64,000 nucleotides of DNA from Comamonas badia DSM 17552 (GTDB taxonomy: Bacteria > Pseudomonadota > Gammaproteobacteria > Burkholderiales > Burkholderiaceae_C), in assembly GCF_000484635.1 (NCBI RefSeq), contig NZ_AXVM01000006.1, positions 186,001 through 250,000 on the forward strand, read 5' to 3'. Of the stretch, positions 1-64,000 are shown piece by piece. Both the position numbers and the translations under genes were made by a program. The notes below the pieces were generated by a model. That model was not told the origin of the DNA. It did no database searches and saw nothing but the letters and a program-made list of their open reading frames with translations. The number at the start of each line of letters is the position of its first letter. The first letter of the stretch is position 1.

Positions 1-318
1 GGCGGCAACATGCTGCTGGGCGCCGTCGGCCAGCTGCAGTTCGAGGTGGTGCAGCACCGCCTGAAGACCGAATACGACTGCGACGTGCGCCTGGAGGGCT
101 GCCAGTACACCGGCGCGCGCTGGATCACGGCCAACACGCCCGCCGAGCTGCGCGAGTTCGAGAACGCCTACCCGCTGCGCATGGCGCACGACGCGGCCGA
201 TGCGTTGGCCTACCTGTGCACCAGCCCGTATGACGTGCGGCTGGCGCAGGAGCGATTTCCGAAGATTCACTTTCATCCGCTGAGGGAACACGCGGGGTTG
301 GCGCTGCAGGCGGGCTGA
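1..318 (+). CDS. prfC: Peptide chain release factor 3, C-terminal part (partial at window edge)
   Basis: This is the last 105 codons of RF3, the GTPase that recycles RF1/RF2 from the ribosome after termination. The frame is open from base 1, so the GTPase domain lies off the window. The C-terminal domain signature is clear: GAVGQLQFEVVQHRLK, then ARWITA, AYLCTSPYDVRLAQERFP and a final FHPLREH, matching the family's LQF.VV..RL and RLAQERYP...H..REH pattern. The stop TGA overlaps the start of the next gene (TGATG). The identification is secure; only the 5' end is missing. Confidence 0.95.
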   Translation, partial: GGNMLLGAVGQLQFEVVQHRLKTEYDCDVRLEGCQYTGARWITANTPAELREFENAYPLRMAHDAADALAYLCTSPYDVRLAQERFPKIHFHPLREHAGLALQAG

Positions 319-1394
319 TGATGGATGTGGCGCCCTCGGTGCGCGATGCGAGGGCTGAAAGCAGTGCCCGCGCAGACCGCAGCCATTACAACAACTTCGA
401 TGCCATACGCATCGTCGCCGCGTTCCTGGTGCTCTACAGCCACCAGTTCGCGCTGACCGGCCGGCCCGAGCCCTCCTTCCTCGGGCTGCACAGCTGGGGT
501 GGCCTGGCGGTAATCGTGTTTTTCGTGGTCAGCGGCTATCTCGTCACCAGCAGCTGGTACAACGACCCCAACGTTCTGCGCTTCGCCGCCCGGCGCATTC
601 TGCGACTGTGGCCCGCGCTGACGGTCATTGTGGTGCTCACTGCCTACGGCCTGGGGGCCTGGGTGACGGCGCTGCCCCTGGGGGACTACTGGAAACATCC
701 CGCCACGCTCGACTATCTGCGCATCCTCAAGATGCAGATTCACTACGTGCTGCCCGGCGTCTTCACCAATAACCCCTATGCGGGGGGCGTCAATGGCTCA
801 CTCTGGACCATTCCGCTGGAAGTGCGTTGCTACGTGGTGCTGGCTCTTGCCGGCTTGTTGCAGTTGCTGCGCTGGCGCACCATCTGGCTGGCGCTCATCG
901 CCGTCTACCTGGCCTGGTTCCTGTTCAAGAGCAGCGCCGACGTAACCGGGCATGTGCATTACGGGCGAGAACTCAGCGCGTTCTTTCTGTGCGGCTCGGC
1001 ATTGTTCCTGCTCAAGCAGCGCTGGGAGCGCCGCCCGCTGGCGTGGCTGCTTGGCCTGGGCGCACTGGGGCTGCTCCTCTGGTGGGCGAGGTGGCGCTAC
1101 ACCGCCACGCTCGCGACGCTGCCGCTGGTGATTCTGTACATGGGCACCCGCTCTACGCCGGTGATCCGCCGCTTCGGCCGGTGGGGAGATCCATCGTACG
1201 GCGCGTACCTGATTGCATTCCCGGTACAGCAAACCGTCACTTTCTATACGTGGCCCACACTCGGCTTCGCGGGGACTCTCATGCTGGCTCTAGGAGTAAC
1301 TACTGTACTTGCCTACACAAGCTGGCACGGAATCGAAAAACAGGCTTTGAAGTGGAAACCGTCCAAGTCAAAAATTCCGGAGAAAAACCATTGA
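318..1394 (+). CDS. Acyltransferase 3 family membrane protein (OafA/YrhL-like)
   Basis: This is a 358-residue polytopic membrane protein of the acyltransferase 3 family, whose members move acetyl or other acyl groups onto surface polysaccharides, LPS or peptidoglycan. Visible family marks are FDAIRIVAAFLVLYSHQ near residues 27-43, with the conserved Arg31 and His42, and VFFVVSGYL near 67-75. These are followed by alternating hydrophobic segments to the C-terminus. The ATG overlaps the prfC stop (TGATG). A second ATG follows immediately. The last ~35 codons (from about 1280) are clearly more AT-rich than the rest, continuous with the AT-rich gene downstream. With the next three genes it forms a probable surface-glycan modification module. 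The acceptor sugar is unknown. Confidence 0.85.
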   Translation: MMDVAPSVRDARAESSARADRSHYNNFDAIRIVAAFLVLYSHQFALTGRPEPSFLGLHSWGGLAVIVFFVVSGYLVTSSWYNDPNVLRFAARRILRLWPALTVIVVLTAYGLGAWVTALPLGDYWKHPATLDYLRILKMQIHYVLPGVFTNNPYAGGVNGSLWTIPLEVRCYVVLALAGLLQLLRWRTIWLALIAVYLAWFLFKSSADVTGHVHYGRELSAFFLCGSALFLLKQRWERRPLAWLLGLGALGLLLWWARWRYTATLATLPLVILYMGTRSTPVIRRFGRWGDPSYGAYLIAFPVQQTVTFYTWPTLGFAGTLMLALGVTTVLAYTSWHGIEKQALKWKPSKSKIPEKNH

Positions 1395-2779
1395 CACAAG
1401 CGATACTGAAGAAATTTTTCCGACTCACGCAATTTCAGCATTTTTGCGTGCTGTTTTTCCTCTTGTCCATCTTGTATGTTGCATGGTGGATAGCCTCGTG
1501 GCCGGGAATTCTTGGACAAGATAGCCTCGCGACAATTTTAGAAGTCGAGAGCAACCAGGAATTCCAATCCGGGAAGCCTGCATTTTGGGCCCTCTATGCA
1601 ATAGCGACATACGGGCCTTGGCGATTAGTAGAGATTCCGATAGCCATACAACTTCTGCTCTGTGCCATCGTGTGCGCACGCGTTTTGAGTTGGATGCTCC
1701 AAAAGATGATGTACAAGAGTTTCTTGTATTGTTTGCTTTTCGTGGCATTGGCACCAAGCGTTGTGTATTACGCTTCCAGCCTGTATTCCGACGGTATTTA
1801 TGCGATCAGTACAGCAGCAATGCTATTTGAAATCTGGCGCATCCATCAAAACAAGAAAATTGATAGCGCCGCGGCCTGCATACTGCTAATCACGATCCCA
1901 TTTTCTTTGTTTTCGCGACCAAATGGAATTATAAATATCATCGCAATATTGGTTTTGGCATATATCCTTTCGCGTCGTGAACGAATCAAGCTCGCAATGA
2001 TTGTTATACCTTGGCTTATGGTCGCATTATATGCACAATTGGCCGTAAAACAATGGGGAAAAATAGGAACTGTATTTCCTGTTGCTTTGTATGAGACAGT
2101 TGGTTTTCTCGAAAATCGCCCCATGGGGCTATGGGAAAACAACGAACCTCGAGTAACCAATAAAACCATCGATGCACTCCGCTCCCACGGGGAAACGGTT
2201 GAAAATATTCTGAAATATTATGATCACTATTACTGGGATCCATTGGTTTTTTTCCCAAAAGGCCCCGCACTGATGGCGCTTCCAAAAAGCGCAAAGCAAA
2301 TTATTGTTCACGAATTTTTTAAATATAATCTTTGGCACAATTTCCCGGCATTTGCCGCGAGTCGTGTTAATATTTTTCTATACGCAGCATTCGCCGATGG
2401 CGGCTTTCCAGGCATAAAAAATGCTGAGCATATATTGCCACAAACAAAATCCAAATCCATAGTCAAATTTCGTAATGGAATTTTGCACAAATATTTATCC
2501 GAATGGTTTGATTTCACTTTCAAATATCGCGTCATTTTTTGGACACCATGGTTGGGGCTTTGGCTTATTGCAATCGGCATCTCAAGGACATGGCGCGCAC
2601 GCGATATGGCCGGTTTCACAATATGCACAACCTTATTATTGCAATTAATTGCGGTTTTCAGTTTTTCTATCGCAGGAGAATACAGGTATTTATTAGCCTT
2701 CTTCACGGCTCCACTTGCGTTATTGCCAGCGATTTATGCACCAATCAAAAATATAAAACCAGAAACCAAAAATCTATAG
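1391..2779 (+). CDS. AT-rich polytopic membrane protein, probable GT-C-type glycosyltransferase
   Basis: I do not recognise a precise family. The protein is about 462 residues with roughly ten hydrophobic segments, starting with a strong one (FCVLFFLLSILYVAWWIASW) and ending with paired segments near the C-terminus. A long soluble-looking loop carries aromatic and acidic residues (YYDHYYWDPLVFFPKGPA). That layout, and its place between an acyltransferase and a flippase/polyprenyl-glycosyltransferase pair, fits the variable GtrC-like transferase of glucosylation cassettes. This is inference. The chosen start is TTG at 1391, overlapping the upstream stop (TTGA), with GGAGA a few bases upstream. 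There is no ATG nearby; a GTG further upstream is the alternative. Base composition is strikingly AT-rich against all neighbours, which suggests horizontal acquisition. Confidence 0.6.
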   Translation: MTQAILKKFFRLTQFQHFCVLFFLLSILYVAWWIASWPGILGQDSLATILEVESNQEFQSGKPAFWALYAIATYGPWRLVEIPIAIQLLLCAIVCARVLSWMLQKMMYKSFLYCLLFVALAPSVVYYASSLYSDGIYAISTAAMLFEIWRIHQNKKIDSAAACILLITIPFSLFSRPNGIINIIAILVLAYILSRRERIKLAMIVIPWLMVALYAQLAVKQWGKIGTVFPVALYETVGFLENRPMGLWENNEPRVTNKTIDALRSHGETVENILKYYDHYYWDPLVFFPKGPALMALPKSAKQIIVHEFFKYNLWHNFPAFAASRVNIFLYAAFADGGFPGIKNAEHILPQTKSKSIVKFRNGILHKYLSEWFDFTFKYRVIFWTPWLGLWLIAIGISRTWRARDMAGFTICTTLLLQLIAVFSFSIAGEYRYLLAFFTAPLALLPAIYAPIKNIKPETKNL

Positions 2780-2825
2780 CATGGCGGATTCATGCGCCGC
2801 CGCGTCACTGAAAATTCATTTAGCC

Positions 2826-3173
2826 ATGCAAATAACACTTGCCATATACACTTTGATATGCGTATTGGGAATATCTGTCGGCCAACTTTTGTTCAAAAAG
2901 GCCGCAGTTGCTCTACCTGCGGTTTTTTCCTTTTCCAGTTTGCTGCAAAACGGCTGGCTCATCACCGCCCTTGCGCTGTACGGCATCACCACCTTGGGCT
3001 GGATCTGGATCCTTCGACACGCCCCGCTGCACCTGGCCTACCCATTCATGGGCCTGGCCTTTCTGATCGTGCCGACACTGGCCTGGGCCTTCCTGGGTGA
3101 GCCGCTGCACTGGCGCACCCTCGCGGGCGGAGCGCTCATCATGGCTGGCGTAGCGCTTGCCGCGCAATCGTGA
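2826..3173 (+). CDS. Small four-helix SMR/ArnE-like membrane protein, probable lipid-linked sugar flippase
   Basis: This is a 115-residue hydrophobic protein with four predicted membrane helices in the small multidrug resistance/EamA half-size fold. The GQLLFKKAA segment and the C-terminal FLGEPLHWRTLAGGALIMAG resemble ArnE/ArnF-type subunits that flip undecaprenyl-phosphate sugars. The start is set at ATG 2826 (MQITLAIY), because family members begin almost directly with helix 1; an in-frame ATG at 2781 would add 15 polar residues. The stop is next to, and overlaps, a possible GTG of the following glycosyltransferase, so the two are translationally linked. The first third of the gene is AT-rich and the rest GC-rich, so a composition boundary falls inside this coding sequence. 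Confidence 0.75.
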   Translation: MQITLAIYTLICVLGISVGQLLFKKAAVALPAVFSFSSLLQNGWLITALALYGITTLGWIWILRHAPLHLAYPFMGLAFLIVPTLAWAFLGEPLHWRTLAGGALIMAGVALAAQS

Positions 3174-3184
3174 GGCGGCCCGCC

Positions 3185-4141
3185 ATGCGCATCGCCGTCG
3201 CCATTCCCTGCTACAAGGTCACGCAGCACGTGCTGGGCGTGATCGCCGCCATCGGCCCCGAAGTGGAGGCCATTTATGCGGTGGATGATGCCTGCCCGGA
3301 CGGCAGCGGACGCTACATCGAGGCAAACAGCACCGATCCGCGCGTGCGCGTGTTGTTTCATGCCGAGAATCGTGGGGTGGGCGGTGCCATCGTCACGGCC
3401 TATCGCGCGGCACTCGACGAGGGCATGGACATCGTGGTCAAGGTCGATGGCGACGGGCAGATGGACCCGGCGCTGATCCCGCACTTCACCCGCCCGATCG
3501 AGCGGGGCCTGGCGGACTACACCAAGGGCAACCGCTTTTATCAGCCCGAATCACTCGGATCGATGCCCCGCCTGCGCCTGTTCGGCAACGCGGCGCTGTC
3601 GTTCATCACCAAGCTGAGCGCGGGCTACTGGCCGATCATGGACCCGACCAACGGCTACACCGCGATCCACGCGGGTACGCTGCGCCGGCTGCCGCTGGAC
3701 AAGATCGAGCAGCGCTATTTCTTCGAGAGCGACATGCTTTTCCGCCTCAATATCGCGCGCGCCGTGGTGCGCGACGTGCCGATGGCCGCCGTGTACGCCG
3801 ACGAACAGTCGAACCTGAAGGTGTCCAAGGTGCTGCCCGAGTTTCTGCTCAAGCACCTCCAGCGCTTCGGCAAGCGCTATGTCTACCTCTACCTGGTGCG
3901 CGACTTCAACCTGGGCAGCCTGTACAGCCTGATGGGCGCGCTGCTGACCGTGCTGGGCCTGGCCTTTGGCATCGCCGAGTGGGTGCACAGCGTGGTGACA
4001 GGGCGGGTGGCGTCCAGCGGCACGGTGATGCTGGCGGCGCTGCCACTGCTGATCGGCGTGCAGTTCCTGATCGCGTTTCTGCACCAGGACGTCAGCAATG
4101 TGCCTACGACCCCGCTGCTGTCCGATCTGGATGAGGGATGA
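3185..4141 (+). CDS. Family 2 glycosyltransferase with C-terminal membrane helices (GtrB/ArnC-like)
   Basis: This 318-residue GT2 enzyme is likely to load a sugar onto polyprenyl phosphate at the cytoplasmic face. It opens with IAVAIPCYK and has the nucleotide-binding AVDDACPDGS, then VKVDGDGQMDP, a DxD-like motif typical of the dolichol/undecaprenyl-phosphate glycosyltransferase branch. Two hydrophobic segments lie near the C-terminus. The start is ATG 3185, with GAGG about nine bases upstream; a GTG at 3170 overlapping the previous stop is an alternative. Paired with the small flippase just upstream, it gives the classic synthase-flippase couple that supplies a lipid-linked sugar to a periplasmic transferase, plausibly the AT-rich gene at 1391. 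The sugar is not predictable from sequence. Confidence 0.85.
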   Translation: MRIAVAIPCYKVTQHVLGVIAAIGPEVEAIYAVDDACPDGSGRYIEANSTDPRVRVLFHAENRGVGGAIVTAYRAALDEGMDIVVKVDGDGQMDPALIPHFTRPIERGLADYTKGNRFYQPESLGSMPRLRLFGNAALSFITKLSAGYWPIMDPTNGYTAIHAGTLRRLPLDKIEQRYFFESDMLFRLNIARAVVRDVPMAAVYADEQSNLKVSKVLPEFLLKHLQRFGKRYVYLYLVRDFNLGSLYSLMGALLTVLGLAFGIAEWVHSVVTGRVASSGTVMLAALPLLIGVQFLIAFLHQDVSNVPTTPLLSDLDEG

Positions 4142-4169
4142 TGACGCCGCCGGCCTGTTGCGCGCGCAA

Positions 4170-4220
4170 TTCAGAACAAAAACCGGCTCCAGACCTTACT
4201 CAGCAAGCGGGGGCGGCTCT
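4170..4220 (-). repeat. Degenerate copy of the GATAGCTGC palindromic repeat
   Basis: The segment lies between the convergent glycosyltransferase and gltL genes. Read on the minus strand it contains a worn GCTTGCTGAGTAAGG core followed by GAGCCGGTTTTTGTTCTGAA. That tail closely matches the tail of the copy at 27660-27722. The palindrome arms are poorly conserved, so this is an old copy. Confidence 0.5.
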
Positions 4221-4234
4221 CTTTTCAGGAGATA

Positions 4235-4984
<750 letters not shown>

Positions 4985-4995
4985 GCCGGACTCCT

Positions 4996-5664
4996 TTAGC
5001 GGATGATGGCGATCTTCTTGTGCAGCCGCTTGACCGCCGAAGAGAGCGAATAGCTGATGGCGAAGTACACCACCGTGGCCATGAGATAGGTTTCGATCGG
5101 CCGGCCGAAATTCTTGCCCGCGGTCTCGAAACCCTTGAGCAGGTCGTAGGCGCCGATGGCGTACACCAGCGAGGTGTCCTGGAACAGGATGATGGTCTGC
5201 GTGAGCAGCACCGGAACCATGTTGCGGAACGCCTGCGGCAGGATCACGAGCTTCATGTTCTGCGCATAGCTCATGCCCACGGCCATGCCGGCGAACACCT
5301 GCCCGCGCGGAATCGACTGGATGCCCGCGCGCATGATCTCGGAAAAATACGCCGCCTCGAACGCGATGAAGGTGATGAAGGCCGAATACTCGGCCCCCAC
5401 CGGCCGCCCGATGATGAAGGGCACGAGCAGGAAGAACCACAGGATCACCATCACCAGCGGCACCGAGCGCATCACGTTCACGTAGAACGCCGCCGGCAGG
5501 ATCAGCCACTTCTGGCCCGACAGCCGCATCAGCGCCAGCAGCGTGCCGAAGAAGATGCCGCCCGCGGTGGCCACGGCCGTGAGGATGATGCTGAACCACA
5601 GGCCCTGGAGGATGAAGCCCTGGATGAAGCCCCAGTTGACGAATGAGAAGTCGAGATTGAGCAT
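4996..5664 (-). CDS. gltK: Glutamate/aspartate ABC transporter permease
   Basis: This 222-residue inner-membrane permease belongs to the His/Glu/Gln amino acid ABC family. Several membrane helices are visible. The EAA-type cytoplasmic loop that docks the ATPase shows as [20 protein letters not shown] followed by [10 protein letters not shown], the usual RAG..S...GQ.EA...G pattern. It follows gltJ with a one-base gap and precedes gltL, so the subunits are probably translated together. The pair GltJ/GltK is expected to form a heterodimeric channel. Confidence 0.92.
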
Positions 5665-5665
5665 G

Positions 5666-6424
5666 TCAATGGCCTCCCGCGCCGGTGCCGGCGGCCACGA
5701 AGCCGGGCACCTGCGAGCGCTTCTCGATGAAGGCGAAGATGCGGTTGATCACGAAGGCCGATATGGCGTAGAGGACGGTGACGGCCAGGTAGACCTCGAT
5801 CGGGCGGGCCGTCTCCTCGCCCACCTGCAGGGCGTATTGCGTGAGCTCGGGGATGGAGACGGCAAACGCCACGGCCGAGTTCTTGAAAATGTTCATCGAC
5901 TCGCTGGTGAGCGGCGGAATGATGATGCGGTACGCCATGGGCAGCAGCACATAGCGGTAGTACTGCACCGTGGTGAAACCCATGGCCATGCCGGCGTAGC
6001 GCTGCCCCTTGGGCAGGGCCTGGACGCCGGCGCGCACCTGCTCGGCGATCCGCGCCGAGGTAAAGAGGCCCAGCGCCAGCACCACCAGAATGAAGGGCGG
6101 GAACGATTTCATCGGCGGCACCAGGGCGGGCACCACGAAATACCAGAGAAAAATCTGCACCAGCAGCGGAATGTTGCGAAACAGCTCCACCCAGGCGTTG
6201 CCGAAGCGGCTGAGCCAGGGGCTGTCCGGCAGGGTGCGAATGACGCCGACGATGGAGCCGACGATCAGCGCAATGGCCAGCCCCGTGAGGGAGACGGACA
6301 CCGTCCAGCCCCAGGCATTGAGCAGCCAGTCCAGGTAGGTGTATTCCTTGCCATGCCCAAAACAACCGGCTATGACGTTCTGATCGAGCGTGTCCTTGCA
6401 GAACACCTGCCAGTCCATTGCCAT
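5666..6424 (-). CDS. gltJ: Glutamate/aspartate ABC transporter permease
   Basis: This 252-residue permease is the partner of GltK. It has an N-terminal stretch of ~25 polar residues (with Cys), then a membrane helix WTVSVSLTGLAIALIVGSIV, the ELFRNIPLLVQIFLWYF segment typical of GltJ, and an ABC-docking loop EQVRAGVQALPKGQRYAGMA with LPMAYR. It starts 102 bases after the binding-protein gene. That gap carries a strong hairpin (6465-6491) that could set the ratio of binding protein to membrane subunits. The C-terminus (GFVAAGTGAGGH) is glycine-rich and variable. Confidence 0.92.
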   Translation of the reverse strand: MAMDWQVFCKDTLDQNVIAGCFGHGKEYTYLDWLLNAWGWTVSVSLTGLAIALIVGSIVGVIRTLPDSPWLSRFGNAWVELFRNIPLLVQIFLWYFVVPALVPPMKSFPPFILVVLALGLFTSARIAEQVRAGVQALPKGQRYAGMAMGFTTVQYYRYVLLPMAYRIIIPPLTSESMNIFKNSAVAFAVSIPELTQYALQVGEETARPIEVYLAVTVLYAISAFVINRIFAFIEKRSQVPGFVAAGTGAGGH

Positions 6425-6464
6425 GTTTTCATTCTCCCCATGCTTTGCCCAGCCTGGACAAAAC

Positions 6465-6491
6465 GCCCACCGGCCTCAAGGCCAGGTGGGC
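6465..6491 (-). terminator. Hairpin between gltI and gltJ, possible attenuator
   Basis: On the minus strand GCCCACCTGGCC, loop TTGA, then GGCCGGTGGGC can form a long GC-rich stem, followed only by GTTTTGT, a weak U-tract. This is not a strong terminator. Hairpins at this place in solute-binding-protein operons commonly stabilise the upstream mRNA or partly terminate before the permeases. Function here is inference. Confidence 0.5.
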
Positions 6492-6526
6492 GTCGTACAG
6501 CTCATCTCACATGCGTGAAGCGGCCA

Positions 6527-7423
6527 TCACTTGTTGCCGTAGTCTTCCATCGGCTTGTTGTTCAGGTGCGCCCAGGCGTTCTTGGTGCTCTCGGAAGCGG
6601 GCATGTTCATGTTCACGTTGTTGGGCGGAATCGGCTGCATGAACCACTTGTCGTAGAGCTTGGCCAGCGAGCCATCCTTGACCTGGCGCTCGATGGAATC
6701 GTCCACCGCCTTCATGAGCTTGGCATCGCCCTTGGGCAGCATGCAGGCAATCGGCTCGACCGACAGCACCTCGCCCGTGAGCTCGAAATCCTTGGGGTTC
6801 TTGGCCTTGGCGATGTTGGCGGCCAGAATGGAGCCGTCCATCACGAACGCGTCCGCGCGGCCCGATTCCAGCAGCAGAAAGCTGTCGGCGTGGTCCTTGC
6901 CCTGAATGGTCTTGAAGTCGATGCCCTGCGCGCGCTCATTCTTGCGCAGCGTCTGCACCGAGGTGGTACCCGTGGTCGTGGCCACGGTCTTGCCGTTCAG
7001 ATCCTTGATGGAGTGGATGCCGGATTTCTTGTTCACGGCGATGCGCACTTCTTCCACGTAGGTGGTGTAGGCAAAGTCCACGTCCTTCTGGCGCGCGGCG
7101 CTGTTGGTGGTGGAGCCGCACTCGAAATCGATGGTGCCGTTCTGGATCAGCGGGATGCGGTTCTGCGAGGTGATGACCTGGTAGTTGATCTTGAGCGGCT
7201 TGCCCAGCTGCTTGCCGATGTCGTCCACGATGCGCTCGGCCATCTCGGTGTGAAAGCCGACGTACTTGCCGCCGCCCAGCGTGAACGCCAGACCGGATGA
7301 ATCGCGCACACCCAGGTTCACGGCGCCGCGCTCGCTGATTTTGGCCAGCGTATCGGTCGCCTGCGCGAATGCGGCGCCGGTAGCCAGAAAGGAGACAGCA
7401 GCCGCAAGCAACAGTTTCTTCAT
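6527..7423 (-). CDS. gltI: Glutamate/aspartate ABC transporter periplasmic binding protein
   Basis: This 298-residue solute-binding protein captures glutamate/aspartate in the periplasm for GltJKL. A signal peptide is clear: MKKLLLAAAVSFLATGAAFA with cleavage after AFA. The mature part carries family marks: NLGVRDSSGLAFTLGGGKYVGFHTEMA, CGSTTNSAARQKDVDF, TTGTTSV and YDKWF near the C-terminus. The start is ATG 7423, preceded by CTGGAG; a TTG six bases upstream is not needed. It heads the glt operon. The 143 bases upstream to pyrC must hold its promoter, but I see no convincing -35/-10 pair there. Confidence 0.93.
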   Translation of the reverse strand: MKKLLLAAAVSFLATGAAFAQATDTLAKISERGAVNLGVRDSSGLAFTLGGGKYVGFHTEMAERIVDDIGKQLGKPLKINYQVITSQNRIPLIQNGTIDFECGSTTNSAARQKDVDFAYTTYVEEVRIAVNKKSGIHSIKDLNGKTVATTTGTTSVQTLRKNERAQGIDFKTIQGKDHADSFLLLESGRADAFVMDGSILAANIAKAKNPKDFELTGEVLSVEPIACMLPKGDAKLMKAVDDSIERQVKDGSLAKLYDKWFMQPIPPNNVNMNMPASESTKNAWAHLNNKPMEDYGNK

Positions 7424-7566
7424 AAGCAAACTCCAGTAATGTCAACAAAGGGTACCGGCGCGCCCAGTGAAAAATCTTGTGGATTCAAGCGTGGAAGGCC
7501 GGATGCGGCCATTGTGCCTGCTGGCGCTGCGGCGCCTAGCCTGTCGGCTTGCGGGTTTCCCCTTGG

Positions 7567-8628
7567 TCAGGCAAGCAAAGTCGCCTCGAATGTCGCCTGC
7601 GCGACAACGCGCCAGGGTAGTTGCTCTCCCGCGCGCAGCGGCTTGAGTTCACCATCGCCAAACGCGAAGCGCTCGGGCACGGCCCAGGATTCACGCCGCA
7701 GCGTGATGGTGCCGGCATTCACCGGCAGGCCATAGAACGCCGGGCCATGCAGGCTGGCAAAGCCTTCCAGCCGATCCAGGGCCCCGGCCGCGTCAAACGC
7801 CTCGGCATACAGCTCGACCGCGGCATGCGCGGTGTAGCAGCCGGCGCAGCCGCTGGCGTGTTCCTTGAGCAGCGACGGATGCGGCGCACTGTCGGTGCCA
7901 AGGAAGAACTTGCCGCTGCCGCTGGTGGCGGCCCGCACCAGCGCCTGCCGGTGCACTTCACGCTTGAGAACCGGAAGGCAGTAGTAGTGCGGGCGGATGC
8001 CGCCGGTGAAAAGGGCATTGCGGTTGTAGAGCAGGTGGTGCGCGGTGACCGTGGCGGCGGTGTATGCATCGCTGTCAGCCACGTACTGCGCCGCCTCGCG
8101 CGTGGTGATGTGCTCGAAGACGATTTTCAGCTCGGGAAAGCGCGCGCGCAGCGGGATCAGCTGACGCTCGATGAACACCGCCTCGCGGTCGAAGATGTCG
8201 ATCTCGGGGCTGGTCACTTCGCCGTGCACCAGCAGCAGCAGCCCCGCCTTCTGCATGGCGTCCAGCACGGGCTCGATTTTGCGGATGTCCGTTACCCCCG
8301 CATCGCTGTTGGTGGTGGCGCCCGCCGGGTAGAGCTTGCAGGCAACGATGCCCGCCGCTTGCGCGCGGGCAATTTCATCCACCGGTAGCTTGTCCGTGAG
8401 GTAGAGCGTCATCAAGGGTTCAAAGCGCACGCCCGGCGGCACGGCGGCCAGGATGCGTTCCTTGTACGCCAGCGCCTGCGCGGCAGTGGTCACCGGCGGA
8501 CGCAGGTTGGGCATGATGATGGCGCGGCCGAACTGCGTGGCGCTGTGCGGCACGACGGCTGCCAGCTGCGCGCCATCGCGCACGTGCAGATGCCAGTCGT
8601 CGGGGCGGCGGATCGTGAGCTGATCCAT
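7567..8628 (-). CDS. pyrC: Dihydroorotase (catalytic, class II-type)
   Basis: This 353-residue zinc amidohydrolase closes carbamoyl-aspartate to dihydroorotate, the third step of pyrimidine synthesis. The metal and substrate residues are all visible: [10 protein letters not shown] (HxH), [12 protein letters not shown] (the lysine to be carboxylated), [20 protein letters not shown] and GTDSAPH. Its ATG overlaps the stop of the ArsC-like gene (TGATG). Together with the inactive homologue PyrX at 9010-10302 it explains why this cluster has two dihydroorotase-family genes: this one is the working enzyme. Confidence 0.95.
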
Positions 8629-8975
8629 CACAGCAGCTCCAGCACGCGCTCGGGCGGGCGGCACAGCAGTGCGCCCTTGGACGTCACGACGATGGGGCGG
8701 TTGAGCAGGATGGGGTGGGCCGCCACGGCGGCGTAGAGCTCGTCTTCGGTGCGCGCCGGGTTGCCCAGATCGAGCTCGGCATACGCAGCCTCCTTGGTGC
8801 GCAACAGTTCGCGCAGCGGCACGCCGATGCGCTGAACCAGCGCCTTGAGGCGCGCGGCGTCCAGGGGGTGCCCGAGGTAATCGACGATCACCGGCTCGAC
8901 GCCGCGCTCGCGCAGCAAGGCCAGCGCGCCGCGCGAATTGCTGCAGCGGGGGTTGTGGTAGATGGTGACGTTCAT
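8628..8975 (-). CDS. ArsC-family thioredoxin-fold reductase
   Basis: This 115-residue protein is of the glutaredoxin-dependent arsenate reductase family (ArsC/YfgD). The N-terminus [14 protein letters not shown] carries the catalytic cysteine (Cys11). The C-terminal half has [20 protein letters not shown], including the Arg residues used to hold the oxyanion. No other ars genes are near, so the physiological substrate is uncertain. Such stand-alone copies are common among housekeeping genes. It sits between pyrX (34-base gap) and pyrC (one-base overlap), hence is co-transcribed with pyrimidine genes. The start ATG 8975 fits the family length. Confidence 0.85.
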
Positions 8976-9009
8976 GGCAGCCAGACAAAGGGAATCGGAA
9001 ACCGCGCCA

Positions 9010-10302
9010 TCAGCGCTCGAACGCGACCTGCCCGCCCACGAGGGTGCAGCGCACCCGGCCGGGCAAGGTCTGGCCTTCAAACGGCGTGTACTTGCCCTGG
9101 CTGACCAGGCCAGCGCGCGAGACTTCAAAGCGCGCATCAGGCTGGACGATGCACAGATCGCCCACGCCGCCTTCGACGATGCGGCCCACGCTGGCCTGCA
9201 GGGTGCCGAGCGCGGGGCCCAGCACACCGGCCGCGCCTGCCGTGATGGCGGCGAGCGCACGCGGCAGCGGGACACGCTCTTTTGCTGCCCAGGCCAGCGC
9301 CACGGGCAGCAGCAGTTCCAGGCCGGTGGCGCCCGGCTCGGCCTCGCCAAACGGCAGCATCTTGGCGTCTTCGTCGACCGGCGCATGGTCGGACACCAGG
9401 GCGTCGATGGTGCCGTCGGCCAGTGCGTCCGAGAGCGCGGCGCGGTCGCGCTCCTGGCGCAGCGGCGGCGTGACGCGCGCGCGGCTGTCGAAATAGCCGA
9501 TCGCCTCGTCGGTCAGCATCAGCGAGTTGATGCTGACGTCGGCGCTGACATGCAGTCCTTCGGCCTTCGCGGCGCGCAGCAGCTCAACGCCCGCGCGGCT
9601 GGAGAGCCGGCACAGATGCACATGAGCGCCGCTGGCGCGCACCAGGTCGAAGATGGCCTGCAGCGCAATGGTCTCGGCCGCCACCGGCACGCCCGACAAC
9701 CCCAGCCGCATGGCGATCGCGCCGCTGGCCGCGACACCACCGCCCAGGTACATGTCCACCGGGCGCAGCCAGGCGGTGTAGCCAAACGTGGCCGCGTACT
9801 GCAGCGCGCGCTGCAGCACCTGGGTGCGGGCCATCGGCACCTCGGCCTGGCCAAAGCCGATGCAGCCTGACTCGGTAAGCTCCACCATCTCGGTCAGCAC
9901 CTCGCCCTTGAGCCCGCGCGTGAGCGCCCCCAGCGGGAAGAGCCGTGCCTGGTGCAGCTTCTCGGCGCGAAACTTCAGCATCTCCACAAGGCCAGGCTCA
10001 TCGAGCACCGGATCGGTATCGGGCGGGCAGACCAGGCTGGTCACGCCGCCGGCCACGGCCGCCGCCATCTCCGAGGCCAGCATGCCTTCGTGCTCGTAAC
10101 CCGGCTCGCGCAGGCGCGCGGCAAGGTCCACCAGGCCGGGCAGGACCAGGCAGCCGCCAGCATCGATCACGCGCGCGGGCGCAAAGCCTTCGGGCACGCG
10201 ATCCAGCGCAATGATGCGGCCGGCGGCCAGCGCAATGCTGCAGACCTTGTCCAGGCCAGTGGCCGGATCCATCACCCGGCCGTTCTGAATGAGCATCTTC
10301 AT
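9010..10302 (-). CDS. pyrX: Dihydroorotase-like protein PyrX/PyrC' (non-catalytic partner of PyrB)
   Basis: This 430-residue amidohydrolase-fold protein belongs to the 'multifunctional complex' dihydroorotase branch. The first zinc motif, normally DxHxHxREPG, reads DLAARLREPGYEHEG, so both histidines are alanines. SDHAPV near residue 310 is kept. In Pseudomonas and relatives such pseudo-enzymes are structural subunits needed by aspartate carbamoyltransferase; the active PyrC lies two genes downstream. It follows pyrB after 67 bases that hold a palindromic repeat. Loss of the metal ligands is directly seen; the structural role is inferred from the family and from the pyrB neighbour. Confidence 0.9.
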   Translation of the reverse strand: MKMLIQNGRVMDPATGLDKVCSIALAAGRIIALDRVPEGFAPARVIDAGGCLVLPGLVDLAARLREPGYEHEGMLASEMAAAVAGGVTSLVCPPDTDPVLDEPGLVEMLKFRAEKLHQARLFPLGALTRGLKGEVLTEMVELTESGCIGFGQAEVPMARTQVLQRALQYAATFGYTAWLRPVDMYLGGGVAASGAIAMRLGLSGVPVAAETIALQAIFDLVRASGAHVHLCRLSSRAGVELLRAAKAEGLHVSADVSINSLMLTDEAIGYFDSRARVTPPLRQERDRAALSDALADGTIDALVSDHAPVDEDAKMLPFGEAEPGATGLELLLPVALAWAAKERVPLPRALAAITAGAAGVLGPALGTLQASVGRIVEGGVGDLCIVQPDARFEVSRAGLVSQGKYTPFEGQTLPGRVRCTLVGGQVAFER

Positions 10303-10304
10303 GG

Positions 10305-10368
10305 TTTTGAACGAAATAGGCCACTAGCGCTTGTCCAGCATGCGCTGACAGCTATCAATACAGGAAAC
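10305..10368 (-). repeat. GATAGCTGC palindromic repeat between pyrB and pyrX
   Basis: On the minus strand this reads TTGATAGCTGTCAGCGCATG, then GGACAAGCGCTAGTGGCC and a T/A-rich tail TATTTCGTTCAAAACC. The arms CAGCGCATG and ACAAGCGCT form an imperfect palindrome. It fills the whole gap between two cotranscribed pyrimidine genes and could act as an mRNA hairpin. Confidence 0.8.
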
Positions 10369-10369
10369 C

Positions 10370-11332
10370 TCATGCTTCGTTCCCGGCGACGATGGCCATC
10401 ACCGCCATGCGCACGGCGATGCCGAAGCCGACCTGCGAGAGGATCACGGCCTGGGGGCCGTCGGCCACGGCGGAATCGATTTCCACGCCGCGGTTGATCG
10501 GCCCCGGGTGCATCACGATGGCATCCGGCCTGGCGGCACGCAGCCTCTGCGGCGTGAGGCCGAAGGTCTTGAAATATTCCTGGCTCGAGGGCAGCAGCGC
10601 GCCGCTCATGCGCTCGTTCTGCAGCCGCAGCATGATGACCACATCGGCGTCGCGTATGCCCTCTTCCAGGTCGTGGAACACCCGCGCGCCCATCGCGGCG
10701 AAATCGCCCGGCACCAGCGTGCGCGGCCCGACCACGCGCACGTCGGGACAGCCCAGCACCTTGAGCGCGTGGATGTCCGAGCGCGCCACGCGCGAATGCA
10801 GCACGTCGCCGACGATCGCCACCGCCAGGCTGGAGAAATCCTTCTTGTAGTGGCGGATGGTGTACATGTCCAGCAGCCCCTGCGTCGGGTGCGAATGCCG
10901 TCCATCGCCCGCATTGACCACGTGCACGTGCGGCGCCACATGCTGCGCGATCAGGTAGGGCGCGCCCGACTGGCTGTGGCGCACGACGAAGATGTCGGCG
11001 GCCATGGCCGAGAGGTTGTCCACGGTATCGAGCAGCGTCTCGCCCTTGGAGGTGGACGAGCGCCCGATATCCAGCGTGAAGACATCCGCCGAAAGGCGCT
11101 TGGCGGCGATGTCGAAGGTGGTGCGGGTGCGCGTGCTGTTCTCGAAAAACAGGTTGAACACGCTCTTGCCGCGCAGCAGCGGCACCTTCTTGACCTCGCG
11201 GTCGTTCACGCTGACGAAGTTCGTGGCGGTATCCAGGATATGCGTCACGATCTCGCGCGGCAGCTGGTCAAGCGACAGCAGATGGATGAGCTCGCCATGC
11301 CGGTTGAGCTGGGGATTGCGAACGCTGGGCAC
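10370..11332 (-). CDS. pyrB: Aspartate carbamoyltransferase catalytic subunit
   Basis: This 320-residue enzyme condenses carbamoyl phosphate and aspartate to carbamoyl-aspartate. The carbamoyl-phosphate site [12 protein letters not shown] and the SSTSKGE loop are present, with [18 protein letters not shown] and [10 protein letters not shown]. All are hallmark regions of ATCase. It follows pyrR with a two-base gap. No pyrI regulatory subunit is present, as expected for the class whose ATCase associates with a PyrX-type pseudo-dihydroorotase. That partner is encoded immediately downstream. Confidence 0.96.
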
Positions 11333-11334
11333 GC

Positions 11335-11844
11335 TCAGACCTCTTTCACGTCGAAATGAAACATGCCCGCATCGCTGCGGGCCAATGCCAGGTGCTGGCT
11401 GGCGGGCAGCGCAATGCGCGCCGCGGCGAATTCGGCCGCCACCGGCAGCTCCCGCCCGTCGCGATCGACCAGCACCGCCAGGCGCACACGGGCCGGACGG
11501 CCGTAATCGAACAGCTCATTGAGCACCGCGCGAATGGTGCGGCCGGTGTAGAGCACGTCATCGAGCACCAGAATGTCGGCGCCGTTGACGTCAAAGGGCA
11601 GCTGCGTCTGCGCGCTGCTGGCAAGCCCGCGCTGGGCGAAGTCGTCGCGGTGCATGGCCGAGGAAAGCACGCCGGCGCTGCCCGGCAGATTCAGGTCGCG
11701 CTGCAGCCGCCCGGCCAGCCAGGCACCGCCCGAGGCAATGCCGGCCAGCCGCGTGTCCGGGCGCAGCGCGGGCCGCACGCCGGCCAGCAATTGCGCATAC
11801 AGCGCCTCCGCATCCAGCGCCAGATGGCCGGTGGCATGGTTCAT
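11335..11844 (-). CDS. pyrR: PyrR family phosphoribosyltransferase/regulator
   Basis: This 169-residue protein is of the type I PRTase fold. The PRPP-binding loop [19 protein letters not shown] is exact for the PyrR family, preceded by an [10 protein letters not shown] loop. PyrR has uracil phosphoribosyltransferase activity and in Gram-positives binds pyr mRNA. In betaproteobacteria the RNA-binding role is not established, and I see no anti-terminator structure ahead of pyrB here (gap two bases). It overlaps ruvX by four bases (ATGA), so it lies in one transcript with yqgE-ruvX-pyrR-pyrB. Confidence 0.92.
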
Positions 11845-12248
11845 TCAAGGCTCCTCAGGAATTGCTCCAGGATGATGCAGGCGGACGCGGCATCGGCATC
11901 GCGTGCGCCGCTGGCCAGGGCCTCGGTGGTGCTGTAGCGTTCATCCACTTCGAACACCGGCAGGCCGAAGCGCCCCTGCAGCTGGCGCACAAAGCGGCGC
12001 GCACGCAGGGTGTTTTCGTGCTCGGCGCCGTCGGGGTGAAACGGCACGCCCACCACCAGCGCGTCGGGCTGCCATTCGCGGATGCGCTCGGCCACCTGCA
12101 CGAAGCGCGCCTTGCCTTCGGCATGGATGCTCTTTTGCGGTGATGCCGTGCCCAGCAGGCGCGTGCCCACCGCCACGCCGGTGCGCTTGAGTCCGTAGTC
12201 GAACGCCAAAAACGACTGGCAGTCCGCCGCCGCGGTGGTGGCCATCAT
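11841..12248 (-). CDS. ruvX: Holliday junction resolvase-like/pre-16S rRNA nuclease YqgF (RuvX)
   Basis: This 135-residue RNase H-fold nuclease carries FLAFDYGLKRTGVAVG at the N-terminus, the first catalytic Asp region, and VVGVPFHPDG, then FEVDERYSTTEA and DADAASACIILEQFL with the later acidic residues. YqgF/RuvX processes the 5' end of 16S rRNA in E. coli. The first of two adjacent ATGs (12248) overlaps the yqgE stop by four bases. The yqgE-ruvX-pyrR-pyrB order is typical of this bacterial group. Confidence 0.94.
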   Translation of the reverse strand: MMATTAAADCQSFLAFDYGLKRTGVAVGTRLLGTASPQKSIHAEGKARFVQVAERIREWQPDALVVGVPFHPDGAEHENTLRARRFVRQLQGRFGLPVFEVDERYSTTEALASGARDADAASACIILEQFLRSLE

Positions 12249-12886
12249 GCGCGCCCGGCCTGCGGGGACAGCATCCAGGCCTGCACCCCGAGCAAGGCCA
12301 GGGCGCTGTCGTAGCGCTGCGCTATCGGCGTATCGAAGATCACGTCCGGATCGGCCGCGACGGTCAGCCAGGCGTTGCCGGCCAGTTCCGATTCCAGCTG
12401 CCCGCCGGCCCAGGCGGCATAGCCCAGCATCACCTGGACGCGGCGCGGACCCGCACCCTGCGCCAGCGCCTCGAGCACGTCGCGCGAGGTGGTCATCTCC
12501 AGCCCCCCGGGAATCGCCAGCGTGGAGGCGTAGGGCGTCGGCGCGTCGGTCAGCTCCGGCCCTCTCTCGGCAGGGTGCGCCGGTTCGAATTCCTCGGTCG
12601 GCATCACATCGTGCAGCACAAAGCCGCGCTCCACCTGTATCGGCCCGCCATGGAACACGGGCTGATGCGCCAGATCCGCCCGCCCCAATGACAGGTCGAC
12701 GCGCGCGAACAAATCGCCCATGTCCAGGTCGCTCGGCTTGTTGATGACCAGCCCGAGGGCGCCATCCTCACCATGCTCGCACAGGTAAACGACACTGTGC
12801 GCGAAGGTCGCATCGCGCATACCCGGCATGGCGATGAGAAAGTGGTTCGTGAGGTCGGTGAACGCTGCGTCGGGCATGCCGGGCAT
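12245..12886 (-). CDS. yqgE: YqgE/AlgH family protein (DUF179)
   Basis: This is a 213-residue protein of unknown biochemical role, always found near yqgF. Family marks are NHFLIAMPGMRDATFAHSVV, LCEHGEDGALGLVINKP, VFHGGPI and GYAAWAGGQLE. Two in-frame ATGs (12886 and 12877) are possible and neither has a clear ribosome site, so the exact N-terminus is uncertain by three residues. It appears to be the first gene of the pyrimidine run. A GC-rich inverted repeat lies between it and pilU upstream, so the promoter position is unclear. Confidence 0.9.
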   Translation of the reverse strand: MPGMPDAAFTDLTNHFLIAMPGMRDATFAHSVVYLCEHGEDGALGLVINKPSDLDMGDLFARVDLSLGRADLAHQPVFHGGPIQVERGFVLHDVMPTEEFEPAHPAERGPELTDAPTPYASTLAIPGGLEMTTSRDVLEALAQGAGPRRVQVMLGYAAWAGGQLESELAGNAWLTVAADPDVIFDTPIAQRYDSALALLGVQAWMLSPQAGRA

Positions 12887-12950
12887 TTTACGGTTTGCAC
12901 CACGCGCGCAGGCGCCACCTGCCTCCTGGCAGCGCGCAAGCGCCAGGCAG

Positions 12951-14123
12951 TCACGCCCCCTTCTGCTTTTGACCCTGCTCGGCCGACCACGCCGCCAGCA
13001 GCCCCGTGTCCCCCGGCAGGCTGGCTCCCGGGTCATGGCCTTGCGACAGCCGGATGCGCACCGTCATGTCGGTGCGGCTGTCGGCATTGGCCACCGCATC
13101 CTGCTCGGAAATCACCCCCTGGCGATAGAGCTCGAACAGGGACTGGTCAAAACTGCCCATGCCCGGCTCGCCGCCGCGGCTGATGGCGCCGCGCAGTTCG
13201 TCAATTTCGCCATTGCGGATCAGGTCGGCGATGCGCGCCGTCTGCAGCATGACTTCGGTCGCCGGCACCAGCGCGCCCGCGGCGCTGCGGATGAGGCGCA
13301 AGGCGATGATGGCGCGCACATTCAGCGACAGGTCCATCAGCACCTGCCGATGCGCCGAATCGGGGAAAAAATTCAGGATGCGGTGGATGGCCTGGCTGGC
13401 GTTGGCGGCATGCAGCGTGGAGAGGCACAGATGCCCGGATTCGGCATAGTGCATCGCATGCTGCAGCGAGTTGCGGTCGCGGATCTCGCCGATCATGATG
13501 GTGTTGGGCGCCTCCCGCATCGCATGGCGCAGCGCCTCGTCGTAGGAATGCGTGTCGGTGCCCACCTCGCGCTGGGATACCAGCGATTTGCGGTGCGCAT
13601 GCAGGTATTCGATCGGGTCTTCGATGGTCAGGATGTGGCCCGTCGCCGTGCGGTTGCGCTGGTCGATCATGCTGGCCAGCGTCGTCGTCTTGCCCGAGCC
13701 CGCCGCGCCCACGGCCAGGATCAATCCGCTCTTGTGCTGCACGAGCTGGCCCAGCACCGCCGGCAGCCCGAGTTCCCGCAGTGGCGCCACCGTGGCCGGC
13801 ACATGCCGGGCCACCAGGCCCACGCTGCCGCGCTGAAACAGCAAATTGACCCGAAAGCGCCCGACGCCCGGCACCTCCAATGCCAGATCGCGCTCCTGCT
13901 TGAGCTCGAACTCCTGGCGCTGCTCCGGCGTGAGCAGCGACAGCGCCAGCGCGCGGACCTGCTGCGCCTCCAGAGGCTGCGGGCTCAAGGGGTGGAACTC
14001 CCCTCGGTGCTTGACCGTCGGCGGCGCGCCGGCCAGCAGGAAGAGATCGGACGCGCCGCTTTTGGCGGTCATCGCGAGCCAGGTCAGAAGCCGTTCGTCA
14101 GGCACGCCTGCTGGATTTGCCAT
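12951..14123 (-). CDS. pilU: Type IV pilus retraction ATPase, PilU-like
   Basis: This 390-residue secretion ATPase is of the PilT/PilU family and powers pilus retraction at the inner membrane. Landmarks are GASDLFLLAGAPP, Walker A GAAGSGKTTTLASMID, the Asp box TIEDPIEYLH, Walker B AMREAPNTIMIGEIRD and the His box CLSTLHAANA. The Walker A starts GAAG rather than the usual G.TG, a mild variant. The start at 14123 follows GAGAGAGGGG. Its place at the end of the pil-chp signalling run, and sequence features such as the N-terminal SDLF...PP pattern, favour PilU over PilT. No pilT copy is in the window. Confidence 0.8.
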   Translation of the reverse strand: MANPAGVPDERLLTWLAMTAKSGASDLFLLAGAPPTVKHRGEFHPLSPQPLEAQQVRALALSLLTPEQRQEFELKQERDLALEVPGVGRFRVNLLFQRGSVGLVARHVPATVAPLRELGLPAVLGQLVQHKSGLILAVGAAGSGKTTTLASMIDQRNRTATGHILTIEDPIEYLHAHRKSLVSQREVGTDTHSYDEALRHAMREAPNTIMIGEIRDRNSLQHAMHYAESGHLCLSTLHAANASQAIHRILNFFPDSAHRQVLMDLSLNVRAIIALRLIRSAAGALVPATEVMLQTARIADLIRNGEIDELRGAISRGGEPGMGSFDQSLFELYRQGVISEQDAVANADSRTDMTVRIRLSQGHDPGASLPGDTGLLAAWSAEQGQKQKGA

Positions 14124-14203
14124 GGTTTCCCCTCTCTCTCATTGGCCCTTGTGGCGCTTGCCGGCAGGGCATGTCCGGCATCGCCCGGCCGGACGTCAGC
14201 GCC

Positions 14204-17200
14204 TCAAGGCACGGTTTCCACCTCCGCATAGCGCCGCACCAGCCCGAGCAGCTCTTCCTCCGAGTAAGGCTTGCCCAGATAGTGGCTGACGCCCAGTTCC
14301 ACCGCGTGCTCCCGGTGCTTCTCGGCCATGCGGGAGGTGATCATGACGATGGGCAGATTCGCCAGCGCGCCATCGGCCCGGATGGCCCGCGCCAGGTCGA
14401 ACCCGTCCATGCGCGGCATCTCGATATCCGAGAGCACCACCACCGGGCGCTCCTCGCGCAGGCGCTGCAGCGCCTGCAGGCCGTCGGCCGCCAGCGCGAC
14501 GCGGTAGCCCTCGCGCTGCAGCAGGCGCTGGGTCACGCGGCGCACGGTGATCGAATCGTCCACCACCAGCACCAGCGGCACAGCCTGCGTGGACTGCAAC
14601 GCCGCCGGCGCGGCCAGTCCCGCCTGCGCCTGCGCCACCGCGGCGCCCGGAGCCCGCATGCTGGCGCGTGCCTGCTCGCCGTAGACATTGGCCAGCGCCA
14701 CCGGGTTGTAGATCAGCACCACGGCGCCCGACGCCAGCACGGTCATGCCGGTCAGCCCCGGCAGGCCCGAGAGCTGGGGCCCCAGGCTCTTGACCACCAC
14801 TTCCTGGTTGCCCAGCACCTCATCCACATGCAATGCCAGGCGCTGCGACGCGCTGCGGGCGATGACCACAGGGCGCGTCTTGTCGGCCACCTCGACACTG
14901 CCGGCCGAGATCTGCAGCAGCGCGCCGGCCCAGTACAGCGGCGCATCCTGGTACTGGCCCGAGGCGTAGGCGGCCGCAAGCTCTGCCGCGGGCGCGCGGC
15001 GCACGACTTCGATGACGTTGGCCGGGATGCCCAGGGACATGGCTGCGACGCGCACCATCACGACCTGGGTGACCGCCGTGGTGAGCGGCAGCACCATGCG
15101 AAACGACGAGCCCTGCCCTGGCGTGGTCGTGGTTTCGATGCGCCCGCCCAGGCCCTGGATCTCGGCACGCACCACGTCCATGCCTATGCCCCGGCCCGAC
15201 AGCCCGGTCAATTCCGTCGCCGTGGAAAACCCCGGCAGGAAGATCAGCTCGGCCGCGCGCGCCGCATCGACGGCATCCTGCGGTTCTATCAGCCCCTGGG
15301 CCAACGCGCGCTCGCGGATGCGTTCGATGTCCAGGCCGGCGCCGTCGTCCCGGAATTCCACCGAGACGTCATTGCCCTCGTAGCCCACGGTGATGGCGAT
15401 GGCGCCCGCCGCCGGCTTGCCCGCCGCCTCGCGCACCGCGCCTTCTTCAATGCCGTGCCCCACGCAGTTGCGCAGCAAGTGCTCGAACGCCGGCACCATG
15501 CGCTCAAGCACGCCGCGATCCAGCTCCAGGGCGCCGCCGACGATGTCAAGCCGCACCTGCTTGCCGGTTTCGCGCGCCGCCTGCCGCACCACGGCGTACA
15601 GCCGCTCGGCCACCGAATCGAACTCGACCATGCGCGTGCGCAGCAGCTCACGCTGCAGCTCGCGCGCCTGCCTGCCCTGGGCAATCAGGTCGTCCTCGGC
15701 TCCCTCTATGGAACGCTGCAGGGCGCGCTGCACCGTGGCCACGTCGTTGACCGACTCGGCCATCATGCGCGTGAGCTCCTGCATGCGTGTGAAGCGGTCG
15801 AACTCCAGCGGATCGAACCCGGCCGTGCTGTCGCGCGCCTGGGCCTGGCGCGATTGCATCTGCGACTCCGCCTGCAGCTCCACATCGCGCAACTGGGCGC
15901 GCATGCGTTCAAGATTGCCGCTCAGATCGTCCAGCGAACCACGCATCTGCTCGATGCGCGTGGAAAGCCGGGAGCGCGCAATCAGCACCTCACCCACATC
16001 GTTCACCATGCGGTCCAGCAGCTGCGAGCGCACGCGCACCTGCTGACCGGCGGCCCGCGCGGTGCCGCGCACCAGTTCGACCGGCCGCACGACCGCCACC
16101 GGCGCCACCAGAGGCGCCGCCAAGAGCGCGTCGCCCTGCGCTGGTGCCGGGCCCTGTCCGTCAGGCGCGGCAGCGGATGCCTCGGCGGCGGCGGGCTCGG
16201 CCAGCCCCTGCGCGCCAATGGCGCGCAAGGCATCGAACGTCGTCTGCAGCGCATCCAGCCGCGCCATCAAGGGCTCGACATCCACCGCCGCCGCGGTTTC
16301 GATGTCGATGGCCTCGACCGCCGATTCCATGCGGTGCGCCATTTCGCCCAGGCGCAGCGCGCCCGCCAGACGGGCGCTGCCCTTGAGCGTATGCAGCGCG
16401 CGCAGCAGCTCGCGCCGCGCATCGAGATCGTCCACATGGCCGGACCACTGGCGCAAGGCACCGCTGAGCTGGGGCAGCAGCTCCTGCGCCTCTTCCTCGA
16501 AGATCGGGAAAAGATCCGGATCGATGGTGTCGATCAGGTCGATGTCATCCTCGTCGGCATCGGCCGCGATGGCCTGGGCGATGGCATCGTCGATCGCCTG
16601 TTCCTGCAGGAAAGGATCGTCCTGCGCCTGGGCATCCGCAGCCTGCGCAGGCGACGGGAGGGACGGCTCGGCGGCCAGCGGCTCGGGCGCCGGCTCCGCA
16701 GGCTGTGAGTGCTCGTTGTTCTGCGAATCGCGCCACTCCTGCAGCCGGCTGATGAGCGTGGCTTCGAACTCGGGGTCGTCCTGCACGGAATCCGCATCCA
16801 ATGGCTGCGCACCGCTCGAAAGCTCCATTCCGAGCACGGCCTCGAGCTGTTCGACGACCGGCGGATGCACATCCTTGAGGAAACCGGCGGCAAACTGGTG
16901 CAGCAGGCGGCGAATCTCGTCGGCCGCTCCCGTCATGACCCGCACATGCTCGGGCTGGCCGCCGCCGAGCAGCTGCAGATGCTGCAGCGCGTGTTCCATC
17001 ATGCGCGCCAGGTGCGACAAGGCCATGAAGCCCACCGTTGCCGAGCTGCCCGCCAGCGAATGCGCCAAGGCCACCGCGTCTTCCGGCACCGGGGAGGCGG
17101 GTGCGTCGGCCCAGTCCTGGACGCAGGACACCAGCCGCGCGGACCAGTTGTCCGCCTCGTTCAGATAGACGTTGTACAGCGCCGCCGGAACGCGCAGCTC

Positions 17201-19933
17201 GCCAATCTGCCTGGCATCGTGCTCAGCCATCGCGGGCAGCGCATCCTGCTCCAGCGACTCCAGCGGCGCAGAGGGCGCCTCGGCGGAGCGCTCCAGGGCC
17301 TGGGGCTCCGCGGCACCGGGCGCAAACGCGTCCTCGGGCAGCAATGGCCGGCCCGGCGGCGGTGCCTGCGTGACATCCAGCACGCTGGACGCCAGGTCCT
17401 CATCGATGACGGTATCGGCGAAGCCGAACCCGGAGTCGCGGGCCGCCGGCTCGGCCGGCACCTGGACTGCTGCCTGCTCCGACGGCATTGCACGCGACCA
17501 TGGCACCAGCACGCCCTCGGAACGCATGGCGTCGGCCGCGGTGCGAAAGCCTTCGGCGCTCCAGGCACCCGCGGCGCCTGCGGACAGGTCCTGCACCCAG
17601 CCGCCAAAGGCCGTCAGCGTGTCGTGCGACAACGTGAGCAGGGGTGCGGATGCCGGCTTTTCATGCACCAGCCAATCGTTGAACACCTCTTCCATGGCCC
17701 AGGCGGCCTCGCCAAACGCATCCAGCCCGACCATGCGCGAGCTGCCCTTGAGCGTGTGGTAGGCACGCCGCAGCGCCGCCTGCGCGCCCATGTCACCCGG
17801 TTCCTGCTGCAGGGCCTGCACCGCTGCCAGGCCGTTGGCCACGACCTCGCGCGCCTCTTCGATGAAAATTTCCAGCAGCTCGGGGTCCAGCGCGGCAGCG
17901 GCCGGCGCCTCCGAGGCCACCCCTGCCGGGGCGTTCGCCCGATCGGCTGTCTCAGCCAGCGGCGCAGCATCCAGGGGTGCGGCATCCGGCTCAGGCTCGG
18001 CTGCGGCCGGCGATCCGGAGGGCTCTGGCACGGCTGCCTCGGCCAGCGGCGCAGCCGCCTCGGGCGCCGCGGCCTGCACGACCGGCGCCGCCGCCGGCTC
18101 CGGTGCCCGCGCGGCCAGCAGCTCCGGCACCTCGTGGGGCTCATCTTCCATGCGGGCGCGCGGCCCAGGCCCCGCGACAAAGCGGAATTCACCCAGCGCC
18201 TCGTCGTAGACGAACAGCTTGGCGGCCATGGTGCGCTGGTAGCCCAGCATATCCACCAGAAAACCCAGCGCGCCAAGGCTGTTGCCCAGGCGTTCGAACA
18301 CGCCCGGGCGGTCTGCCTCCTCCACCCCGCCGGTCAACAGCCGCTCGACCACATCGCGCATGCGCAGCACGGCGGTGGAAGCCTGGTCCAGCCCCAGCAC
18401 CGACAGCACGCCGCGCATCTGCTGCATGCCGCCCGGGACCGCATTCAGCGGCGCCGTCTCGGACGGATTGCGGAAGAAGTCGTCCAGCGACTTTTCGATG
18501 TCCGCCAGCGTGATGCGCAGTTCGCCGACCACGCTGCCCATGGTCTGATAGTCGCTCACCCGGCGGTACAGCTCTTCCATCCAGGGCTCGAGCGGCTGGG
18601 ATTGGCCACCCAGCACGACGCCATCCAGCCGGGCCGCCAGGCGGCCGGCGCGATCGGCCATGTGCTCGCGTGCCGCGTCCAGCTCTTCGAAGGACGCCTG
18701 CAGGTACAGCACGGCCGTCGCCACCTCCATCCCCAGCGGCGCGGGCGGCGCCTGGGTGGAATGCAGCGGCACGGCCACGGCGCGCAGAAGCGCGGCGGCC
18801 AGGGGCTCGCTGTCCAGCTGCAATTTGCGCAGGGAATCGCAGACCAGGCTGAACTGGTCCACCGCCTGCTTGATCTTGTGGGTATCGCCACCCGCCAGCG
18901 CCGACCAGGTTTCGGTGGCTGCGGCGATGCGCTTGCGCGCCTGCGCCAGCAAGGTCGGGTCAAAGAGCCCGAAGCGCGCGGATTCGTAGTCCACGGGCGC
19001 CTGGCGCTGCATGGCCCAGGCGCTGCGCACCGAGCGCAGCGCGGTCACGCCGGCGGCATCGTCGGGCATGCGCGCCTGGGCGCAGAAAAACAGCAGCTCC
19101 TGCTGCAGCCGCTCGTCCACCGCCGCACCGCCGCGGGCCAGCGTCGCGTACTGCATCAGCACGCGGGAGGTGGTGCGCTTGGCATAGGCATCCATGCCCA
19201 GCCACCCGCGGCCCAGCGCCTCGAAGAATCCGGCGCAGACTTTCCAGAAGATGCGCAGCGGCGTTTCCTGCTGGGCTGCCGCCAGCCCCATGCTCAGGTG
19301 CTGCATTTCCACCGCCGCGGCTGCGTCACCGTTCTTGACGATGCGCAGCACCGCCGCATCCATGCGCGAGCGCACTTCCGTGCCGTAGGGCAGCGGCAGC
19401 ACGCTGCCCGGGAACACCGGCTCGCGCACGCGCCGCTCCGCGGGCCACAGGTCCATGGGATGCACGCTGGCAGCGCCGGCCAGCGCCTGCACCTGGCGGT
19501 ACTGCGGGAACAGCGCGACCGGGGAAATCAGCTTGCCGGCAAGGATGCTGTCCAGGTATTCAACGACCGCAAAGCTGGTGCTTTCAAGCACCGCTACCGC
19601 AGCGCCGTCGCAACGCTCGGGCTCCTGCACGAAGCGGTGCACGGCCGCTTCCATCGCCTGCAGCACCACCGCCGTCTGCGCCATGCCAACCATGACCAGC
19701 GCGCCGGCGCACTGGTGCAGCATCTGGCGCACGGTGCGCAAGGCCGCCGGATCGGAGGCCGCCAGATCGGACTGGCCCGCGCTCTCCAGCTCGTGCGCGA
19801 AGTGCTGCAACTGCTTGACGGCGCTGTCCAGCGTCTTGCGCAGCTCGGCATGCACCCACGCCAGCGGCCCGAGGTCCTGTTCTTCGTGATGAACGTCGCG
19901 CACCGGCATGTTGCTTGTCCCCGTGGGTGGCAT
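14204..19933 (-). CDS. chpA: Chp system hybrid histidine kinase (ChpA/PilL)
   Basis: This giant 1909-residue CheA-like kinase controls type IV pilus twitching. Three phosphotransfer domains are evident: HTLKGSS with His726, AHSLAGSS with His958 and HTLKGSARL with His1181. They are separated by Ala/Pro/Glu-rich linkers. There follow the dimerisation helices, the ATPase (LLRNCVGHGIE near 1490, DDGAGLD near 1535, GRGIGMDVV), a CheW-like domain (SLGIPANVIEVV) and a C-terminal receiver (VLVVDDSITVRR..., phospho-Asp1836). The N-terminal ~700 residues contain degenerate Hpt-like helical repeats without clear histidines. The ATG at 19933 is well supported by GGAGGG six bases upstream. P. aeruginosa ChpA has more Hpt-type domains, so this is a reduced version. 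Confidence 0.93.
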   Translation of the reverse strand: MPPTGTSNMPVRDVHHEEQDLGPLAWVHAELRKTLDSAVKQLQHFAHELESAGQSDLAASDPAALRTVRQMLHQCAGALVMVGMAQTAVVLQAMEAAVHRFVQEPERCDGAAVAVLESTSFAVVEYLDSILAGKLISPVALFPQYRQVQALAGAASVHPMDLWPAERRVREPVFPGSVLPLPYGTEVRSRMDAAVLRIVKNGDAAAAVEMQHLSMGLAAAQQETPLRIFWKVCAGFFEALGRGWLGMDAYAKRTTSRVLMQYATLARGGAAVDERLQQELLFFCAQARMPDDAAGVTALRSVRSAWAMQRQAPVDYESARFGLFDPTLLAQARKRIAAATETWSALAGGDTHKIKQAVDQFSLVCDSLRKLQLDSEPLAAALLRAVAVPLHSTQAPPAPLGMEVATAVLYLQASFEELDAAREHMADRAGRLAARLDGVVLGGQSQPLEPWMEELYRRVSDYQTMGSVVGELRITLADIEKSLDDFFRNPSETAPLNAVPGGMQQMRGVLSVLGLDQASTAVLRMRDVVERLLTGGVEEADRPGVFERLGNSLGALGFLVDMLGYQRTMAAKLFVYDEALGEFRFVAGPGPRARMEDEPHEVPELLAARAPEPAAAPVVQAAAPEAAAPLAEAAVPEPSGSPAAAEPEPDAAPLDAAPLAETADRANAPAGVASEAPAAAALDPELLEIFIEEAREVVANGLAAVQALQQEPGDMGAQAALRRAYHTLKGSSRMVGLDAFGEAAWAMEEVFNDWLVHEKPASAPLLTLSHDTLTAFGGWVQDLSAGAAGAWSAEGFRTAADAMRSEGVLVPWSRAMPSEQAAVQVPAEPAARDSGFGFADTVIDEDLASSVLDVTQAPPPGRPLLPEDAFAPGAAEPQALERSAEAPSAPLESLEQDALPAMAEHDARQIGELRVPAALYNVYLNEADNWSARLVSCVQDWADAPASPVPEDAVALAHSLAGSSATVGFMALSHLARMMEHALQHLQLLGGGQPEHVRVMTGAADEIRRLLHQFAAGFLKDVHPPVVEQLEAVLGMELSSGAQPLDADSVQDDPEFEATLISRLQEWRDSQNNEHSQPAEPAPEPLAAEPSLPSPAQAADAQAQDDPFLQEQAIDDAIAQAIAADADEDDIDLIDTIDPDLFPIFEEEAQELLPQLSGALRQWSGHVDDLDARRELLRALHTLKGSARLAGALRLGEMAHRMESAVEAIDIETAAAVDVEPLMARLDALQTTFDALRAIGAQGLAEPAAAEASAAAPDGQGPAPAQGDALLAAPLVAPVAVVRPVELVRGTARAAGQQVRVRSQLLDRMVNDVGEVLIARSRLSTRIEQMRGSLDDLSGNLERMRAQLRDVELQAESQMQSRQAQARDSTAGFDPLEFDRFTRMQELTRMMAESVNDVATVQRALQRSIEGAEDDLIAQGRQARELQRELLRTRMVEFDSVAERLYAVVRQAARETGKQVRLDIVGGALELDRGVLERMVPAFEHLLRNCVGHGIEEGAVREAAGKPAAGAIAITVGYEGNDVSVEFRDDGAGLDIERIRERALAQGLIEPQDAVDAARAAELIFLPGFSTATELTGLSGRGIGMDVVRAEIQGLGGRIETTTTPGQGSSFRMVLPLTTAVTQVVMVRVAAMSLGIPANVIEVVRRAPAAELAAAYASGQYQDAPLYWAGALLQISAGSVEVADKTRPVVIARSASQRLALHVDEVLGNQEVVVKSLGPQLSGLPGLTGMTVLASGAVVLIYNPVALANVYGEQARASMRAPGAAVAQAQAGLAAPAALQSTQAVPLVLVVDDSITVRRVTQRLLQREGYRVALAADGLQALQRLREERPVVVLSDIEMPRMDGFDLARAIRADGALANLPIVMITSRMAEKHREHAVELGVSHYLGKPYSEEELLGLVRRYAEVETVP

Positions 19934-19977
19934 CGCTGGCCCTCCGAGTGTGTTGGTCTGAAGCAGGTCCGGCGGGC

Positions 19978-22194
19978 TCAGGCGATCCTGAAGCGCGCCA
20001 CCGACTGGTGCAATTCTTCGGCCATCCGGGACAGCTCCCTGACCTGGTGGGCCGTGGCCCGCGTGCCCTCGCCGGTCTGCTCGGTCACGGCAAAGATGTG
20101 CTGGATGTTCTCGGCCACCCCGTTGGCCAGCTTGGCTTCCTGCAGTGCTGCGCCCGAAATGCTCTCGATAAGCTCAGCCAGCTTGCGCGAGACGCTATCG
20201 ATTTCAGTAAGCGCCGTGCCCGCGCTGTCCGACAGGCGCGCGCCTTCGACGACACCGCGTGTCGAGCGCTCCATGGCTGCCACGGCATCCTGCGTGTCCG
20301 TCTGAATCGCCTTCACCAGCGCCGCGATCTGCCGCGTCGCATCGCCCGAGCGTTCGGCCAGCCGCTGCACCTCCTCGGCCACCACGGAAAAGCCGCGCCC
20401 CGCCTCGCCGGCGGACGCCGCCTGAATGGCGGCATTGAGCGCCAGCAGGTTGGTCTGCTCGGTGATGTCGGAAATCAGTTCGGTGATTTCGCCGATTTCC
20501 TGCGAGGATTCGCCCAGGCGCTTGATGCGCTTGGAGGTGTCCTGGATCTGGTCGCGGATGGTGTTCATGCCGCCGATGGCGTTCTGCACCGCCTTCAGGC
20601 CTTGGTCGGCCGCCTGCAGCGACTGGTGCGCCACGGCCGCCGACTGCTGCGCCTGGCCGGAAACGCCGTTGATGCGCGCCGCCATGTCCAGCACCGACTG
20701 GCCGGTCTCCCTGATCTCGCGCAGCTGCTCGCTCGATGCCGCCAGCAGTTCGGTGGACGTGCCTTCCACGTCGGTCGTCGTCCGGACCACGCTTGCGGCG
20801 GTATTCTGCACGCTGCCCACGAGCACGCGCAGCTCCTCGATCGTGTAGTTGACGGAGTCGGCAATCGCGCCGGTGATGTCCTCGGTCACGGTCGCTTCCT
20901 GTGTAAGGTCGCCTTCGGCCACCGTCTGCAGTTCGTTCATGAGGCGCAGGATGGCCGCCTGATTGGCATCGTTGATGCGCTTGGCCTCCTGCTCGCGCTG
21001 GCGCGCCGCTTCCTGCTCGGCCTCGGCCCGCTGCTGCCGCTGGCGGCCGCCGAGCACCTGCACATACGCGATGCCCACGCCGCACGCCAGCACGAACAGC
21101 GCCAGCACGAACAGCAGCGCCAGTTCACCGGGGCCGTAGCCGGACTGCGCGGCCAGCCGGGTCTGCATGGTCTGCAGGTGCTCGCGCGTGGGCTCGCTGT
21201 CGCGCGCCAGCACCGCCTGCGCCGCGCGCGACGCCGAGAGCGCATCGGCGCTCTTGAGCAACTGCAGCACCCGCGGCTCATTGGCCTGGTAGAGCTCCGT
21301 CAGCACCCGGCCCGGCCCGCTCGAGAGCTCGGGCACGCGCTGCAGCAGCACCTTGAAATCGGTCACATCCTGCTCCAGCTGGGCCTGCAGGCCGACACCG
21401 GCGCCGCCGTACACCAGGTTGGCATCCAGGGCCGTGCGCTGGGTGAGCACCGCCAGGCGATTGGAGGCATCCAGCCCGCCCGCATCGATACCCTGATGCG
21501 CACGCGCCACCAGGGCGCGCGCGGCGCGCAGCCACTCTCCACTGTCGCCATTGAGAGCGGTTACCGCCTTGCGGGCGTCGACCAGCGTGGCCGCCTGGCC
21601 CTGGATGGCCGCCACATAGCGTTCGACCCGCTCGACCACCGGCCGCAGGTCATCGAGCTCACCGCGGAAGCTCGCGCCCAGCGGCTTGATGCCGGCTTGC
21701 GCATCCCCGGCGGAAAGCGCCTGGACGTTGCGCGAAAACACCTTGGCGCTGTCGGCCAGTTCCGCGAAAGCCGTCTGCTGGCCCAGCAGGGCCGCATCAA
21801 AGGCCTTGACCATGCGCTGTGACTGCATCAAGGCCTCGCCCACCGCCGTGAGCTGGCGTGCCGAGGTCTGCGCGCGCTGCGCCAGCCAGCCGCCGAAGAT
21901 CGCCAGAATCAGCACCCCCAGCCCCAGCAGGACCAGCAGGCGCCGCTGGTGCACCGCGACCGAGGCACGGCCCATCAGGGGAAGCGCGATTTCGTCGTCC
22001 TGCGCGGGCTGTGCCGGCTCGCCGGCAGCGGGTGGCAGTCCGCCCTGCACGCTCTCGACGCCATCGGCCTGGAACACCATGGACAGCCCCTCGCCATGCT
22101 GCGGATCGACCCCCAGATCGATGCGGCTGGGCTCCGCCTCCGTCTCCGCAGGCGCCCGCCGCACCAGCCGGTTCAACGCATCTACCAAGGCCAT
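19978..22194 (-). CDS. pilJ: Type IV pilus methyl-accepting chemotaxis protein
   Basis: This 738-residue transducer signals to the ChpA kinase. It has a ~85-residue cytoplasmic N-terminus, a first membrane helix ([20 protein letters not shown]), a periplasmic type-IV-pili MCP domain, and a second helix ([20 protein letters not shown]). An Arg/Glu/Gln-rich segment precedes the conserved MCP tip [22 protein letters not shown]. The start is taken as ATG 22194 (MALVDALN), with GGAAGAAAG upstream; an ATG at 22212 is the alternative. No CheR/CheB-type adaptation genes are in this cluster, so adaptation enzymes are missing or elsewhere. Confidence 0.93.
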
Positions 22195-22230
22195 AGTCTT
22201 TCTTCCAGTCAAGCAAAAAGCGCCCGAAAC

Positions 22231-22758
22231 TCAGGCGCTGATGTTCAAAAATGCGGCATCGCGCGCCAGCGTCTGCAAATCGATGATCTGCCAGCGTTCA
22301 CCCTGCGCATCGAGACGGCACGCGCCTATCCAGGCCGCGGCACCCGGCACCGGCTCTTCGTCGCCGGCGAAATCCTGCGTGCCGCGCAAGCCTATGAAAC
22401 GGTCCACCAGCAACGCGGCATTCACCTCCAGCACCGCGCCCAACGTCAGCAGCGCGCAGCCGGCCAGCGCCTGCTCCGTCCGCGGCTGCGGCGAGCCCAG
22501 CAACACGGCCAGGTCGATGACGCCGTTGAGCACGCCGCGCAGGTTGGCCACGCCGAGGAACCACGACCGCGCGTGCGGCACCGGCTGCACCCCGGACCAT
22601 GAAAAGATCTCCCCGGCCTGCGCCAGCGGCAGCAGGAGCCGCTGGCCCGCGCACTCCACCGCCAGCCAGGACGCCACGGCCACATCCGCCCCCTCCGCGG
22701 CCCGCAAGCGCGCGAGCAGCCGCATCTGGACTTCCCTGAGTGTTTCTCGTTCAGCCAT
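22231..22758 (-). CDS. pilI: CheW-like coupling protein of the Pil-Chp system
   Basis: This is a 175-residue CheW-domain protein that links PilJ to ChpA. Recognisable parts are LLLPLAQAGEIF, the SWFLGVANLRGVLNGVIDLA core (G.xNLRG..) and LLVDRFIGLR. It lies between pilH (18-base gap) and pilJ (36-base gap), the standard pilGHIJ order. It may be less conserved than cytosolic CheW proteins, but the NLRG core and context make the assignment firm. Confidence 0.9.
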   Translation of the reverse strand: MAERETLREVQMRLLARLRAAEGADVAVASWLAVECAGQRLLLPLAQAGEIFSWSGVQPVPHARSWFLGVANLRGVLNGVIDLAVLLGSPQPRTEQALAGCALLTLGAVLEVNAALLVDRFIGLRGTQDFAGDEEPVPGAAAWIGACRLDAQGERWQIIDLQTLARDAAFLNISA

Positions 22759-22776
22759 GTCGGGTGCCGCGGCGCA

Positions 22777-23145
22777 TCAGGCGAGCGCGCCGATCTTTTC
22801 GCGCAACTCCGCCGCATTCACCGGCTTGGTGATGTAGCCGCGCGCACCCTGGCGCATGCCCCAGACACGGTCGGTTTCCTGGTTCTTGCTGGTGCACATG
22901 AGGATGGGAATGTCCGCGTAGAGCGGATCGCGCGTCAGCGCCCGCGTGAGCTGAAAACCGTTCTTGCCCGGCATCACCACATCCATCAGGATGAGGTCGG
23001 GCTTGTCCTGGGCCAGGCGCTGGTAGGCCTCGTCCGCGTTCTCCGCCGTCTGCACCTGCAGGCCTTCCTTTTGCAGCAGATCGGTCAGAAACATCAGCTC
23101 GGTCTTGGAATCATCCACGACCAATACTTTCTTGATTGCCATCAT
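22777..23145 (-). CDS. pilH: Type IV pilus response regulator
   Basis: This 122-residue stand-alone receiver domain has VLVVDDSKTE (acidic pocket), LILMDVVMPGKNGF (phospho-acceptor Asp) and the conserved CTSK and YITKPV lysine region. In the Pil-Chp pathway PilH is the second regulator, thought to favour retraction or act as a phosphate sink. Translation probably couples to pilG: the first of two adjacent ATGs overlaps the pilG stop, and its CAGGAG ribosome site lies inside the end of pilG. Confidence 0.94.
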   Translation of the reverse strand: MMAIKKVLVVDDSKTELMFLTDLLQKEGLQVQTAENADEAYQRLAQDKPDLILMDVVMPGKNGFQLTRALTRDPLYADIPILMCTSKNQETDRVWGMRQGARGYITKPVNAAELREKIGALA

Positions 23146-23546
23146 TGAACTCCTGATTGCGCGCGGCCGAACTGCTGCACCGCCTGCAGCAGCTGGTCCT
23201 TGGTGAACGGTTTGGTGAGGTAATCCTGGCAGCCCACCATGCGCCCGCGCGCCTTGTCGAACACGCCATCCTTGGAGGACAGCATGACCACCGGCGTACC
23301 GGCAAACTGCGGATTGCGCTTGATGATGGCCACCGTCTGGTAGCCATCGAGCTTGGGCATGAGGATGTCGCAGAAGATGAGCTGCGGCTGGTAGTCGTTC
23401 ACCTTGGACAGCGCGTCGAACCCGTCCTCGGCAAGCAGCACCTCATGCCCACCCTGCTTGAGAAAAATCTCGGCGCTGCGCCGGATCGTGTTGCTGTCGT
23501 CCACCACGAGCACCTTGATCGTGGGACCGGTAGTCGCTGTCGCCAA
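23142..23546 (-). CDS. pilG: Type IV pilus response regulator
   Basis: This 134-residue single receiver domain has [30 protein letters not shown] with the phospho-acceptor Asp, MLSSKDG and YLTKPF. In the Pil-Chp system PilG promotes pilus extension. I place the start at TTG 23546 because CAGGAG sits nine bases upstream and no ATG is available in frame. A longer reading from TTG 23600 would add 18 residues without a ribosome site. It is the first gene of the pil-chp run, divergent from hemL. Confidence 0.9.
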
Positions 23547-23617
23547 TTTGTCCCGCTCCTGTAGTGTTCTGCTGCGCGCATCTTTCAAAAGCCGCGCCAA
23601 GTCCCTGTCCGGGCAAG

Positions 23618-23644
23618 CTTATAGGCGCTTTGCCCTGAATGCAA
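23618..23644 (-). promoter_or_regulatory. Putative promoter of the pilG-chpA operon
   Basis: On the minus strand TTGCAT and TATAAG are 15 bases apart, about 65 bases ahead of the pilG TTG start. The spacing is shorter than the sigma-70 optimum of 17, so this is only a candidate. Confidence 0.35.
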
Positions 23645-23707
23645 CGATTCTAAGGAGCAGATGGCACAAAAATGGGAGCACGCTTGGTATGCGCAACAGT
23701 TTTCATC

Positions 23708-23726
23708 CCCGCGGCGCAGCCGCGGG
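23708..23726. promoter_or_regulatory. Perfect palindrome in the hemL leader
   Basis: CCCGCGGC and GCCGCGGG flank the three-base loop GCA, ending 28 bases before the hemL ATG. It would form a very stable hairpin in the hemL mRNA leader close to the ribosome site, or serve as a protein-binding site. No U-tract follows, so it is not a terminator. Confidence 0.5.
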
Positions 23727-23754
23727 CCCGCCGACACCGTTCAAAATGCAGGCC

Positions 23755-25065
23755 ATGACCGATACCACCGACCACAACCTCTCGCTCTTTCACCACGCCC
23801 AGGCGCTGATTCCCGGCGGCGTCAATTCGCCCGTGCGCGCCTTCCGGGCCGTCGGCGGCACGCCGTCCTTCATCACGCGCGGCCAGGGCGCCTACCTCTG
23901 GGACGCCGACGGGCGCAGGCTCATCGACTACATCGGCTCCTGGGGCCCGATGATCCTGGGCCACGGCCACCCGGCCGTGCTCGAAGCGGTGCACCGCGCC
24001 GTCGCTCTGGGCCTGTCGTTCGGCGCGCCGACCGAACGCGAGAGCGAACTCGCCGAGGCCATCATGCGCCATGTGCCATCGATCGAGCGGCTGCGCCTGG
24101 TGAGCTCGGGCACCGAGGCCGGCATGAGCGCCATCCGCCTGGCGCGCGGCGCCACGGGGCGCAGCAAGATCGTCAAGTTCAACGGCTGCTACCACGGCCA
24201 TGCGGACGCGCTGCTGGTCAAGGCCGGCTCGGGCCTGGCCACCTTCGGCCATGCCACCAGCGCCGGCGTGCCCGAGGTGGTGGTGCAGGACACGCTGGTG
24301 CTCGAATACAACGACGTGGCGCAGCTCGAAGCCGCCTTCGCGCTGCACGGCGACAAGATTGCCTGCGTGATCATGGAGCCGATCGCGGGCAACATGAATT
24401 TCGTGCGCGCCAGCGTGCCCTTCATGCGCGCGGCGCGCGCGCTGTGCACCAAGCACGGCGCGCTGCTCATCATCGACGAGGTGATGACCGGCTTTCGCGT
24501 GGCGCTCGGCGGTGCGCAGAGCCTGTATGCCAAAGAAATCGCGGGCTTCCAGCCCGACCTCACCATGCTCGGCAAGGTGGTGGGCGGCGGCATGCCGCTG
24601 GCGGCCTTCGGCGGGCGCCGGGACGTGATGGAGCAGCTCGCGCCGCTGGGGCCGGTCTACCAGGCGGGCACGCTTTCGGGCAACCCGGTGGCCACGGCCT
24701 GCGGCCTCGCCACGCTGCGCGAGGTGGGCAAGCCGGGCTTTTACGCGGCACTGGCAGAGCGCACCCGCGCGCTGATCACCGGTCTCGCGCAGGCCGCGAA
24801 GGCAGAAGGCGTGCCGTTTTGCGGCGACAGCGAGGGCGGCATGATGGGCTACTTCCTGCTGCCCGCGCTGCCCGGCAACTACCCCGAGGTGCTGCAGAGC
24901 GACGGGGCGCGCTTCAACCGCTTCTTCCACGGGCTGCTCGATCGCGGCATTTACACCGCACCGGCGCTCTACGAGGCGGGCTTCGTGAGCGCCGCGCACA
25001 CCGGGGAAGACATCGCCACCACCGTGGCCGCGGCGCGCGAGGTATTTCGTGAACTCGCAAACTGA
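23755..25065 (+). CDS. hemL: Glutamate-1-semialdehyde 2,1-aminomutase
   Basis: This 436-residue PLP enzyme makes 5-aminolevulinate in the C5 haem pathway. Landmarks are [13 protein letters not shown], the [16 protein letters not shown] cofactor-phosphate region, [23 protein letters not shown] with the PLP-binding Asp, and [16 protein letters not shown] with Lys274 as the Schiff-base lysine. The start is ATG 23755; an ATG three codons upstream is also possible. The stop is a tandem TGATAG that forms the first bases of a palindromic repeat. The 208-base gap to pilG must contain its promoter, but no strong match was seen on this strand. Confidence 0.96.
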
Positions 25066-25125
25066 TAGCTGCCAGCGCCCGCCAGCCGGTCGTCACGGCC
25101 CGATTTGACTCAAAAACCCGGAGCC
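25063..25125 (+). repeat. GATAGCTGC palindromic repeat at the hemL stop codon
   Basis: The copy starts with the hemL stop itself: TGATAGCTGCCAGCGC, then a diverged loop and a tail GATTTGACTCAAAAACCCGG. The right palindrome arm is poorly kept. The hemL stop codon therefore lies inside the repeat. Confidence 0.75.
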
Positions 25126-25126
25126 G

Positions 25127-26020
25127 TCAGCCCCGGATCAGGCGCTGGCGGATGCGCGGCCAGAGTACGTTGATGCTCAGGCCCGCCATCACCAGCAGCA
25201 TCGCCGCGCCCTTCCACGGCGGAAACGGCTCGCCCAGCAGCGCCACCGAACTGCCCATGCCGAACACCGGCACCAGCAGCGCCATCGGCGTGACGGTGGC
25301 GGCGTCGTAACGCGACAGCAGCCAGGCCCAGAGGCCATAGCCCAGGATGGTGTTGGCCATCGACTGCCAGAGGATGGCGCCCCAGGCAAGCAGCGGCGCG
25401 GCCTCTATCGAATGCCACAGCGGCACCGGGCCGCCTTCAAACAGCAGCGCCAGCACGATGAGCGGCGGCACCGAGAAGGCGCTGGTCCAGACCATGTAGG
25501 CCACCATGTTCACCCGCCCGGCCTGGCGCCCGACCATGTTGCCCAGCGCCCAGCACAGGCCGGCGCCCAGCGTCATCGCGATGCCCAGCCAGGTGGTGCT
25601 GCCATCGGTGTGCAGCCCGATCACCGCAAAGCCCGAGAGCGCCAGCGCCGCCGCGACGAGCTGGAACCAGCGCACGCGCTCGCCCTCCAGCAGCACCGCC
25701 AGCACCACGGTGAACAGCACCTGCGCCTGCACCACGAGCGAGGCCAGGCCCGGCGAGATCTGCGACTGCATCGCCAGGTACAGCAGGCTGAACTGCCCGC
25801 CGCCGATCAGGAGCCCGTAGCCCGCGAGGTTGCGCCAGGGCACCGGCGGCCGGCGGAAGAAGAAAATCGCGGGCAGCGTGGCCGTGGCAAAGCGCAGCGC
25901 CGCCATCAACAGCGGCGGAAACGACGCGAGCGCCACCTTGATGACGACGAAGTTGCTGCCCCAGATGGCCACGACGAGCAGCCCCAGGAGCAGGTGGTTG
26001 AGGGTGATGACCTGCCGCAC
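25127..26020 (-). CDS. EamA-type metabolite exporter, similar to O-acetylserine/cysteine exporter YdeD
   Basis: This 297-residue drug/metabolite transporter has ten membrane helices in two EamA repeats. The sequence resembles E. coli EamA (YdeD) along its length: [61 protein letters not shown] and [15 protein letters not shown]. coli EamA exports cysteine pathway metabolites, which would fit the large sulfate cluster nearby, but substrate transfer by homology is risky in this family. It lies 28 bases downstream of purH on the same strand and could be cotranscribed. Confidence 0.8.
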
Positions 26021-26048
26021 GCGGGGCGCGGCGGGTTGTGCGGCGGCT

Positions 26049-27650
26049 TCAGTGGCGGAAATGGCGTACTCCCGTGAACACCATGGCCACGCCGCGCTCG
26101 TTGGCTGCGTCTATCACTTCCTGGTCCCGCATCGAGCCGCCGGGCTGCGCCACGCAGCTCGCGCCGTGATCCACCACCACATCCAGGCCATCGCGGAAGG
26201 GGAAGAAGGCGTCGCTGGCGACCACCGTGTCCTTGAGCGACAGGCCCGCGGCCTCGGCCTTGATGCTGGCGATGCGCGCGGAATCGAGCCGGCTCATCTG
26301 GCCCGCGCCCACGCCCATGGTCATCCCGCCCTTGCAGAACACGATGGCGTTGCTCTTGACGTATTTGGCGACTTTCCAGGCAAACATCAGGTCCTGGATC
26401 TGCTCCTGCGTCGGCTGGCGCGTGGTGACGACCTTGAGATCGGCGAGCTGCAGCTCGTGGTTGTCCGCGGTCTGCAGCAGCAGGCCCGAGCCCACGCGCT
26501 TGGCGTCCACGGCGTTGCGCCCCTGCGTCCAGGCCGTGTCGCCGCCGGGCGGCAGCGCGATCTTCACCAGGCGCACGTTGGCCTTGGCCTTGAACACCGC
26601 CAGCGCCTCGGCCGTGAAGTCCGGGGCCATCAGCACCTCGACGAACTGCTTGGCCACCTGCTCGGCCGCCGCGCCGTCCACGGGGCGGTTGAAGGCGATG
26701 ATGCCGCCGAAGGCGCTGGTGGGGTCGGCCTGGAAGGCCTTGGCATAGGCCTCGCGCGCACTCGTGCCCACGGCCACGCCGCAGGGGTTGGCGTGCTTGA
26801 CGATGACGCAGGCGGGCAGCTTGAAGCTCTTGACGCATTCCCAGGCGGCATCGGCATCGGCGATGTTGTTGTAGGAGAGTTCCTTGCCCTGCAACTGCTC
26901 GCCGGTGACGATGGCGCCAGGCGCCGGGTACAGGTCGCGGTACAGCGCCGCGCTCTGGTGGCTGTTCTCGCCGTAGCGCAGATCCTGCACCTTGGTGAAG
27001 ATGCCGTTGCTCTGGGCAGCGAAGCGCGCGCGCTGCGGCACGTAGCTCTCGGAGAGCTTTTCCGGCTCGAATTCAACCGACGAGAGGTAATCGCTGATCG
27101 CCCCGGCGTACTGCGCGATGCGGTTGAACGCGGCCACCGAGAGCTTGAAGCGCAGCGCATCCGAGAGCTTGCCTTGCGCTTTCAGCTCGGCCAGCACATC
27201 AGCGTACTGGCCCGCGTCGGTCACCACGCCCACGTCCTTCCAGTTCTTGGCCGCGCTGCGCACCATGGCGGGGCCGCCGATGTCGATGTTCTCGATGGCA
27301 TCCGCCAGCGTGCAGCCCGCCTTGGCCACCGTGGCTTCAAACGGGTAGAGGTTCACGACCAGCAGATCAATCGTATTGATGCCGTGCGCCTGGATTGCCG
27401 CCATGTGCTCGGGCAGATCGCGGCGCGCCAGCAGCCCGGCATGCACCTTGGGGTGCAGGGTTTTCACGCGGCCGTCCAGCATCTCGGGGAAACCCGTCAC
27501 CTCGGCCACCTCGGTGACCGGCAGGCCCTCGGCCGCCAGCAGCTTGGCCGTGCCGCCGGTGGAAACGAGCTTCACCCCCAGCGCGTGCAGCGCCTTGGCA
27601 AAGTCCACGATGCCGCTCTTGTCCGAGACGGAAATCAACGCAGTCGTCAC
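26049..27650 (-). CDS. purH: Bifunctional AICAR transformylase/IMP cyclohydrolase
   Basis: This ~533-residue enzyme catalyses the last two steps of IMP synthesis. The N-terminal MGS-like cyclohydrolase domain begins [20 protein letters not shown] and has [10 protein letters not shown] and [15 protein letters not shown]. The C-terminal transformylase has [25 protein letters not shown] and [16 protein letters not shown], with the catalytic Lys-His pair in KHANPCG. The start is taken as GTG 27650, eight bases after GGGAG; a TTG two codons upstream is too close to the ribosome site. Just upstream lie two repeat elements. Confidence 0.95.
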
Positions 27651-27659
27651 TTTCAATAC

Positions 27660-27722
27660 TCCCGATTTTCAAAACAAAATCCGGCTCCATCGCTTATCCA
27701 TCAAGCGTTGGCAGCTATCAAA
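27660..27722 (-). repeat. GATAGCTGC palindromic repeat upstream of purH
   Basis: On the minus strand TTGATAGCTGCCAACGCTTG, then ATGGATAAGCGATGGAGCCGG and the tail ATTTTGTTTTGAAAATC. The arms AACGCTTG and TAAGCGAT form the hairpin. The tail runs right up to the purH ribosome site, so it is part of the purH leader. Confidence 0.85.
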
Positions 27723-27730
27723 CTATTCAA

Positions 27731-27843
27731 CTCCCTCCCCCTCCGGGGGAGGGTTGGGGTGGGGGCCAACCGCGCACCTGAACCAACTCTTTGGTCTGCG
27801 AAACCAGGCCCCCATCCCTGCCTTCCCCCAGAGGGGGAAGGAG
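27731..27843. repeat. Two-armed GC-rich repeat (CTCCC...GGGTTGGGGTGGGGG / CCCCCATCCCTGCC...)
   Basis: The left arm (27731-27765) contains CCCCCTCCGGGGGAGGG, then TTGGGGTGGGGG. The right arm (27809-27843) starts CCCCCATCCCTGCCTTCCC and ends GAGGGGGAAGGAG. The arms are partly complementary and separated by a 43-base unrelated spacer. Each arm is also itself palindromic. The same two-armed layout recurs at 41922-42112 and, in frame, within purL at 45981-46075. Confidence 0.85.
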
Positions 27844-27880
27844 CCCGAGACACATCGCCCATCAGGTCAGCAAAAGGCAT

Positions 27881-28120
27881 TCACAGCAGGCGATGTTCGC
27901 CCAGCTTCTTGCGCAGTGTGTTGCGGTTCAGGCCCAGCCACTCGGCCGCGCGCGACTGGTTGTGGCCCGCGTGGTGCATCACCACTTCCAGCAGCGGCTT
28001 TTCCACCAGGCGCAGCAGCATGTCGTACATGTCCTCGGGCGCTTCGCCGCCCAGGTCTTCGAAGTAGCGCAGCAGGCTTTCGCGCACGCAGCTTTCGATG
28101 TTGGTGTTGGCGGGGCTCAT
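27881..28120 (-). CDS. fis: Fis family DNA-binding protein
   Basis: This 79-residue nucleoid-associated/regulatory protein has the Fis core. The C-terminal helix-turn-helix NQSRAAEWLGLNRNTLRKKL is nearly identical to the family pattern, preceded by LLRYFEDLGG and the LEVVMHHAGH helix. It is shorter than E. coli Fis (98 residues), as is usual in betaproteobacteria. It overlaps dusB by four bases (ATGA), the conserved dusB-fis operon of proteobacteria. Growth-rate control of that operon is known in enteric bacteria; nothing specific can be seen here. Confidence 0.94.
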   Translation of the reverse strand: MSPANTNIESCVRESLLRYFEDLGGEAPEDMYDMLLRLVEKPLLEVVMHHAGHNQSRAAEWLGLNRNTLRKKLGEHRLL

Positions 28121-29178
28121 GCGTGCACGTCCTCCGCGCTCTCGTTGGTCGTCAATTCGCTTGCTTCGCCCGCTTGCGGCAGGCGCTCCATCTGCTGCTC
28201 CAGCAGCTCGAAATAGGCGCGCACGGCCGCCCACTGCGTGGCACTGTCCTGCACGGTGTTGATGTGGCGGCGCAGCGCGTCGCCGCCGGGAAGCTGGTGC
28301 ACATACCAGGCAATGTGCTTGCGCGCGCTGCGCACGCCGGTCGATTCGCCGTAGAGGCTGTAATGCTCCTCCAGGTGCGCGAGCAGCAGGCGCTTGACCT
28401 CGGCCACCAGCGGCGGCGCGAGTTCTTCGCCAGTATCCAGGTAATGCACCACCTCGCGAAAAATCCACGGCCTGCCCTGGGCTGCGCGGCCGATCATCAG
28501 CGCATCGGCACCGGTGGCGGCCAGCACCGCCTGCGCCTTGCGCGGGCCGGTGATGTCGCCATTGGCCACCACGGGAATGCGCACCGCCTGCTTGACCGCG
28601 GCAATCGTTGCGTATTCCGCCTCGCCCCGGTAACCCTGCTCGCGCGTGCGGCCGTGCACCGTCAGCATCTGGATGCCCGCGCCTTCAAACTGGCGCGCAA
28701 GCTGCACCGCATTCCTGTGCGCATCGCACCAGCCGGTGCGCATCTTGAGCGTGACGGGCACGCCACGCGGCGCGCACACCGCAACCACCGCCTCGGCAAT
28801 CTCCAGCGCCAGCGCCTCGTTCTGCATCAGCGCCGAACCGGCCCACTTGTTGCACACCTTCTTGGCCGGGCACCCCATGTTGATGTCCATGAGCTGCGCG
28901 CCACGATCCATGTTGTAGGCCGCCGCCTCGGCCATCATGGCCGCATCGGTGCCCGCAATCTGCACCGCGATGGTGCCGGGCTCGCCCTCGTGGTTGGCGC
29001 GGCGCGAGGTCTTGAGGCTGTCCCACAGATCCTTGCGCGAGGTCACCATCTCGCTCACCGCATGGCCCGCACCGAGCTCGCGGCACAGGCGCCGGAAGGG
29101 CCGGTCCGTCACCCCCGCCATGGGCGCGACAAAAACGCGGTTCGGGAAGGTGACGGGGCCGAGGGTGAGCGGGTTCAT
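28117..29178 (-). CDS. dusB: tRNA-dihydrouridine synthase B
   Basis: This 353-residue FMN enzyme reduces a uridine in the tRNA D-loop. Landmarks are VFVAPMAGVTDRPFRRLC at the N-terminus, DINMGCPAKKVCNKWAGSAL with the catalytic cysteine, VTLKMRTGW, TVHGRTREQGY and VVANGDI. The C-terminal helical RNA-binding part is present. The start at 29178 (MNPLTLGPVTFPNRVF) matches the family N-terminus; upstream in-frame residues look non-coding. It is the first gene of the dusB-fis operon, divergent from the YqaA-like gene with a 100-base gap. Confidence 0.95.
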   Translation of the reverse strand: MNPLTLGPVTFPNRVFVAPMAGVTDRPFRRLCRELGAGHAVSEMVTSRKDLWDSLKTSRRANHEGEPGTIAVQIAGTDAAMMAEAAAYNMDRGAQLMDINMGCPAKKVCNKWAGSALMQNEALALEIAEAVVAVCAPRGVPVTLKMRTGWCDAHRNAVQLARQFEGAGIQMLTVHGRTREQGYRGEAEYATIAAVKQAVRIPVVANGDITGPRKAQAVLAATGADALMIGRAAQGRPWIFREVVHYLDTGEELAPPLVAEVKRLLLAHLEEHYSLYGESTGVRSARKHIAWYVHQLPGGDALRRHINTVQDSATQWAAVRAYFELLEQQMERLPQAGEASELTTNESAEDVHA

Positions 29179-29278
29179 GGGGGCGCGGCAGGCAGGGTGA
29201 GTGGCCTGCGAAGGGGGTGATTGTAGTTGCCTGTTTTTTGGGCAACCCCGCGACCATCCCACCTACACTTCCAGCCCC

Positions 29279-29758
29279 ATGGAACCCTGGATGCTCGCCC
29301 TCGCCCACTGGCTTGCGCTGCCGCACAACGGCCTGGCCACGGTGTTCCTGATCGCGCTGCTTTCCGCCACGCTGCTGCCGCTGGGGTCGGAGCCTGCGGT
29401 GTTTGCGCTGGTGCAGATCAACCCGCAGCTGTTCTGGCCCGCGATCCTCGTGGCGACGGCGGGCAACACCGCGGGCGGCGCGATTTCCTGGTGGATGGGC
29501 CTGGGCACGCACGAGGCGGTGGAGCACTGGCGCGGCAAGCGCAGCGAGGGCAAGGCGCTGGCCTGGCTCAAGCGCTTTGGGCCGCGCGCCTGCCTGCTCA
29601 GCTGGCTGCCCGTGGTGGGCGATCCGCTGTGCGCCGTGGCCGGCTGGCTGCGCCTGCCGTTCTGGCCCTGCGTGGCCTATATGGCTGTGGGCAAATTCGC
29701 ACGCTATCTGGTGATGACCGCGGGCCTCATCTACCTCTGGCCGCGGGTCGGCATCTGA
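29279..29758 (+). CDS. yqaA: YqaA/DedA-type small membrane protein
   Basis: This 159-residue protein is of the SNARE-associated/VTT (DedA) superfamily, YqaA branch. It has several hydrophobic segments, with the family features SATLLPLGSEPAVFAL near residues 28-43, GNTAGGAISWWMG and RFGPRACLLSWLPVVGDPL, the last being the conserved G.....S..P..GD motif. Members are inner-membrane proteins; some relatives flip or organise phospholipids, but the role of YqaA is unknown. It stands between dusB (divergent) and the sulfate cluster, with a GC-rich inverted repeat just after its stop. Confidence 0.88.
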   Translation: MEPWMLALAHWLALPHNGLATVFLIALLSATLLPLGSEPAVFALVQINPQLFWPAILVATAGNTAGGAISWWMGLGTHEAVEHWRGKRSEGKALAWLKRFGPRACLLSWLPVVGDPLCAVAGWLRLPFWPCVAYMAVGKFARYLVMTAGLIYLWPRVGI

Positions 29759-29801
29759 TGCCAGGCCGCGCCGGGTGGCGCGCTTACGCATATTGCGGCT
29801 T

Positions 29802-29870
29802 TTTCTAAGGCCGACGGCGCATATGGTTCAAGCAAACATGTTGTTGGTTTTGCAGGCGGCGCTTTCTAAG
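29802..29870 (+). promoter_or_regulatory. Leader of the sulfate operon with two TTTCTAAG direct repeats
   Basis: The 143 bases before sbp contain two copies of TTTCTAAG (29802-29809 and 29863-29870), 61 bases apart and each preceded by GCGGC plus a short T-rich run. They flank an AT-richer stretch that could contain a promoter. Sulfate genes are usually activated by CysB/Cbl-type regulators that bind upstream; whether these repeats are such sites is a guess. Confidence 0.3.
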
Positions 29871-29901
29871 CTCACGGACCTTCACCACAGCCCCTCCGTG
29901 C

Positions 29902-30882
29902 ATGCTGCGTCGCCACTGGCTTACCCTGCCCCTCGCCCTCGCGCCCTTCGCCAAGGCGCTGGCGGGTGAGCGCACGCTGCTCAACGCCGCGTACGACGCG
30001 ACGCGGGAGTTTTACGCGGACTACAACGCGCTGTTTGTACGCCAGTGGCAGGAGCGGACGGGCGAGCCGCTTGCCATCCTCCAGTCGCACGGCGGCTCGG
30101 GCGCGCAGGCGCGTGCGGTGCTCGATGGCCTGCGCGCCGATGTGGTGTCGCTGGCGCTGGCGCCCGATGTGGACCGGCTGGCACGGCAAGGTCTGGTGGA
30201 TGGCCGCTGGCGCGAGGCGCTGCCGCAGCAGGCCTGCCCCATGGCGTCGACCATCGTGTTTCTGGTGCGCAAGGGCAATCCGCACGGGATTCGCGGGTGG
30301 GACGATCTGCTGCTGCCCGGCCTGACGCTGATCACGCCCAACCCCAAAATTTCCGGCGGTGCGCGCTGGAACTGGTTTGCCGCCTGGGGCCATGCGCTGC
30401 GCACCGGTGGCAGCGAGCGGGCGGCGCAGGGTTTCATGCGCCAGCTTTTTGCGCGTGTGCCGGTGCTTGACACGGGCGCGCGCTCGGCGGCGATGAGCTT
30501 CATCGTGCGTGGCATGGGCGATGTGCTGCTGGCGTGGGAGAGCGAGGCGCATCTGGCGCTGCAGGTGTTTGGCGATCAGGCGATAGAAGTGGTCACGCCG
30601 CCGGACAGCATTCTGGCCACCTTGCCCGTGGCGCAGGTGCAGCAGGTGACCGAGCGGCGCGGCACGGGGCAGATCGCCCGTGCCTATCTTGAAGCCCTCT
30701 ACCAACCCAAGGCGCAGCAGCTCGCGGCACGCCACTACTTTCGCACTGTGCAGCAATCCGGCACGGGGCTGCCGCAGCTTGCCACTTTCACGCTGGAAGA
30801 CGTGGCGGGCGACTGGGCCAGCGCACAACAGCGGCACTTTGCCGAGGGCGGCGTGTTCGATCAGATCTGGCGGGCAGCATGA
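29902..30882 (+). CDS. sbp: Sulfate ABC transporter periplasmic binding protein
   Basis: This 326-residue binding protein delivers sulfate/thiosulfate to CysTWA. A short signal peptide (MLRRHWLTLPLALAPFAKALA) precedes TLLNAAYDATREFYADYN, a near-exact Sbp/CysP N-terminus. Further marks are QSHGGSGAQARAVLDGLRAD, LVRKGNPHGIRGWDDL, TPNPKISGGARWNW and VFDQIWRAA near the end. It is the first gene of a ten-gene plus-strand run. Its TGA overlaps the cysT start (ATGA). Sulfate is the expected main substrate; thiosulfate specificity cannot be separated by eye. Confidence 0.94.
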   Translation: MLRRHWLTLPLALAPFAKALAGERTLLNAAYDATREFYADYNALFVRQWQERTGEPLAILQSHGGSGAQARAVLDGLRADVVSLALAPDVDRLARQGLVDGRWREALPQQACPMASTIVFLVRKGNPHGIRGWDDLLLPGLTLITPNPKISGGARWNWFAAWGHALRTGGSERAAQGFMRQLFARVPVLDTGARSAAMSFIVRGMGDVLLAWESEAHLALQVFGDQAIEVVTPPDSILATLPVAQVQQVTERRGTGQIARAYLEALYQPKAQQLAARHYFRTVQQSGTGLPQLATFTLEDVAGDWASAQQRHFAEGGVFDQIWRAA

Positions 30883-31757
30883 CCATGGCCGCGCTTGCCC
30901 TGCCCCGCTTGATGCGATTCACCCGCCGCGCGCCCGCCGTGCTGCCGGGGCGTGCGCTGACGCTGGGGCTCACCATCACCTGGCTCAGCCTCGTGGTGCT
31001 GCTGCCGCTGGCGGCCGTGGTGCTGAATGCGGCCAGCCCCGGCTGGGAGGCGTTCCGGCACAGCATTTCCAGCCCGCGGGTGCTGGCGTCCATCCGCCTC
31101 TCGTTTGGCAGCGCACTGCTGGCGGCGCTGGTGAATCTGGTCTTTGGCGGGCTCACGGCCTGGGTGCTGGTGCGCTATCCCTTCCCCGGCAAGAAGCTGA
31201 TTGACGCGCTGGTGGACCTACCCTTTGCGCTGCCCACCGCCGTGGCGGGCATTGCACTGGCCACGCTGTACGCGCCGCAGGGCTGGCTGGGGCGCTGGCT
31301 CGCGCCGCTGGGCCTGCAGATTGCCTTTGCGCCTGCGGGCATCGTCGTGGCGCTGATCTTCATCGGCCTGCCCTTCGTGGTGCGCACGGTGCAGCCGGTG
31401 CTCGAAGACCTTGCGCCCGAATACGAAGAGGCCGCGCGCAGCCTGGGTGCCAGCCGTGCGCAGGTGGTCTGGCATGTGGTGCTGCCCGCGCTGCTGCCCG
31501 CGCTGCTCACCGGCTTTGCGCTGGCGTTTGCGCGGGCGGCGGGCGAATACGGCTCGGTGATTTTCATCGCGGGCAACATGCCCATGGTGTCGGAGATCGC
31601 GCCGCTGCTCATCGTCACACGCCTGGAGCAGTACGACGTGGCCGGTGCCACAGCGATTGCCGTGGCCATGCTGGCGATCTCGTTCACGCTGCTGCTGGCG
31701 ATCAATCTGCTGCAGGGCGCAAGCCGCACGCACGCGCTGGGCCGGAGGGCGGCATGA
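30879..31757 (+). CDS. cysT: Sulfate/thiosulfate ABC transporter permease
   Basis: This 292-residue inner-membrane permease (CysT/CysU) has six or more helices and the ABC-docking loop [23 protein letters not shown]. The segment [23 protein letters not shown], with [13 protein letters not shown], is typical of CysT. Four-base overlaps (ATGA) join it to sbp upstream and cysW downstream, showing tight translational coupling. It forms a heterodimer with CysW. Confidence 0.94.
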
Positions 31758-32590
31758 ACCGGCGGGGCATCTGGCTGCGCCGGGGGCTGATTGCGCTCAG
31801 CCTCGGCTTTCTGGTGGTCTTTCTGCTGCTGCCGCTGGCCGCCGTCTTTTGCGAGGCGCTGGCCAAGGGCTGGGCTGCCAGCCTGGCCGCCATCACCGAG
31901 CCCGATGCACTCTCCGCCATCCGCCTCACGCTCACCGCCAGCCTGATCGCGGTGCCGCTCAACCTCGTGCTCGGCATCTGCGCGGCATGGGCGATTGCGC
32001 GTTTTGACTTCCCCGGCAAGGGGCTGCTCACCACGCTGATCGACCTGCCGTTTTCCGTCTCGCCGGTGATCGCGGGCCTGGCCTGGGTGCTGCTGTTTGG
32101 CAGCGCGGGCTGGTTCGGCGCATGGCTGGACGAACACGATCTGCAGATTCTGTTTGCCGTGCCTGGCATCGTGCTGGCCACGGTGTTCGTCACCTTCCCC
32201 TACGTGGCGCGCGAGCTGATCGCGCTGATGCAGTCGCAGGGCAGCGAGGAGGAAGAAGCCGCCGTCGTGCTGGGCGCCAGCGGCTGGCGCGTGTTCTGGC
32301 ATGTGACGCTGCCCAACATCCGCTGGGGGCTGTTCTACGGCGTGGTGCTGTGCAATGCGCGGGCCATGGGCGAGTTTGGCGCGGTCTCCATCGTCTCGGG
32401 CCATATCCGGGGGCTGACCAACACGCTGCCGCTGCACGTGGAAATTCTCTACAACGAATACAACGGCGCAGCCGCCTTCTCGGTGGCCGCGCTGCTGGCG
32501 CTGCTGGCGCTGGCCACGCTGGCGCTCAAAACCCTGGCCGAATGGCGCTTGCGCGCACAGGCCACGCTGCTGCAAAAGGAATTGGCATGA
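31754..32590 (+). CDS. cysW: Sulfate/thiosulfate ABC transporter permease
   Basis: This 278-residue permease is the partner of CysT. Visible are [21 protein letters not shown], the docking loop [23 protein letters not shown], and [20 protein letters not shown], the conserved CysW C-terminal stretch. Four-base overlaps join it to cysT and to cysA. Its length and helix pattern are normal. Confidence 0.94.
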
Positions 32591-33669
32591 GCATGGAAGT
32601 GCGCTCCATCCACAAACGCTTCGGCAGCTTCGCGGCGCTGAACGATGTGTCCCTTACCTTCCCTGATGGGCACCTCACCGCCCTGCTCGGCCCCTCGGGC
32701 TGCGGCAAGACCACGCTGCTGCGCATCATCGCCGGGCTGGAGCAGCCCGACAGCGGCCAGGTGCTGCTGGGCGGCGAAGACGCCTCGCACGCCGATGTGC
32801 GCGAGCGCCAGGTGGGCTTCGTGTTCCAGCACTACGCGCTCTTTCGGCACATGACGGTGTTCGACAACGTCGCCTTCGGCCTGCGCATGAAGCCCCCGCG
32901 CGAGCGCCTGAGCGAAGCCGCCATCCGCGCCAAGGTGATGGACCTGCTGCAACTGGTGCAGCTCGATTGGCTGGCCGACCGCCGCCCCGCCGCGCTCTCG
33001 GGCGGGCAGCGCCAGCGCATCGCCTTGGCCCGCGCGTTGGCCGTGGAGCCGCGCGTGCTGCTGCTCGATGAACCCTTTGGCGCATTGGACGCCAAGGTCA
33101 GGAAGGAACTGCGCCGCTGGCTGCGCCACCTGCACGACACGCTGCATGTGACCAGCATCTTCGTCACGCACGACCAGGAAGAGGCGCTGGAAGTGGCGGA
33201 TGAAATCGTCATCATGAACCGTGGCCAGGTAGAGCAGCGCGGCAGCCCGCAGGCGGTGTACGACGAACCGGCCACGGCCTTTGTCTGCGGCTTTCTCGGG
33301 CACATGAATCTGTTTCATGGCCGGGTGCAGGGCGGGCAGTTGCGCTCGGGGAACATGCACTTTGCACTGCCGGGCGGCGACGCATCGCACGATGCACCAG
33401 GCACCGCCTACGTGCGCCCGCACGAGATTCAGATCGAGCCCTGCGCACCGCAATACCGCCCCGCGCACGCCAGCGAATTGCGCGTGAACCTGCTGCGTGC
33501 GCAGGCGCTGGGGCCGCTGGCGCAGCTTGAACTCACACGCGAGGACACGCAGGAAATCATCGAGGTGGTGATGCCCAGCCAGGAGTTCGACCGCCTGCGC
33601 GCGCGCGGCTGCCGGCACTTCATTGCGCGGCCTTCCAGAGCGAGGGTGTTTTTCGGCTCTAACGCTTGA
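32587..33669 (+). CDS. cysA: Sulfate/thiosulfate ABC transporter ATP-binding protein
   Basis: This 360-residue ATPase has Walker [15 protein letters not shown]-loop [17 protein letters not shown], signature LSGGQRQR, Walker [14 protein letters not shown] and switch FVTHDQEEA. It is followed by a C-terminal regulatory domain with AYVRPHEI, as in CysA/MalK-type proteins. The ATG overlaps the cysW stop. The last residues and the TGA (GGCTCTAACGCTTGA) lie inside a reverse-oriented palindromic repeat, so the C-terminal few amino acids are repeat-derived. Confidence 0.94.
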
Positions 33670-33700
33670 TGGGCAAGCGCGAGCAGCTAGAAATTTTCTT
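33655..33700 (-). repeat. GATAGCTGC palindromic repeat overlapping the end of cysA
   Basis: On the minus strand TTCTAGCTGCTCGCGCTTGC, then CCATCAAGCGTTAGAGCCGAAAAA. The arms CGCGCTTG and CAAGCGTT form the hairpin. The element supplies the last codons and stop of cysA on the plus strand and separates cysA from cysJ, where the mRNA hairpin could end or stabilise the transporter transcript. Confidence 0.8.
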
Positions 33701-33819
33701 TATTCGATCCACTGCTTAAGTTATGAAAAATCAATTCTTCCCATTGCAGAAGAGCTTGCCTACATTTGTGAAAACGCCTGCATTGCGGGCCTCGTTTGCT
33801 TGACTCAGAGAGGGTTTCC

Positions 33820-35661
33820 ATGACACAGATTGCCGACGTCCTGCCCGACGTGCTGCCGATCTCGCGCGAGAAAGCGCAAACCGCCGCGGACCTGGTGCGG
33901 GGGCTGGACAGCCCGGCGCTGGAATGGCTGGCGGGCTTCATGGCGGGCGCCGCCGCACGCGGGCGCAGCGCCACACCCCACACCGCCACACCGGTGGCCG
34001 CCGCTGCCAACACGGCAGTACAGCAGCAGCTCACCATCGTCTATGGCAGCCAGACGGGCAACGCCAAGCGTGTGGCCGAAAAGCTTGCCGCCGAGGTGAA
34101 ATCCGCGGGCCTGCCGGTGCGCACCGTGCGCGCCGATGCCTACCGCACGAGCGAGCTGAAGAAAGAGAAATTCCTCTACCTCGTGATCAGCACGCACAGC
34201 GAAGGCGACGACGTGGAGCCGCCGGACGACTCACGCGGCTTCTATGAATTTTTGATGGGCAAGCGCGCACCGCAACTGCCCGAGCTCTCCTACAGCGTGC
34301 TGGCGCTGGGCGATTCAAGCTACGTCGATTTCTGCGGCATAGGCCGGCGCATCGACGAGCGCCTGGCCGCGCTGGGTGCCAAGCGCGTGCTGGACCGCGC
34401 CGATGCCGATGTGGACCTGGACTACGTCGTCACGCCCTGGGCCGAAACCGCGCTGCAGCAAGCGCGCAACTTGCTTGCACCACAACAGCAAACGGTCGTT
34501 CCGGCACCCGGTGCCGAAGTGCTCACGCTGCGCCCCACGCATTCCTCGTGGTCGCGTGAACGCCCCTTCCTCGCCGAGGTACTGGTGAACCAGCGCATCG
34601 TGGGGAGCCACAGCGGAAAAGATGTGCGCCACATCGAGCTCTCGCTGGCAGGCAGCGGCCTGCACTACCAGCCCGGAGACGCGCTGGGCGTATGGCCCAC
34701 GCAGGCCCCCGAACTCGTGCACCGCGTGCTGCAACTGCTGCAGCTCGACGGCAGCACGCCCGTGACGCAAGGCAAGGAGACCCTGCCGCTCGCCGAATGG
34801 CTCACGCACCGGCGCGAGCTCACGCTGGTCACGCGCCCCTTCGTCGCTGCGCTGGCCGAGCGCGGTGGCCACGAGGCGCTCAAGGCCTTGCTGCAGCCGG
34901 AAAAAAATGCCGAACTGGCACCGCTGCTCAACCGCCAGCAGCTCATGGACCTGCTGCGCGCCTGGCCCACGGCGTGGGATGCCAACGCCCTGGTGACGGC
35001 CCTGCGCCCGCTCGCGCCGCGCATGTATTCCATCGCCAGCAGCCAGGCCCAGGTGGATGAAGAGGTGCACCTCACGATCGCGCTGGTGCAGTTCGAAAAG
35101 GACGAGGAAACCCGCTGGGGCGCCAGCAGCCACTATTTGTGCAGCGCGCAGGAAGGTGCGCAGGTGCCGGTATTCATCGAGGCCAACGAGCGTTTCCGCC
35201 TGCCCGCCGACGGCGCGCGCGACGTGATCATGGTGGGCCCCGGCACCGGCGTGGCACCCTTTCGCGCCTTCGTGCAGCAGCGCCAGAGCGACGGTGCCAC
35301 GGGCCGCAACTGGCTGTTCTTCGGCAACCCGCACCGCCACAGCGATTTCCTCTACCAGACCGAATGGCTGCAGGCGGCCAAGGACGGCGCGCTCACGCAC
35401 CTGGATGTCGCCTTCTCACGCGATCAGTCCGAAAAAATCTACGTGCAGCAGCGCCTGCGCGAGCAGGGGGCCGAGGTCTGGCAATGGCTGCAGGGCGGCG
35501 CGCACTTCTACGTGTGCGGCGACGCCGAGCGCATGGCGGGCGACGTGCAGCGGGCACTGGCCGACATCGCGGCGGAACATGGCGGCAAGAGCCCCGAAGA
35601 CGCCGCGCAGTGGGTGAAGACCCTGCTGCTGGAAGGCCGCTATGCCCGCGACGTGTACTGA
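33820..35661 (+). CDS. cysJ: Assimilatory sulfite reductase flavoprotein (alpha) subunit
   Basis: This 613-residue diflavin reductase passes electrons from NADPH through FAD and FMN to CysI. An N-terminal flavodoxin domain has TIVYGSQTGNAKRVAEKLA, STHSEGDDVEPP and LALGDSSYVDFC. The FAD domain has PRMYSIASSQ, and the NADPH domain VGPGTGVAPFRAFVQQR with the C-terminal GRYARDVY aromatic end typical of CysJ. The ATG at 33820 is preceded by AGAGAGG. The 150-base gap after cysA carries a repeat and an AT-rich segment that may hold a separate promoter. Many betaproteobacteria lack CysJ and use a ferredoxin-linked enzyme, so its presence here is informative. Confidence 0.95.
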   Translation: MTQIADVLPDVLPISREKAQTAADLVRGLDSPALEWLAGFMAGAAARGRSATPHTATPVAAAANTAVQQQLTIVYGSQTGNAKRVAEKLAAEVKSAGLPVRTVRADAYRTSELKKEKFLYLVISTHSEGDDVEPPDDSRGFYEFLMGKRAPQLPELSYSVLALGDSSYVDFCGIGRRIDERLAALGAKRVLDRADADVDLDYVVTPWAETALQQARNLLAPQQQTVVPAPGAEVLTLRPTHSSWSRERPFLAEVLVNQRIVGSHSGKDVRHIELSLAGSGLHYQPGDALGVWPTQAPELVHRVLQLLQLDGSTPVTQGKETLPLAEWLTHRRELTLVTRPFVAALAERGGHEALKALLQPEKNAELAPLLNRQQLMDLLRAWPTAWDANALVTALRPLAPRMYSIASSQAQVDEEVHLTIALVQFEKDEETRWGASSHYLCSAQEGAQVPVFIEANERFRLPADGARDVIMVGPGTGVAPFRAFVQQRQSDGATGRNWLFFGNPHRHSDFLYQTEWLQAAKDGALTHLDVAFSRDQSEKIYVQQRLREQGAEVWQWLQGGAHFYVCGDAERMAGDVQRALADIAAEHGGKSPEDAAQWVKTLLLEGRYARDVY

Positions 35662-35674
35662 TTGACCGCCCGCG

Positions 35675-35700
35675 CTGTGGGAGCGGCCTCGGCCGCGAAC
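35675..35700. repeat. REP-like sequence between cysJ and cysI
   Basis: CTGTGGGAGCGGCCTCGGCC followed by GCGAAC matches the style of the (TG)TGGGAGCGGNC..GGCCGCGA repetitive extragenic palindromes I know from pseudomonads and xanthomonads. The core GCGGCC-TC-GGCCGC can form a hairpin. Only one copy was seen in the window. Confidence 0.5.
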
Positions 35701-35784
35701 GCCTGCATCCGCCCCATCCGCCCTTTTTTGAACCTGCTCCGCGAAGGCGAAACACGCCCTCGCGAGGAAGCCTGCACCCTTTTC

Positions 35785-37500
35785 ATGACCGATACCCTGA
35801 CCATCACCAAGAACAAGAAGCTCTCTGCCCTGGAGCACATCAAGGAGCAGAGCCGCTTCCTGCGCGGCACCATAGACCTTGGCCTGGCGGACCGCACGAC
35901 AGGCTCGATCAGCGAGCCCGACACCAAGCTGCTGAAATTCCACGGCAGCTACATGCAGGACAACCGCGACGTGCGCGACGAGCGCCGCCGCCAGAAGCTG
36001 GAGCCCGACTTCGGCTTCATGGTGCGCGTGCGCCTGCCCGGTGGCGTGCTCACGCCCAAGCAGTGGCTCGATCTGGATGCGCTCACGGCGCACACCAAGG
36101 GCGGCCTGCGCATCACCACGCGCCAGACCTTCCAGTTCCATGAAATCAAGAAAGAAAAACTGCGCGACGTGATCGGCGCCATCAACGCCACGGGTCTTTC
36201 CACGCTCGCGGCCTGCGGCGACGACGTGCGCAACGTCATCTGCTCGGTCAACCCGCTCGTGCCCGCGCAGCAGACCCAGGCGTATGAGTGGGCGGTCAAG
36301 CTGATGCACCACGTCAAGCCCCGCACCAGCGCCTACCAGGAACTGTGGATAGACAGGAAGGAGCGCACCAGCGACGGCGCGCACGACGAAGAGCCGCTGC
36401 TGGGCAAGAGCTATCTGCCGCGCAAGTTCAAGTTCGGCATCGCGATTCCGCCCTACAACGACATCGACGTGTTCGCGCAGGACTTCGGCCTGATCGCCAT
36501 CTTCGACAAGAAGAACGAACTGCAGGGCTTCAACCTCGCGCCCGGCGGCAGCATGGGCGCCACGGCGGGCGATGCCAAGACCTACCCGGCGCTGGCCGAC
36601 CTGATCGGCTACGTGCCCAAGGAGCATCTGCTGGAGGCCTGCTGGCACGCGGTGGCGGTGCAGCGCGACTTCGGCGACCGCGGCGAGCGCAAGCACGCGC
36701 GCCTCAAATACACCATCGACGACCGAGGCCTGCAGTGGTATCACGACGAGCTGCAATCGCGCCTGCCCTTCCTCATCGAGCCGCCGCGGCCGTACCACTT
36801 CGAGCACAACGGCGATCGCTTCGGCTGGGTGGAAGCCGGGCGCGGACAGTGGAACCTCACGCTGCGCATCCCCAGCGGCCGCGTGCTCGATGTCGATGGC
36901 CACCCGCGCCAGAGCGGCCTGCGCGCGATCGCCGGCATCCACCAGGGCGAATTCCGCATGACCTGCGACCAAAACGTGATCATCGCGGGCGTCGCCACCA
37001 GGGACAAGGCCAGGATCGACGCGCTGGTCAAGGAATACGGCCTGGACGACCACGTCGGCGCCAGCGGCCTGCGCCTGAACGCCATTGCCTGCGTGGCCCT
37101 GCCCACCTGCGGCCTGGCGATGGCCGAATCCGAACGTTACCTGCCGACCATCGTCGGCAAGATGGAAGCGCTGCTGGAGAAGCACGGCCTGCGCGAGGAG
37201 CCCATCCACTTTCGCATGTCCGGCTGCCCCAACGGGTGCTCGCGCCCCTACATGGGCGAGATCGCGCTCGTGGGCCGCGCCATCGGCAAGTACGACCTGC
37301 GCCTGGGCGCCGACCACCTGGGCGAGCGCCTGAATGCGCCCTACAAGGAAAACGTGGGTGAAGAGGTCATCCTCGCCGCGCTCGACGAGCTCTTTGGGCG
37401 CTTTGCCCAGGAGCGCAACGAGGGCGAGCACTTCGGCGATTTCATCGCGCGTGCCCAGGTGGTGCAGCCTCCGAGCCGCCGCCCCGCCATCCAGTACTGA
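35785..37500 (+). CDS. cysI: Assimilatory sulfite reductase hemoprotein (beta) subunit
   Basis: This 571-residue siroheme and [4Fe-4S] enzyme reduces sulfite to sulfide with six electrons. The cluster ligands stand at Cys436, Cys442, Cys481 and Cys485 (CVALPTCG and GCPNGC), the same spacing as E. coli Cys[13 protein letters not shown] and the basic siroheme/sulfite-binding segments are present. The start ATG 35785 gives the usual N-terminus ([19 protein letters not shown]). It lies 123 bases after cysJ, in a gap with a REP-like palindrome, and 13 bases ahead of cysG, which makes its siroheme cofactor. Confidence 0.96.
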
Positions 37501-37513
37501 AGGCAGCAGGATC

Positions 37514-38932
37514 ATGGAGCACTTTCCGCTGTTTCTCGACCTGCGCGGGCGCACTGTGCTGGTGGTGGGCGCCGGGCTCGTCGCAGAGCGCAAGGTCGCA
37601 CTGTTGCTGGCCGCCGGTGCTGAAGTCACGGTGCTCGCCCGCGCCGCCCACAGCCGCGTGCAGGAACGCGCGGCCAGCGGCCAGATCACCCTGCGCCTGC
37701 AGGATTTCGCGCCCGAGCAGCTCAACGGTGCCTGGCTGGTGATCGCCGCCACCAGCGACGCGCAGCTCAACGAAGCCGTGGCGCAGGCCGCCGCCGCACG
37801 CCAGCTCTGGTGCAACGTGGTGGACGACGCCGCGCGTTCCAGCGCCCAGGTGCCCGCCATCGTCGATCGCGCGCCCATCACCATCGCCATTTCGTCGGGC
37901 GGCGCAGCCCCGGTGATCGCACGGCGCCTGCGCGAGCGCATCGAATCGCTGGTGGAACCGTCCATAGGCTGGCTCACCGCCCTGGCCCAACGCCAGCGCG
38001 CGGCCATCCGCAAGGCGCGCCCCGACCTCATCGCGCGGCGGCGCTTCTACCACTGGCTGCTTGATGGCCCGGTGCACGATGCGCTGCGTGCCGCCCAGCC
38101 TGAAAAGGCCGAAGCACTGCTGCATCGCGCCCTTGCCCAAGGCGAAAAAACCACCGCAGGCAAGGTGTTGCTTGTCGGCGCTGGGCCGGGCGACCCCGGC
38201 CTGCTCACGCTGCGCGGCCTGCGCGCGCTCAATGAGGCGGACGTGATCCTGCACGACAGGCTCGTGAGCGCCGAGGTGCTGCAGCTCGCCCGGCGCGACG
38301 CGCTGCGCATCGGCGTGGGCAAGACCCCCGGCGAAGACCACGAAGCCACGCAGCGGCGCATCCACGCGCTCATGGTGCGGCACGCCCGCCAGGGCCAGAC
38401 GGTGGTGCGCCTCAAGGGCGGCGACCCCTTCGTCTTCGGCCGTGGCGGCGAAGAACTGCTGGCCCTGCAGCAGCACGGCGTCGCCTACGAAGTGGTGCCC
38501 GGCATTACCGCGGCGCTGGCCTGCGGCGCCTACACCGGCATTCCGCTCACGCACCGCGGCGCCGCCGACAGCCTGACCTTTGCCACGGCACACCGCCAAG
38601 GCGATGCCGAACGCGAAGAGGCACCGCACCGGCACACGCAAGTGATCTACATGGGCGTGGAGCGCCTTGCCAGCCACGGCGCAGGCCTCATCGCGCAGGG
38701 TTTCGCACCCGACACGCCCTGCGCGCTGGTGGAAAACGGCTCGCGCCCCCAGCAGCGCACGCTGCACGCCACGCTCGCCACCGTGGCGCAGCAGGCACGC
38801 GAACACGCGATGGCTTCACCCGCTCTCTTCATCGTGGGCGAGGTCACGCGCCTGGGCCAGCGGCTCGCCTGGTTTGGCGAGACGCTTACGCCAGAAGCCG
38901 CCCAACAACCCGCCATTGCCCTGGCCGCATAA
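37514..38932 (+). CDS. cysG: Siroheme synthase (fused dehydrogenase/ferrochelatase and methyltransferase)
   Basis: This 472-residue trifunctional enzyme makes siroheme from uroporphyrinogen III. The N-terminal NAD-dependent dehydrogenase/ferrochelatase domain has [20 protein letters not shown] and VNVVDD-type residues with [19 protein letters not shown]. The C-terminal SAM methyltransferase starts near residue 220 with [19 protein letters not shown] and has [18 protein letters not shown] and [10 protein letters not shown]. The start at 37514 follows GGCAGG. It sits between cysI, which needs siroheme, and cysH. Confidence 0.95.
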
Positions 38933-38945
38933 AGAGGAAACCACC

Positions 38946-39686
38946 ATGGCCGCCCCCCTCAGCACACCTCTGGCGCAACGCTGGAACGCACTGCTCAATT
39001 TGCTGGAAAGCATTGCGCAGGAGCACCCGGACGCGCTGCTCGCCTCATCCATGGGCGTGGAAGACACGCTGCTGATTCACGCGCTGATGCAATTGCCCAC
39101 GCGCCTCTCCATCTTCATGCTCGACACCGGCCGCCTGCACCAGGAGACGCTGGCCATGGTGGACACCATGGCGCAGCGCTACGGCATCGCGATCCAGGTG
39201 ATGCACCCCAATCCCGAAGCGGTGCGTGAATACATCGCCACCCACGGCCTCAACGCCTTCTACGAAAGCGTGGAACTGCGCAAGCTGTGCTGCGACATCC
39301 GCAAGGTCGAGCCGCTGCGCCGCGCGCTCGCAGGCCATTCCGCGTGGATCACCGGCCAGCGGCGCGAACAGTCCGGCACCCGCGCCGAACTGCCCGAAGC
39401 GCAGTGGGACGAAGCCTTCGGCCTGCACAAATACAACCCGCTGGCCAGCTGGAGCACCGAGGAAATCTGGGCCGTGGTGCGTGCGCTGGAGATTCCCTAC
39501 AACCCCTTGCACGACCAGGGCTACCCCTCGATCGGCTGCGAACCCTGCACCCGCGCCATCCGCCCCGGCGAGGACATCCGCGCCGGCCGCTGGTGGTGGG
39601 AGCAGCGCAGCAGCCTGGAATGCGGCCTGCACACCAGCGTGAACGCCAGCCACCACGAGAGCGCCGTCCATCAGGAAAACCCATGA
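38946..39686 (+). CDS. cysH: Adenylyl-sulfate (APS) reductase
   Basis: This 246-residue thioredoxin-dependent reductase makes sulfite. It is the APS-specific iron-sulfur type rather than the PAPS type: the cluster cysteines Cys115-Cys116 (LRKLCCDIRK) and Cys198/Cys201 (GCEPC) are all present. The C-terminal ECGLH carries the catalytic cysteine (Cys226). This agrees with the absence of an APS kinase (cysC) from the cluster and of any CysC domain on CysN. AAAGAGGAAA precedes the ATG. Its stop overlaps cysD (ATGA). Confidence 0.95.
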   Translation: MAAPLSTPLAQRWNALLNLLESIAQEHPDALLASSMGVEDTLLIHALMQLPTRLSIFMLDTGRLHQETLAMVDTMAQRYGIAIQVMHPNPEAVREYIATHGLNAFYESVELRKLCCDIRKVEPLRRALAGHSAWITGQRREQSGTRAELPEAQWDEAFGLHKYNPLASWSTEEIWAVVRALEIPYNPLHDQGYPSIGCEPCTRAIRPGEDIRAGRWWWEQRSSLECGLHTSVNASHHESAVHQENP

Positions 39687-40597
39687 CCACTGCCACCACC
39701 TTGAACCGCACCCACCTCGACTGGCTGGAATCCGAAGCCATCCACATCCTGCGCGAAGTCGCCGCCGAGTGCGAGCGTCCGGTGCTGCTGTTCTCCGGCG
39801 GCAAGGATTCCTGCGTGCTGCTGCGCCTGGCGGAAAAGGCCTTCCGGCCCGGCAAGTTTCCCTTCCCGCTGCTGCATGTGGACACCGGCCACAATTTCCC
39901 TGAAGTCATCGCCTTTCGCGACCAACGTGCCACGGAGCTGGGCGAGCAGCTCATCGTGCGCAGCGTGGAAGATTCCATCGCCCGCGGCAGCGTGGTGCTG
40001 CGCCACGCCAACGACTCGCGCAACGCCGCGCAGGCCACCACGCTGCTTGAAGCGATAGCGGAATTCCGTTTCGACGCCTGCATCGGCGGCGCGCGCCGCG
40101 ACGAGGAAAAGGCCCGCGCCAAGGAGCGCATCTGCTCCTTCCGCGACGAGTTCGGCCAGTGGGATCCGAAGAACCAGCGCCCCGAACTCTGGAACCTCTA
40201 CAACACCCGCGTGCACGCTGGCGAAAACATCCGCGTATTCCCGATCTCCAACTGGACCGAGCTGGACATCTGGCAGTACATCGCACGCGAAAACCTCGCG
40301 CTGCCCTCCATCTACTACAGCCACGTGCGCCCCGTGGTGCGCAGGAAGGGCCTGCTGGCCCCCATCACGCCGCTGACCCCGCCGCGTGAGGGTGAAACCG
40401 TGGAACAGGTGCGCGTGCGCTTTCGCACCGTGGGCGATGTCTCCTGCACCTGCCCGGTCGCATCGGATGCAAGCACACCGACGGACATCATTGCCGAAAC
40501 GGCCGTGACCACCATCACCGAACGCGGCGCCACGCGCATGGACGACCAGCTCAATGAAGCGTCGATGGAACGCCGTAAAAAAATGGGGTACTTCTGA
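39683..40597 (+). CDS. cysD: Sulfate adenylyltransferase subunit 2
   Basis: This 304-residue PP-loop enzyme joins sulfate to AMP from ATP, yielding APS. The PP-loop VLLFSGGKDSCVLLRLAEKA is near residues 34-53, followed by HVDTGHNFPEVI, CIGGARRDEEKARAKER, FPISNWTELDIWQYI and the C-terminal TERGATRMDD..ASMERRKKMGYF block. It is coupled to cysH by a four-base overlap and to cysN by a one-base overlap (TGATG). It works as a complex with CysN. Confidence 0.96.
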   Translation: MTTATTLNRTHLDWLESEAIHILREVAAECERPVLLFSGGKDSCVLLRLAEKAFRPGKFPFPLLHVDTGHNFPEVIAFRDQRATELGEQLIVRSVEDSIARGSVVLRHANDSRNAAQATTLLEAIAEFRFDACIGGARRDEEKARAKERICSFRDEFGQWDPKNQRPELWNLYNTRVHAGENIRVFPISNWTELDIWQYIARENLALPSIYYSHVRPVVRRKGLLAPITPLTPPREGETVEQVRVRFRTVGDVSCTCPVASDASTPTDIIAETAVTTITERGATRMDDQLNEASMERRKKMGYF

Positions 40598-41901
40598 TGA
40601 ATGCGATCAACGATCTCTGGCCCGAGGCCCGCAACAAGGGCGTGCTGCGCCTCGTGACCGCAGGCTCGGTCGATGACGGCAAATCCACGCTGATCGGCCG
40701 CCTGCTGCTGGACAGCAAGGGCGTGTTCGCCGATCAGATCGCGGCGATCTCCGGCTCGCGCTACTCGCGCGCACCGGCCGATGCGCTCGATCTGGCGCTG
40801 CTCACCGACGGCCTGGAGGCCGAGCGCGAGCAGGGCATCACCATCGACGTGGCCTACCGCTACTTCGCCACCCCGGCGCGCAAGTTCATCATCGCCGACG
40901 CGCCGGGCCACGAGCAGTACACGCGCAACATGGTCACCGGCGCCTCCACGGCCGACGCCGCCGTCATCCTGATCGACGCCGGGCGTGCGCAAGATGGCCA
41001 GCTGCTGCCCCAGACCAAGCGCCACGCCACGCTGGCCAGGTTGCTGGGCCTGCGCCACATCGTCTTCGCCATCAACAAGATGGACCAGGTGCAGTGGGAT
41101 CGCGCGGTGTTCGAGCGCATCCGCGCGTCGGTGGCAGAACTTGCCCAGCGGCTGGACATTCCCGCGCCCCATTGCGTGCCGCTCTCGGCGCTGACCGGCG
41201 ACAACGTGGTCGAGGCCAGCGCCCACATGCCGTGGTTTGATGACGCGCCGCTGCTGCCGCTGCTCGAAACCCTGCCGCTGGAGCGCACCCAGGGCGCACA
41301 AGCCCTGCGTTTCTTCGTGCAATGGGTCATCCGCCACGAAGGCAGCACGCAGAACGCCTTCCGCGGCTATGCCGGGCAATTGCAGGGCGGGCAGTTGCGC
41401 GTGGGTGACGAGGTGACGGTGCTGCCCAGCGGGGAAACGGCCCGAGTACAGGCGATCCACCGGGGCGATGAACGGCAGGAGGCTGCCACCGCTGGCGACA
41501 GCGTGACTCTGGTGCTCGACCGCGAGGTGGATGTCTCACGCGGCGATCTGATCGTGGCGGGCGAGGTCAAGCCGCTGGTGGCGCGCGAATTCGAGGCCGA
41601 GCTGTGCTGGCTCGACCGCCAGGCGCTCAACCCCGCGCGCTGGTACTGGCTCAAGCAGGGCACGCGCCTCACCCAGGCGCGCATCACCGCCGTGACGCAC
41701 AAGCGCGACATCCGTGAACTGAGCACCGTGGACTGGAGCGGCGCACTCACGAGCAACGACATCGCCCGCGTGCAGATCCGCACGCGCGACGCGCTGGCGC
41801 TCGACGACTACCGCCACGAGCGCAGCACCGGTGCCTTCATTCTGATCGACGACGCCAGCCACCAGACGGCGGCGGCGGGGATGGTGCGGCTGGCGGGTTG
41901 A
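40597..41901 (+). CDS. cysN: Sulfate adenylyltransferase subunit 1 (GTPase)
   Basis: This 434-residue EF-Tu-like GTPase drives APS formation by CysD. G1 is AGSVDDGKSTLIGRLL, the switch region is EREQGITIDVAYRYF, G3 is DAPGHEQY, G4 is NKMD and G5 is SAL. The protein stops after the beta-barrel domains, with no fused APS kinase, which fits the APS-reductase pathway of CysH. It is the last gene of the plus-strand sulfate run. Downstream comes a repeat cluster instead of a simple terminator. Confidence 0.95.
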   Translation: MNAINDLWPEARNKGVLRLVTAGSVDDGKSTLIGRLLLDSKGVFADQIAAISGSRYSRAPADALDLALLTDGLEAEREQGITIDVAYRYFATPARKFIIADAPGHEQYTRNMVTGASTADAAVILIDAGRAQDGQLLPQTKRHATLARLLGLRHIVFAINKMDQVQWDRAVFERIRASVAELAQRLDIPAPHCVPLSALTGDNVVEASAHMPWFDDAPLLPLLETLPLERTQGAQALRFFVQWVIRHEGSTQNAFRGYAGQLQGGQLRVGDEVTVLPSGETARVQAIHRGDERQEAATAGDSVTLVLDREVDVSRGDLIVAGEVKPLVAREFEAELCWLDRQALNPARWYWLKQGTRLTQARITAVTHKRDIRELSTVDWSGALTSNDIARVQIRTRDALALDDYRHERSTGAFILIDDASHQTAAAGMVRLAG

Positions 41902-41921
41902 AACTGGGTTCTGCCGTTTGA

Positions 41922-42112
41922 CCCCCTCTCCCTCTGGGAGAGGGCAGGGGTGAGGGCTTGCGGCTCGGGCACTCCATGCCCGTCTCTTGCTTCCACTGCC
42001 AGCCCCCATCCCAGCCTCGGTGCTGGCGGCGAGACGCCGCCGCTCTTCAGGCCGTCCGGTTCCGCACTGGCGGAACTGGAGCCGCGGCCTTCAGCCCCAG
42101 AGAGGGAAGGAG
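41922..42112. repeat. Two-armed GC-rich repeat with an interrupted right arm
   Basis: The left arm (41922-41956) is CCCCCTCTCCCTCTGGGAG, then AGGGCAGGGGTGAGGG. The right arm begins CCCCCATCCCAGCCT at 42003, is broken by about 70 unrelated bases containing GGCGGCGAGACGCCGCC, and resumes at 42088 with CCTTCAGCCCCAGAGAGGGA. CCT stands on both sides of the interruption, as a short target duplication would leave. It lies just downstream of cysN. Confidence 0.7.
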
Positions 42113-42131
42113 TTTCAGACAGACTTTTCAG

Positions 42132-42178
42132 ACAGCAATTTTGATAGCTGCCTGCGCATACATATAGCGCCGAAACCC
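42132..42178 (+). repeat. GATAGCTGC palindromic repeat downstream of cysN
   Basis: The copy reads TTTTGATAGCTGCCTGCGC, then ATACATATAGCGCCGAAACC. The right arm is shortened. With the two-armed repeat just before it, this places two repeat families back to back, as also seen at 27660-27843. Confidence 0.75.
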
Positions 42179-42239
42179 CACAAATACCTGCTACACCGCG
42201 CTCGCATCGCCCAGCGCGACCACCGCATCGCTCAGCCGC

Positions 42240-42381
42240 CGTATTTCAGCTTCAACAGCCCCGACAGATTGCCCTCGTCCAGTTGCTCCACGCCCTGCCC
42301 CACATGCTGTGGTTTCAGCGGAACCCGCTGCCGACCGACTGGGTGGCGCAGCAGGAGGTGGTGACGAGGTTTGATGCCTGA
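42240..42381 (+). pseudogene. Possible C-terminal gene remnant of unknown family
   Basis: In the frame ending at the TGA at 42379-42381, the last ~45 codons read like genuine protein: LQQPRQIALVQLLHALPHM, then LWFQRNPLPTDWVAQQE and VVTRFDA. There is no start codon with a ribosome site and the frame upstream runs into the repeats. I cannot name the family. It may be the end of a deleted gene, possibly from the same mobile segment that brought higBA. Confidence 0.3.
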
Positions 42382-42383
42382 AA

Positions 42384-42704
42384 TCAGGCCATCACGATCT
42401 GAGTGTGCACCTCGACCTTGAGCGCACGCTTGATGGCAGCAAAGACTGCCGAGATATTGCTCATGGTCGGGTTGCCTGACTGCGACAGCATCCGGTGCAG
42501 GCTCTTGGCGGGCTTGTGAATTTCCTCGGCAAGCGCCTCGAAGCCGACCGTGGCATTGACCAGGTCACGCAGGATCAGCTTGGCCGATTCCGGTTCGCCA
42601 TTGACGAACAGGGTGATGGCCTCGTCCAGCAGTGCCTGTGCGAAAGCCGGATCGTTCTGCACGCGCGCGGCCACGGTCTCTTTGAAATCACGGGTCAGTG
42701 CCAT
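42384..42704 (-). CDS. higA: HigA-like antitoxin/XRE-type regulator
   Basis: This is a 106-residue antitoxin of the addiction-module antidote family. The C-terminal two-thirds contains a lambda-repressor-like helix-turn-helix (VGFEALAEEIHKPAKSLHRM, then LSQSGNPTMSNISAVFAAIK). The N-terminal half (LTRDFKETVAARVQNDPAFA) is typical of antidotes paired with Gp49/HigB-type killers. AAGGAA stands ahead of the ATG at 42704, and the toxin stop is one base upstream, so the order is toxin first, as in higBA. The gene is intact, although its partner is frameshifted. It probably represses its own operon. Confidence 0.85.
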   Translation of the reverse strand: MALTRDFKETVAARVQNDPAFAQALLDEAITLFVNGEPESAKLILRDLVNATVGFEALAEEIHKPAKSLHRMLSQSGNPTMSNISAVFAAIKRALKVEVHTQIVMA

Positions 42705-42705
42705 C

Positions 42706-43043
42706 TCACTTTCCTTTTTGGGTTGATGCCTTGCGGCTCTTGTAGTCGTCCCATGGCGCCACGGCTTGGTCAATGTCCTGCTGCTGGCGTTTCTTGGTAC
42801 CGCCGCCGATCAGAATGATGATCTTCAGACCGTCCTTGGCGAGATAGACGCGCAAGCCGGCCCCCAATCGATCTTGTATTCCCCGATGCCACGAAACCAC
42901 TCAACGCTGGACAGGTTGCCCTGTTCCATCCGGCTGACGGCTACGCGTACCTTGGCGGCGGCAACGGCCTCCAGCGACCCGAGCCACTGCGCGAAGGGGC
43001 TGCCGCCATCGTCCAGCAGCAGTTCTTTGATCTGGTAGCTCAT
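42706..43043 (-). pseudogene. higB: HigB/RelE-family toxin gene with a frameshift
   Basis: The protein begins YQIKELLLDDGGSPFAQWL and continues VRVAVSRMEQGNLSSVEWF, then GIGEYKIDWGP. It then leaves frame and resumes in another frame as GLRVYLAKDGLKIIILIGGG and TKKRQQQDIDQA. Both parts are standard for phage-derived Gp49-like/HigB mRNA interferases. The break is at about 42856-42860, where CCGGGC expected for the Pro-Gly pair reads CCGGC; one G is missing. The total length (338 bases) is not a multiple of three. It may be a true inactivating deletion or a sequencing error in a G/C run. The start ATG is 43043. Confidence 0.8.
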
Positions 43044-43311
43044 AGACCAAATGGTAACGTATAAGTTCCCATTGCGCCACTGTGGCAGGTTCGATGTGTG
43101 ACCGGCAGGCACGGTTGACGGCGAAACGTGGCGCGTAAGTGCTTGATTTTGGCGGATTGGCGCTGCGCCTACCCGCAAGCAAAACAGAGACAAGAGACGG
43201 CTCTGGCGCAGAAATCGCCCGAAAACTGCCGATTTCGGGGGGGCGAGCGGCGAGGCGGTATCCGCAAGCCCATCGGCCGGAACCCCGCGTGGCGCGGGGA
43301 TTTCAGGCAAG
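43044..43311. other. Intergenic segment between higB and the ssrA terminator
   Basis: No gene is visible. On the minus strand TTATAC (43059-43064) just ahead of higB could be a -10 element for the TA operon, without a good -35. A GC-rich hairpin CCCCGCG-TGG-CGCGGGG is at 43283-43299. An open frame running from higB upstream across ssrA is not a gene. Confidence 0.4.
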
Positions 43312-43341
43312 AAAAAGGGCCTGGAGACTATCCAGACCCTT
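43312..43341 (-). terminator. Intrinsic terminator of ssrA
   Basis: On the minus strand AGGGTCTGGA, loop TAGT/C, TCCAGGCCCT, then TTTTTC. This is a ten-pair stem with one G-T pair followed by a U-tract, six bases after the tmRNA CCA end. Confidence 0.9.
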
Positions 43342-43346
43342 GTGAG

Positions 43347-43724
43347 TGGTGGAGCTGGCGGGAATTGAACCCGCGTCCGCAAGCCTTGTTCGGGCAGATC
43401 TACATGTTTAGCGTTCTGTTTTGTGTCTTACCCGGCACATCGCGCAGGCGCACGCTATGTACCAGGCCAGCACCCTTTTTTCTTACCCCCTGCCAAGGTA
43501 CCCGGCAGGAGGCCAGCTGGTGTGAATTCCCTTGCAGCCTGGAGGTATTGCTACCCCCTTGCCCAGCCCATCAGCGTGCTGTTGCAAGGCTCACCGGTTT
43601 TAGGCGGCGAGTGCGAAACGTTCGTCGTTTGCAGTTACTTTTGTGAATGGAGATTTACGAGCGTCACTCAAGCTCGACATGCACCACACCGCGTCCGAAC
43701 CCACGTCGAAACCGGTACAGCCCC
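43347..43724 (-). ncRNA. ssrA: Transfer-messenger RNA (tmRNA), one-piece
   Basis: The 5' end GGGGCTGTACCGGTTTCGACG and the 3' end GGTTCAATTCCCGCCAGCTC-CACCA form the tRNA-like domain. The acceptor GGGGCTG pairs with CAGCTCC (one G-U), and CCA is encoded. The tag frame GCAAACGACGAACGT... at 43632-43600 encodes ANDERFALAA and a stop, the known betaproteobacterial tag. The total is 378 bases, of normal one-piece form, not permuted. tmRNA with SmpB rescues stalled ribosomes and marks the peptide for ClpXP/ClpAP; clpA and clpS are also in this window. Confidence 0.97.
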
Positions 43725-43733
43725 TCGGTGCCT

Positions 43734-43761
43734 ATTTTAGGCCAGAGTGCGCCACTTCAAG
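43734..43761 (-). promoter_or_regulatory. Putative ssrA promoter
   Basis: On the minus strand CTTGAA (43756-43761) and TAAAAT (43734-43739), 16 bases apart, lie just ahead of the mature tmRNA 5' end at 43724. The gap to purL is only 53 bases, so little else fits there. Confidence 0.5.
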
Positions 43762-43777
43762 ACCCGCGCGCGGCGAT

Positions 43778-46700
43778 TCAACCCACCCAGCGGCGCGCAT
43801 TGCGCCACAGGCGCATCCAGGGGCTGAAGGCCGAGGCGTCACCGGACGTCCAGCTCATCTGGATATTGCGGAACACCCGTTCGGGGTGGGGCATCATGGC
43901 GGTGAAGCGCCCGTCGGCGGTCGTGACCGCCGTCAGGCCTTCGGGGCTGCCGTTGGGGTTGGCGGGGTAGGCATCGGTCACTTGGCCGTGGTTATCCACG
44001 AAGCGCAGCGCGCGCACCACGCCGGCCGCGTCGCCGCGCTGCGCGAAGCTCGCGTAGCCCTCGCCGTGCGAGACGACGATGGGCAGGCGGCTGCCCGCCA
44101 TGCCGGCAAAGAAGATGCTGGGCGAATCGAGCACCTCCACCATCGAGAGGCGCGCCTCGAAGCGGTGGCTCTGGTTGGTGGTGAAGCGCGGCCAGGCCTG
44201 GGCGCCGGGGATGATCTCGGAGAGCTCGGCGAACATCTGGCAGCCGTTGCAAACGCCAAGCGCGAAGGTGCCGGCGCGGCCGAAGAATTGCTGGAAGGAT
44301 TCGGACAGGCGCTCGTTGAAGGTGATGGAGCGCGCCCAGCCGACGCCCGCGCCCAGCGTATCGCCGTAGCTGAAGCCGCCGCAGGCGACGATGCCCTTGA
44401 AGTCCGCGAGCTGGGCACGCCCGGCCTGCAGGTCGCTCATGTGCACGTCCACCGCGTCGAATCCGGCGGCGGTGAAGGCGTAGGCCATTTCGACGTGCGA
44501 ATTCACGCCCTGCTCGCGCAGCACGGCGACGCGGGGTTTGGAGAGGTTCAAATACGGCGCCGCGACATCCTCGGCGGGATCAAAGCTCAGGTGCTGGTGC
44601 AGGCCGGGGTTGGACGGATCGCCCGCGCTGGCGTGCTCGGCATCGGCGCAGGCGGGGTTGTCGCGGCCCCGGGCGATCTTCCAGCTCACGGTGTCCCAGA
44701 CCTGGTGCAGGTTTTCGAGCGTGGCACCAAAGACCTTCTTCGCGTCGCGCCAGACTTGCAGCTCGCCCTTGCCCGCCTGCATCGGCGAGGATGCGGGCCG
44801 GGTCTTGCCGATGAGGTGGCTGCACTGGATCAGGCCGTGCTCGCGCAGCACCTGCATCACGGCCTCGCGCTCGGCGGTGCGGATTTGCAGTACCACGCCC
44901 AACTCTTCGTTGAACAGCGCACGCAGCGTGAGTACGTCGCGGCGGCCGCTGATCTGCTTGGTCCAGTCCTTGGCTTCGAAGCTGTCCATGCGGCCGTCCT
45001 GGATGCCGTCGCCCTCGCTCACGAGCATGTCCACGTTGAGCGCCACGCCGACCTGGCCCGCAAACGCCATTTCGGCCACGGTGGCGATCAGGCCGCCGTC
45101 GCTGCGGTCGTGGTAGGCGAGGATCAGGCCCTTGGCGCGCAGCGCGTTGATGGCGGCGACGAGGCGCTTGATATCTTCAGCATCATCCAGGTCGGGCGTG
45201 GTGGTTCCGGGGGCGCCGAGCACCTCGCCGAGCACCGAGCCGCCCATGCGCATCCTGCCGCGGCCCAGGTCGATCAGCACGAGAGAGCTGTCCTTCACCG
45301 TACGGTCAAGCTGCGCCGTGAATGTGCCGCGCACGTCGGCGAGCGTGGCAAAGGCGCTCACGATCAGGCTCACGGGCGAGACGACCTTTTTCTGCGCGCC
45401 ACCATCGCTCCACTGCGTGCGCATCGAGAGGCTGTCCTTGCCCACGGGAATCGAGACGCCCAGCTGCGGGCACAGCTGCATGCCGACGGAGTGCACCGTG
45501 TCGTACAGCGCAGCATCTTCACCGGGTTCGCCGCAGGCGGCCATCCAGTTGGCGGAGAGCTTGACGCGGGGCAGTTCGATGGGCGCGGCCAGCAGGTTGG
45601 TGATGGCTTCTGCCACCGCCATGCGCCCGGAGGCCGGGGCGTCGAGCGCGGCGATCGGCGTGCGCTCGCCCATGGCCATGGCCTCGCCGGCAAAACCGCT
45701 GTAGTCCGCGAGCGTGACGGCCACGTCGGCCACCGGCAGTTGCCAGGGGCCGACCATCTGGTCGCGGTGCGTCAGGCCGCCGACGCTGCGGTCGCCGATG
45801 GTGACGAGGAAACGCTTGCTCGCCACCGTGGGGTGGGCGAGCACTTCGATGACCGCTTTTTCCAGCGGGAGGTCGTCCAGCGGCAATTCCTTACCCTGGC
45901 GTGTGATGCGCGTGACGTCCCGCTGCATCTTGGGCGGCTTGCCCAAGAGCACTTCCATCGGCATGTCCACGGGGTATTCGCCCTCTCCCCTGTCGGGAGA
46001 GGGCTGGGGTGGGGGCGTGGGCGCATCACTGGCGCGCAAGCCCCCATCCCTGCCTTCCCCCAGAGGGGAAAGGAGTAAATCCACATTGCCAACGACCAAC
46101 TGGCGCTCTTCGGTCGCCGTGCCGACGACGGCGAACGGACAGCGCTCGCGCTCGCACAGCGCCTGGAATTGGGGCAGCGAATCCGGCGCGATCGCCAGCA
46201 CGTAGCGCTCCTGGCTTTCGTTGCTCCAGATTTCCCTGGGCGACAGGCCCGATTCCTCCAGCGGCACGGCACGCAGATCAAAGCGCGCACCACGCCCGGC
46301 GTCGTTGACCAACTCAGGGAAGGCGTTGGAGAGCCCGCCCGCGCCCACGTCGTGGATCGCCAGGATGGGGTTGGCCTCGGCCAGCAGCGTGCACTGGTTG
46401 ATGACCTCCTGCGCGCGGCGCTCGATCTCGGGGTTGCCGCGCTGCACGGAATCAAAGTCGAGATCGGCGGAGTTGGTGCCGCTGGCCATCGAGCTGGCCG
46501 CGCCGCCGCCCATGCCGATGCGCATGCCGGGGCCGCCCAGCTGCACCAGCAGGGTGCCTGCCGGGAAGGCAATTTTTTTGGTCAGGCGCGCGTCTATGCT
46601 GCCCAGCCCGCCGGCGATCATGATGGGCTTGTGGTAACCGCGCTGCACGCCATCGACCACCATCTCGTACTCACGGAAATAGCCCGCAAGGTTCGGTCGG

Positions 46701-47866
46701 CCGAACTCGTTGTTGAAGGCCGCGCCGCCCAGCGGCCCCTCGGTCATGATCTGCAGGGGGCTGGCGATGTGCTCGGGTCTGCCCACCTCGCTGCCCCAGA
46801 GCTTGGAGACCGTGAAGCCCGTGAGCCCCGCCTTGGGGCGCGAGCCGCGGCCGGTGGCACCCTCGTCGCGAATCTCGCCGCCGGCGCCGGTCGAAGCGCC
46901 GGGGAAGGGGGAGATGGCCGTGGGGTGGTTGTGCGTTTCCACCTTCATCAGCACATGGCGCAGCATCTCTTGTTTTTGATAGCTGCTCGCGTTTGCTGCA
47001 TCTGCGTTAGATGCCGATTTGGCTGCAAATTCTTGTACCTGCCAGCCTTCCATGACGGAAGCGTTGTCGGCATAGGCGACGATGGTGTGCCGCGGCGCGC
47101 TGGCCTCGGTGTGGCGGATCATGCCGAACAGGGTTTTCTCCTGCGGCGCGCCATCGATCGTGAACTCGGCGTTGAAGATCTTGTGGCGGCAATGCTCGCT
47201 GTTGGCTTGCGCGAACATCATCAACTCCACGTCGGTGGGGTTGCGCCTGAGCTCGGTGAAGGCTTTGACGAGGTAATCGATTTCATCATCCGCCAGCGCC
47301 AGGCCCCAGGCGGTATTGGCCTGCACCAGCGCCGCCCTGCCCTTGGCGAGCACGTCCACCTGCGCCATGGGCTCGGCCTCAAGGCGGGTGAAGAGCTGTT
47401 CGGCCTCGCCGCGGGTGGCAAACACCGATTCGGTCATGCGGTCGTGCAGCAGCGCGGCGATCTGCGCGCGCTGTCCGGGCGTGAGCTCGGTCTTGCCGCC
47501 CAGCGGCCCGCCCTTGAGCACCAGCCGGTATTCGGTCACGCGCTCGATGCGCTGCACCGCCAGGCCGCAATTGCGCGCGATATCGGTGGCTTTCGATGCC
47601 CAGGGCGAAATGGTGCCCATGCGCGGGGCGACGATCAGCCGTTCGCCGCCCTCCTCGCCCTCATGGGCCTCGCCATAGGTGAGCAGGGCCGCGAGACGCT
47701 CGCGTTCAGCCGCCTGCAGTCCCTGCGCCGTCGCCACCAGATGCAGGTAGCGCGCACCCATGGCGCCGATCCTGGGATGGATGGCCCGCAGCTGGGGCAG
47801 CAGCTGGGCCGCGCGAAAGGAACCAAGGGCATTGCTGCCGGCAAACAGGGTGATATGCAGGGACAC
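43778..47866 (-). CDS. purL: Phosphoribosylformylglycinamidine synthase, with two in-frame repeat insertions
   Basis: This ~1362-residue large-type PurL makes FGAM from FGAR, glutamine and ATP. Family marks are [77 protein letters not shown] and [10 protein letters not shown]. The C-terminal glutaminase has [15 protein letters not shown], the catalytic [13 protein letters not shown] and HGEGYASF...HPERVFRN. Two stretches are foreign to the family and coincide with DNA repeats: residues ~278-299 (palindromic repeat at 46972-47034) and ~598-629 (two-armed repeat at 45981-46075). Both keep frame and lie in linker regions. The start is GTG 47866 ([13 protein letters not shown]); no strong ribosome site is visible. 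Confidence 0.95.
45981..46075. repeat. Two-armed GC-rich repeat inserted in frame in purL
   Basis: The left arm (45981-46015) is CCCTCTCCCCTGTCGGGAGA, then GGGCTGGGGTGGGGG. The right arm (46041-46075) is CCCCCATCCCTGCCTTCCCC, then CAGAGGGGAAAGGAG. A 25-base spacer lies between. The arms match those at 27731-27843. Read on the purL strand it encodes [16 protein letters not shown] and [16 protein letters not shown], a low-complexity loop not found in PurL proteins I know. Confidence 0.9.
46972..47034 (+). repeat. GATAGCTGC palindromic repeat inserted in frame in purL
   Basis: The copy reads GTTTTTGATAGCTGCTCGCG, then TTTGCTGCATCTGCGTTAGA and TGCCGATTTGGCTGCAAAT. It has the full consensus layout (GATAGCTGC, arm, loop, arm, tail ATTTGGC..AAA). 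In purL, on the opposite strand, it encodes [20 protein letters not shown], an Ala/Ser/Asn-rich stretch just ahead of the conserved [12 protein letters not shown] block. Confidence 0.9.
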
Positions 47867-48008
47867 GAAAGAGCCTGACGGTCGGGCAAAGCCGGCGCCC
47901 GCGCACGCCGCTGACTGGGGCTGGCGCAGGTATCCGGCAAGGAGGGTTGGAGGAAGTGGCGATTTTAGTGACCCAGCACGAATGGATTGCGAATGGGATA
48001 ATTTCGCG

Positions 48009-48824
48009 ATGACCATAGAAATCAAGGACGCAGCGGGCATTGCCGGCATGCGCGAGGCCTGCCGCCTGGCGGCCGAGGTGCTCGACTACATCGCCCCGCA
48101 CATCGTGCCCGGCCTGCCCACCATCGAAATCGACCGCCTGGGCGCGGAGTGCATGAAGCAGCAGGGCACGGTCTCCGCCACCATCGGCTACCAGCCGCCG
48201 GGCTACCCGCCTTACCCGGGCTACCTGTGCACCTCGGTGAACCACGTCGTCTGCCACGGCATCCCGAACGAAAAGCCGCTCAAGAAGGGCGACATCGTCA
48301 ATGTGGATGTCACCGTGATCACCAAGGACGGCTGGTTCGGCGACACCAGCCGCACCTACCTCGTGGGCGAGTGCTCGATTGCCGCCAAACGCCTCGTCAA
48401 GCTCACTTACGAATCCATGTGGCTGGGCATCCAGCAGGTACGCCCCGGCGCGCACCTGGGCGACATCGGCCACGCGATCCAGGTGTTTGCCGAGGACCAG
48501 GGGCTTTCGGTGGTGCGCGAATTCTGCGGCCACGGCATCGGCAGGAAATTCCATGACGAGCCCCAGGTGCTGCACTACGGACGCCCCGGCACGGGTGTCG
48601 AGCTCAAGCCCGGCATGACCTTCACGATCGAGCCCATGCTCAACCTGGGCAGGCGCGACATCAAGGAGCTGGGCAAGGACGGCTGGACCATCATCACCAA
48701 GGACCACAGCCTCTCGGCGCAGTGGGAGCACACCGTTCTGGTCACCGAAACGGGTTTTGACGTGCTCACGCTCTCGCCGCAATACCCGCCGCTGCCGGAT
48801 TTCGTCACCGCGACGGCGACCTGA
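48009..48824 (+). CDS. map: Methionine aminopeptidase, type I
   Basis: This 271-residue metalloprotease removes the initiator methionine. Metal ligands are visible in [20 protein letters not shown] (two Asp), [12 protein letters not shown] (His), TIEPML (Glu) and WEHTVLVT (Glu). [13 protein letters not shown] carries the substrate-pocket His. The length is typical of the type Ia form, with no N-terminal extension. It is divergent from purL with 142 bases between. As in E. coli, glnD follows, 25 bases downstream. Confidence 0.96.
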
Positions 48825-48849
48825 CACAGGCGTTTTTGCGCGCAGGGCC

Positions 48850-51468
48850 ATGGACGCGCACATCGCTGCCGAACAGGCCCGCTACCAGACGCGCCGCGCC
48901 GCTTTGCTGCAGTCCCTGCTGGACCCGGCGCTGCATCCACGCGGTGTGCATCGCCTGCTGCGCGGCCTCTCCGATGCCACGGACGCCCTGCTGCGCGCCC
49001 TCTGGCAGTCGCTCCATCCTGGCCCCGGTCCGGCGCTCATCGCCATCGGCGGCTACGGGCGCAGGCAGCTGTTCCCGCATTCGGATGTCGATGTGCTGGT
49101 GCTGGTGCCAGACGGCGGCGCCACCGCCGCCATAGAAACCTTCATCGCCCGCTGCTGGGATGCGGGGCTGCCGATAGGCTCCAGCGTACGCACGCGAGCC
49201 GAGTGCCTTGCCGCCTGCGCCGAGGACATCACGCTGCAGACGGCGCTGCTCGAATCGCGCCGACTGTCCGGCAGCGCGCAGGCGTTCGAGGCTCTGCAGC
49301 AAGCCCATGCGCGCCAGCTCGATGCGCGGGCGTTCGTCCAGGCCAAGCTCCTGGAGCTGCACCAGCGCCACACCCGGTACGAACATACGCCATACGCGCT
49401 GGAGCCGGATTGCAAGGAATCGCCCGGCGGGCTGCGCGATCTGCATCTTGTCCTCTGGCTGGCGCGCGCTGCCGGCGTGGGCGCCAGCTGGAAGGCGCTG
49501 GCGCAGCACGGCCTGGCGACCGCGTATGAAGTGCGCCAGCTGGAGCGCAACGAGGCGCTGCTGTGCCTGATCCGAGCGCGCCTGCATGCGGTGGCCGGGC
49601 GGCGGGAGGACCGGCTGGCCTTTGACCTGCAAGCCAGCGTGGCCCAGGCCTTCGGCCTTGCGGATGCCACAGGCCCAGGTGGACGCCGGCAGCGCGCCAG
49701 CGAACAGCTGATGCGCCGCTATTACTGGGCAGCCAAGGCGGTCACGCAGCTCACGCAGATCCTGCGCCTGGAAATCGAGGAGCGGCTACGGCCATCGACG
49801 GCGCCGCTGATACTGATAGACGCCGAGTTTCTCGACAAGAACGGCCTGCTGGAAATTGGGCGCGACGACCTCTACCAGCGCAAGCCCCAGGCCATCGTGC
49901 GCACTTTTCTGCGCTACCAGTCCACGCCGGGCATCCAAGGGCTTTCAGTGCGCACGCTGCGCGCGCTCTACAACGCCCGCCCGCTGATGGACCAGGCCTT
50001 TCGCGAAGACGAAGCCAACCGCGCCTGCTTCATGCAGATCCTGCGTGAACCCAGCGGCGTGACGCATGCCCTGCGGCTGATGAATCAGACCTCGGTCCTC
50101 GGGCGGCTGCTGTGGCCGTTTCGGCGCATCGTCGGGCAGATGCAGCACGACCTGTTCCACGCCTATACGGTGGACCAGCACATTCTGATGGTGGTGCGCA
50201 ACCTGCGGCGTTTCTTCATGGCCGAGCATGCACACGAATTCCCGCTGTGCTCGCAATTGGCCGCAGGCTGGGACAAACCCTGGATCCTCACCATCGCCGC
50301 GCTGTTTCACGACATCGGCAAGGGCCGCGGCGGCAACCATTCCGCGATCGGCGCCAGTGAGGTGCGGCGCTTTTGCCGGCAGTACGCTGCGCACGGCATT
50401 TCGGCTCAGGACGCCCGGCTGATCGAATTTCTCGTTGCCGAACACCTGTTTATGAGCCAGGTGGCACAAAAGCAGGACCTGAGCGATCCGGCGGTGATTG
50501 CCGCGTTCGCGCAACGCATGGGCGACGAGCGCCGCCTCACGGCCCTTTACCTGCTGACGGTGGCGGACATCCGCGGCACCAGCCCGCGCGTATGGACCGC
50601 GTGGAAGGGCAAGCTGCTGCTCGATCTCTACCACCAGGCGCTCGCCGTGCTGGGCGGGCGTACGCCCGACGCCGCCACCGAAGTGGAAGAGCGCAAGCGC
50701 GATGCGCGCGTGCTGCTGGCCCTGCACGCCCTGCCGCGCGGCGCGAATGAGGCGCTGTGGCGCACGCTGAATGTGGGCTACTTCATGCAGCACGACGCGG
50801 CCGATATCGCCTGGCACACCCGCCAGCTGTATGAAGTGATAGGCAGCACCAGCCCGGTGGTGCGCGCGCGGCCTTCGCTGGCGGGCGACGGCCTGCAGGT
50901 GCTGGTCTACACGCCCGACCAGGCAGAGCTTTTTCTGCGCATCTGCGGCTACTTTGACCGCACCGGGTTTTCCATCCTCGCGGCGCGCATCCACACCACG
51001 CTGAACGGCCACGCGCTCGATACCTTCCAGGTGGCTGCCCGGCACGCGGAGAGTGGCGCGCGCGAACTGATCGCGCTGATCGAAAACGGCCTGCCGCTGG
51101 CGATCGATCTGCGTACGCCACTGCCGCAGCCCAGCCACCGGCGGCTGTCGCGCCGTGCGCGCAGCTTCCCCGTAGCGCCGCGCATCGCGCTGCGGCCCGA
51201 TGAGCAGCACGAGCGCTGGATTCTGGAGATTTCGGCCACCGACCGCGCCGGGCTGCTGTACCTGATCGCCGGCGTGCTGGCGCGCCACGGGCTCAGCGTG
51301 CAGCTGGCCAAGGTCGGCACGCTGGGAGAGCGTGCAGAAGATACGTTTCTGATAGCAGGCGAGGCTCTGAGCAACAGCGCGCGGCAACTGCGCATCGAGG
51401 CCGAGCTGCTCGACGCGCTGGCAGACGCCGACGATCAGTCCAGCTCGGGCGCGATGCCCTCGGCGTAG
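48850..51468 (+). CDS. glnD: PII uridylyltransferase/uridylyl-removing enzyme
   Basis: This 872-residue nitrogen sensor modifies PII according to glutamine. Domains in order: a nucleotidyltransferase with IGGYGRRQLFPHSDVDVLVL near residues 64-83; a GlnD-linker region; an HD hydrolase domain with FHAYTVDQHILMVVRNL and AALFHDIGKGRGG near 480; then two ACT domains for glutamine (LQVLVYTPDQAELFLRICG and WILEISATDRAGLLYLIAG). All key residues are present. Its last 34 bases overlap the end of sbcB on the other strand. Confidence 0.96.
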   Translation: MDAHIAAEQARYQTRRAALLQSLLDPALHPRGVHRLLRGLSDATDALLRALWQSLHPGPGPALIAIGGYGRRQLFPHSDVDVLVLVPDGGATAAIETFIARCWDAGLPIGSSVRTRAECLAACAEDITLQTALLESRRLSGSAQAFEALQQAHARQLDARAFVQAKLLELHQRHTRYEHTPYALEPDCKESPGGLRDLHLVLWLARAAGVGASWKALAQHGLATAYEVRQLERNEALLCLIRARLHAVAGRREDRLAFDLQASVAQAFGLADATGPGGRRQRASEQLMRRYYWAAKAVTQLTQILRLEIEERLRPSTAPLILIDAEFLDKNGLLEIGRDDLYQRKPQAIVRTFLRYQSTPGIQGLSVRTLRALYNARPLMDQAFREDEANRACFMQILREPSGVTHALRLMNQTSVLGRLLWPFRRIVGQMQHDLFHAYTVDQHILMVVRNLRRFFMAEHAHEFPLCSQLAAGWDKPWILTIAALFHDIGKGRGGNHSAIGASEVRRFCRQYAAHGISAQDARLIEFLVAEHLFMSQVAQKQDLSDPAVIAAFAQRMGDERRLTALYLLTVADIRGTSPRVWTAWKGKLLLDLYHQALAVLGGRTPDAATEVEERKRDARVLLALHALPRGANEALWRTLNVGYFMQHDAADIAWHTRQLYEVIGSTSPVVRARPSLAGDGLQVLVYTPDQAELFLRICGYFDRTGFSILAARIHTTLNGHALDTFQVAARHAESGARELIALIENGLPLAIDLRTPLPQPSHRRLSRRARSFPVAPRIALRPDEQHERWILEISATDRAGLLYLIAGVLARHGLSVQLAKVGTLGERAEDTFLIAGEALSNSARQLRIEAELLDALADADDQSSSGAMPSA

Positions 51469-52871
51469 TCATAGACCGCCTCCAGAATGGCCTGGTTGCG
51501 CCCGTCAGCGTCGGCGCCCAGGGCATCCAGCTGCTCGAACAGCGCATCGAAGGTGCGGGCGCCGCCTTCGCCCTGCGTCAGCACGGCGATGCGGTGGGCC
51601 TGCCAGCGTGCCTGCTCCTCGGGTGCCAGCGTTTCAGGGAAATTGCGCGCGCGATAGCGGAACAGCAGCTCTGTCAGGCGTGCATCATCAAAGCCACCGC
51701 GCGCCTGTGCCAGATCCCGCGGAGACAGGGCCCGCAGACGCTGCAGGCGCCGGCGGTCTTCGTTGCCGAGAAAGCCGCCATACAAGTCCTGGTCCACATC
51801 GGGCGTGGGTTCCTCGGGCCGCGCGTAGACCTGCGGCCAGATGGCGCTCATGTCCGGCAGCTGGCGCGCCGCCTCGGCATGGCGCGCCGCCTGCTCCAGG
51901 TTGATGCCCCATTTCTCAGCCAGCACCGGCGTGAGCGTGGCCAGATTGCCCACCACCATGGGCGATTTGTTCAGGTGCACACCCTTCACCGGCAGCCGCG
52001 CCACCCCCTCGGGCAAATCCTGGCTGCGCGTGAACAGGCGGGTGCGCAGCTCCTGCACCGACAGCGCGGCGAGCGGCGCGGGGTCGTGCGCCAAATCCCA
52101 GGCCAGCAGCTCGTTCTTGTTCGTCGGGTGCGTCGCCAGCGGCCACATCACCGCCAGGCAGCCGCGCTCGGCCGGGAACATGCCGGAGACATGAAGGAAA
52201 GGCCTTGCGGTGTCTTGCGTCGCCGGCAGGCGCAGTTCCTGCGCAACGCGCTCCTTTTTATGAAGCGCAAGGGCAAAATCGAACAGCTTTGGGTTGTGCT
52301 GGCGGATGAGCCTGGCGAGCGCGATCGTCGCGCGCACGTCCGAGAGCGCGTCGTGCGCCGCCTCATGCGCAATGCCGTTGGCCTGCGTGAGCTTTTCCAG
52401 CCGAAAGCTCGGCTTGCCCTCCACCACCGGCCAGTGGATGCCCTCCGGGCGCAGCGCATAGGCCATGCGCACCACGTCCAGCAGATCCCAGCGCCCGCAC
52501 TCGTTCTGCCACTCGCGCGCATAGGGGTCGATCAGGTTGCGCCAGAAGAGAAAGCGGGTGATTTCATCGTCGAAGCGGATGGTGTTGTAGCCCACGCCAA
52601 TGGTGCCGGGCCGGGCCATCTCGGCTTCGATGCGCGCGGCAAATTCGCATTCCGGCAGGCCTCTTTCCAGGCACTGCTGCGGCGTGATGCCGGTGATGAG
52701 GCAGGCGCCGGGGTCGGGCAGGTAGTCGTCCGCCGGTCGGCAGTACAGCATGACGGGTTCGCCGATTTCGTTCAGGCCGGCATCGGTGCGGATGGCGGCG
52801 AACTGCGCCGGGCGGTCGCGGCGCGTGTCGGTACCAAAAGTTTCGTAATCGTGCCAGAGAAAAGTGTGCAT
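51435..52871 (-). CDS. sbcB: Exodeoxyribonuclease I
   Basis: This 478-residue 3'-5' single-strand DNA exonuclease acts in recombination and mismatch repair. The DEDDh nuclease motifs are FLWHDYETFGTD (Asp, Glu), GYNTIRFDDEITRF (Asp) and AHEAAHDALSDVRATIAL (His, Asp). The SH3-like and helical C-terminal parts of ExoI follow (HVSGMFPAERGCLAVMWPL, KGVHLNKSPMVV). The gene is tail-to-tail with glnD and overlaps it by 34 bases. It is divergent from mltB, with only 71 bases between the two starts for both promoters. Confidence 0.95.
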   Translation of the reverse strand: MHTFLWHDYETFGTDTRRDRPAQFAAIRTDAGLNEIGEPVMLYCRPADDYLPDPGACLITGITPQQCLERGLPECEFAARIEAEMARPGTIGVGYNTIRFDDEITRFLFWRNLIDPYAREWQNECGRWDLLDVVRMAYALRPEGIHWPVVEGKPSFRLEKLTQANGIAHEAAHDALSDVRATIALARLIRQHNPKLFDFALALHKKERVAQELRLPATQDTARPFLHVSGMFPAERGCLAVMWPLATHPTNKNELLAWDLAHDPAPLAALSVQELRTRLFTRSQDLPEGVARLPVKGVHLNKSPMVVGNLATLTPVLAEKWGINLEQAARHAEAARQLPDMSAIWPQVYARPEEPTPDVDQDLYGGFLGNEDRRRLQRLRALSPRDLAQARGGFDDARLTELLFRYRARNFPETLAPEEQARWQAHRIAVLTQGEGGARTFDALFEQLDALGADADGRNQAILEAVYDYAEGIAPELD

Positions 52872-52942
52872 GGGCGTAAAGCGCGGGCGGGATTGCAGTA
52901 TGCCTGCCCAAAGGCAGGTCCAGACTTGGGCACAATCCTGCC

Positions 52943-54220
52943 ATGCGCTCTCCCTCTGGTTCCCTCGCGCGTGCTCCCGCCCTGTTGCTCACCCTGGCGG
53001 CCCTGCTGGGCGCGGCCAGTTGCACCACCCTGGCCGCGCCCCCGGCTGCGGCGGACACCGCCAGCGAGGCCGACGGCTTCGGCGCGTGGATCGCCGGTTT
53101 TTCCAAGGAGGCGCTGCAGGCCGGCATCAGCCGTGCAACGCTGGACGCCACGCTCGCGCGCGCGCGCTGGCTGCCGCAAGTGATCGAACTCGACAGCGCC
53201 CAGCCCGAGTTCGTGCGCCCGGTCTGGCAATACCTGGATGGCGCCGTCTCGGCGCAGCGCATCCAGGCCGGCAGGCTGCAGCGCCAGCGCTACGCCGCGG
53301 CCTTTCAGGCGGCGGTGCAGCGCTACGGCGTGCCCGACAGCATCGTCACCGCCATCTGGGGCATAGAGAGCAGCTACGGCGCGCACTTCGGCAATTTCCG
53401 CACCATCGACGCGCTGGCCACGCTGGCCTATGACGGACGCCGGCGCGACTGGGCCAAGGGCGAGCTGATGGCGGCGCTCACCATCGTGGACAAGGGTTAC
53501 ATGCCGGCGGCGGCGCTGATCGGCTCCTGGGCCGGTGCCATGGGCAACACGCAGTTCCTGCCGTCGATTTACCTGAAGTACGCCGTCGATGCCGATGGCG
53601 ACGGCAAACGCGACATCTGGAACAGCATCCCGGATGTGATCGCGTCCACCGCCAATTTCCTCGCGCAGTCGGGCTGGCGCCCGAGCGAGCCCTGGGGCAC
53701 GGAAGTGCGGCTGCCCGCCGGCTTTGACTACAGCCGCACCGAGCTGACCCTGCGCCAGGACAGCGACGCCTGGGCGGCACAGGGCGTGCGCGGCATGGAC
53801 GGCCAGCCGCTGCCGGTGATGCGCGACGCCTCCATCCTCACGCCCGCCGGCGCACGCGGGCCGGCGGTGATGGTGGGCAACAACTTCCGCGTGCTGCTGC
53901 TCTACAACAGCTCCACCAGCTACGCGCTGGCCGTGGCTCTGCTGGCGCAGCAGATCGACGGCGGCCCGGGCCTGCTCGCCCTCTGGCCGCGGCAGATCAA
54001 ACCGCTCGCGCGCACCGAGATCGAAGCGATGCAGCTGGCGCTCAACCAGCTGGGGCTGGACGCGGGCGAGATCGACGGCGTGTTCGGCCCCGCCACCCGC
54101 GCCGGGCTGCGCCGCTACCAGCAGCGCCTGGGGCAGACCGCGGACGGCTACCCCACGCAGGAGCTGCTGCAGCGCCTGATGCAACAGACCGACAAAAACA
54201 CCAGTACCAGCAAGCCATGA
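52943..54220 (+). CDS. mltB: Lytic murein transglycosylase B family (GH103) with peptidoglycan-binding domain
   Basis: This 425-residue envelope enzyme cleaves glycan strands of peptidoglycan. The N-terminal hydrophobic segment ends LLGAASCTTLA, with a weak lipobox whose Cys27 could be lipidated. The GH103 core contains VTAIWGIESSYGAHFGNF, with the catalytic Glu, then GSWAGAMGNTQFLPSIYLKY and DGDGKRDIWNSIPD. A C-terminal peptidoglycan-binding domain follows (LNQLGLDAGEIDGVFGPATR). Membrane attachment versus soluble periplasmic form is uncertain. Its stop overlaps the next gene (ATGA). Confidence 0.92.
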   Translation: MRSPSGSLARAPALLLTLAALLGAASCTTLAAPPAAADTASEADGFGAWIAGFSKEALQAGISRATLDATLARARWLPQVIELDSAQPEFVRPVWQYLDGAVSAQRIQAGRLQRQRYAAAFQAAVQRYGVPDSIVTAIWGIESSYGAHFGNFRTIDALATLAYDGRRRDWAKGELMAALTIVDKGYMPAAALIGSWAGAMGNTQFLPSIYLKYAVDADGDGKRDIWNSIPDVIASTANFLAQSGWRPSEPWGTEVRLPAGFDYSRTELTLRQDSDAWAAQGVRGMDGQPLPVMRDASILTPAGARGPAVMVGNNFRVLLLYNSSTSYALAVALLAQQIDGGPGLLALWPRQIKPLARTEIEAMQLALNQLGLDAGEIDGVFGPATRAGLRRYQQRLGQTADGYPTQELLQRLMQQTDKNTSTSKP

Positions 54221-54741
54221 CCGCCACGACCAGCCCACCCATCCTGAGCAGCCAGCTTCGCAGCATCCTGGCACGCTGCCGCACCATCGCCGTCGTCGGC
54301 CTGTCGCCGCAATGGCACCGCCCCAGCCACTTCGCCGCGCAGTACATGCAGGCGCATGGCTACCGCGTCGTGCCGGTCAACCCGCTGGTGGCCGACAAGG
54401 GCGGCAGCATCCTGGGCGAGACGGCGTACGCCAGCGTCACGCAAGCGGCCGAAGCGCTGTCCGCTCAGGGCCGGAAGATCGACATGGTCGATTGCTTTCG
54501 CCGCGCCGAAGACATCCCCCCGCTGGCCGACGAGGCGATTGCCATCGGCGCATCGTGCCTGTGGCTGCAGCTGGGCGTGGTCAACGAAGAAGCTGCCGCC
54601 AAGGCGCGCGCCGCAGGCCTGGATGTCGTGCAGGACCGCTGCGTGAAGATCGAGCACGCGCGGCTCTTTGGCGGCCTGGGCTGGGCCGGGGTGAATACCA
54701 AGGTCATCACGGCCAAGCGTGCGCGCCAATTGCCTTACTGA
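54217..54741 (+). CDS. CoA-binding domain protein (YccU-like)
   Basis: This 174-residue protein has a Rossmann-type CoA-binding fold, as in YccU and the N-terminus of succinyl-CoA synthetase alpha. It has TIAVVGLSPQWHRPSHFAA near residues 23-41, GYRVVPVNPLVA, VDCFRRAEDIPPL, LWLQLGVVNEEAAAKA and VVQDRCVKIEHARL. Such proteins are widespread, and their function is unknown. Translation is coupled to mltB by a four-base overlap, which may be only genomic packing. Confidence 0.88.
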   Translation: MTATTSPPILSSQLRSILARCRTIAVVGLSPQWHRPSHFAAQYMQAHGYRVVPVNPLVADKGGSILGETAYASVTQAAEALSAQGRKIDMVDCFRRAEDIPPLADEAIAIGASCLWLQLGVVNEEAAAKARAAGLDVVQDRCVKIEHARLFGGLGWAGVNTKVITAKRARQLPY

Positions 54742-54842
54742 TGAACAATGGCCTCGCTGCGCTCGATGACGCTCCTCGCGTCGCACGATCAAAGGCGCCC
54801 GTCATTGCGTCATGTCGGCGCCGGCCGGCAATCATTTTGTCA

Positions 54843-54895
54843 TTTTCATAGCTACCGGCGCTTGATACACAAGCGCTACAGCCACTTTTCATAGA
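54843..54895 (+). repeat. GATAGCTGC palindromic repeat directly upstream of metY
   Basis: The copy reads TCATAGCTACCGGCGCTTGA, then TACACAAGCGCTACAGCCAC and TTTTCATAGATAATC. GGCGCTTG and CAAGCGCT form a clean stem. It ends five bases before the metY ATG, so the metY leader and ribosome-binding region are repeat-derived; no good Shine-Dalgarno is visible. The rest of the gap (54742-54842) shows no gene. Confidence 0.85.
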
Positions 54896-54900
54896 TAATC

Positions 54901-56214
54901 ATGACCACACCCCACGGCGATCACGTCTTTGGCTTTGGCACCCGCGCCATCCATGCCGGCGCCCAGCCCGACCCCGTCACCGGCGCGCGCGCCACACCCA
55001 TCCACCAGACCACCAGCTTCGTCTTCGACGACGCCGAGCACGCCACCAACCTCTTCAACCTGGCGACCTTCGGCAACGTCTACAGCCGCATCAGCAATCC
55101 CACGGTGGCGGTGTTCGAAGAGCGCATGGCCAGCCTGGAAAACGGCCGCGCGGCCCTGGCCTGCGCCAGCGGCATGGCGGCGCAGATGACGGCGCTGTTC
55201 GCGCTGCTCAAGAGCGGCGACCACGTGGTGGCCGCCAGCACGCTGTATGGCGGCAGCGTCGGGCAGCTGGGCATAGGCTTCGAGCGCCTGGGGATAGAAA
55301 CCACCTTCGTCGATCCGAAGGACCCGCTGAACTTCGAGCGCGCCATGCGCCCCGAAACCCGCGTGGTGTTTGGCGAAACCCTGGGCAACCCGCTGGTGAA
55401 CGTGCTCGACATCGCCGCCGTGGCCGCCGTGGCGCACGCGCACGGCGTGCCGCTGATCGTGGACAACACCGTGGCCAGCCCTTACCTGTGCAACCCGCTC
55501 GACCTGGGCGCCGACATCGTGGTGCACAGCGCCACCAAGTACATCGGCGGGCACGGCACCACCATGGGCGGCGTGCTGATCGAGAGCGGGCGCTTTCCGT
55601 GGGACAACGGCAAATTCCCCGACATGGTCGAACCGAGCCGGGCGTATCACGGCGTGAAGTTCTACGAGACCTTCGGCGACTTCGGCTACACCATGAAGGC
55701 GCGCATGGAGGTCAACCGCACCTACGGCGGCGTGCTCTCGCCCATCAACGCCTGGCTGCTGCTGCAGGGCGCCGAGACCCTGCACCTGCGCATGCAGGCG
55801 CATTGCCGCAACGCGCTCGCCGTGGCGCGGCACCTGCAAAGCCATCCGAAGGTGGCGTGGGTAAATTACCCGGGCCTTGCCGATTCGCCCTACCACGCGC
55901 TCGCGCAAAAACAGTTCCGCAGCGTGGACGGCGCGCCCGGCGCTTCGGGGCTGCTCACCTTCGGCATCCAGGGCGGGCGCGCGGCCGGAGAAAAATTCAT
56001 AGATGCCTGCGAATTTTTCAGCCACCTGGCCAACATCGGCGACGCCAAGACGCTGGTGATCCATCCTGCCTCCACCACCCACCGCCAGCTGAACGACGAA
56101 GAGCTGGCGCGCGCCGGGGTGAGCAGCGATATGGTGCGGCTGTCGGTGGGCATAGAGGATGTGCAGGACATCCTCTGGGATATCGACCAGGCGCTGGATC
56201 GGGCCTGCGCCTGA
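54901..56214 (+). CDS. metY: O-acetylhomoserine sulfhydrylase (Cys/Met metabolism PLP enzyme)
   Basis: This 437-residue PLP enzyme is likely to combine O-acetylhomoserine with sulfide to give homocysteine, using the sulfide made by the CysJI pathway. Marks are [67 protein letters not shown] and [17 protein letters not shown] with the PLP lysine Lys213. The length and the [12 protein letters not shown]-type insertion favour MetY over MetB/MetC/MetZ. Its stop is TGATAG, at the start of another repeat copy. Confidence 0.93.
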
Positions 56215-56250
56215 TAGTTTGCAGTGACAAGCGCTCTTGCCGATGGCGCT
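56212..56250 (+). repeat. Degenerate GATAGCTGC repeat at the metY stop codon
   Basis: The copy reads TGATAGTTTGCAGTGACAAG, then CGCTCTTGCCGATGGCGC. It keeps the TGATAG start and a CAAGCGCT arm, but the left arm is lost. As in hemL and dnaE, the gene's TGA is the first triplet of the element. Confidence 0.5.
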
Positions 56251-56275
56251 CGTCGGGTGCCTGCCACCCGAGGCG

Positions 56276-58525
56276 TCAGCGCTCGCCGAAATCAACAATA
56301 TTCAGATTGAGCGGAAAACGCTCCTGCTGTGGCGCGGGCTGCGGTAACGCTTGTCCCCAACGTCCCGTCAGTTCGTCACTGGCCTCGAAGCGCGCGATGT
56401 CGGCCTGCCCGGTCAGCATGAAACGGTCGAACACGAAGGGCATGCCTTGCGCCCCCAGCGCCGACGGTGAATCCATGACGTGAAAGTGCAGGTGCGGTCC
56501 GGAAGAGTTGCCGGTGTTCCCCAGCTTGCCAATCACTCTGCCGGCCTTGACCTGATCGCCACGGCGCAGGTTCACCGAGCCTTTCTGAAGGTGCGCGTAA
56601 AACGCATACCGGCCTTGGCCGATATCCAGGATCACGTGATTGCCGTCCACGGTATGGAGGGTAATCGCTGCCGGATCGGGCAATTGACCCGGAATCTGGT
56701 CATCCAGGTCGTTCAGCACGTCGACCACGGTGCCGTCCGCGACGGCGTACACCTCGGCGCCGTAGTTGATGAAACTGTTCACATCGCCGGGGTCGCCGTG
56801 GATCATCTCGCCCTGCGGGTTCAGGCGCATCCAGTCGATGGCAAAGCGCTGCGAGTCGTACAACCCGCCATTGACGCCCTGCATCGAACCGCGGTGAACG
56901 ATGCCGCTGTTGCAGCAACCATTGACGGCGAGCCATCCGCTCCCACGCAGCGGTGGCTGCAGTACCGGCAACGGTGCACGGGCAATGTTGATCTGCGCCG
57001 CGGTGAACTGCGCTGGCGCTGCGACGGCGTTCGGCCCGGGGTTGGGTGCCGCCAGCAGATGCAGGCGATGCGTCACCGCGGGCGGAACGTCGCCGGGCGG
57101 GAAAGCGAGTTCAACGTAGAGCAGCCGGCTCTCGCCAAACGGGACCGTGGGCGCTTGTGCAGGCGCCGGCTGCACGGTGCGGATGCGCCCGAGCAGCGCC
57201 TCGCCTGACCACGATGCCAGTACTTTGCGGGATGCCGCGTCGAGCACTTCCAGCTGTTGCAAGGTGGCGGTTGCGCGCTTGGTATTGGTGAGCATCAGCT
57301 CGTACAACACATGCAGCTGTCCATCGGTGCCGGGCACCGCCACATGCGGCCCGCCGATCGGCGCCGCCACAACCGCCGTGAAAGTGTCTGGCGCCGGCTG
57401 CGCGGCAGCGACACGCTCCGGCGGCGCTGCTGCGCGCGCCACGCCCAGCGTGCTGTCAAAAAAAGTCAACGCCGCCTGACCGATGGTCCGGTGCATATCG
57501 GCCCTGTCAACACCCGGCGCATCGACACAGGACTCGGAATAATTGTCACGGCCATCCGAATCACATTCATTGGTGAAAATTTCGTGCCCCACGGGTCCGC
57601 GCAAAATCTGCAGTTCCGCCTGGGGAATATGCGATGCCGCGAACGCGGCGTTTTCATCGGCAGGCGTAGCTCTGTCCTGCGCGCCGACCATCAGGTAAAC
57701 GGGTACCCGCGTCTGGCGCAGGCCATCGGCGTCCATGCCAAAGGCCTGAATCACGCCAGGCGCCATCGCAAAGACCGCTTTTACCCTGTCGTCGCGCAGA
57801 TGCTGCGCTGGCACCGCATCCACCTGCATGCTCTCGCGAATGTGGGCAGGCACCAGGGGATTGCTTTTCCAGCCTCGCTGATAACGCATGAACGCTTCGG
57901 GATTGACCTGGGCGCCGCCCAACCAGAGCGCCGCGAACCCTCCTTGCGAATGCCCCGCAACGGCAATGCGATCAGGATCGATGCGTGGCCCCCAGTCCTT
58001 GTCCTGCAGCAGGTGCGAGATCCCCAGACTGATGTCGCGCGGACGCTGCCAGAGCCGATTGCGCACGTACAGCGCGCTTCGGTCATAGGTATTGGCACGG
58101 TAGTGGTGCACCAGGGCGACGATGTAGCCATGGGCCGCCAGGTATTGGCCCAACCACGCATAGTTGGAGCCATTGCCTCCGGCGCCATGCGACAGCACCA
58201 CCAGCGGACGCCGGACGCCATCCGGCAAAGGCGATGCATCCTGGTACAGCCGCAGACCCTGGGTCATCGGGATCCTGACGGGCGCTGCCGCGTTCACCGC
58301 GGCTGGATAGATCAGCATGTAGCTCAGCGTGCGGCCGCTGGTGGCGTCGACGTATTCCACCTGCGCCATCCCGGCGTCGTAGGAGACAGCCCATGCCGCC
58401 GACCCCATGGCCCCCATGAAGATGGCCAGCGCCATGTAGAAGCAGGCTTTCAGGCCACCCCCCATGGCACACCAGCGGGCGCATTGACAGAGCGTGGAGA
58501 CATACCGGCTCAGGGCAATTGGCAT
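56276..58525 (-). CDS. Secreted fusion of an alpha/beta hydrolase and an M23 peptidase-like domain
   Basis: This ~749-residue protein has two unrelated halves. Residues ~50-350 form an alpha/beta hydrolase of the dienelactone hydrolase/PAF-acetylhydrolase kind: VVLSHGAGGNGSNYAW (oxyanion region), VAGHSQGGFAALWLGG with nucleophile Ser193, and GPVGHEIFTN with a likely catalytic His. Residues ~540-700 are an M23-like fold: VYAVADGTVVDV, GRYAFYAHLQKGSV, KLGNTGNSSGPHLHFHVMD with His678/His680. The first M23 zinc motif reads RFAID (Arg560, Asp564), lacking the usual His. A middle beta-rich domain links them. Start ATG 58525 has GAGGGA nine bases upstream. A hydrophobic N-terminus ending SAAWA suggests export. 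The substrate is unknown. Confidence 0.8.
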   Translation of the reverse strand: MPIALSRYVSTLCQCARWCAMGGGLKACFYMALAIFMGAMGSAAWAVSYDAGMAQVEYVDATSGRTLSYMLIYPAAVNAAAPVRIPMTQGLRLYQDASPLPDGVRRPLVVLSHGAGGNGSNYAWLGQYLAAHGYIVALVHHYRANTYDRSALYVRNRLWQRPRDISLGISHLLQDKDWGPRIDPDRIAVAGHSQGGFAALWLGGAQVNPEAFMRYQRGWKSNPLVPAHIRESMQVDAVPAQHLRDDRVKAVFAMAPGVIQAFGMDADGLRQTRVPVYLMVGAQDRATPADENAAFAASHIPQAELQILRGPVGHEIFTNECDSDGRDNYSESCVDAPGVDRADMHRTIGQAALTFFDSTLGVARAAAPPERVAAAQPAPDTFTAVVAAPIGGPHVAVPGTDGQLHVLYELMLTNTKRATATLQQLEVLDAASRKVLASWSGEALLGRIRTVQPAPAQAPTVPFGESRLLYVELAFPPGDVPPAVTHRLHLLAAPNPGPNAVAAPAQFTAAQINIARAPLPVLQPPLRGSGWLAVNGCCNSGIVHRGSMQGVNGGLYDSQRFAIDWMRLNPQGEMIHGDPGDVNSFINYGAEVYAVADGTVVDVLNDLDDQIPGQLPDPAAITLHTVDGNHVILDIGQGRYAFYAHLQKGSVNLRRGDQVKAGRVIGKLGNTGNSSGPHLHFHVMDSPSALGAQGMPFVFDRFMLTGQADIARFEASDELTGRWGQALPQPAPQQERFPLNLNIVDFGER

Positions 58526-58671
58526 GGCAAGCGGTCCCTCGTGAAACAGGAGCAGACCGATTCTGGGGCCAATACAGACCGCCGACAAGCGGCATGGACC
58601 GCCCTGCGTCGGCACCCCGGCTGGGCGGAGCATCCTCGAGCACCCCGACGAACCCCGGATCAGTCGCCCGC

Positions 58672-59721
58672 TCAGGCAGCGCGCGAACGGACCTGGCCCG
58701 CCAAGCGCCCGACCAAGCCTGCAAACGTGAGCAACCAGGCCAATAACCCGGCGTAGAGGAACAAACGCGCCAACCCCTCAAGCAGATGAATATCCAGCGC
58801 CTTGTCCATCTGCCAGGTACACGCCGCGTACATGCCCAGCGGAAACACCAGCCCCCAGTACAGCGGCTCGTAGCGCAGCGGATAGCGGCGCACGCCATGG
58901 CGCCAGATGCCGAGCAGCAGCAGCACCGGTATCCACCAGCTGCCGGCCGCCCAGTACAGCAGCGTCACGCCCTTGACGAAAGGCAGCATCTGCTGCAGCC
59001 ACGGCGCCGCCGGTGCCTGCTGGATGAGCAAGGCCCCCGCCAGCGTGGAGATGGCCAGCGCCCCCATGTTGATCCAGTACGAAGGCACCAGTTCCTCGGG
59101 CGCGAGGCGCAGGAACATGAAGCGGTAGAAAATCAAGGCCATGATCCAGAGGTAGAGCACGCCCGACCAGAGCCACATCGCCAGTGCCAGGAGGTTGGGC
59201 AGCGGGCGCAGGCCGGCCGCCAGATGCGGCGAGAGCAGCGCGCTCACCAGCGCCACCGATTGCGTCGCCACCACCGCCAGCAGCCAGGAGCCGCTGATGC
59301 CCTGCGCAAGCGCCGGCTTGCCACTTTTGACGATGAAGGCGAAAAAAATCGCATAAGTGAACAGTGCCCACAGCACCAGCGTCACCACCCCCAGCGCCAG
59401 CCCGGCAGTCGCATCACGGCCCTGTACCAGCGCTTCGGAGGCCAGCACGCCGGAAGCGGCCACCACCGTGAAATAGCCCGGACCGGTGGCGTGGTCCGCC
59501 AGATCCCTCAGACAGCGGCGCGGATGCAGGGCCAGGCGCAGCAGGTAGAGCACCCAGAGCACGGCGTACAGCGCCACGTTGAGCAGGAACATCGCGTGCG
59601 CGATAGCGGCAAAGCCCACCATGCCGGCCGCCAGCGCCACGATGCCCGTCGCCATCACCAGCCCGAAGTTGGCCGGCGAGAGGTCCGCCAGCCCTGCGTG
59701 CCAGGTGGAAAATGCCTTCAT
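58672..59721 (-). CDS. TehA/SLAC1-family (TDT) membrane transporter
   Basis: This 349-residue protein has ten membrane helices and belongs to the tellurite-resistance/dicarboxylate transporter family. Family marks are LSPANFGLVMATGIVALAA near the N-terminus, GPGYFTVVAASGVLASEAL, RFMFLRLAPEELVPSYWINM and the C-terminal YPLRYEPLYWGLVFPLGMYA. Relatives act as anion channels or sulfite/C4-dicarboxylate exporters, so a sulfite role would suit the sulfur genes here; this is speculation. The start ATG 59721 has no good ribosome site, and a palindromic repeat occupies its leader. Confidence 0.85.
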   Translation of the reverse strand: MKAFSTWHAGLADLSPANFGLVMATGIVALAAGMVGFAAIAHAMFLLNVALYAVLWVLYLLRLALHPRRCLRDLADHATGPGYFTVVAASGVLASEALVQGRDATAGLALGVVTLVLWALFTYAIFFAFIVKSGKPALAQGISGSWLLAVVATQSVALVSALLSPHLAAGLRPLPNLLALAMWLWSGVLYLWIMALIFYRFMFLRLAPEELVPSYWINMGALAISTLAGALLIQQAPAAPWLQQMLPFVKGVTLLYWAAGSWWIPVLLLLGIWRHGVRRYPLRYEPLYWGLVFPLGMYAACTWQMDKALDIHLLEGLARLFLYAGLLAWLLTFAGLVGRLAGQVRSRAA

Positions 59722-59730
59722 GAATGAAAT

Positions 59731-59781
59731 TTTAGTAGCTGCCAGCGCTTTGCCAGCATGCGATAACGCCACTTTTCATTA
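59731..59781 (+). repeat. GATAGCTGC palindromic repeat between clpA and the TehA-like gene
   Basis: The copy reads TTTTAGTAGCTGCCAGCGCT, then TTGCCAGCATGCGATAACGC and CACTTTTCATT. It lies directly downstream of the clpA terminator and makes up most of the leader of the minus-strand transporter gene. The tail CCACTTTTCAT is shared with the copy before metY. Confidence 0.8.
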
Positions 59782-59805
59782 AAAAACCCGCCGGGTGGGC
59801 GGGTT
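59781..59805 (-). terminator. Intrinsic terminator of the clpS-clpA transcript
   Basis: On the minus strand AACCCGCC, loop CACC, GGCGGGTT, then TTTT. This is an eight-pair stem with a U-tract, 20 bases after the clpA stop. It is the clearest protein-gene terminator in the window. Confidence 0.92.
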
Positions 59806-59825
59806 GGGATGCTTGCGGGGCGCCG

Positions 59826-62186
59826 TCAATCGGCAGCGGCTTCTTCCTCATGTTCCGCGGCCTCCTTGGCCTTGGAGCGCTCTTTCTTGGGCAGCGGCTG
59901 GATGTCGAGCTTGATCTCTTCGCCTTCCACACCCTTGTCGTTCTTCCTGTGCTCCACATCCACCGTGACGCGCCCGCCATCGGCCAGGCGGCCGAACAGC
60001 AGTTCGTCCGCGAGCGCCTTGCGGATGGTGTCCTGGATCAGGCGCTGCATCGGCCGCGCGCCCATCAGCGGGTCGAAGCCCTTCTTGGCCAGGTGCTTGC
60101 GCAGATCGTCGGTGAAGGTGACTTCCACCTTCTTCTCGCCGAGCTGCTGCTCCAGCTGCAGCAGGAATTTATCGACCACGCGCAGGATGACCTGCTCATC
60201 GAGCGCCTTGAAGCTCACGATGGCGTCCAGACGGTTCCTGAACTCGGGCGTGAACAGGCGCTTGATGTCGGCCATCTCGTCGCCCTGCTGGCGCTGCGTG
60301 GTGAAGCCTATGGTGGACTTGTTCATGGTCTCGGCGCCGGCGTTCGTCGTCATCACGATGATGACGTTGCGAAAATCCGCCTTGCGCCCATTGTTGTCCG
60401 TCAGCGTGCCGTGGTCCATCACCTGCAAGAGCACGTTGAAGATGTCCGGGTGCGCCTTCTCGATTTCGTCGAGTAGCAGCACCGCGTGCGGCTTCTTGGC
60501 GATCGCCTCGGTCAGCAGGCCGCCCTGATCGAAACCGACGTAGCCCGGCGGCGCGCCGATCAGCCGGCTGACCGCGTGGCGCTCCATGTACTCGGACATG
60601 TCGAAGCGGATCAGGTCTATGCCCATCACATAGGCGAGCTGGCGCGCGGCCTCGGTCTTGCCGACGCCCGTGGGGCCGCTGAAGAGGAAGGCGCCGATCG
60701 GCTTGTCGCCCTTGCCCAGGCCCGAGCGCGCCATCTTCACGCTGCTGGCCAGCACCTCCAGCGCCTTGTCCTGGCCGAAGACCACGCTCTTCAGGTCGCG
60801 CTCCAGCGTCTGCAGCTTGCCGCGGTCGTCGTTGCTCACGTTGGCCGGCGGGATGCGCGCGATCTTGGCGACGATCTCCTCGATCTCGGTCTTGCCGATC
60901 GTCTTCTTGCGCTTGGATGGCGTGAGGATGCGCTGGGCCGCGCCGGCCTCGTCGATCACGTCGATGGCCTTGTCCGGCAGGTGCCGGTCGTTGATGTACT
61001 TGGCCGAGAGTTCGGCCGCGGCCTGCAGGGCAGCGGCGGCGTACTTGACCGCGTGGTGCTCCTCGAAGCGCGACTTCAGGCCCTTGAGGATTTCCACCGT
61101 CTCGGCCACCGTGGGTTCGACCACGTCCACCTTCTGGAAACGCCGCGACAGCGCCGCATCCTTCTCGAAGATGCCGCGGTACTCGGTATACGTGGTTGCA
61201 CCTATGCACTTGAGCGCACCCGAAGACAGCGCAGGCTTGAGCAGATTGCTCGCGTCCAGCGTGCCGCCCGAGGCCGCGCCCGCGCCGATCAGCGTGTGGA
61301 TTTCGTCGATGAACAGGATGGCGCTGGGCTTGTCCTTGAGGTTCTTGAGCACACCCTTGAGCCGCTGCTCGAAGTCGCCGCGGTACTTGGTGCCGGCCAG
61401 CAGCGCGCCCATGTCCAGCGCGTAGACGGTGGAATCCTTGAGGATCTCGGGCACATCGCCCTGCGTGATGCGCCAGGCCAGGCCTTCGGCGATCGCCGTC
61501 TTGCCCACGCCGGCTTCGCCCACCAGCAGCGGGTTGTTCTTGCGCCGGCGGCACAGGATCTGCACCGTGCGCTCTACCTCGTAGTTGCGCCCGATCAGCG
61601 GATCGATCTTGCCGTCCTTGGCCGCCTGGTTGAGGTTTTGCGTGTACTGCTCCAGCGGCGAGGCCTTTTCGTTGCGCTCGCCGCCCTGCGCCGCGCCCTC
61701 TTCGCTTTCAGCCTGCGGCACCTCGGGCTTGGCCTGCTCGGCCGCCTCGCCCTTCTTGATGCCGTGGGCGATGAAATTCACCACATCCAGGCGCGTCACG
61801 CCCTGCTGGTGCAGGTAGTACACGGCGTGCGAATCCTTCTCGCCGTAGATGGCGACGAGCACATTCGCTCCGGTCACCTCTTTCTTGCCATTGCCGGTGG
61901 ACTGCACATGCATGATGGCGCGCTGGATCACGCGCTGAAACCCGAGCGTGGGCTGGGTGTCGACCTCTTCGGTGCCGGCCACCTGCGGCGTGTTGTCCTT
62001 GATGAAGTTGCTGAGCGCCGCGCGCAGATCGTCGATATTGGCGGCGCACGCCTTGAGCACCTCGGTGGCGCTCGGGTTGTCCAGCAGGGCCAGCAGCAGG
62101 TGCTCCACGGTGATGAACTCGTGGCGCTGCTGGCGGGCCTCTACGAAGGCCATGTGCAAGCTGACTTCCAGTTCCTGGGCAATCAT
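59826..62186 (-). CDS. clpA: ATP-dependent Clp protease ATP-binding subunit ClpA
   Basis: This 786-residue AAA+ unfoldase feeds substrates to ClpP. An N-terminal Clp repeat domain ([20 protein letters not shown]) is followed by a charged linker. The first ATPase has [18 protein letters not shown] and [14 protein letters not shown]. The second has [19 protein letters not shown] and [20 protein letters not shown]. The C-terminus is Glu/Lys-rich. The ATG at 62186 follows AAAGGAG. It lies 57 bases after clpS, its adaptor. ClpA also degrades tmRNA-tagged proteins; ssrA is encoded 16 kb away in this window. Confidence 0.96.
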
Positions 62187-62243
62187 GTGAGAACTCCTTT
62201 GGCTTGCGGTTGGGACTAACTGTAGATCAGGGCGGGCTGCCTG

Positions 62244-62591
62244 TCATTCAACAGGCTCGGAAACACACTGCAGCGGATGCCCGGCCTTGTGCGCCGCATC
62301 CATCACCTGCGCCACCTTGGTATCGGCAATGTCGCGCGAATACACGCCGCAGACGCCTTTGCCGTCCAGGTGGATCTTGAGCATGATCTGGGTGGCGGCT
62401 TCGCGGTCCTTGTTGAAGAACTCCTGCAGCACGACGACGACGAACTCCATCGGCGTGAAATCGTCGTTGAGCATCACCACCTGGTACATGTGCGGCGGCT
62501 GCAGCTTCTGCGTACGCCGCTCGGCGACGACCGAACCGCCGTCATCCCAGGACGGCTCGCGGGGTGGCGGCACGGGCGCTTTGGTAACCAT
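62244..62591 (-). CDS. clpS: ClpA adaptor protein (N-end rule)
   Basis: This ~115-residue adaptor delivers N-degron substrates to ClpAP. The fold is unmistakable: [20 protein letters not shown], then [20 protein letters not shown] and [20 protein letters not shown]. It includes the NDD/TPMEFV pocket residues and the H..G.......I.E/D pattern. A flexible Pro-rich N-terminus precedes it. The start is ATG 62591 or, three codons earlier, 62600; neither has a strong ribosome site. The operon order clpS-clpA is universal in proteobacteria. Confidence 0.95.
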
Positions 62592-62654
62592 GAAATCCAT
62601 TCTAGCGATCCGCCGCAAAGCGTGATCGTTGTGGATTTGGTGCCACAACCGGGC

Positions 62655-62729
62655 TTTTCAAGCGTTCGCCCAGCCAATGCCAGCCAAAAGCCGCGCACGC
62701 CCTTGCAGGCCGCGTGCCTGCTGCTATCA
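62655..62729 (-). repeat. GATAGCTGC palindromic repeat at the dnaE stop codon
   Basis: On the minus strand TTGATAGCAGCAGGCACGCG, then GCCTGCAAGGGCGTGCGCGG and CTTTTGGC. The arms GGCACGC and GGGCGTGC are diverged from consensus but the layout and TGATAG start are kept. The dnaE TGA is the first triplet of the element. Confidence 0.6.
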
Positions 62730-64000
62730 AGAAGCGCCGTAGACCACGCTGACGCCCCCGGCCCCTGCCTGGGCACCCCATGCCGCGAGCGCCACATCGG
62801 AGGGGAAAAAACGGCTGGCGTCGCCCAGCTGCAGCTCGGCCATGGCCGCCTGTCCGTCCGCCTCGCAGCGCAGCGCCAGGCGCACGCACAGGCCAAGCGC
62901 CAGGGAATGGCCGTCTTCCGTCTGCTCGATCCTGGGCGGAAAGCGCCGCACGAAGGCAGCCACATCCGGCACGCCAATGCCCGCCTGCACGCGCAGATAC
63001 CTGCCAAAGCGCGCCCGGGCCGCGGCCACCCCCCAGACCTGCTGGGCTTTCAGGCGCAAGCCTCCGTTGAAATGATCGGGCTGCAGCCGCCCGCTGATGA
63101 TGACGGCCTCGTCGTCGTGCAGGACCTCGGCGCACGACGCCGCCACGCCCTCGTCGGCCGAGACTTCAATCACGCCGCTCTTGTCGTCCAGCTTGAACAG
63201 CGTGAGCTTGCCGCGCTGTCCGTTGATGGTGCGCAGATCGGCCACGATGCCCGCCACCACCACGGTCTCCCGCGTGTCGGCAAGCCGCGCGATCGGTGCG
63301 GCGGCAAAGCGCCGCACCTCGCCTTCCACCGCATCAAACAAATGGCCGGACAGGTGAAAGCCAATCGCCGTTTTCTCCTGCGTCAGGCGCTCGCGCACGT
63401 CCCAGGGCAGCACGACGGCCAGCGGCGGCTCTTCGTTGCTCGCGCCCACGGCGCCGTCGCCCATCATGTCGAACAGGCCGCCCTGATTGGCGTTGGCCAG
63501 CTGCGCCTGAGCGTAGTCGAATGCTATATCTATGGAAGCTGCAAGCGCCGCCCTATCAAGGCTCAGGCCGTCAAAAGACCCTGCTTTTATCAGCGCTTCC
63601 ACCGTGCGCTTGTTGATGCGCGTGCGGTCCACCCGCACGCAGAAATCAAACAGACTGGCAAACGGTCCGCGCGTCGTACCCTGCGGCCCCGTGCCCCGGC
63701 CTTCGCGCGCCGCGACGATGGCCTCGATCGCCTGCTGGCCCGTGCCCTTGACGGCCCCGAGGCCGTAACGGATGACCTTGTCCGTGACCGGCTCAAACCG
63801 GTAAACGCCCCGGTTGATGTCCGGCGGCTCGAACGAGAGCCCCTCGCGGATGGCGTCATCGACCAGTACCTTGAGCTTGTCGGTGTCGTCCATCTCAATC
63901 GTCATGTTGGCGCAGAAGAACTCGGCCGTGTAGTGCACCTTGAGCCAGCCGGTGTGGTAGGCCAGCAGCGAATACGCGGCCGCGTGCGACTTGTTGAAGC
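62727..64000 (-). CDS. dnaE: DNA polymerase III alpha subunit, C-terminal part (partial at window edge)
   Basis: This is the last ~424 residues of the replicative polymerase; the frame is open to the window end. It contains KSHAAAYSLLAYHTGWLKVH, YRFEPVTDKVIRYGLGAVKG, the RAALAASIDIAFDYAQA, then NANQGGLFDMMGDG segment, and IGFHLSGHLFDA. It continues with the OB-fold (VVVAGIVADLRTINGQRGKL) and the C-terminal region. The polymerase active site and PHP domain lie off the window. The stop is the tandem TGATAG of a repeat. clpS follows on the same strand after 135 bases. Confidence 0.95.
   Translation of the reverse strand, partial: FNKSHAAAYSLLAYHTGWLKVHYTAEFFCANMTIEMDDTDKLKVLVDDAIREGLSFEPPDINRGVYRFEPVTDKVIRYGLGAVKGTGQQAIEAIVAAREGRGTGPQGTTRGPFASLFDFCVRVDRTRINKRTVEALIKAGSFDGLSLDRAALAASIDIAFDYAQAQLANANQGGLFDMMGDGAVGASNEEPPLAVVLPWDVRERLTQEKTAIGFHLSGHLFDAVEGEVRRFAAAPIARLADTRETVVVAGIVADLRTINGQRGKLTLFKLDDKSGVIEVSADEGVAASCAEVLHDDEAVIISGRLQPDHFNGGLRLKAQQVWGVAAARARFGRYLRVQAGIGVPDVAAFVRRFPPRIEQTEDGHSLALGLCVRLALRCEADGQAAMAELQLGDASRFFPSDVALAAWGAQAGAGGVSVVYGAS

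Follow-up and report, generated by a model that had tools for sequence, protein, structure and literature searches.

The purL gene of Comamonas badia DSM 17552 contains, within its reading frame, segments of two dispersed repeat families, here called P and T, and the membership of these segments in their families is more than chance. The reading that we favour, and consider rather probable, is that T is an inserted repeat in a permissive linker of the enzyme and P an old genome-wide DNA motif with maintained spelling, which overlaps a permissive loop. In the window, i.e. the whole stretch of 64,000 nucleotides that was analysed, purL occupies positions 43778..48049 of the minus strand (1423 codons as listed from the ATG), and its product is a full long-type PurL with a match of 1983.8 bits to NCBIfam PRK05297. 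According to the list of open reading frames, this frame runs without a stop through both P (46973..47034, plus strand, beginning with TTTTTGATAGCTGCTCGCGTTT and recognised by profile and covariance-model matches) and T (45981..46075, plus strand, with two GC-rich arms, recognised by its core and by DNA likeness), as a preliminary description of the sequence had claimed. Since the family match starts at residue 67 and the first codons of the listed frame share their DNA with a divergent frame, the true start of purL probably lies further in than the listed ATG, at a GTG near 47866; the matches of most relatives to the listed PurL also start well inside the ORF.

P elements are ~60 bp long and have at least 150 covariance-model matches in this genome. 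Their best conserved blocks are ATAGCTGC, GCGCTT, AAGCGC, AGCC and TTT, as judged from copies first selected by the core pattern. The copy in purL, read antisense as ~20 residues (PurL residues 340-359), scores 33.1 bits (E 1.6e-8 in the sampled sequence) against an nhmmer profile built without it and 50.4 bits (whole-genome E 8.8e-10) against R1, a covariance model of 30 other copies, where it ranks 54th or 55th (tied) among the best 150 matches in the genome. A 17-base core of P occurs at 135 sites with up to two mismatches (9, 46 and 80 sites with none, one and two, respectively), compared with 4 sites for a reversed control. For T, a 19-base core, GAGAGGGCTGGGGTGNGGG, gave 54 such sites and none in the reversed control, and the purL core is one of six sites without mismatch. 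The low complexity of both segments might suggest that a loop came to resemble the repeats by chance or by convergence, but the E-values and the reversed controls speak against this explanation, and we reject it as highly improbable. Because P was detected throughout with models from this genome's copies, first chosen by the core pattern, diverged P families elsewhere may be missed and the conservation of the core overstated.

Elsewhere in the window, P copies lie on the minus strand at 10302..10362 (48.6 bits) and 27663..27723 (41.6 bits), with a partial copy at 33653..33689 (30.4 bits) and a weaker one at 4164..4227 (25.3 bits), and on the plus strand at 54841..54900 (36.4 bits) and 59736..59790 (29.4 bits), with a weak copy at 25059..25121 (20.6 bits) that falls outside the best 150 covariance-model matches. 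T recurs at 41926..41957 on the plus strand (core at 41938) and, adjoining the P copy that ends at 27723, from ~27735 (core at 27747). None of these other copies was called in-gene by the codon-usage rule given below, and the earlier statement that the purL segments are copies of elements that are intergenic elsewhere in the window was upheld by the profile and core searches. Neither family could be assigned to a known class of RNA, as only three Rfam matches at E ≤1 were obtained in positions 44000-60500 of the window and none reached the gathering score. A role of P as a 5'-leader element was also rejected, given that just 15 of 90 intergenic-like copies have, on the expected side and no more than 45 nt away, a start codon with a Shine-Dalgarno-like word. 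The strands of the genes neighbouring intergenic P are unbiased (--, 31; ++, 27; +-, 17; -+, 12; unclear, 3), as is the orientation of P itself between genes, and no regular spacing is evident (138 gaps, coefficient of variation 1.16). A literature search, in which subscription journals were thinly covered, yielded no description of P.

Besides purL, other genes seem to carry P. Among the 125 copies in sampled loci, which are a subset of all copies, 23 (that of purL included) appear to lie in frame within genes, meaning that the frame is open and the same coding frame is best on both flanks; for P as for T such calls stem from a codon-usage model trained on the sampled DNA, not from annotation. 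For 20 of these 23 copies, the coding direction is antisense to the GATAGCTGCT strand. Some of the calls may be due to chance, because five copies score below 27 bits and three are read in sense orientation. By eye, most in-gene copies use a frame ending like QAxAAIK and those of purL and locus L070 a frame ending like SYQK. Twenty other P-bearing proteins, scanned with Pfam, belong to ordinary families, which include FAA hydrolase, topoisomerase IV A, MmeI, carboxyltransferase, Kdo transferase, AtuA, aminopeptidase, RNA methyltransferases, HemD, TruB and biotin-dependent carboxyltransferase. ParC, TruB and PxpBC mostly keep the GCT ATC of the core as well, again by eye. In each genome having a given in-gene copy its best match is antisense, and in four cases weaker plus matches overlap it; the PxpBC gene of genome G012 gives just a weak plus match (13.6 bits). 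A further P element, at a position just upstream of the parC frame as inferred from frame length, occupies one place in 9 of 11 genomes, on the minus strand in six and on the plus strand in three. In one of the six minus genomes a weaker plus match overlaps it.

The preliminary description held that P and T add ~20 and ~32 residues, respectively, to PurL and that both lie between domains. For P, neither part was confirmed. Its loop measures 29 residues in all nine genus members. Of 76 rows compared, 36 come from genomes having 10 or more P matches and show a median of 29 (range 29-43; seven of these loops have 33), and the remaining 40 show a median of 25 (range 21-35). Alignment with orthologues, as had been proposed, thus yields a difference of ~4 at the median, and several P-less loops reach 29 residues as well. 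TruB with P equals several P-less family members in length and exceeds the other genomes by 5 residues, and PxpBC gains ~0-2, in an uncertain alignment with T-like inserts adjoining. ParC gains 13 residues over four genomes, 8 over two and 14 over one of the same family, and to judge from these alignments its P is nearer to an insertion than P elsewhere. Since a 60-bp insertion would give 20 residues unless compensated, P does not look like a clean insert. Compared with the best PDB homologues, the gains are 7 residues in PurL, 4 in TruB, 5 in HemD, 7 in the carboxyltransferase and 8 in RumA; for ParC the figure is ~21, but the part of that alignment beyond P is not significant. The alignment of KdtA to its PDB homologue does not span P. 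In PurL, P lies in a loop within an aligned stretch of the PDB comparison; the alignment breaks between residues 652 and 691, at T, which the earlier placement between domains fits.

T is read antisense as ~34 residues in what we call linker 2 of PurL, and with both arms it adds ~27-33 residues, close to the length first proposed and confirmed by alignment with orthologues. Within the genus it occurs in purL of G000, G006 and G008, with one arm in G001, and is absent from purL of the remaining five of nine members (G002-G005 and G007); DNA likeness at purL extends to two more distant rows, L313 and L374. Its copy number ranges from 0 to 84 sites among 60 relatives, many of which have none (reversed controls reach up to 2 per strand), and is erratic even among congeners, with 48, 56, 63 and 42 sites in four of them and 1, 2, 4 and 10 in four others. 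In the sampled loci 18 of 35 T arms lie in open frames, although T loci were partly sampled for P and several arms share one element. T-like and P peptides are neighbours in four further proteins, AtuA, an AddB-like protein, a SpoU methylase and PxpBC. Five of 45 T clusters lie within 150 bp of P; 1000 random placements gave 0.59 on average and 5 at most, in a control that disregards the avoidance of genes by both elements.

Linker 2 could be read in 88 of 116 rows, in 19 of which it exceeds 38 residues, the remainder having 27-38. By DNA likeness the long linkers hold T in six rows, an NAQRS-type repeat in two Limnohabitans rows and one congener, a GGSEPHAVGS-type repeat, which matches a TruB locus too, in Comamonas and Polaromonas rows, and, with weak likeness, an RPEPVEG-type stretch in Hydrogenophaga that recurs at one other locus (the type names were coined in this analysis). 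For five of these 19 long linkers the sampled sequence offered no DNA match, and for others short matches only. Judged from these sequences, T looks like a true in-frame insertion, and linker 2 appears to tolerate repeat-like inserts that vary among Comamonadaceae.

P is common to several genera. It was found in 24 of the 60 relatives, i.e. in all nine genus members, in 15 of 27 other members of the family (three of which have just 1-2 matches) and in none of 24 members of other families, and moreover in 19 of 40 further genomes, including Acidovorax, Polaromonas, Rhodoferax and Ottowia. These 40 were chosen for a genome-wide count from 80 named purL loci, after 21 without a readable loop had been left out and 59 remained. 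In 67 of 76 rows the state of the PurL loop (P at 9 bits or more) agrees with that of the genome (10 or more P matches), 28 rows having both and 39 neither; eight rows have P in the genome only and one in the loop only. The word AGCTAT is lacking in five rows with the P family and present in two rows without it. On a quick purL tree without bootstrap (94 rows, loop excluded; the genus member L008 was left out, as the named locus L299 lies in what is seemingly the same genome), 12 changes of loop state are needed, and 14 changes of genome state over the 75 rows with a count, with no direction (gain or loss) implied. Common descent accounts for part of the sharing. In 11 phylogenetically independent pairs, the AGCTAT word changes the same way as the genome-wide family in 8.5 pairs on average and the other way in none, and it does not differ in 2.5 (median p 0.004); scoring the loop by bits gives a weaker result (6.5 versus 0.2, median p 0.03, range 0.008-0.22).

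The Tyr and Gln codons of the loop follow the same division. TAT encodes the loop Tyr in 34 of 36 family-bearing rows and in 14 of 39 rows without P in the genome (p 6e-8), and CAA the loop Gln in 24/24 and 7/14 (p 3e-4), while Lys as AAA does not differ significantly (19/29 versus 4/11, p 0.15); overall GC3 is equal, with a median of 0.84 in both groups. The Fisher tests ignore kinship and cover one gene, purL; with one row for the window genus and eight outer rows removed, the counts are 26/28 versus 12/31 for Tyr (p 1e-5) and 16/16 versus 7/13 for Gln (p 0.004). In a column comparison of 14 genomes from 13 genera (purL GC3 0.71-0.93), Lys344 is AAA in 12 of 12 and Tyr357 TAT in 12 of 14, and this AT-richness is matched by none of 17 other conserved Lys columns and none of 11 other conserved Tyr columns. 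AT-rich codons also mark Lys359 and Phe341 (0/17 and 1/40 columns as low), Ala343 is unremarkable (equalled in AT-richness by 30 of 91 other Ala columns), and Tyr357 and Lys359 are no more uniform than other columns of these 14 genomes. Loop and codons, in short, go with the genome-wide family, a pattern that a tolerated passenger insert does not predict. Because of the agreement between loop and genome and of the Tyr and Gln codons at equal GC3, P appears to be kept as DNA, and we infer maintenance at the level of DNA as the cause of the pattern.

According to the reading preferred here, T would be a GC-rich dispersed repeat, one copy of which entered a permissive PurL linker without breaking the reading frame. 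P would be an old genome-wide DNA motif of Comamonadaceae, with copies that coincide with a permissive PurL loop and with parts of ParC, TruB, PxpBC and further proteins. The spelling of P would be maintained by something acting on DNA or RNA, perhaps as a site for a putative DNA-binding or DNA-uptake protein, or by conversion from other copies; the loop peptide would follow the maintained DNA, and in a genome without the family the loop would mostly be without P. The simpler Rickettsia-like picture, with P and T as selfish palindromic repeats that were inserted in frame and tolerated in loops, P being the older, would agree with the in-frame copies of both families in many unrelated genes, with an antisense bias that stop codons in the sense frames may explain, and with the longer PurL and ParC proteins that accompany P. 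We nevertheless consider it rather unlikely, as in each of the four genes for which relatives were compared the gain falls well short of 20 residues, and both the codon pattern and the co-occurrence of loop and genome-wide family speak against selfish repeats.

Co-occurrence and codons also fit with P being homogenised by gene conversion or recurrent re-insertion without a selected function, so that it persists just where the family does, and the opposite orientations at one orthologous place upstream of parC also favour such a process. The copies are diverse, however (mean column identity 66%), so that recent homogenisation is not evident, and re-insertion should alter length; we likewise hold this explanation to be improbable on balance. 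P might also be a REP-like element moved by a RAYT/Y1 transposase, having a conserved short word beside a GCGCTT...AAGCGC dyad and many copies between genes, but Y1_Tnp (PF01797) has no match in G000 or in seven of the eight other genus members, each with at least 87 P matches. Mobilisation by RAYT is accordingly unsupported, and we rate it as very improbable.

Rickettsia palindromic elements, reportedly the subject of work by Ogata et al. in 2000 and 2002, had been named as a parallel. They are described as elements of about 150 bp fused in frame within many unrelated protein genes (PMC10969869), and in this dispersed in-frame occurrence P and T resemble them. On the features described there, P differs by its length of ~60 bp, its central dyad alone, its little net length and its link, across genera, with a genome-wide family. 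T, which lengthens PurL by its own size, is closer to their behaviour than P, which does not do so in PurL, TruB, PxpBC or ParC; the parallel suits T moderately well and P in part. The related proposal that two unrelated families attest to the tolerance of PurL linkers is supported as far as both are in frame, and has to be qualified for P, which is no clean insertion. The BRE repeat (Hot et al. 2011, PMC3110155) is described as a GC-rich repeat dispersed in the genomes of Betaproteobacteria, among them Polaromonas, Acidovorax, Rhodoferax and Delftia, with some copies wholly within coding sequences; full-length copies of Bordetella have 75-91 bp and an average G+C of 69%, and at most 29 copies were counted per genome. 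By description alone, it is like T or another family treated here, being dispersed, GC-rich and sometimes found in genes. With DNA uptake sequences (DUS/USS; 10-12 bp, almost 1,500 copies in Neisseria; van Passel 2008, PMC2346458) P shares a genome-wide distribution in and between genes and a favoured orientation in reading frames, but it is ~60 bp long and, by the mismatch counts of its core, mostly degenerate, in contrast to a short core in mostly perfect copies. REP elements are linked with RAYT transposases, and a Y1 transposase match exists in just one genus member. Like P, they are described as partly palindromic, mostly intergenic and of high copy number (PMC12306157).

A stronger form of the preferred reading, which we put forward tentatively as possible, is that P is a Comamonadaceae-wide DNA signal of ~60 bp, kept by a dedicated protein for chromosome organisation or DNA uptake, dictating codons and loop sequence of essential enzymes such as PurL, TruB and ParC and lost from them together with the system. 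No such signal of Comamonadaceae was found in our literature search, in which subscription journals were thinly covered. If P is indeed maintained as DNA, a genome-wide motif would dictate part of the amino-acid sequence of essential enzymes. Linker 2 of PurL, apparently used by different repeats in different genera, illustrates how dispersed DNA turns into protein sequence and offers a set of naturally occurring inserts that a single enzyme has tolerated.

As listed, the start of purL in the window (region 47866-48049) overlaps a divergent reading frame with an ATG near 48009, and a GTG near 47866 is the likelier start of the gene.

Copies of P, the dispersed motif of about 60 bp, also accompany parC: at loci L205-L215, P is located approximately 620 bp ahead of the matched parC fragment, a position common to several species, and its orientation there is reversed in three of the relatives' genomes (G004, G007 and G012). 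In the C. badia genome itself, two P cores of opposite orientation, with starts 65 bp apart, occur at G000:C2:110315-110396 (loci L053 and L074).

Repeats of the kinds present in PurL linker 2 also occur at other loci. An arm of T, the two-armed GC-rich repeat, lies within a protein reading frame near position 1501 of locus L104; the protein, which we take to resemble threonine synthase, appears to carry this arm in a conserved region. The TruB locus of a further relative (L277, G014) matches the repeat of GGSEPHAVGS type from the PurL linkers of Comamonas and Polaromonas rows.

In another relative, G023, the purL frame ends within a T-like stretch (locus L048, near 2240-2320), which is followed by unrelated sequence, and the second half of the gene is absent among the matches listed, which come from a search that scored part of the candidates. 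A copy of T may mark a rearrangement point here.
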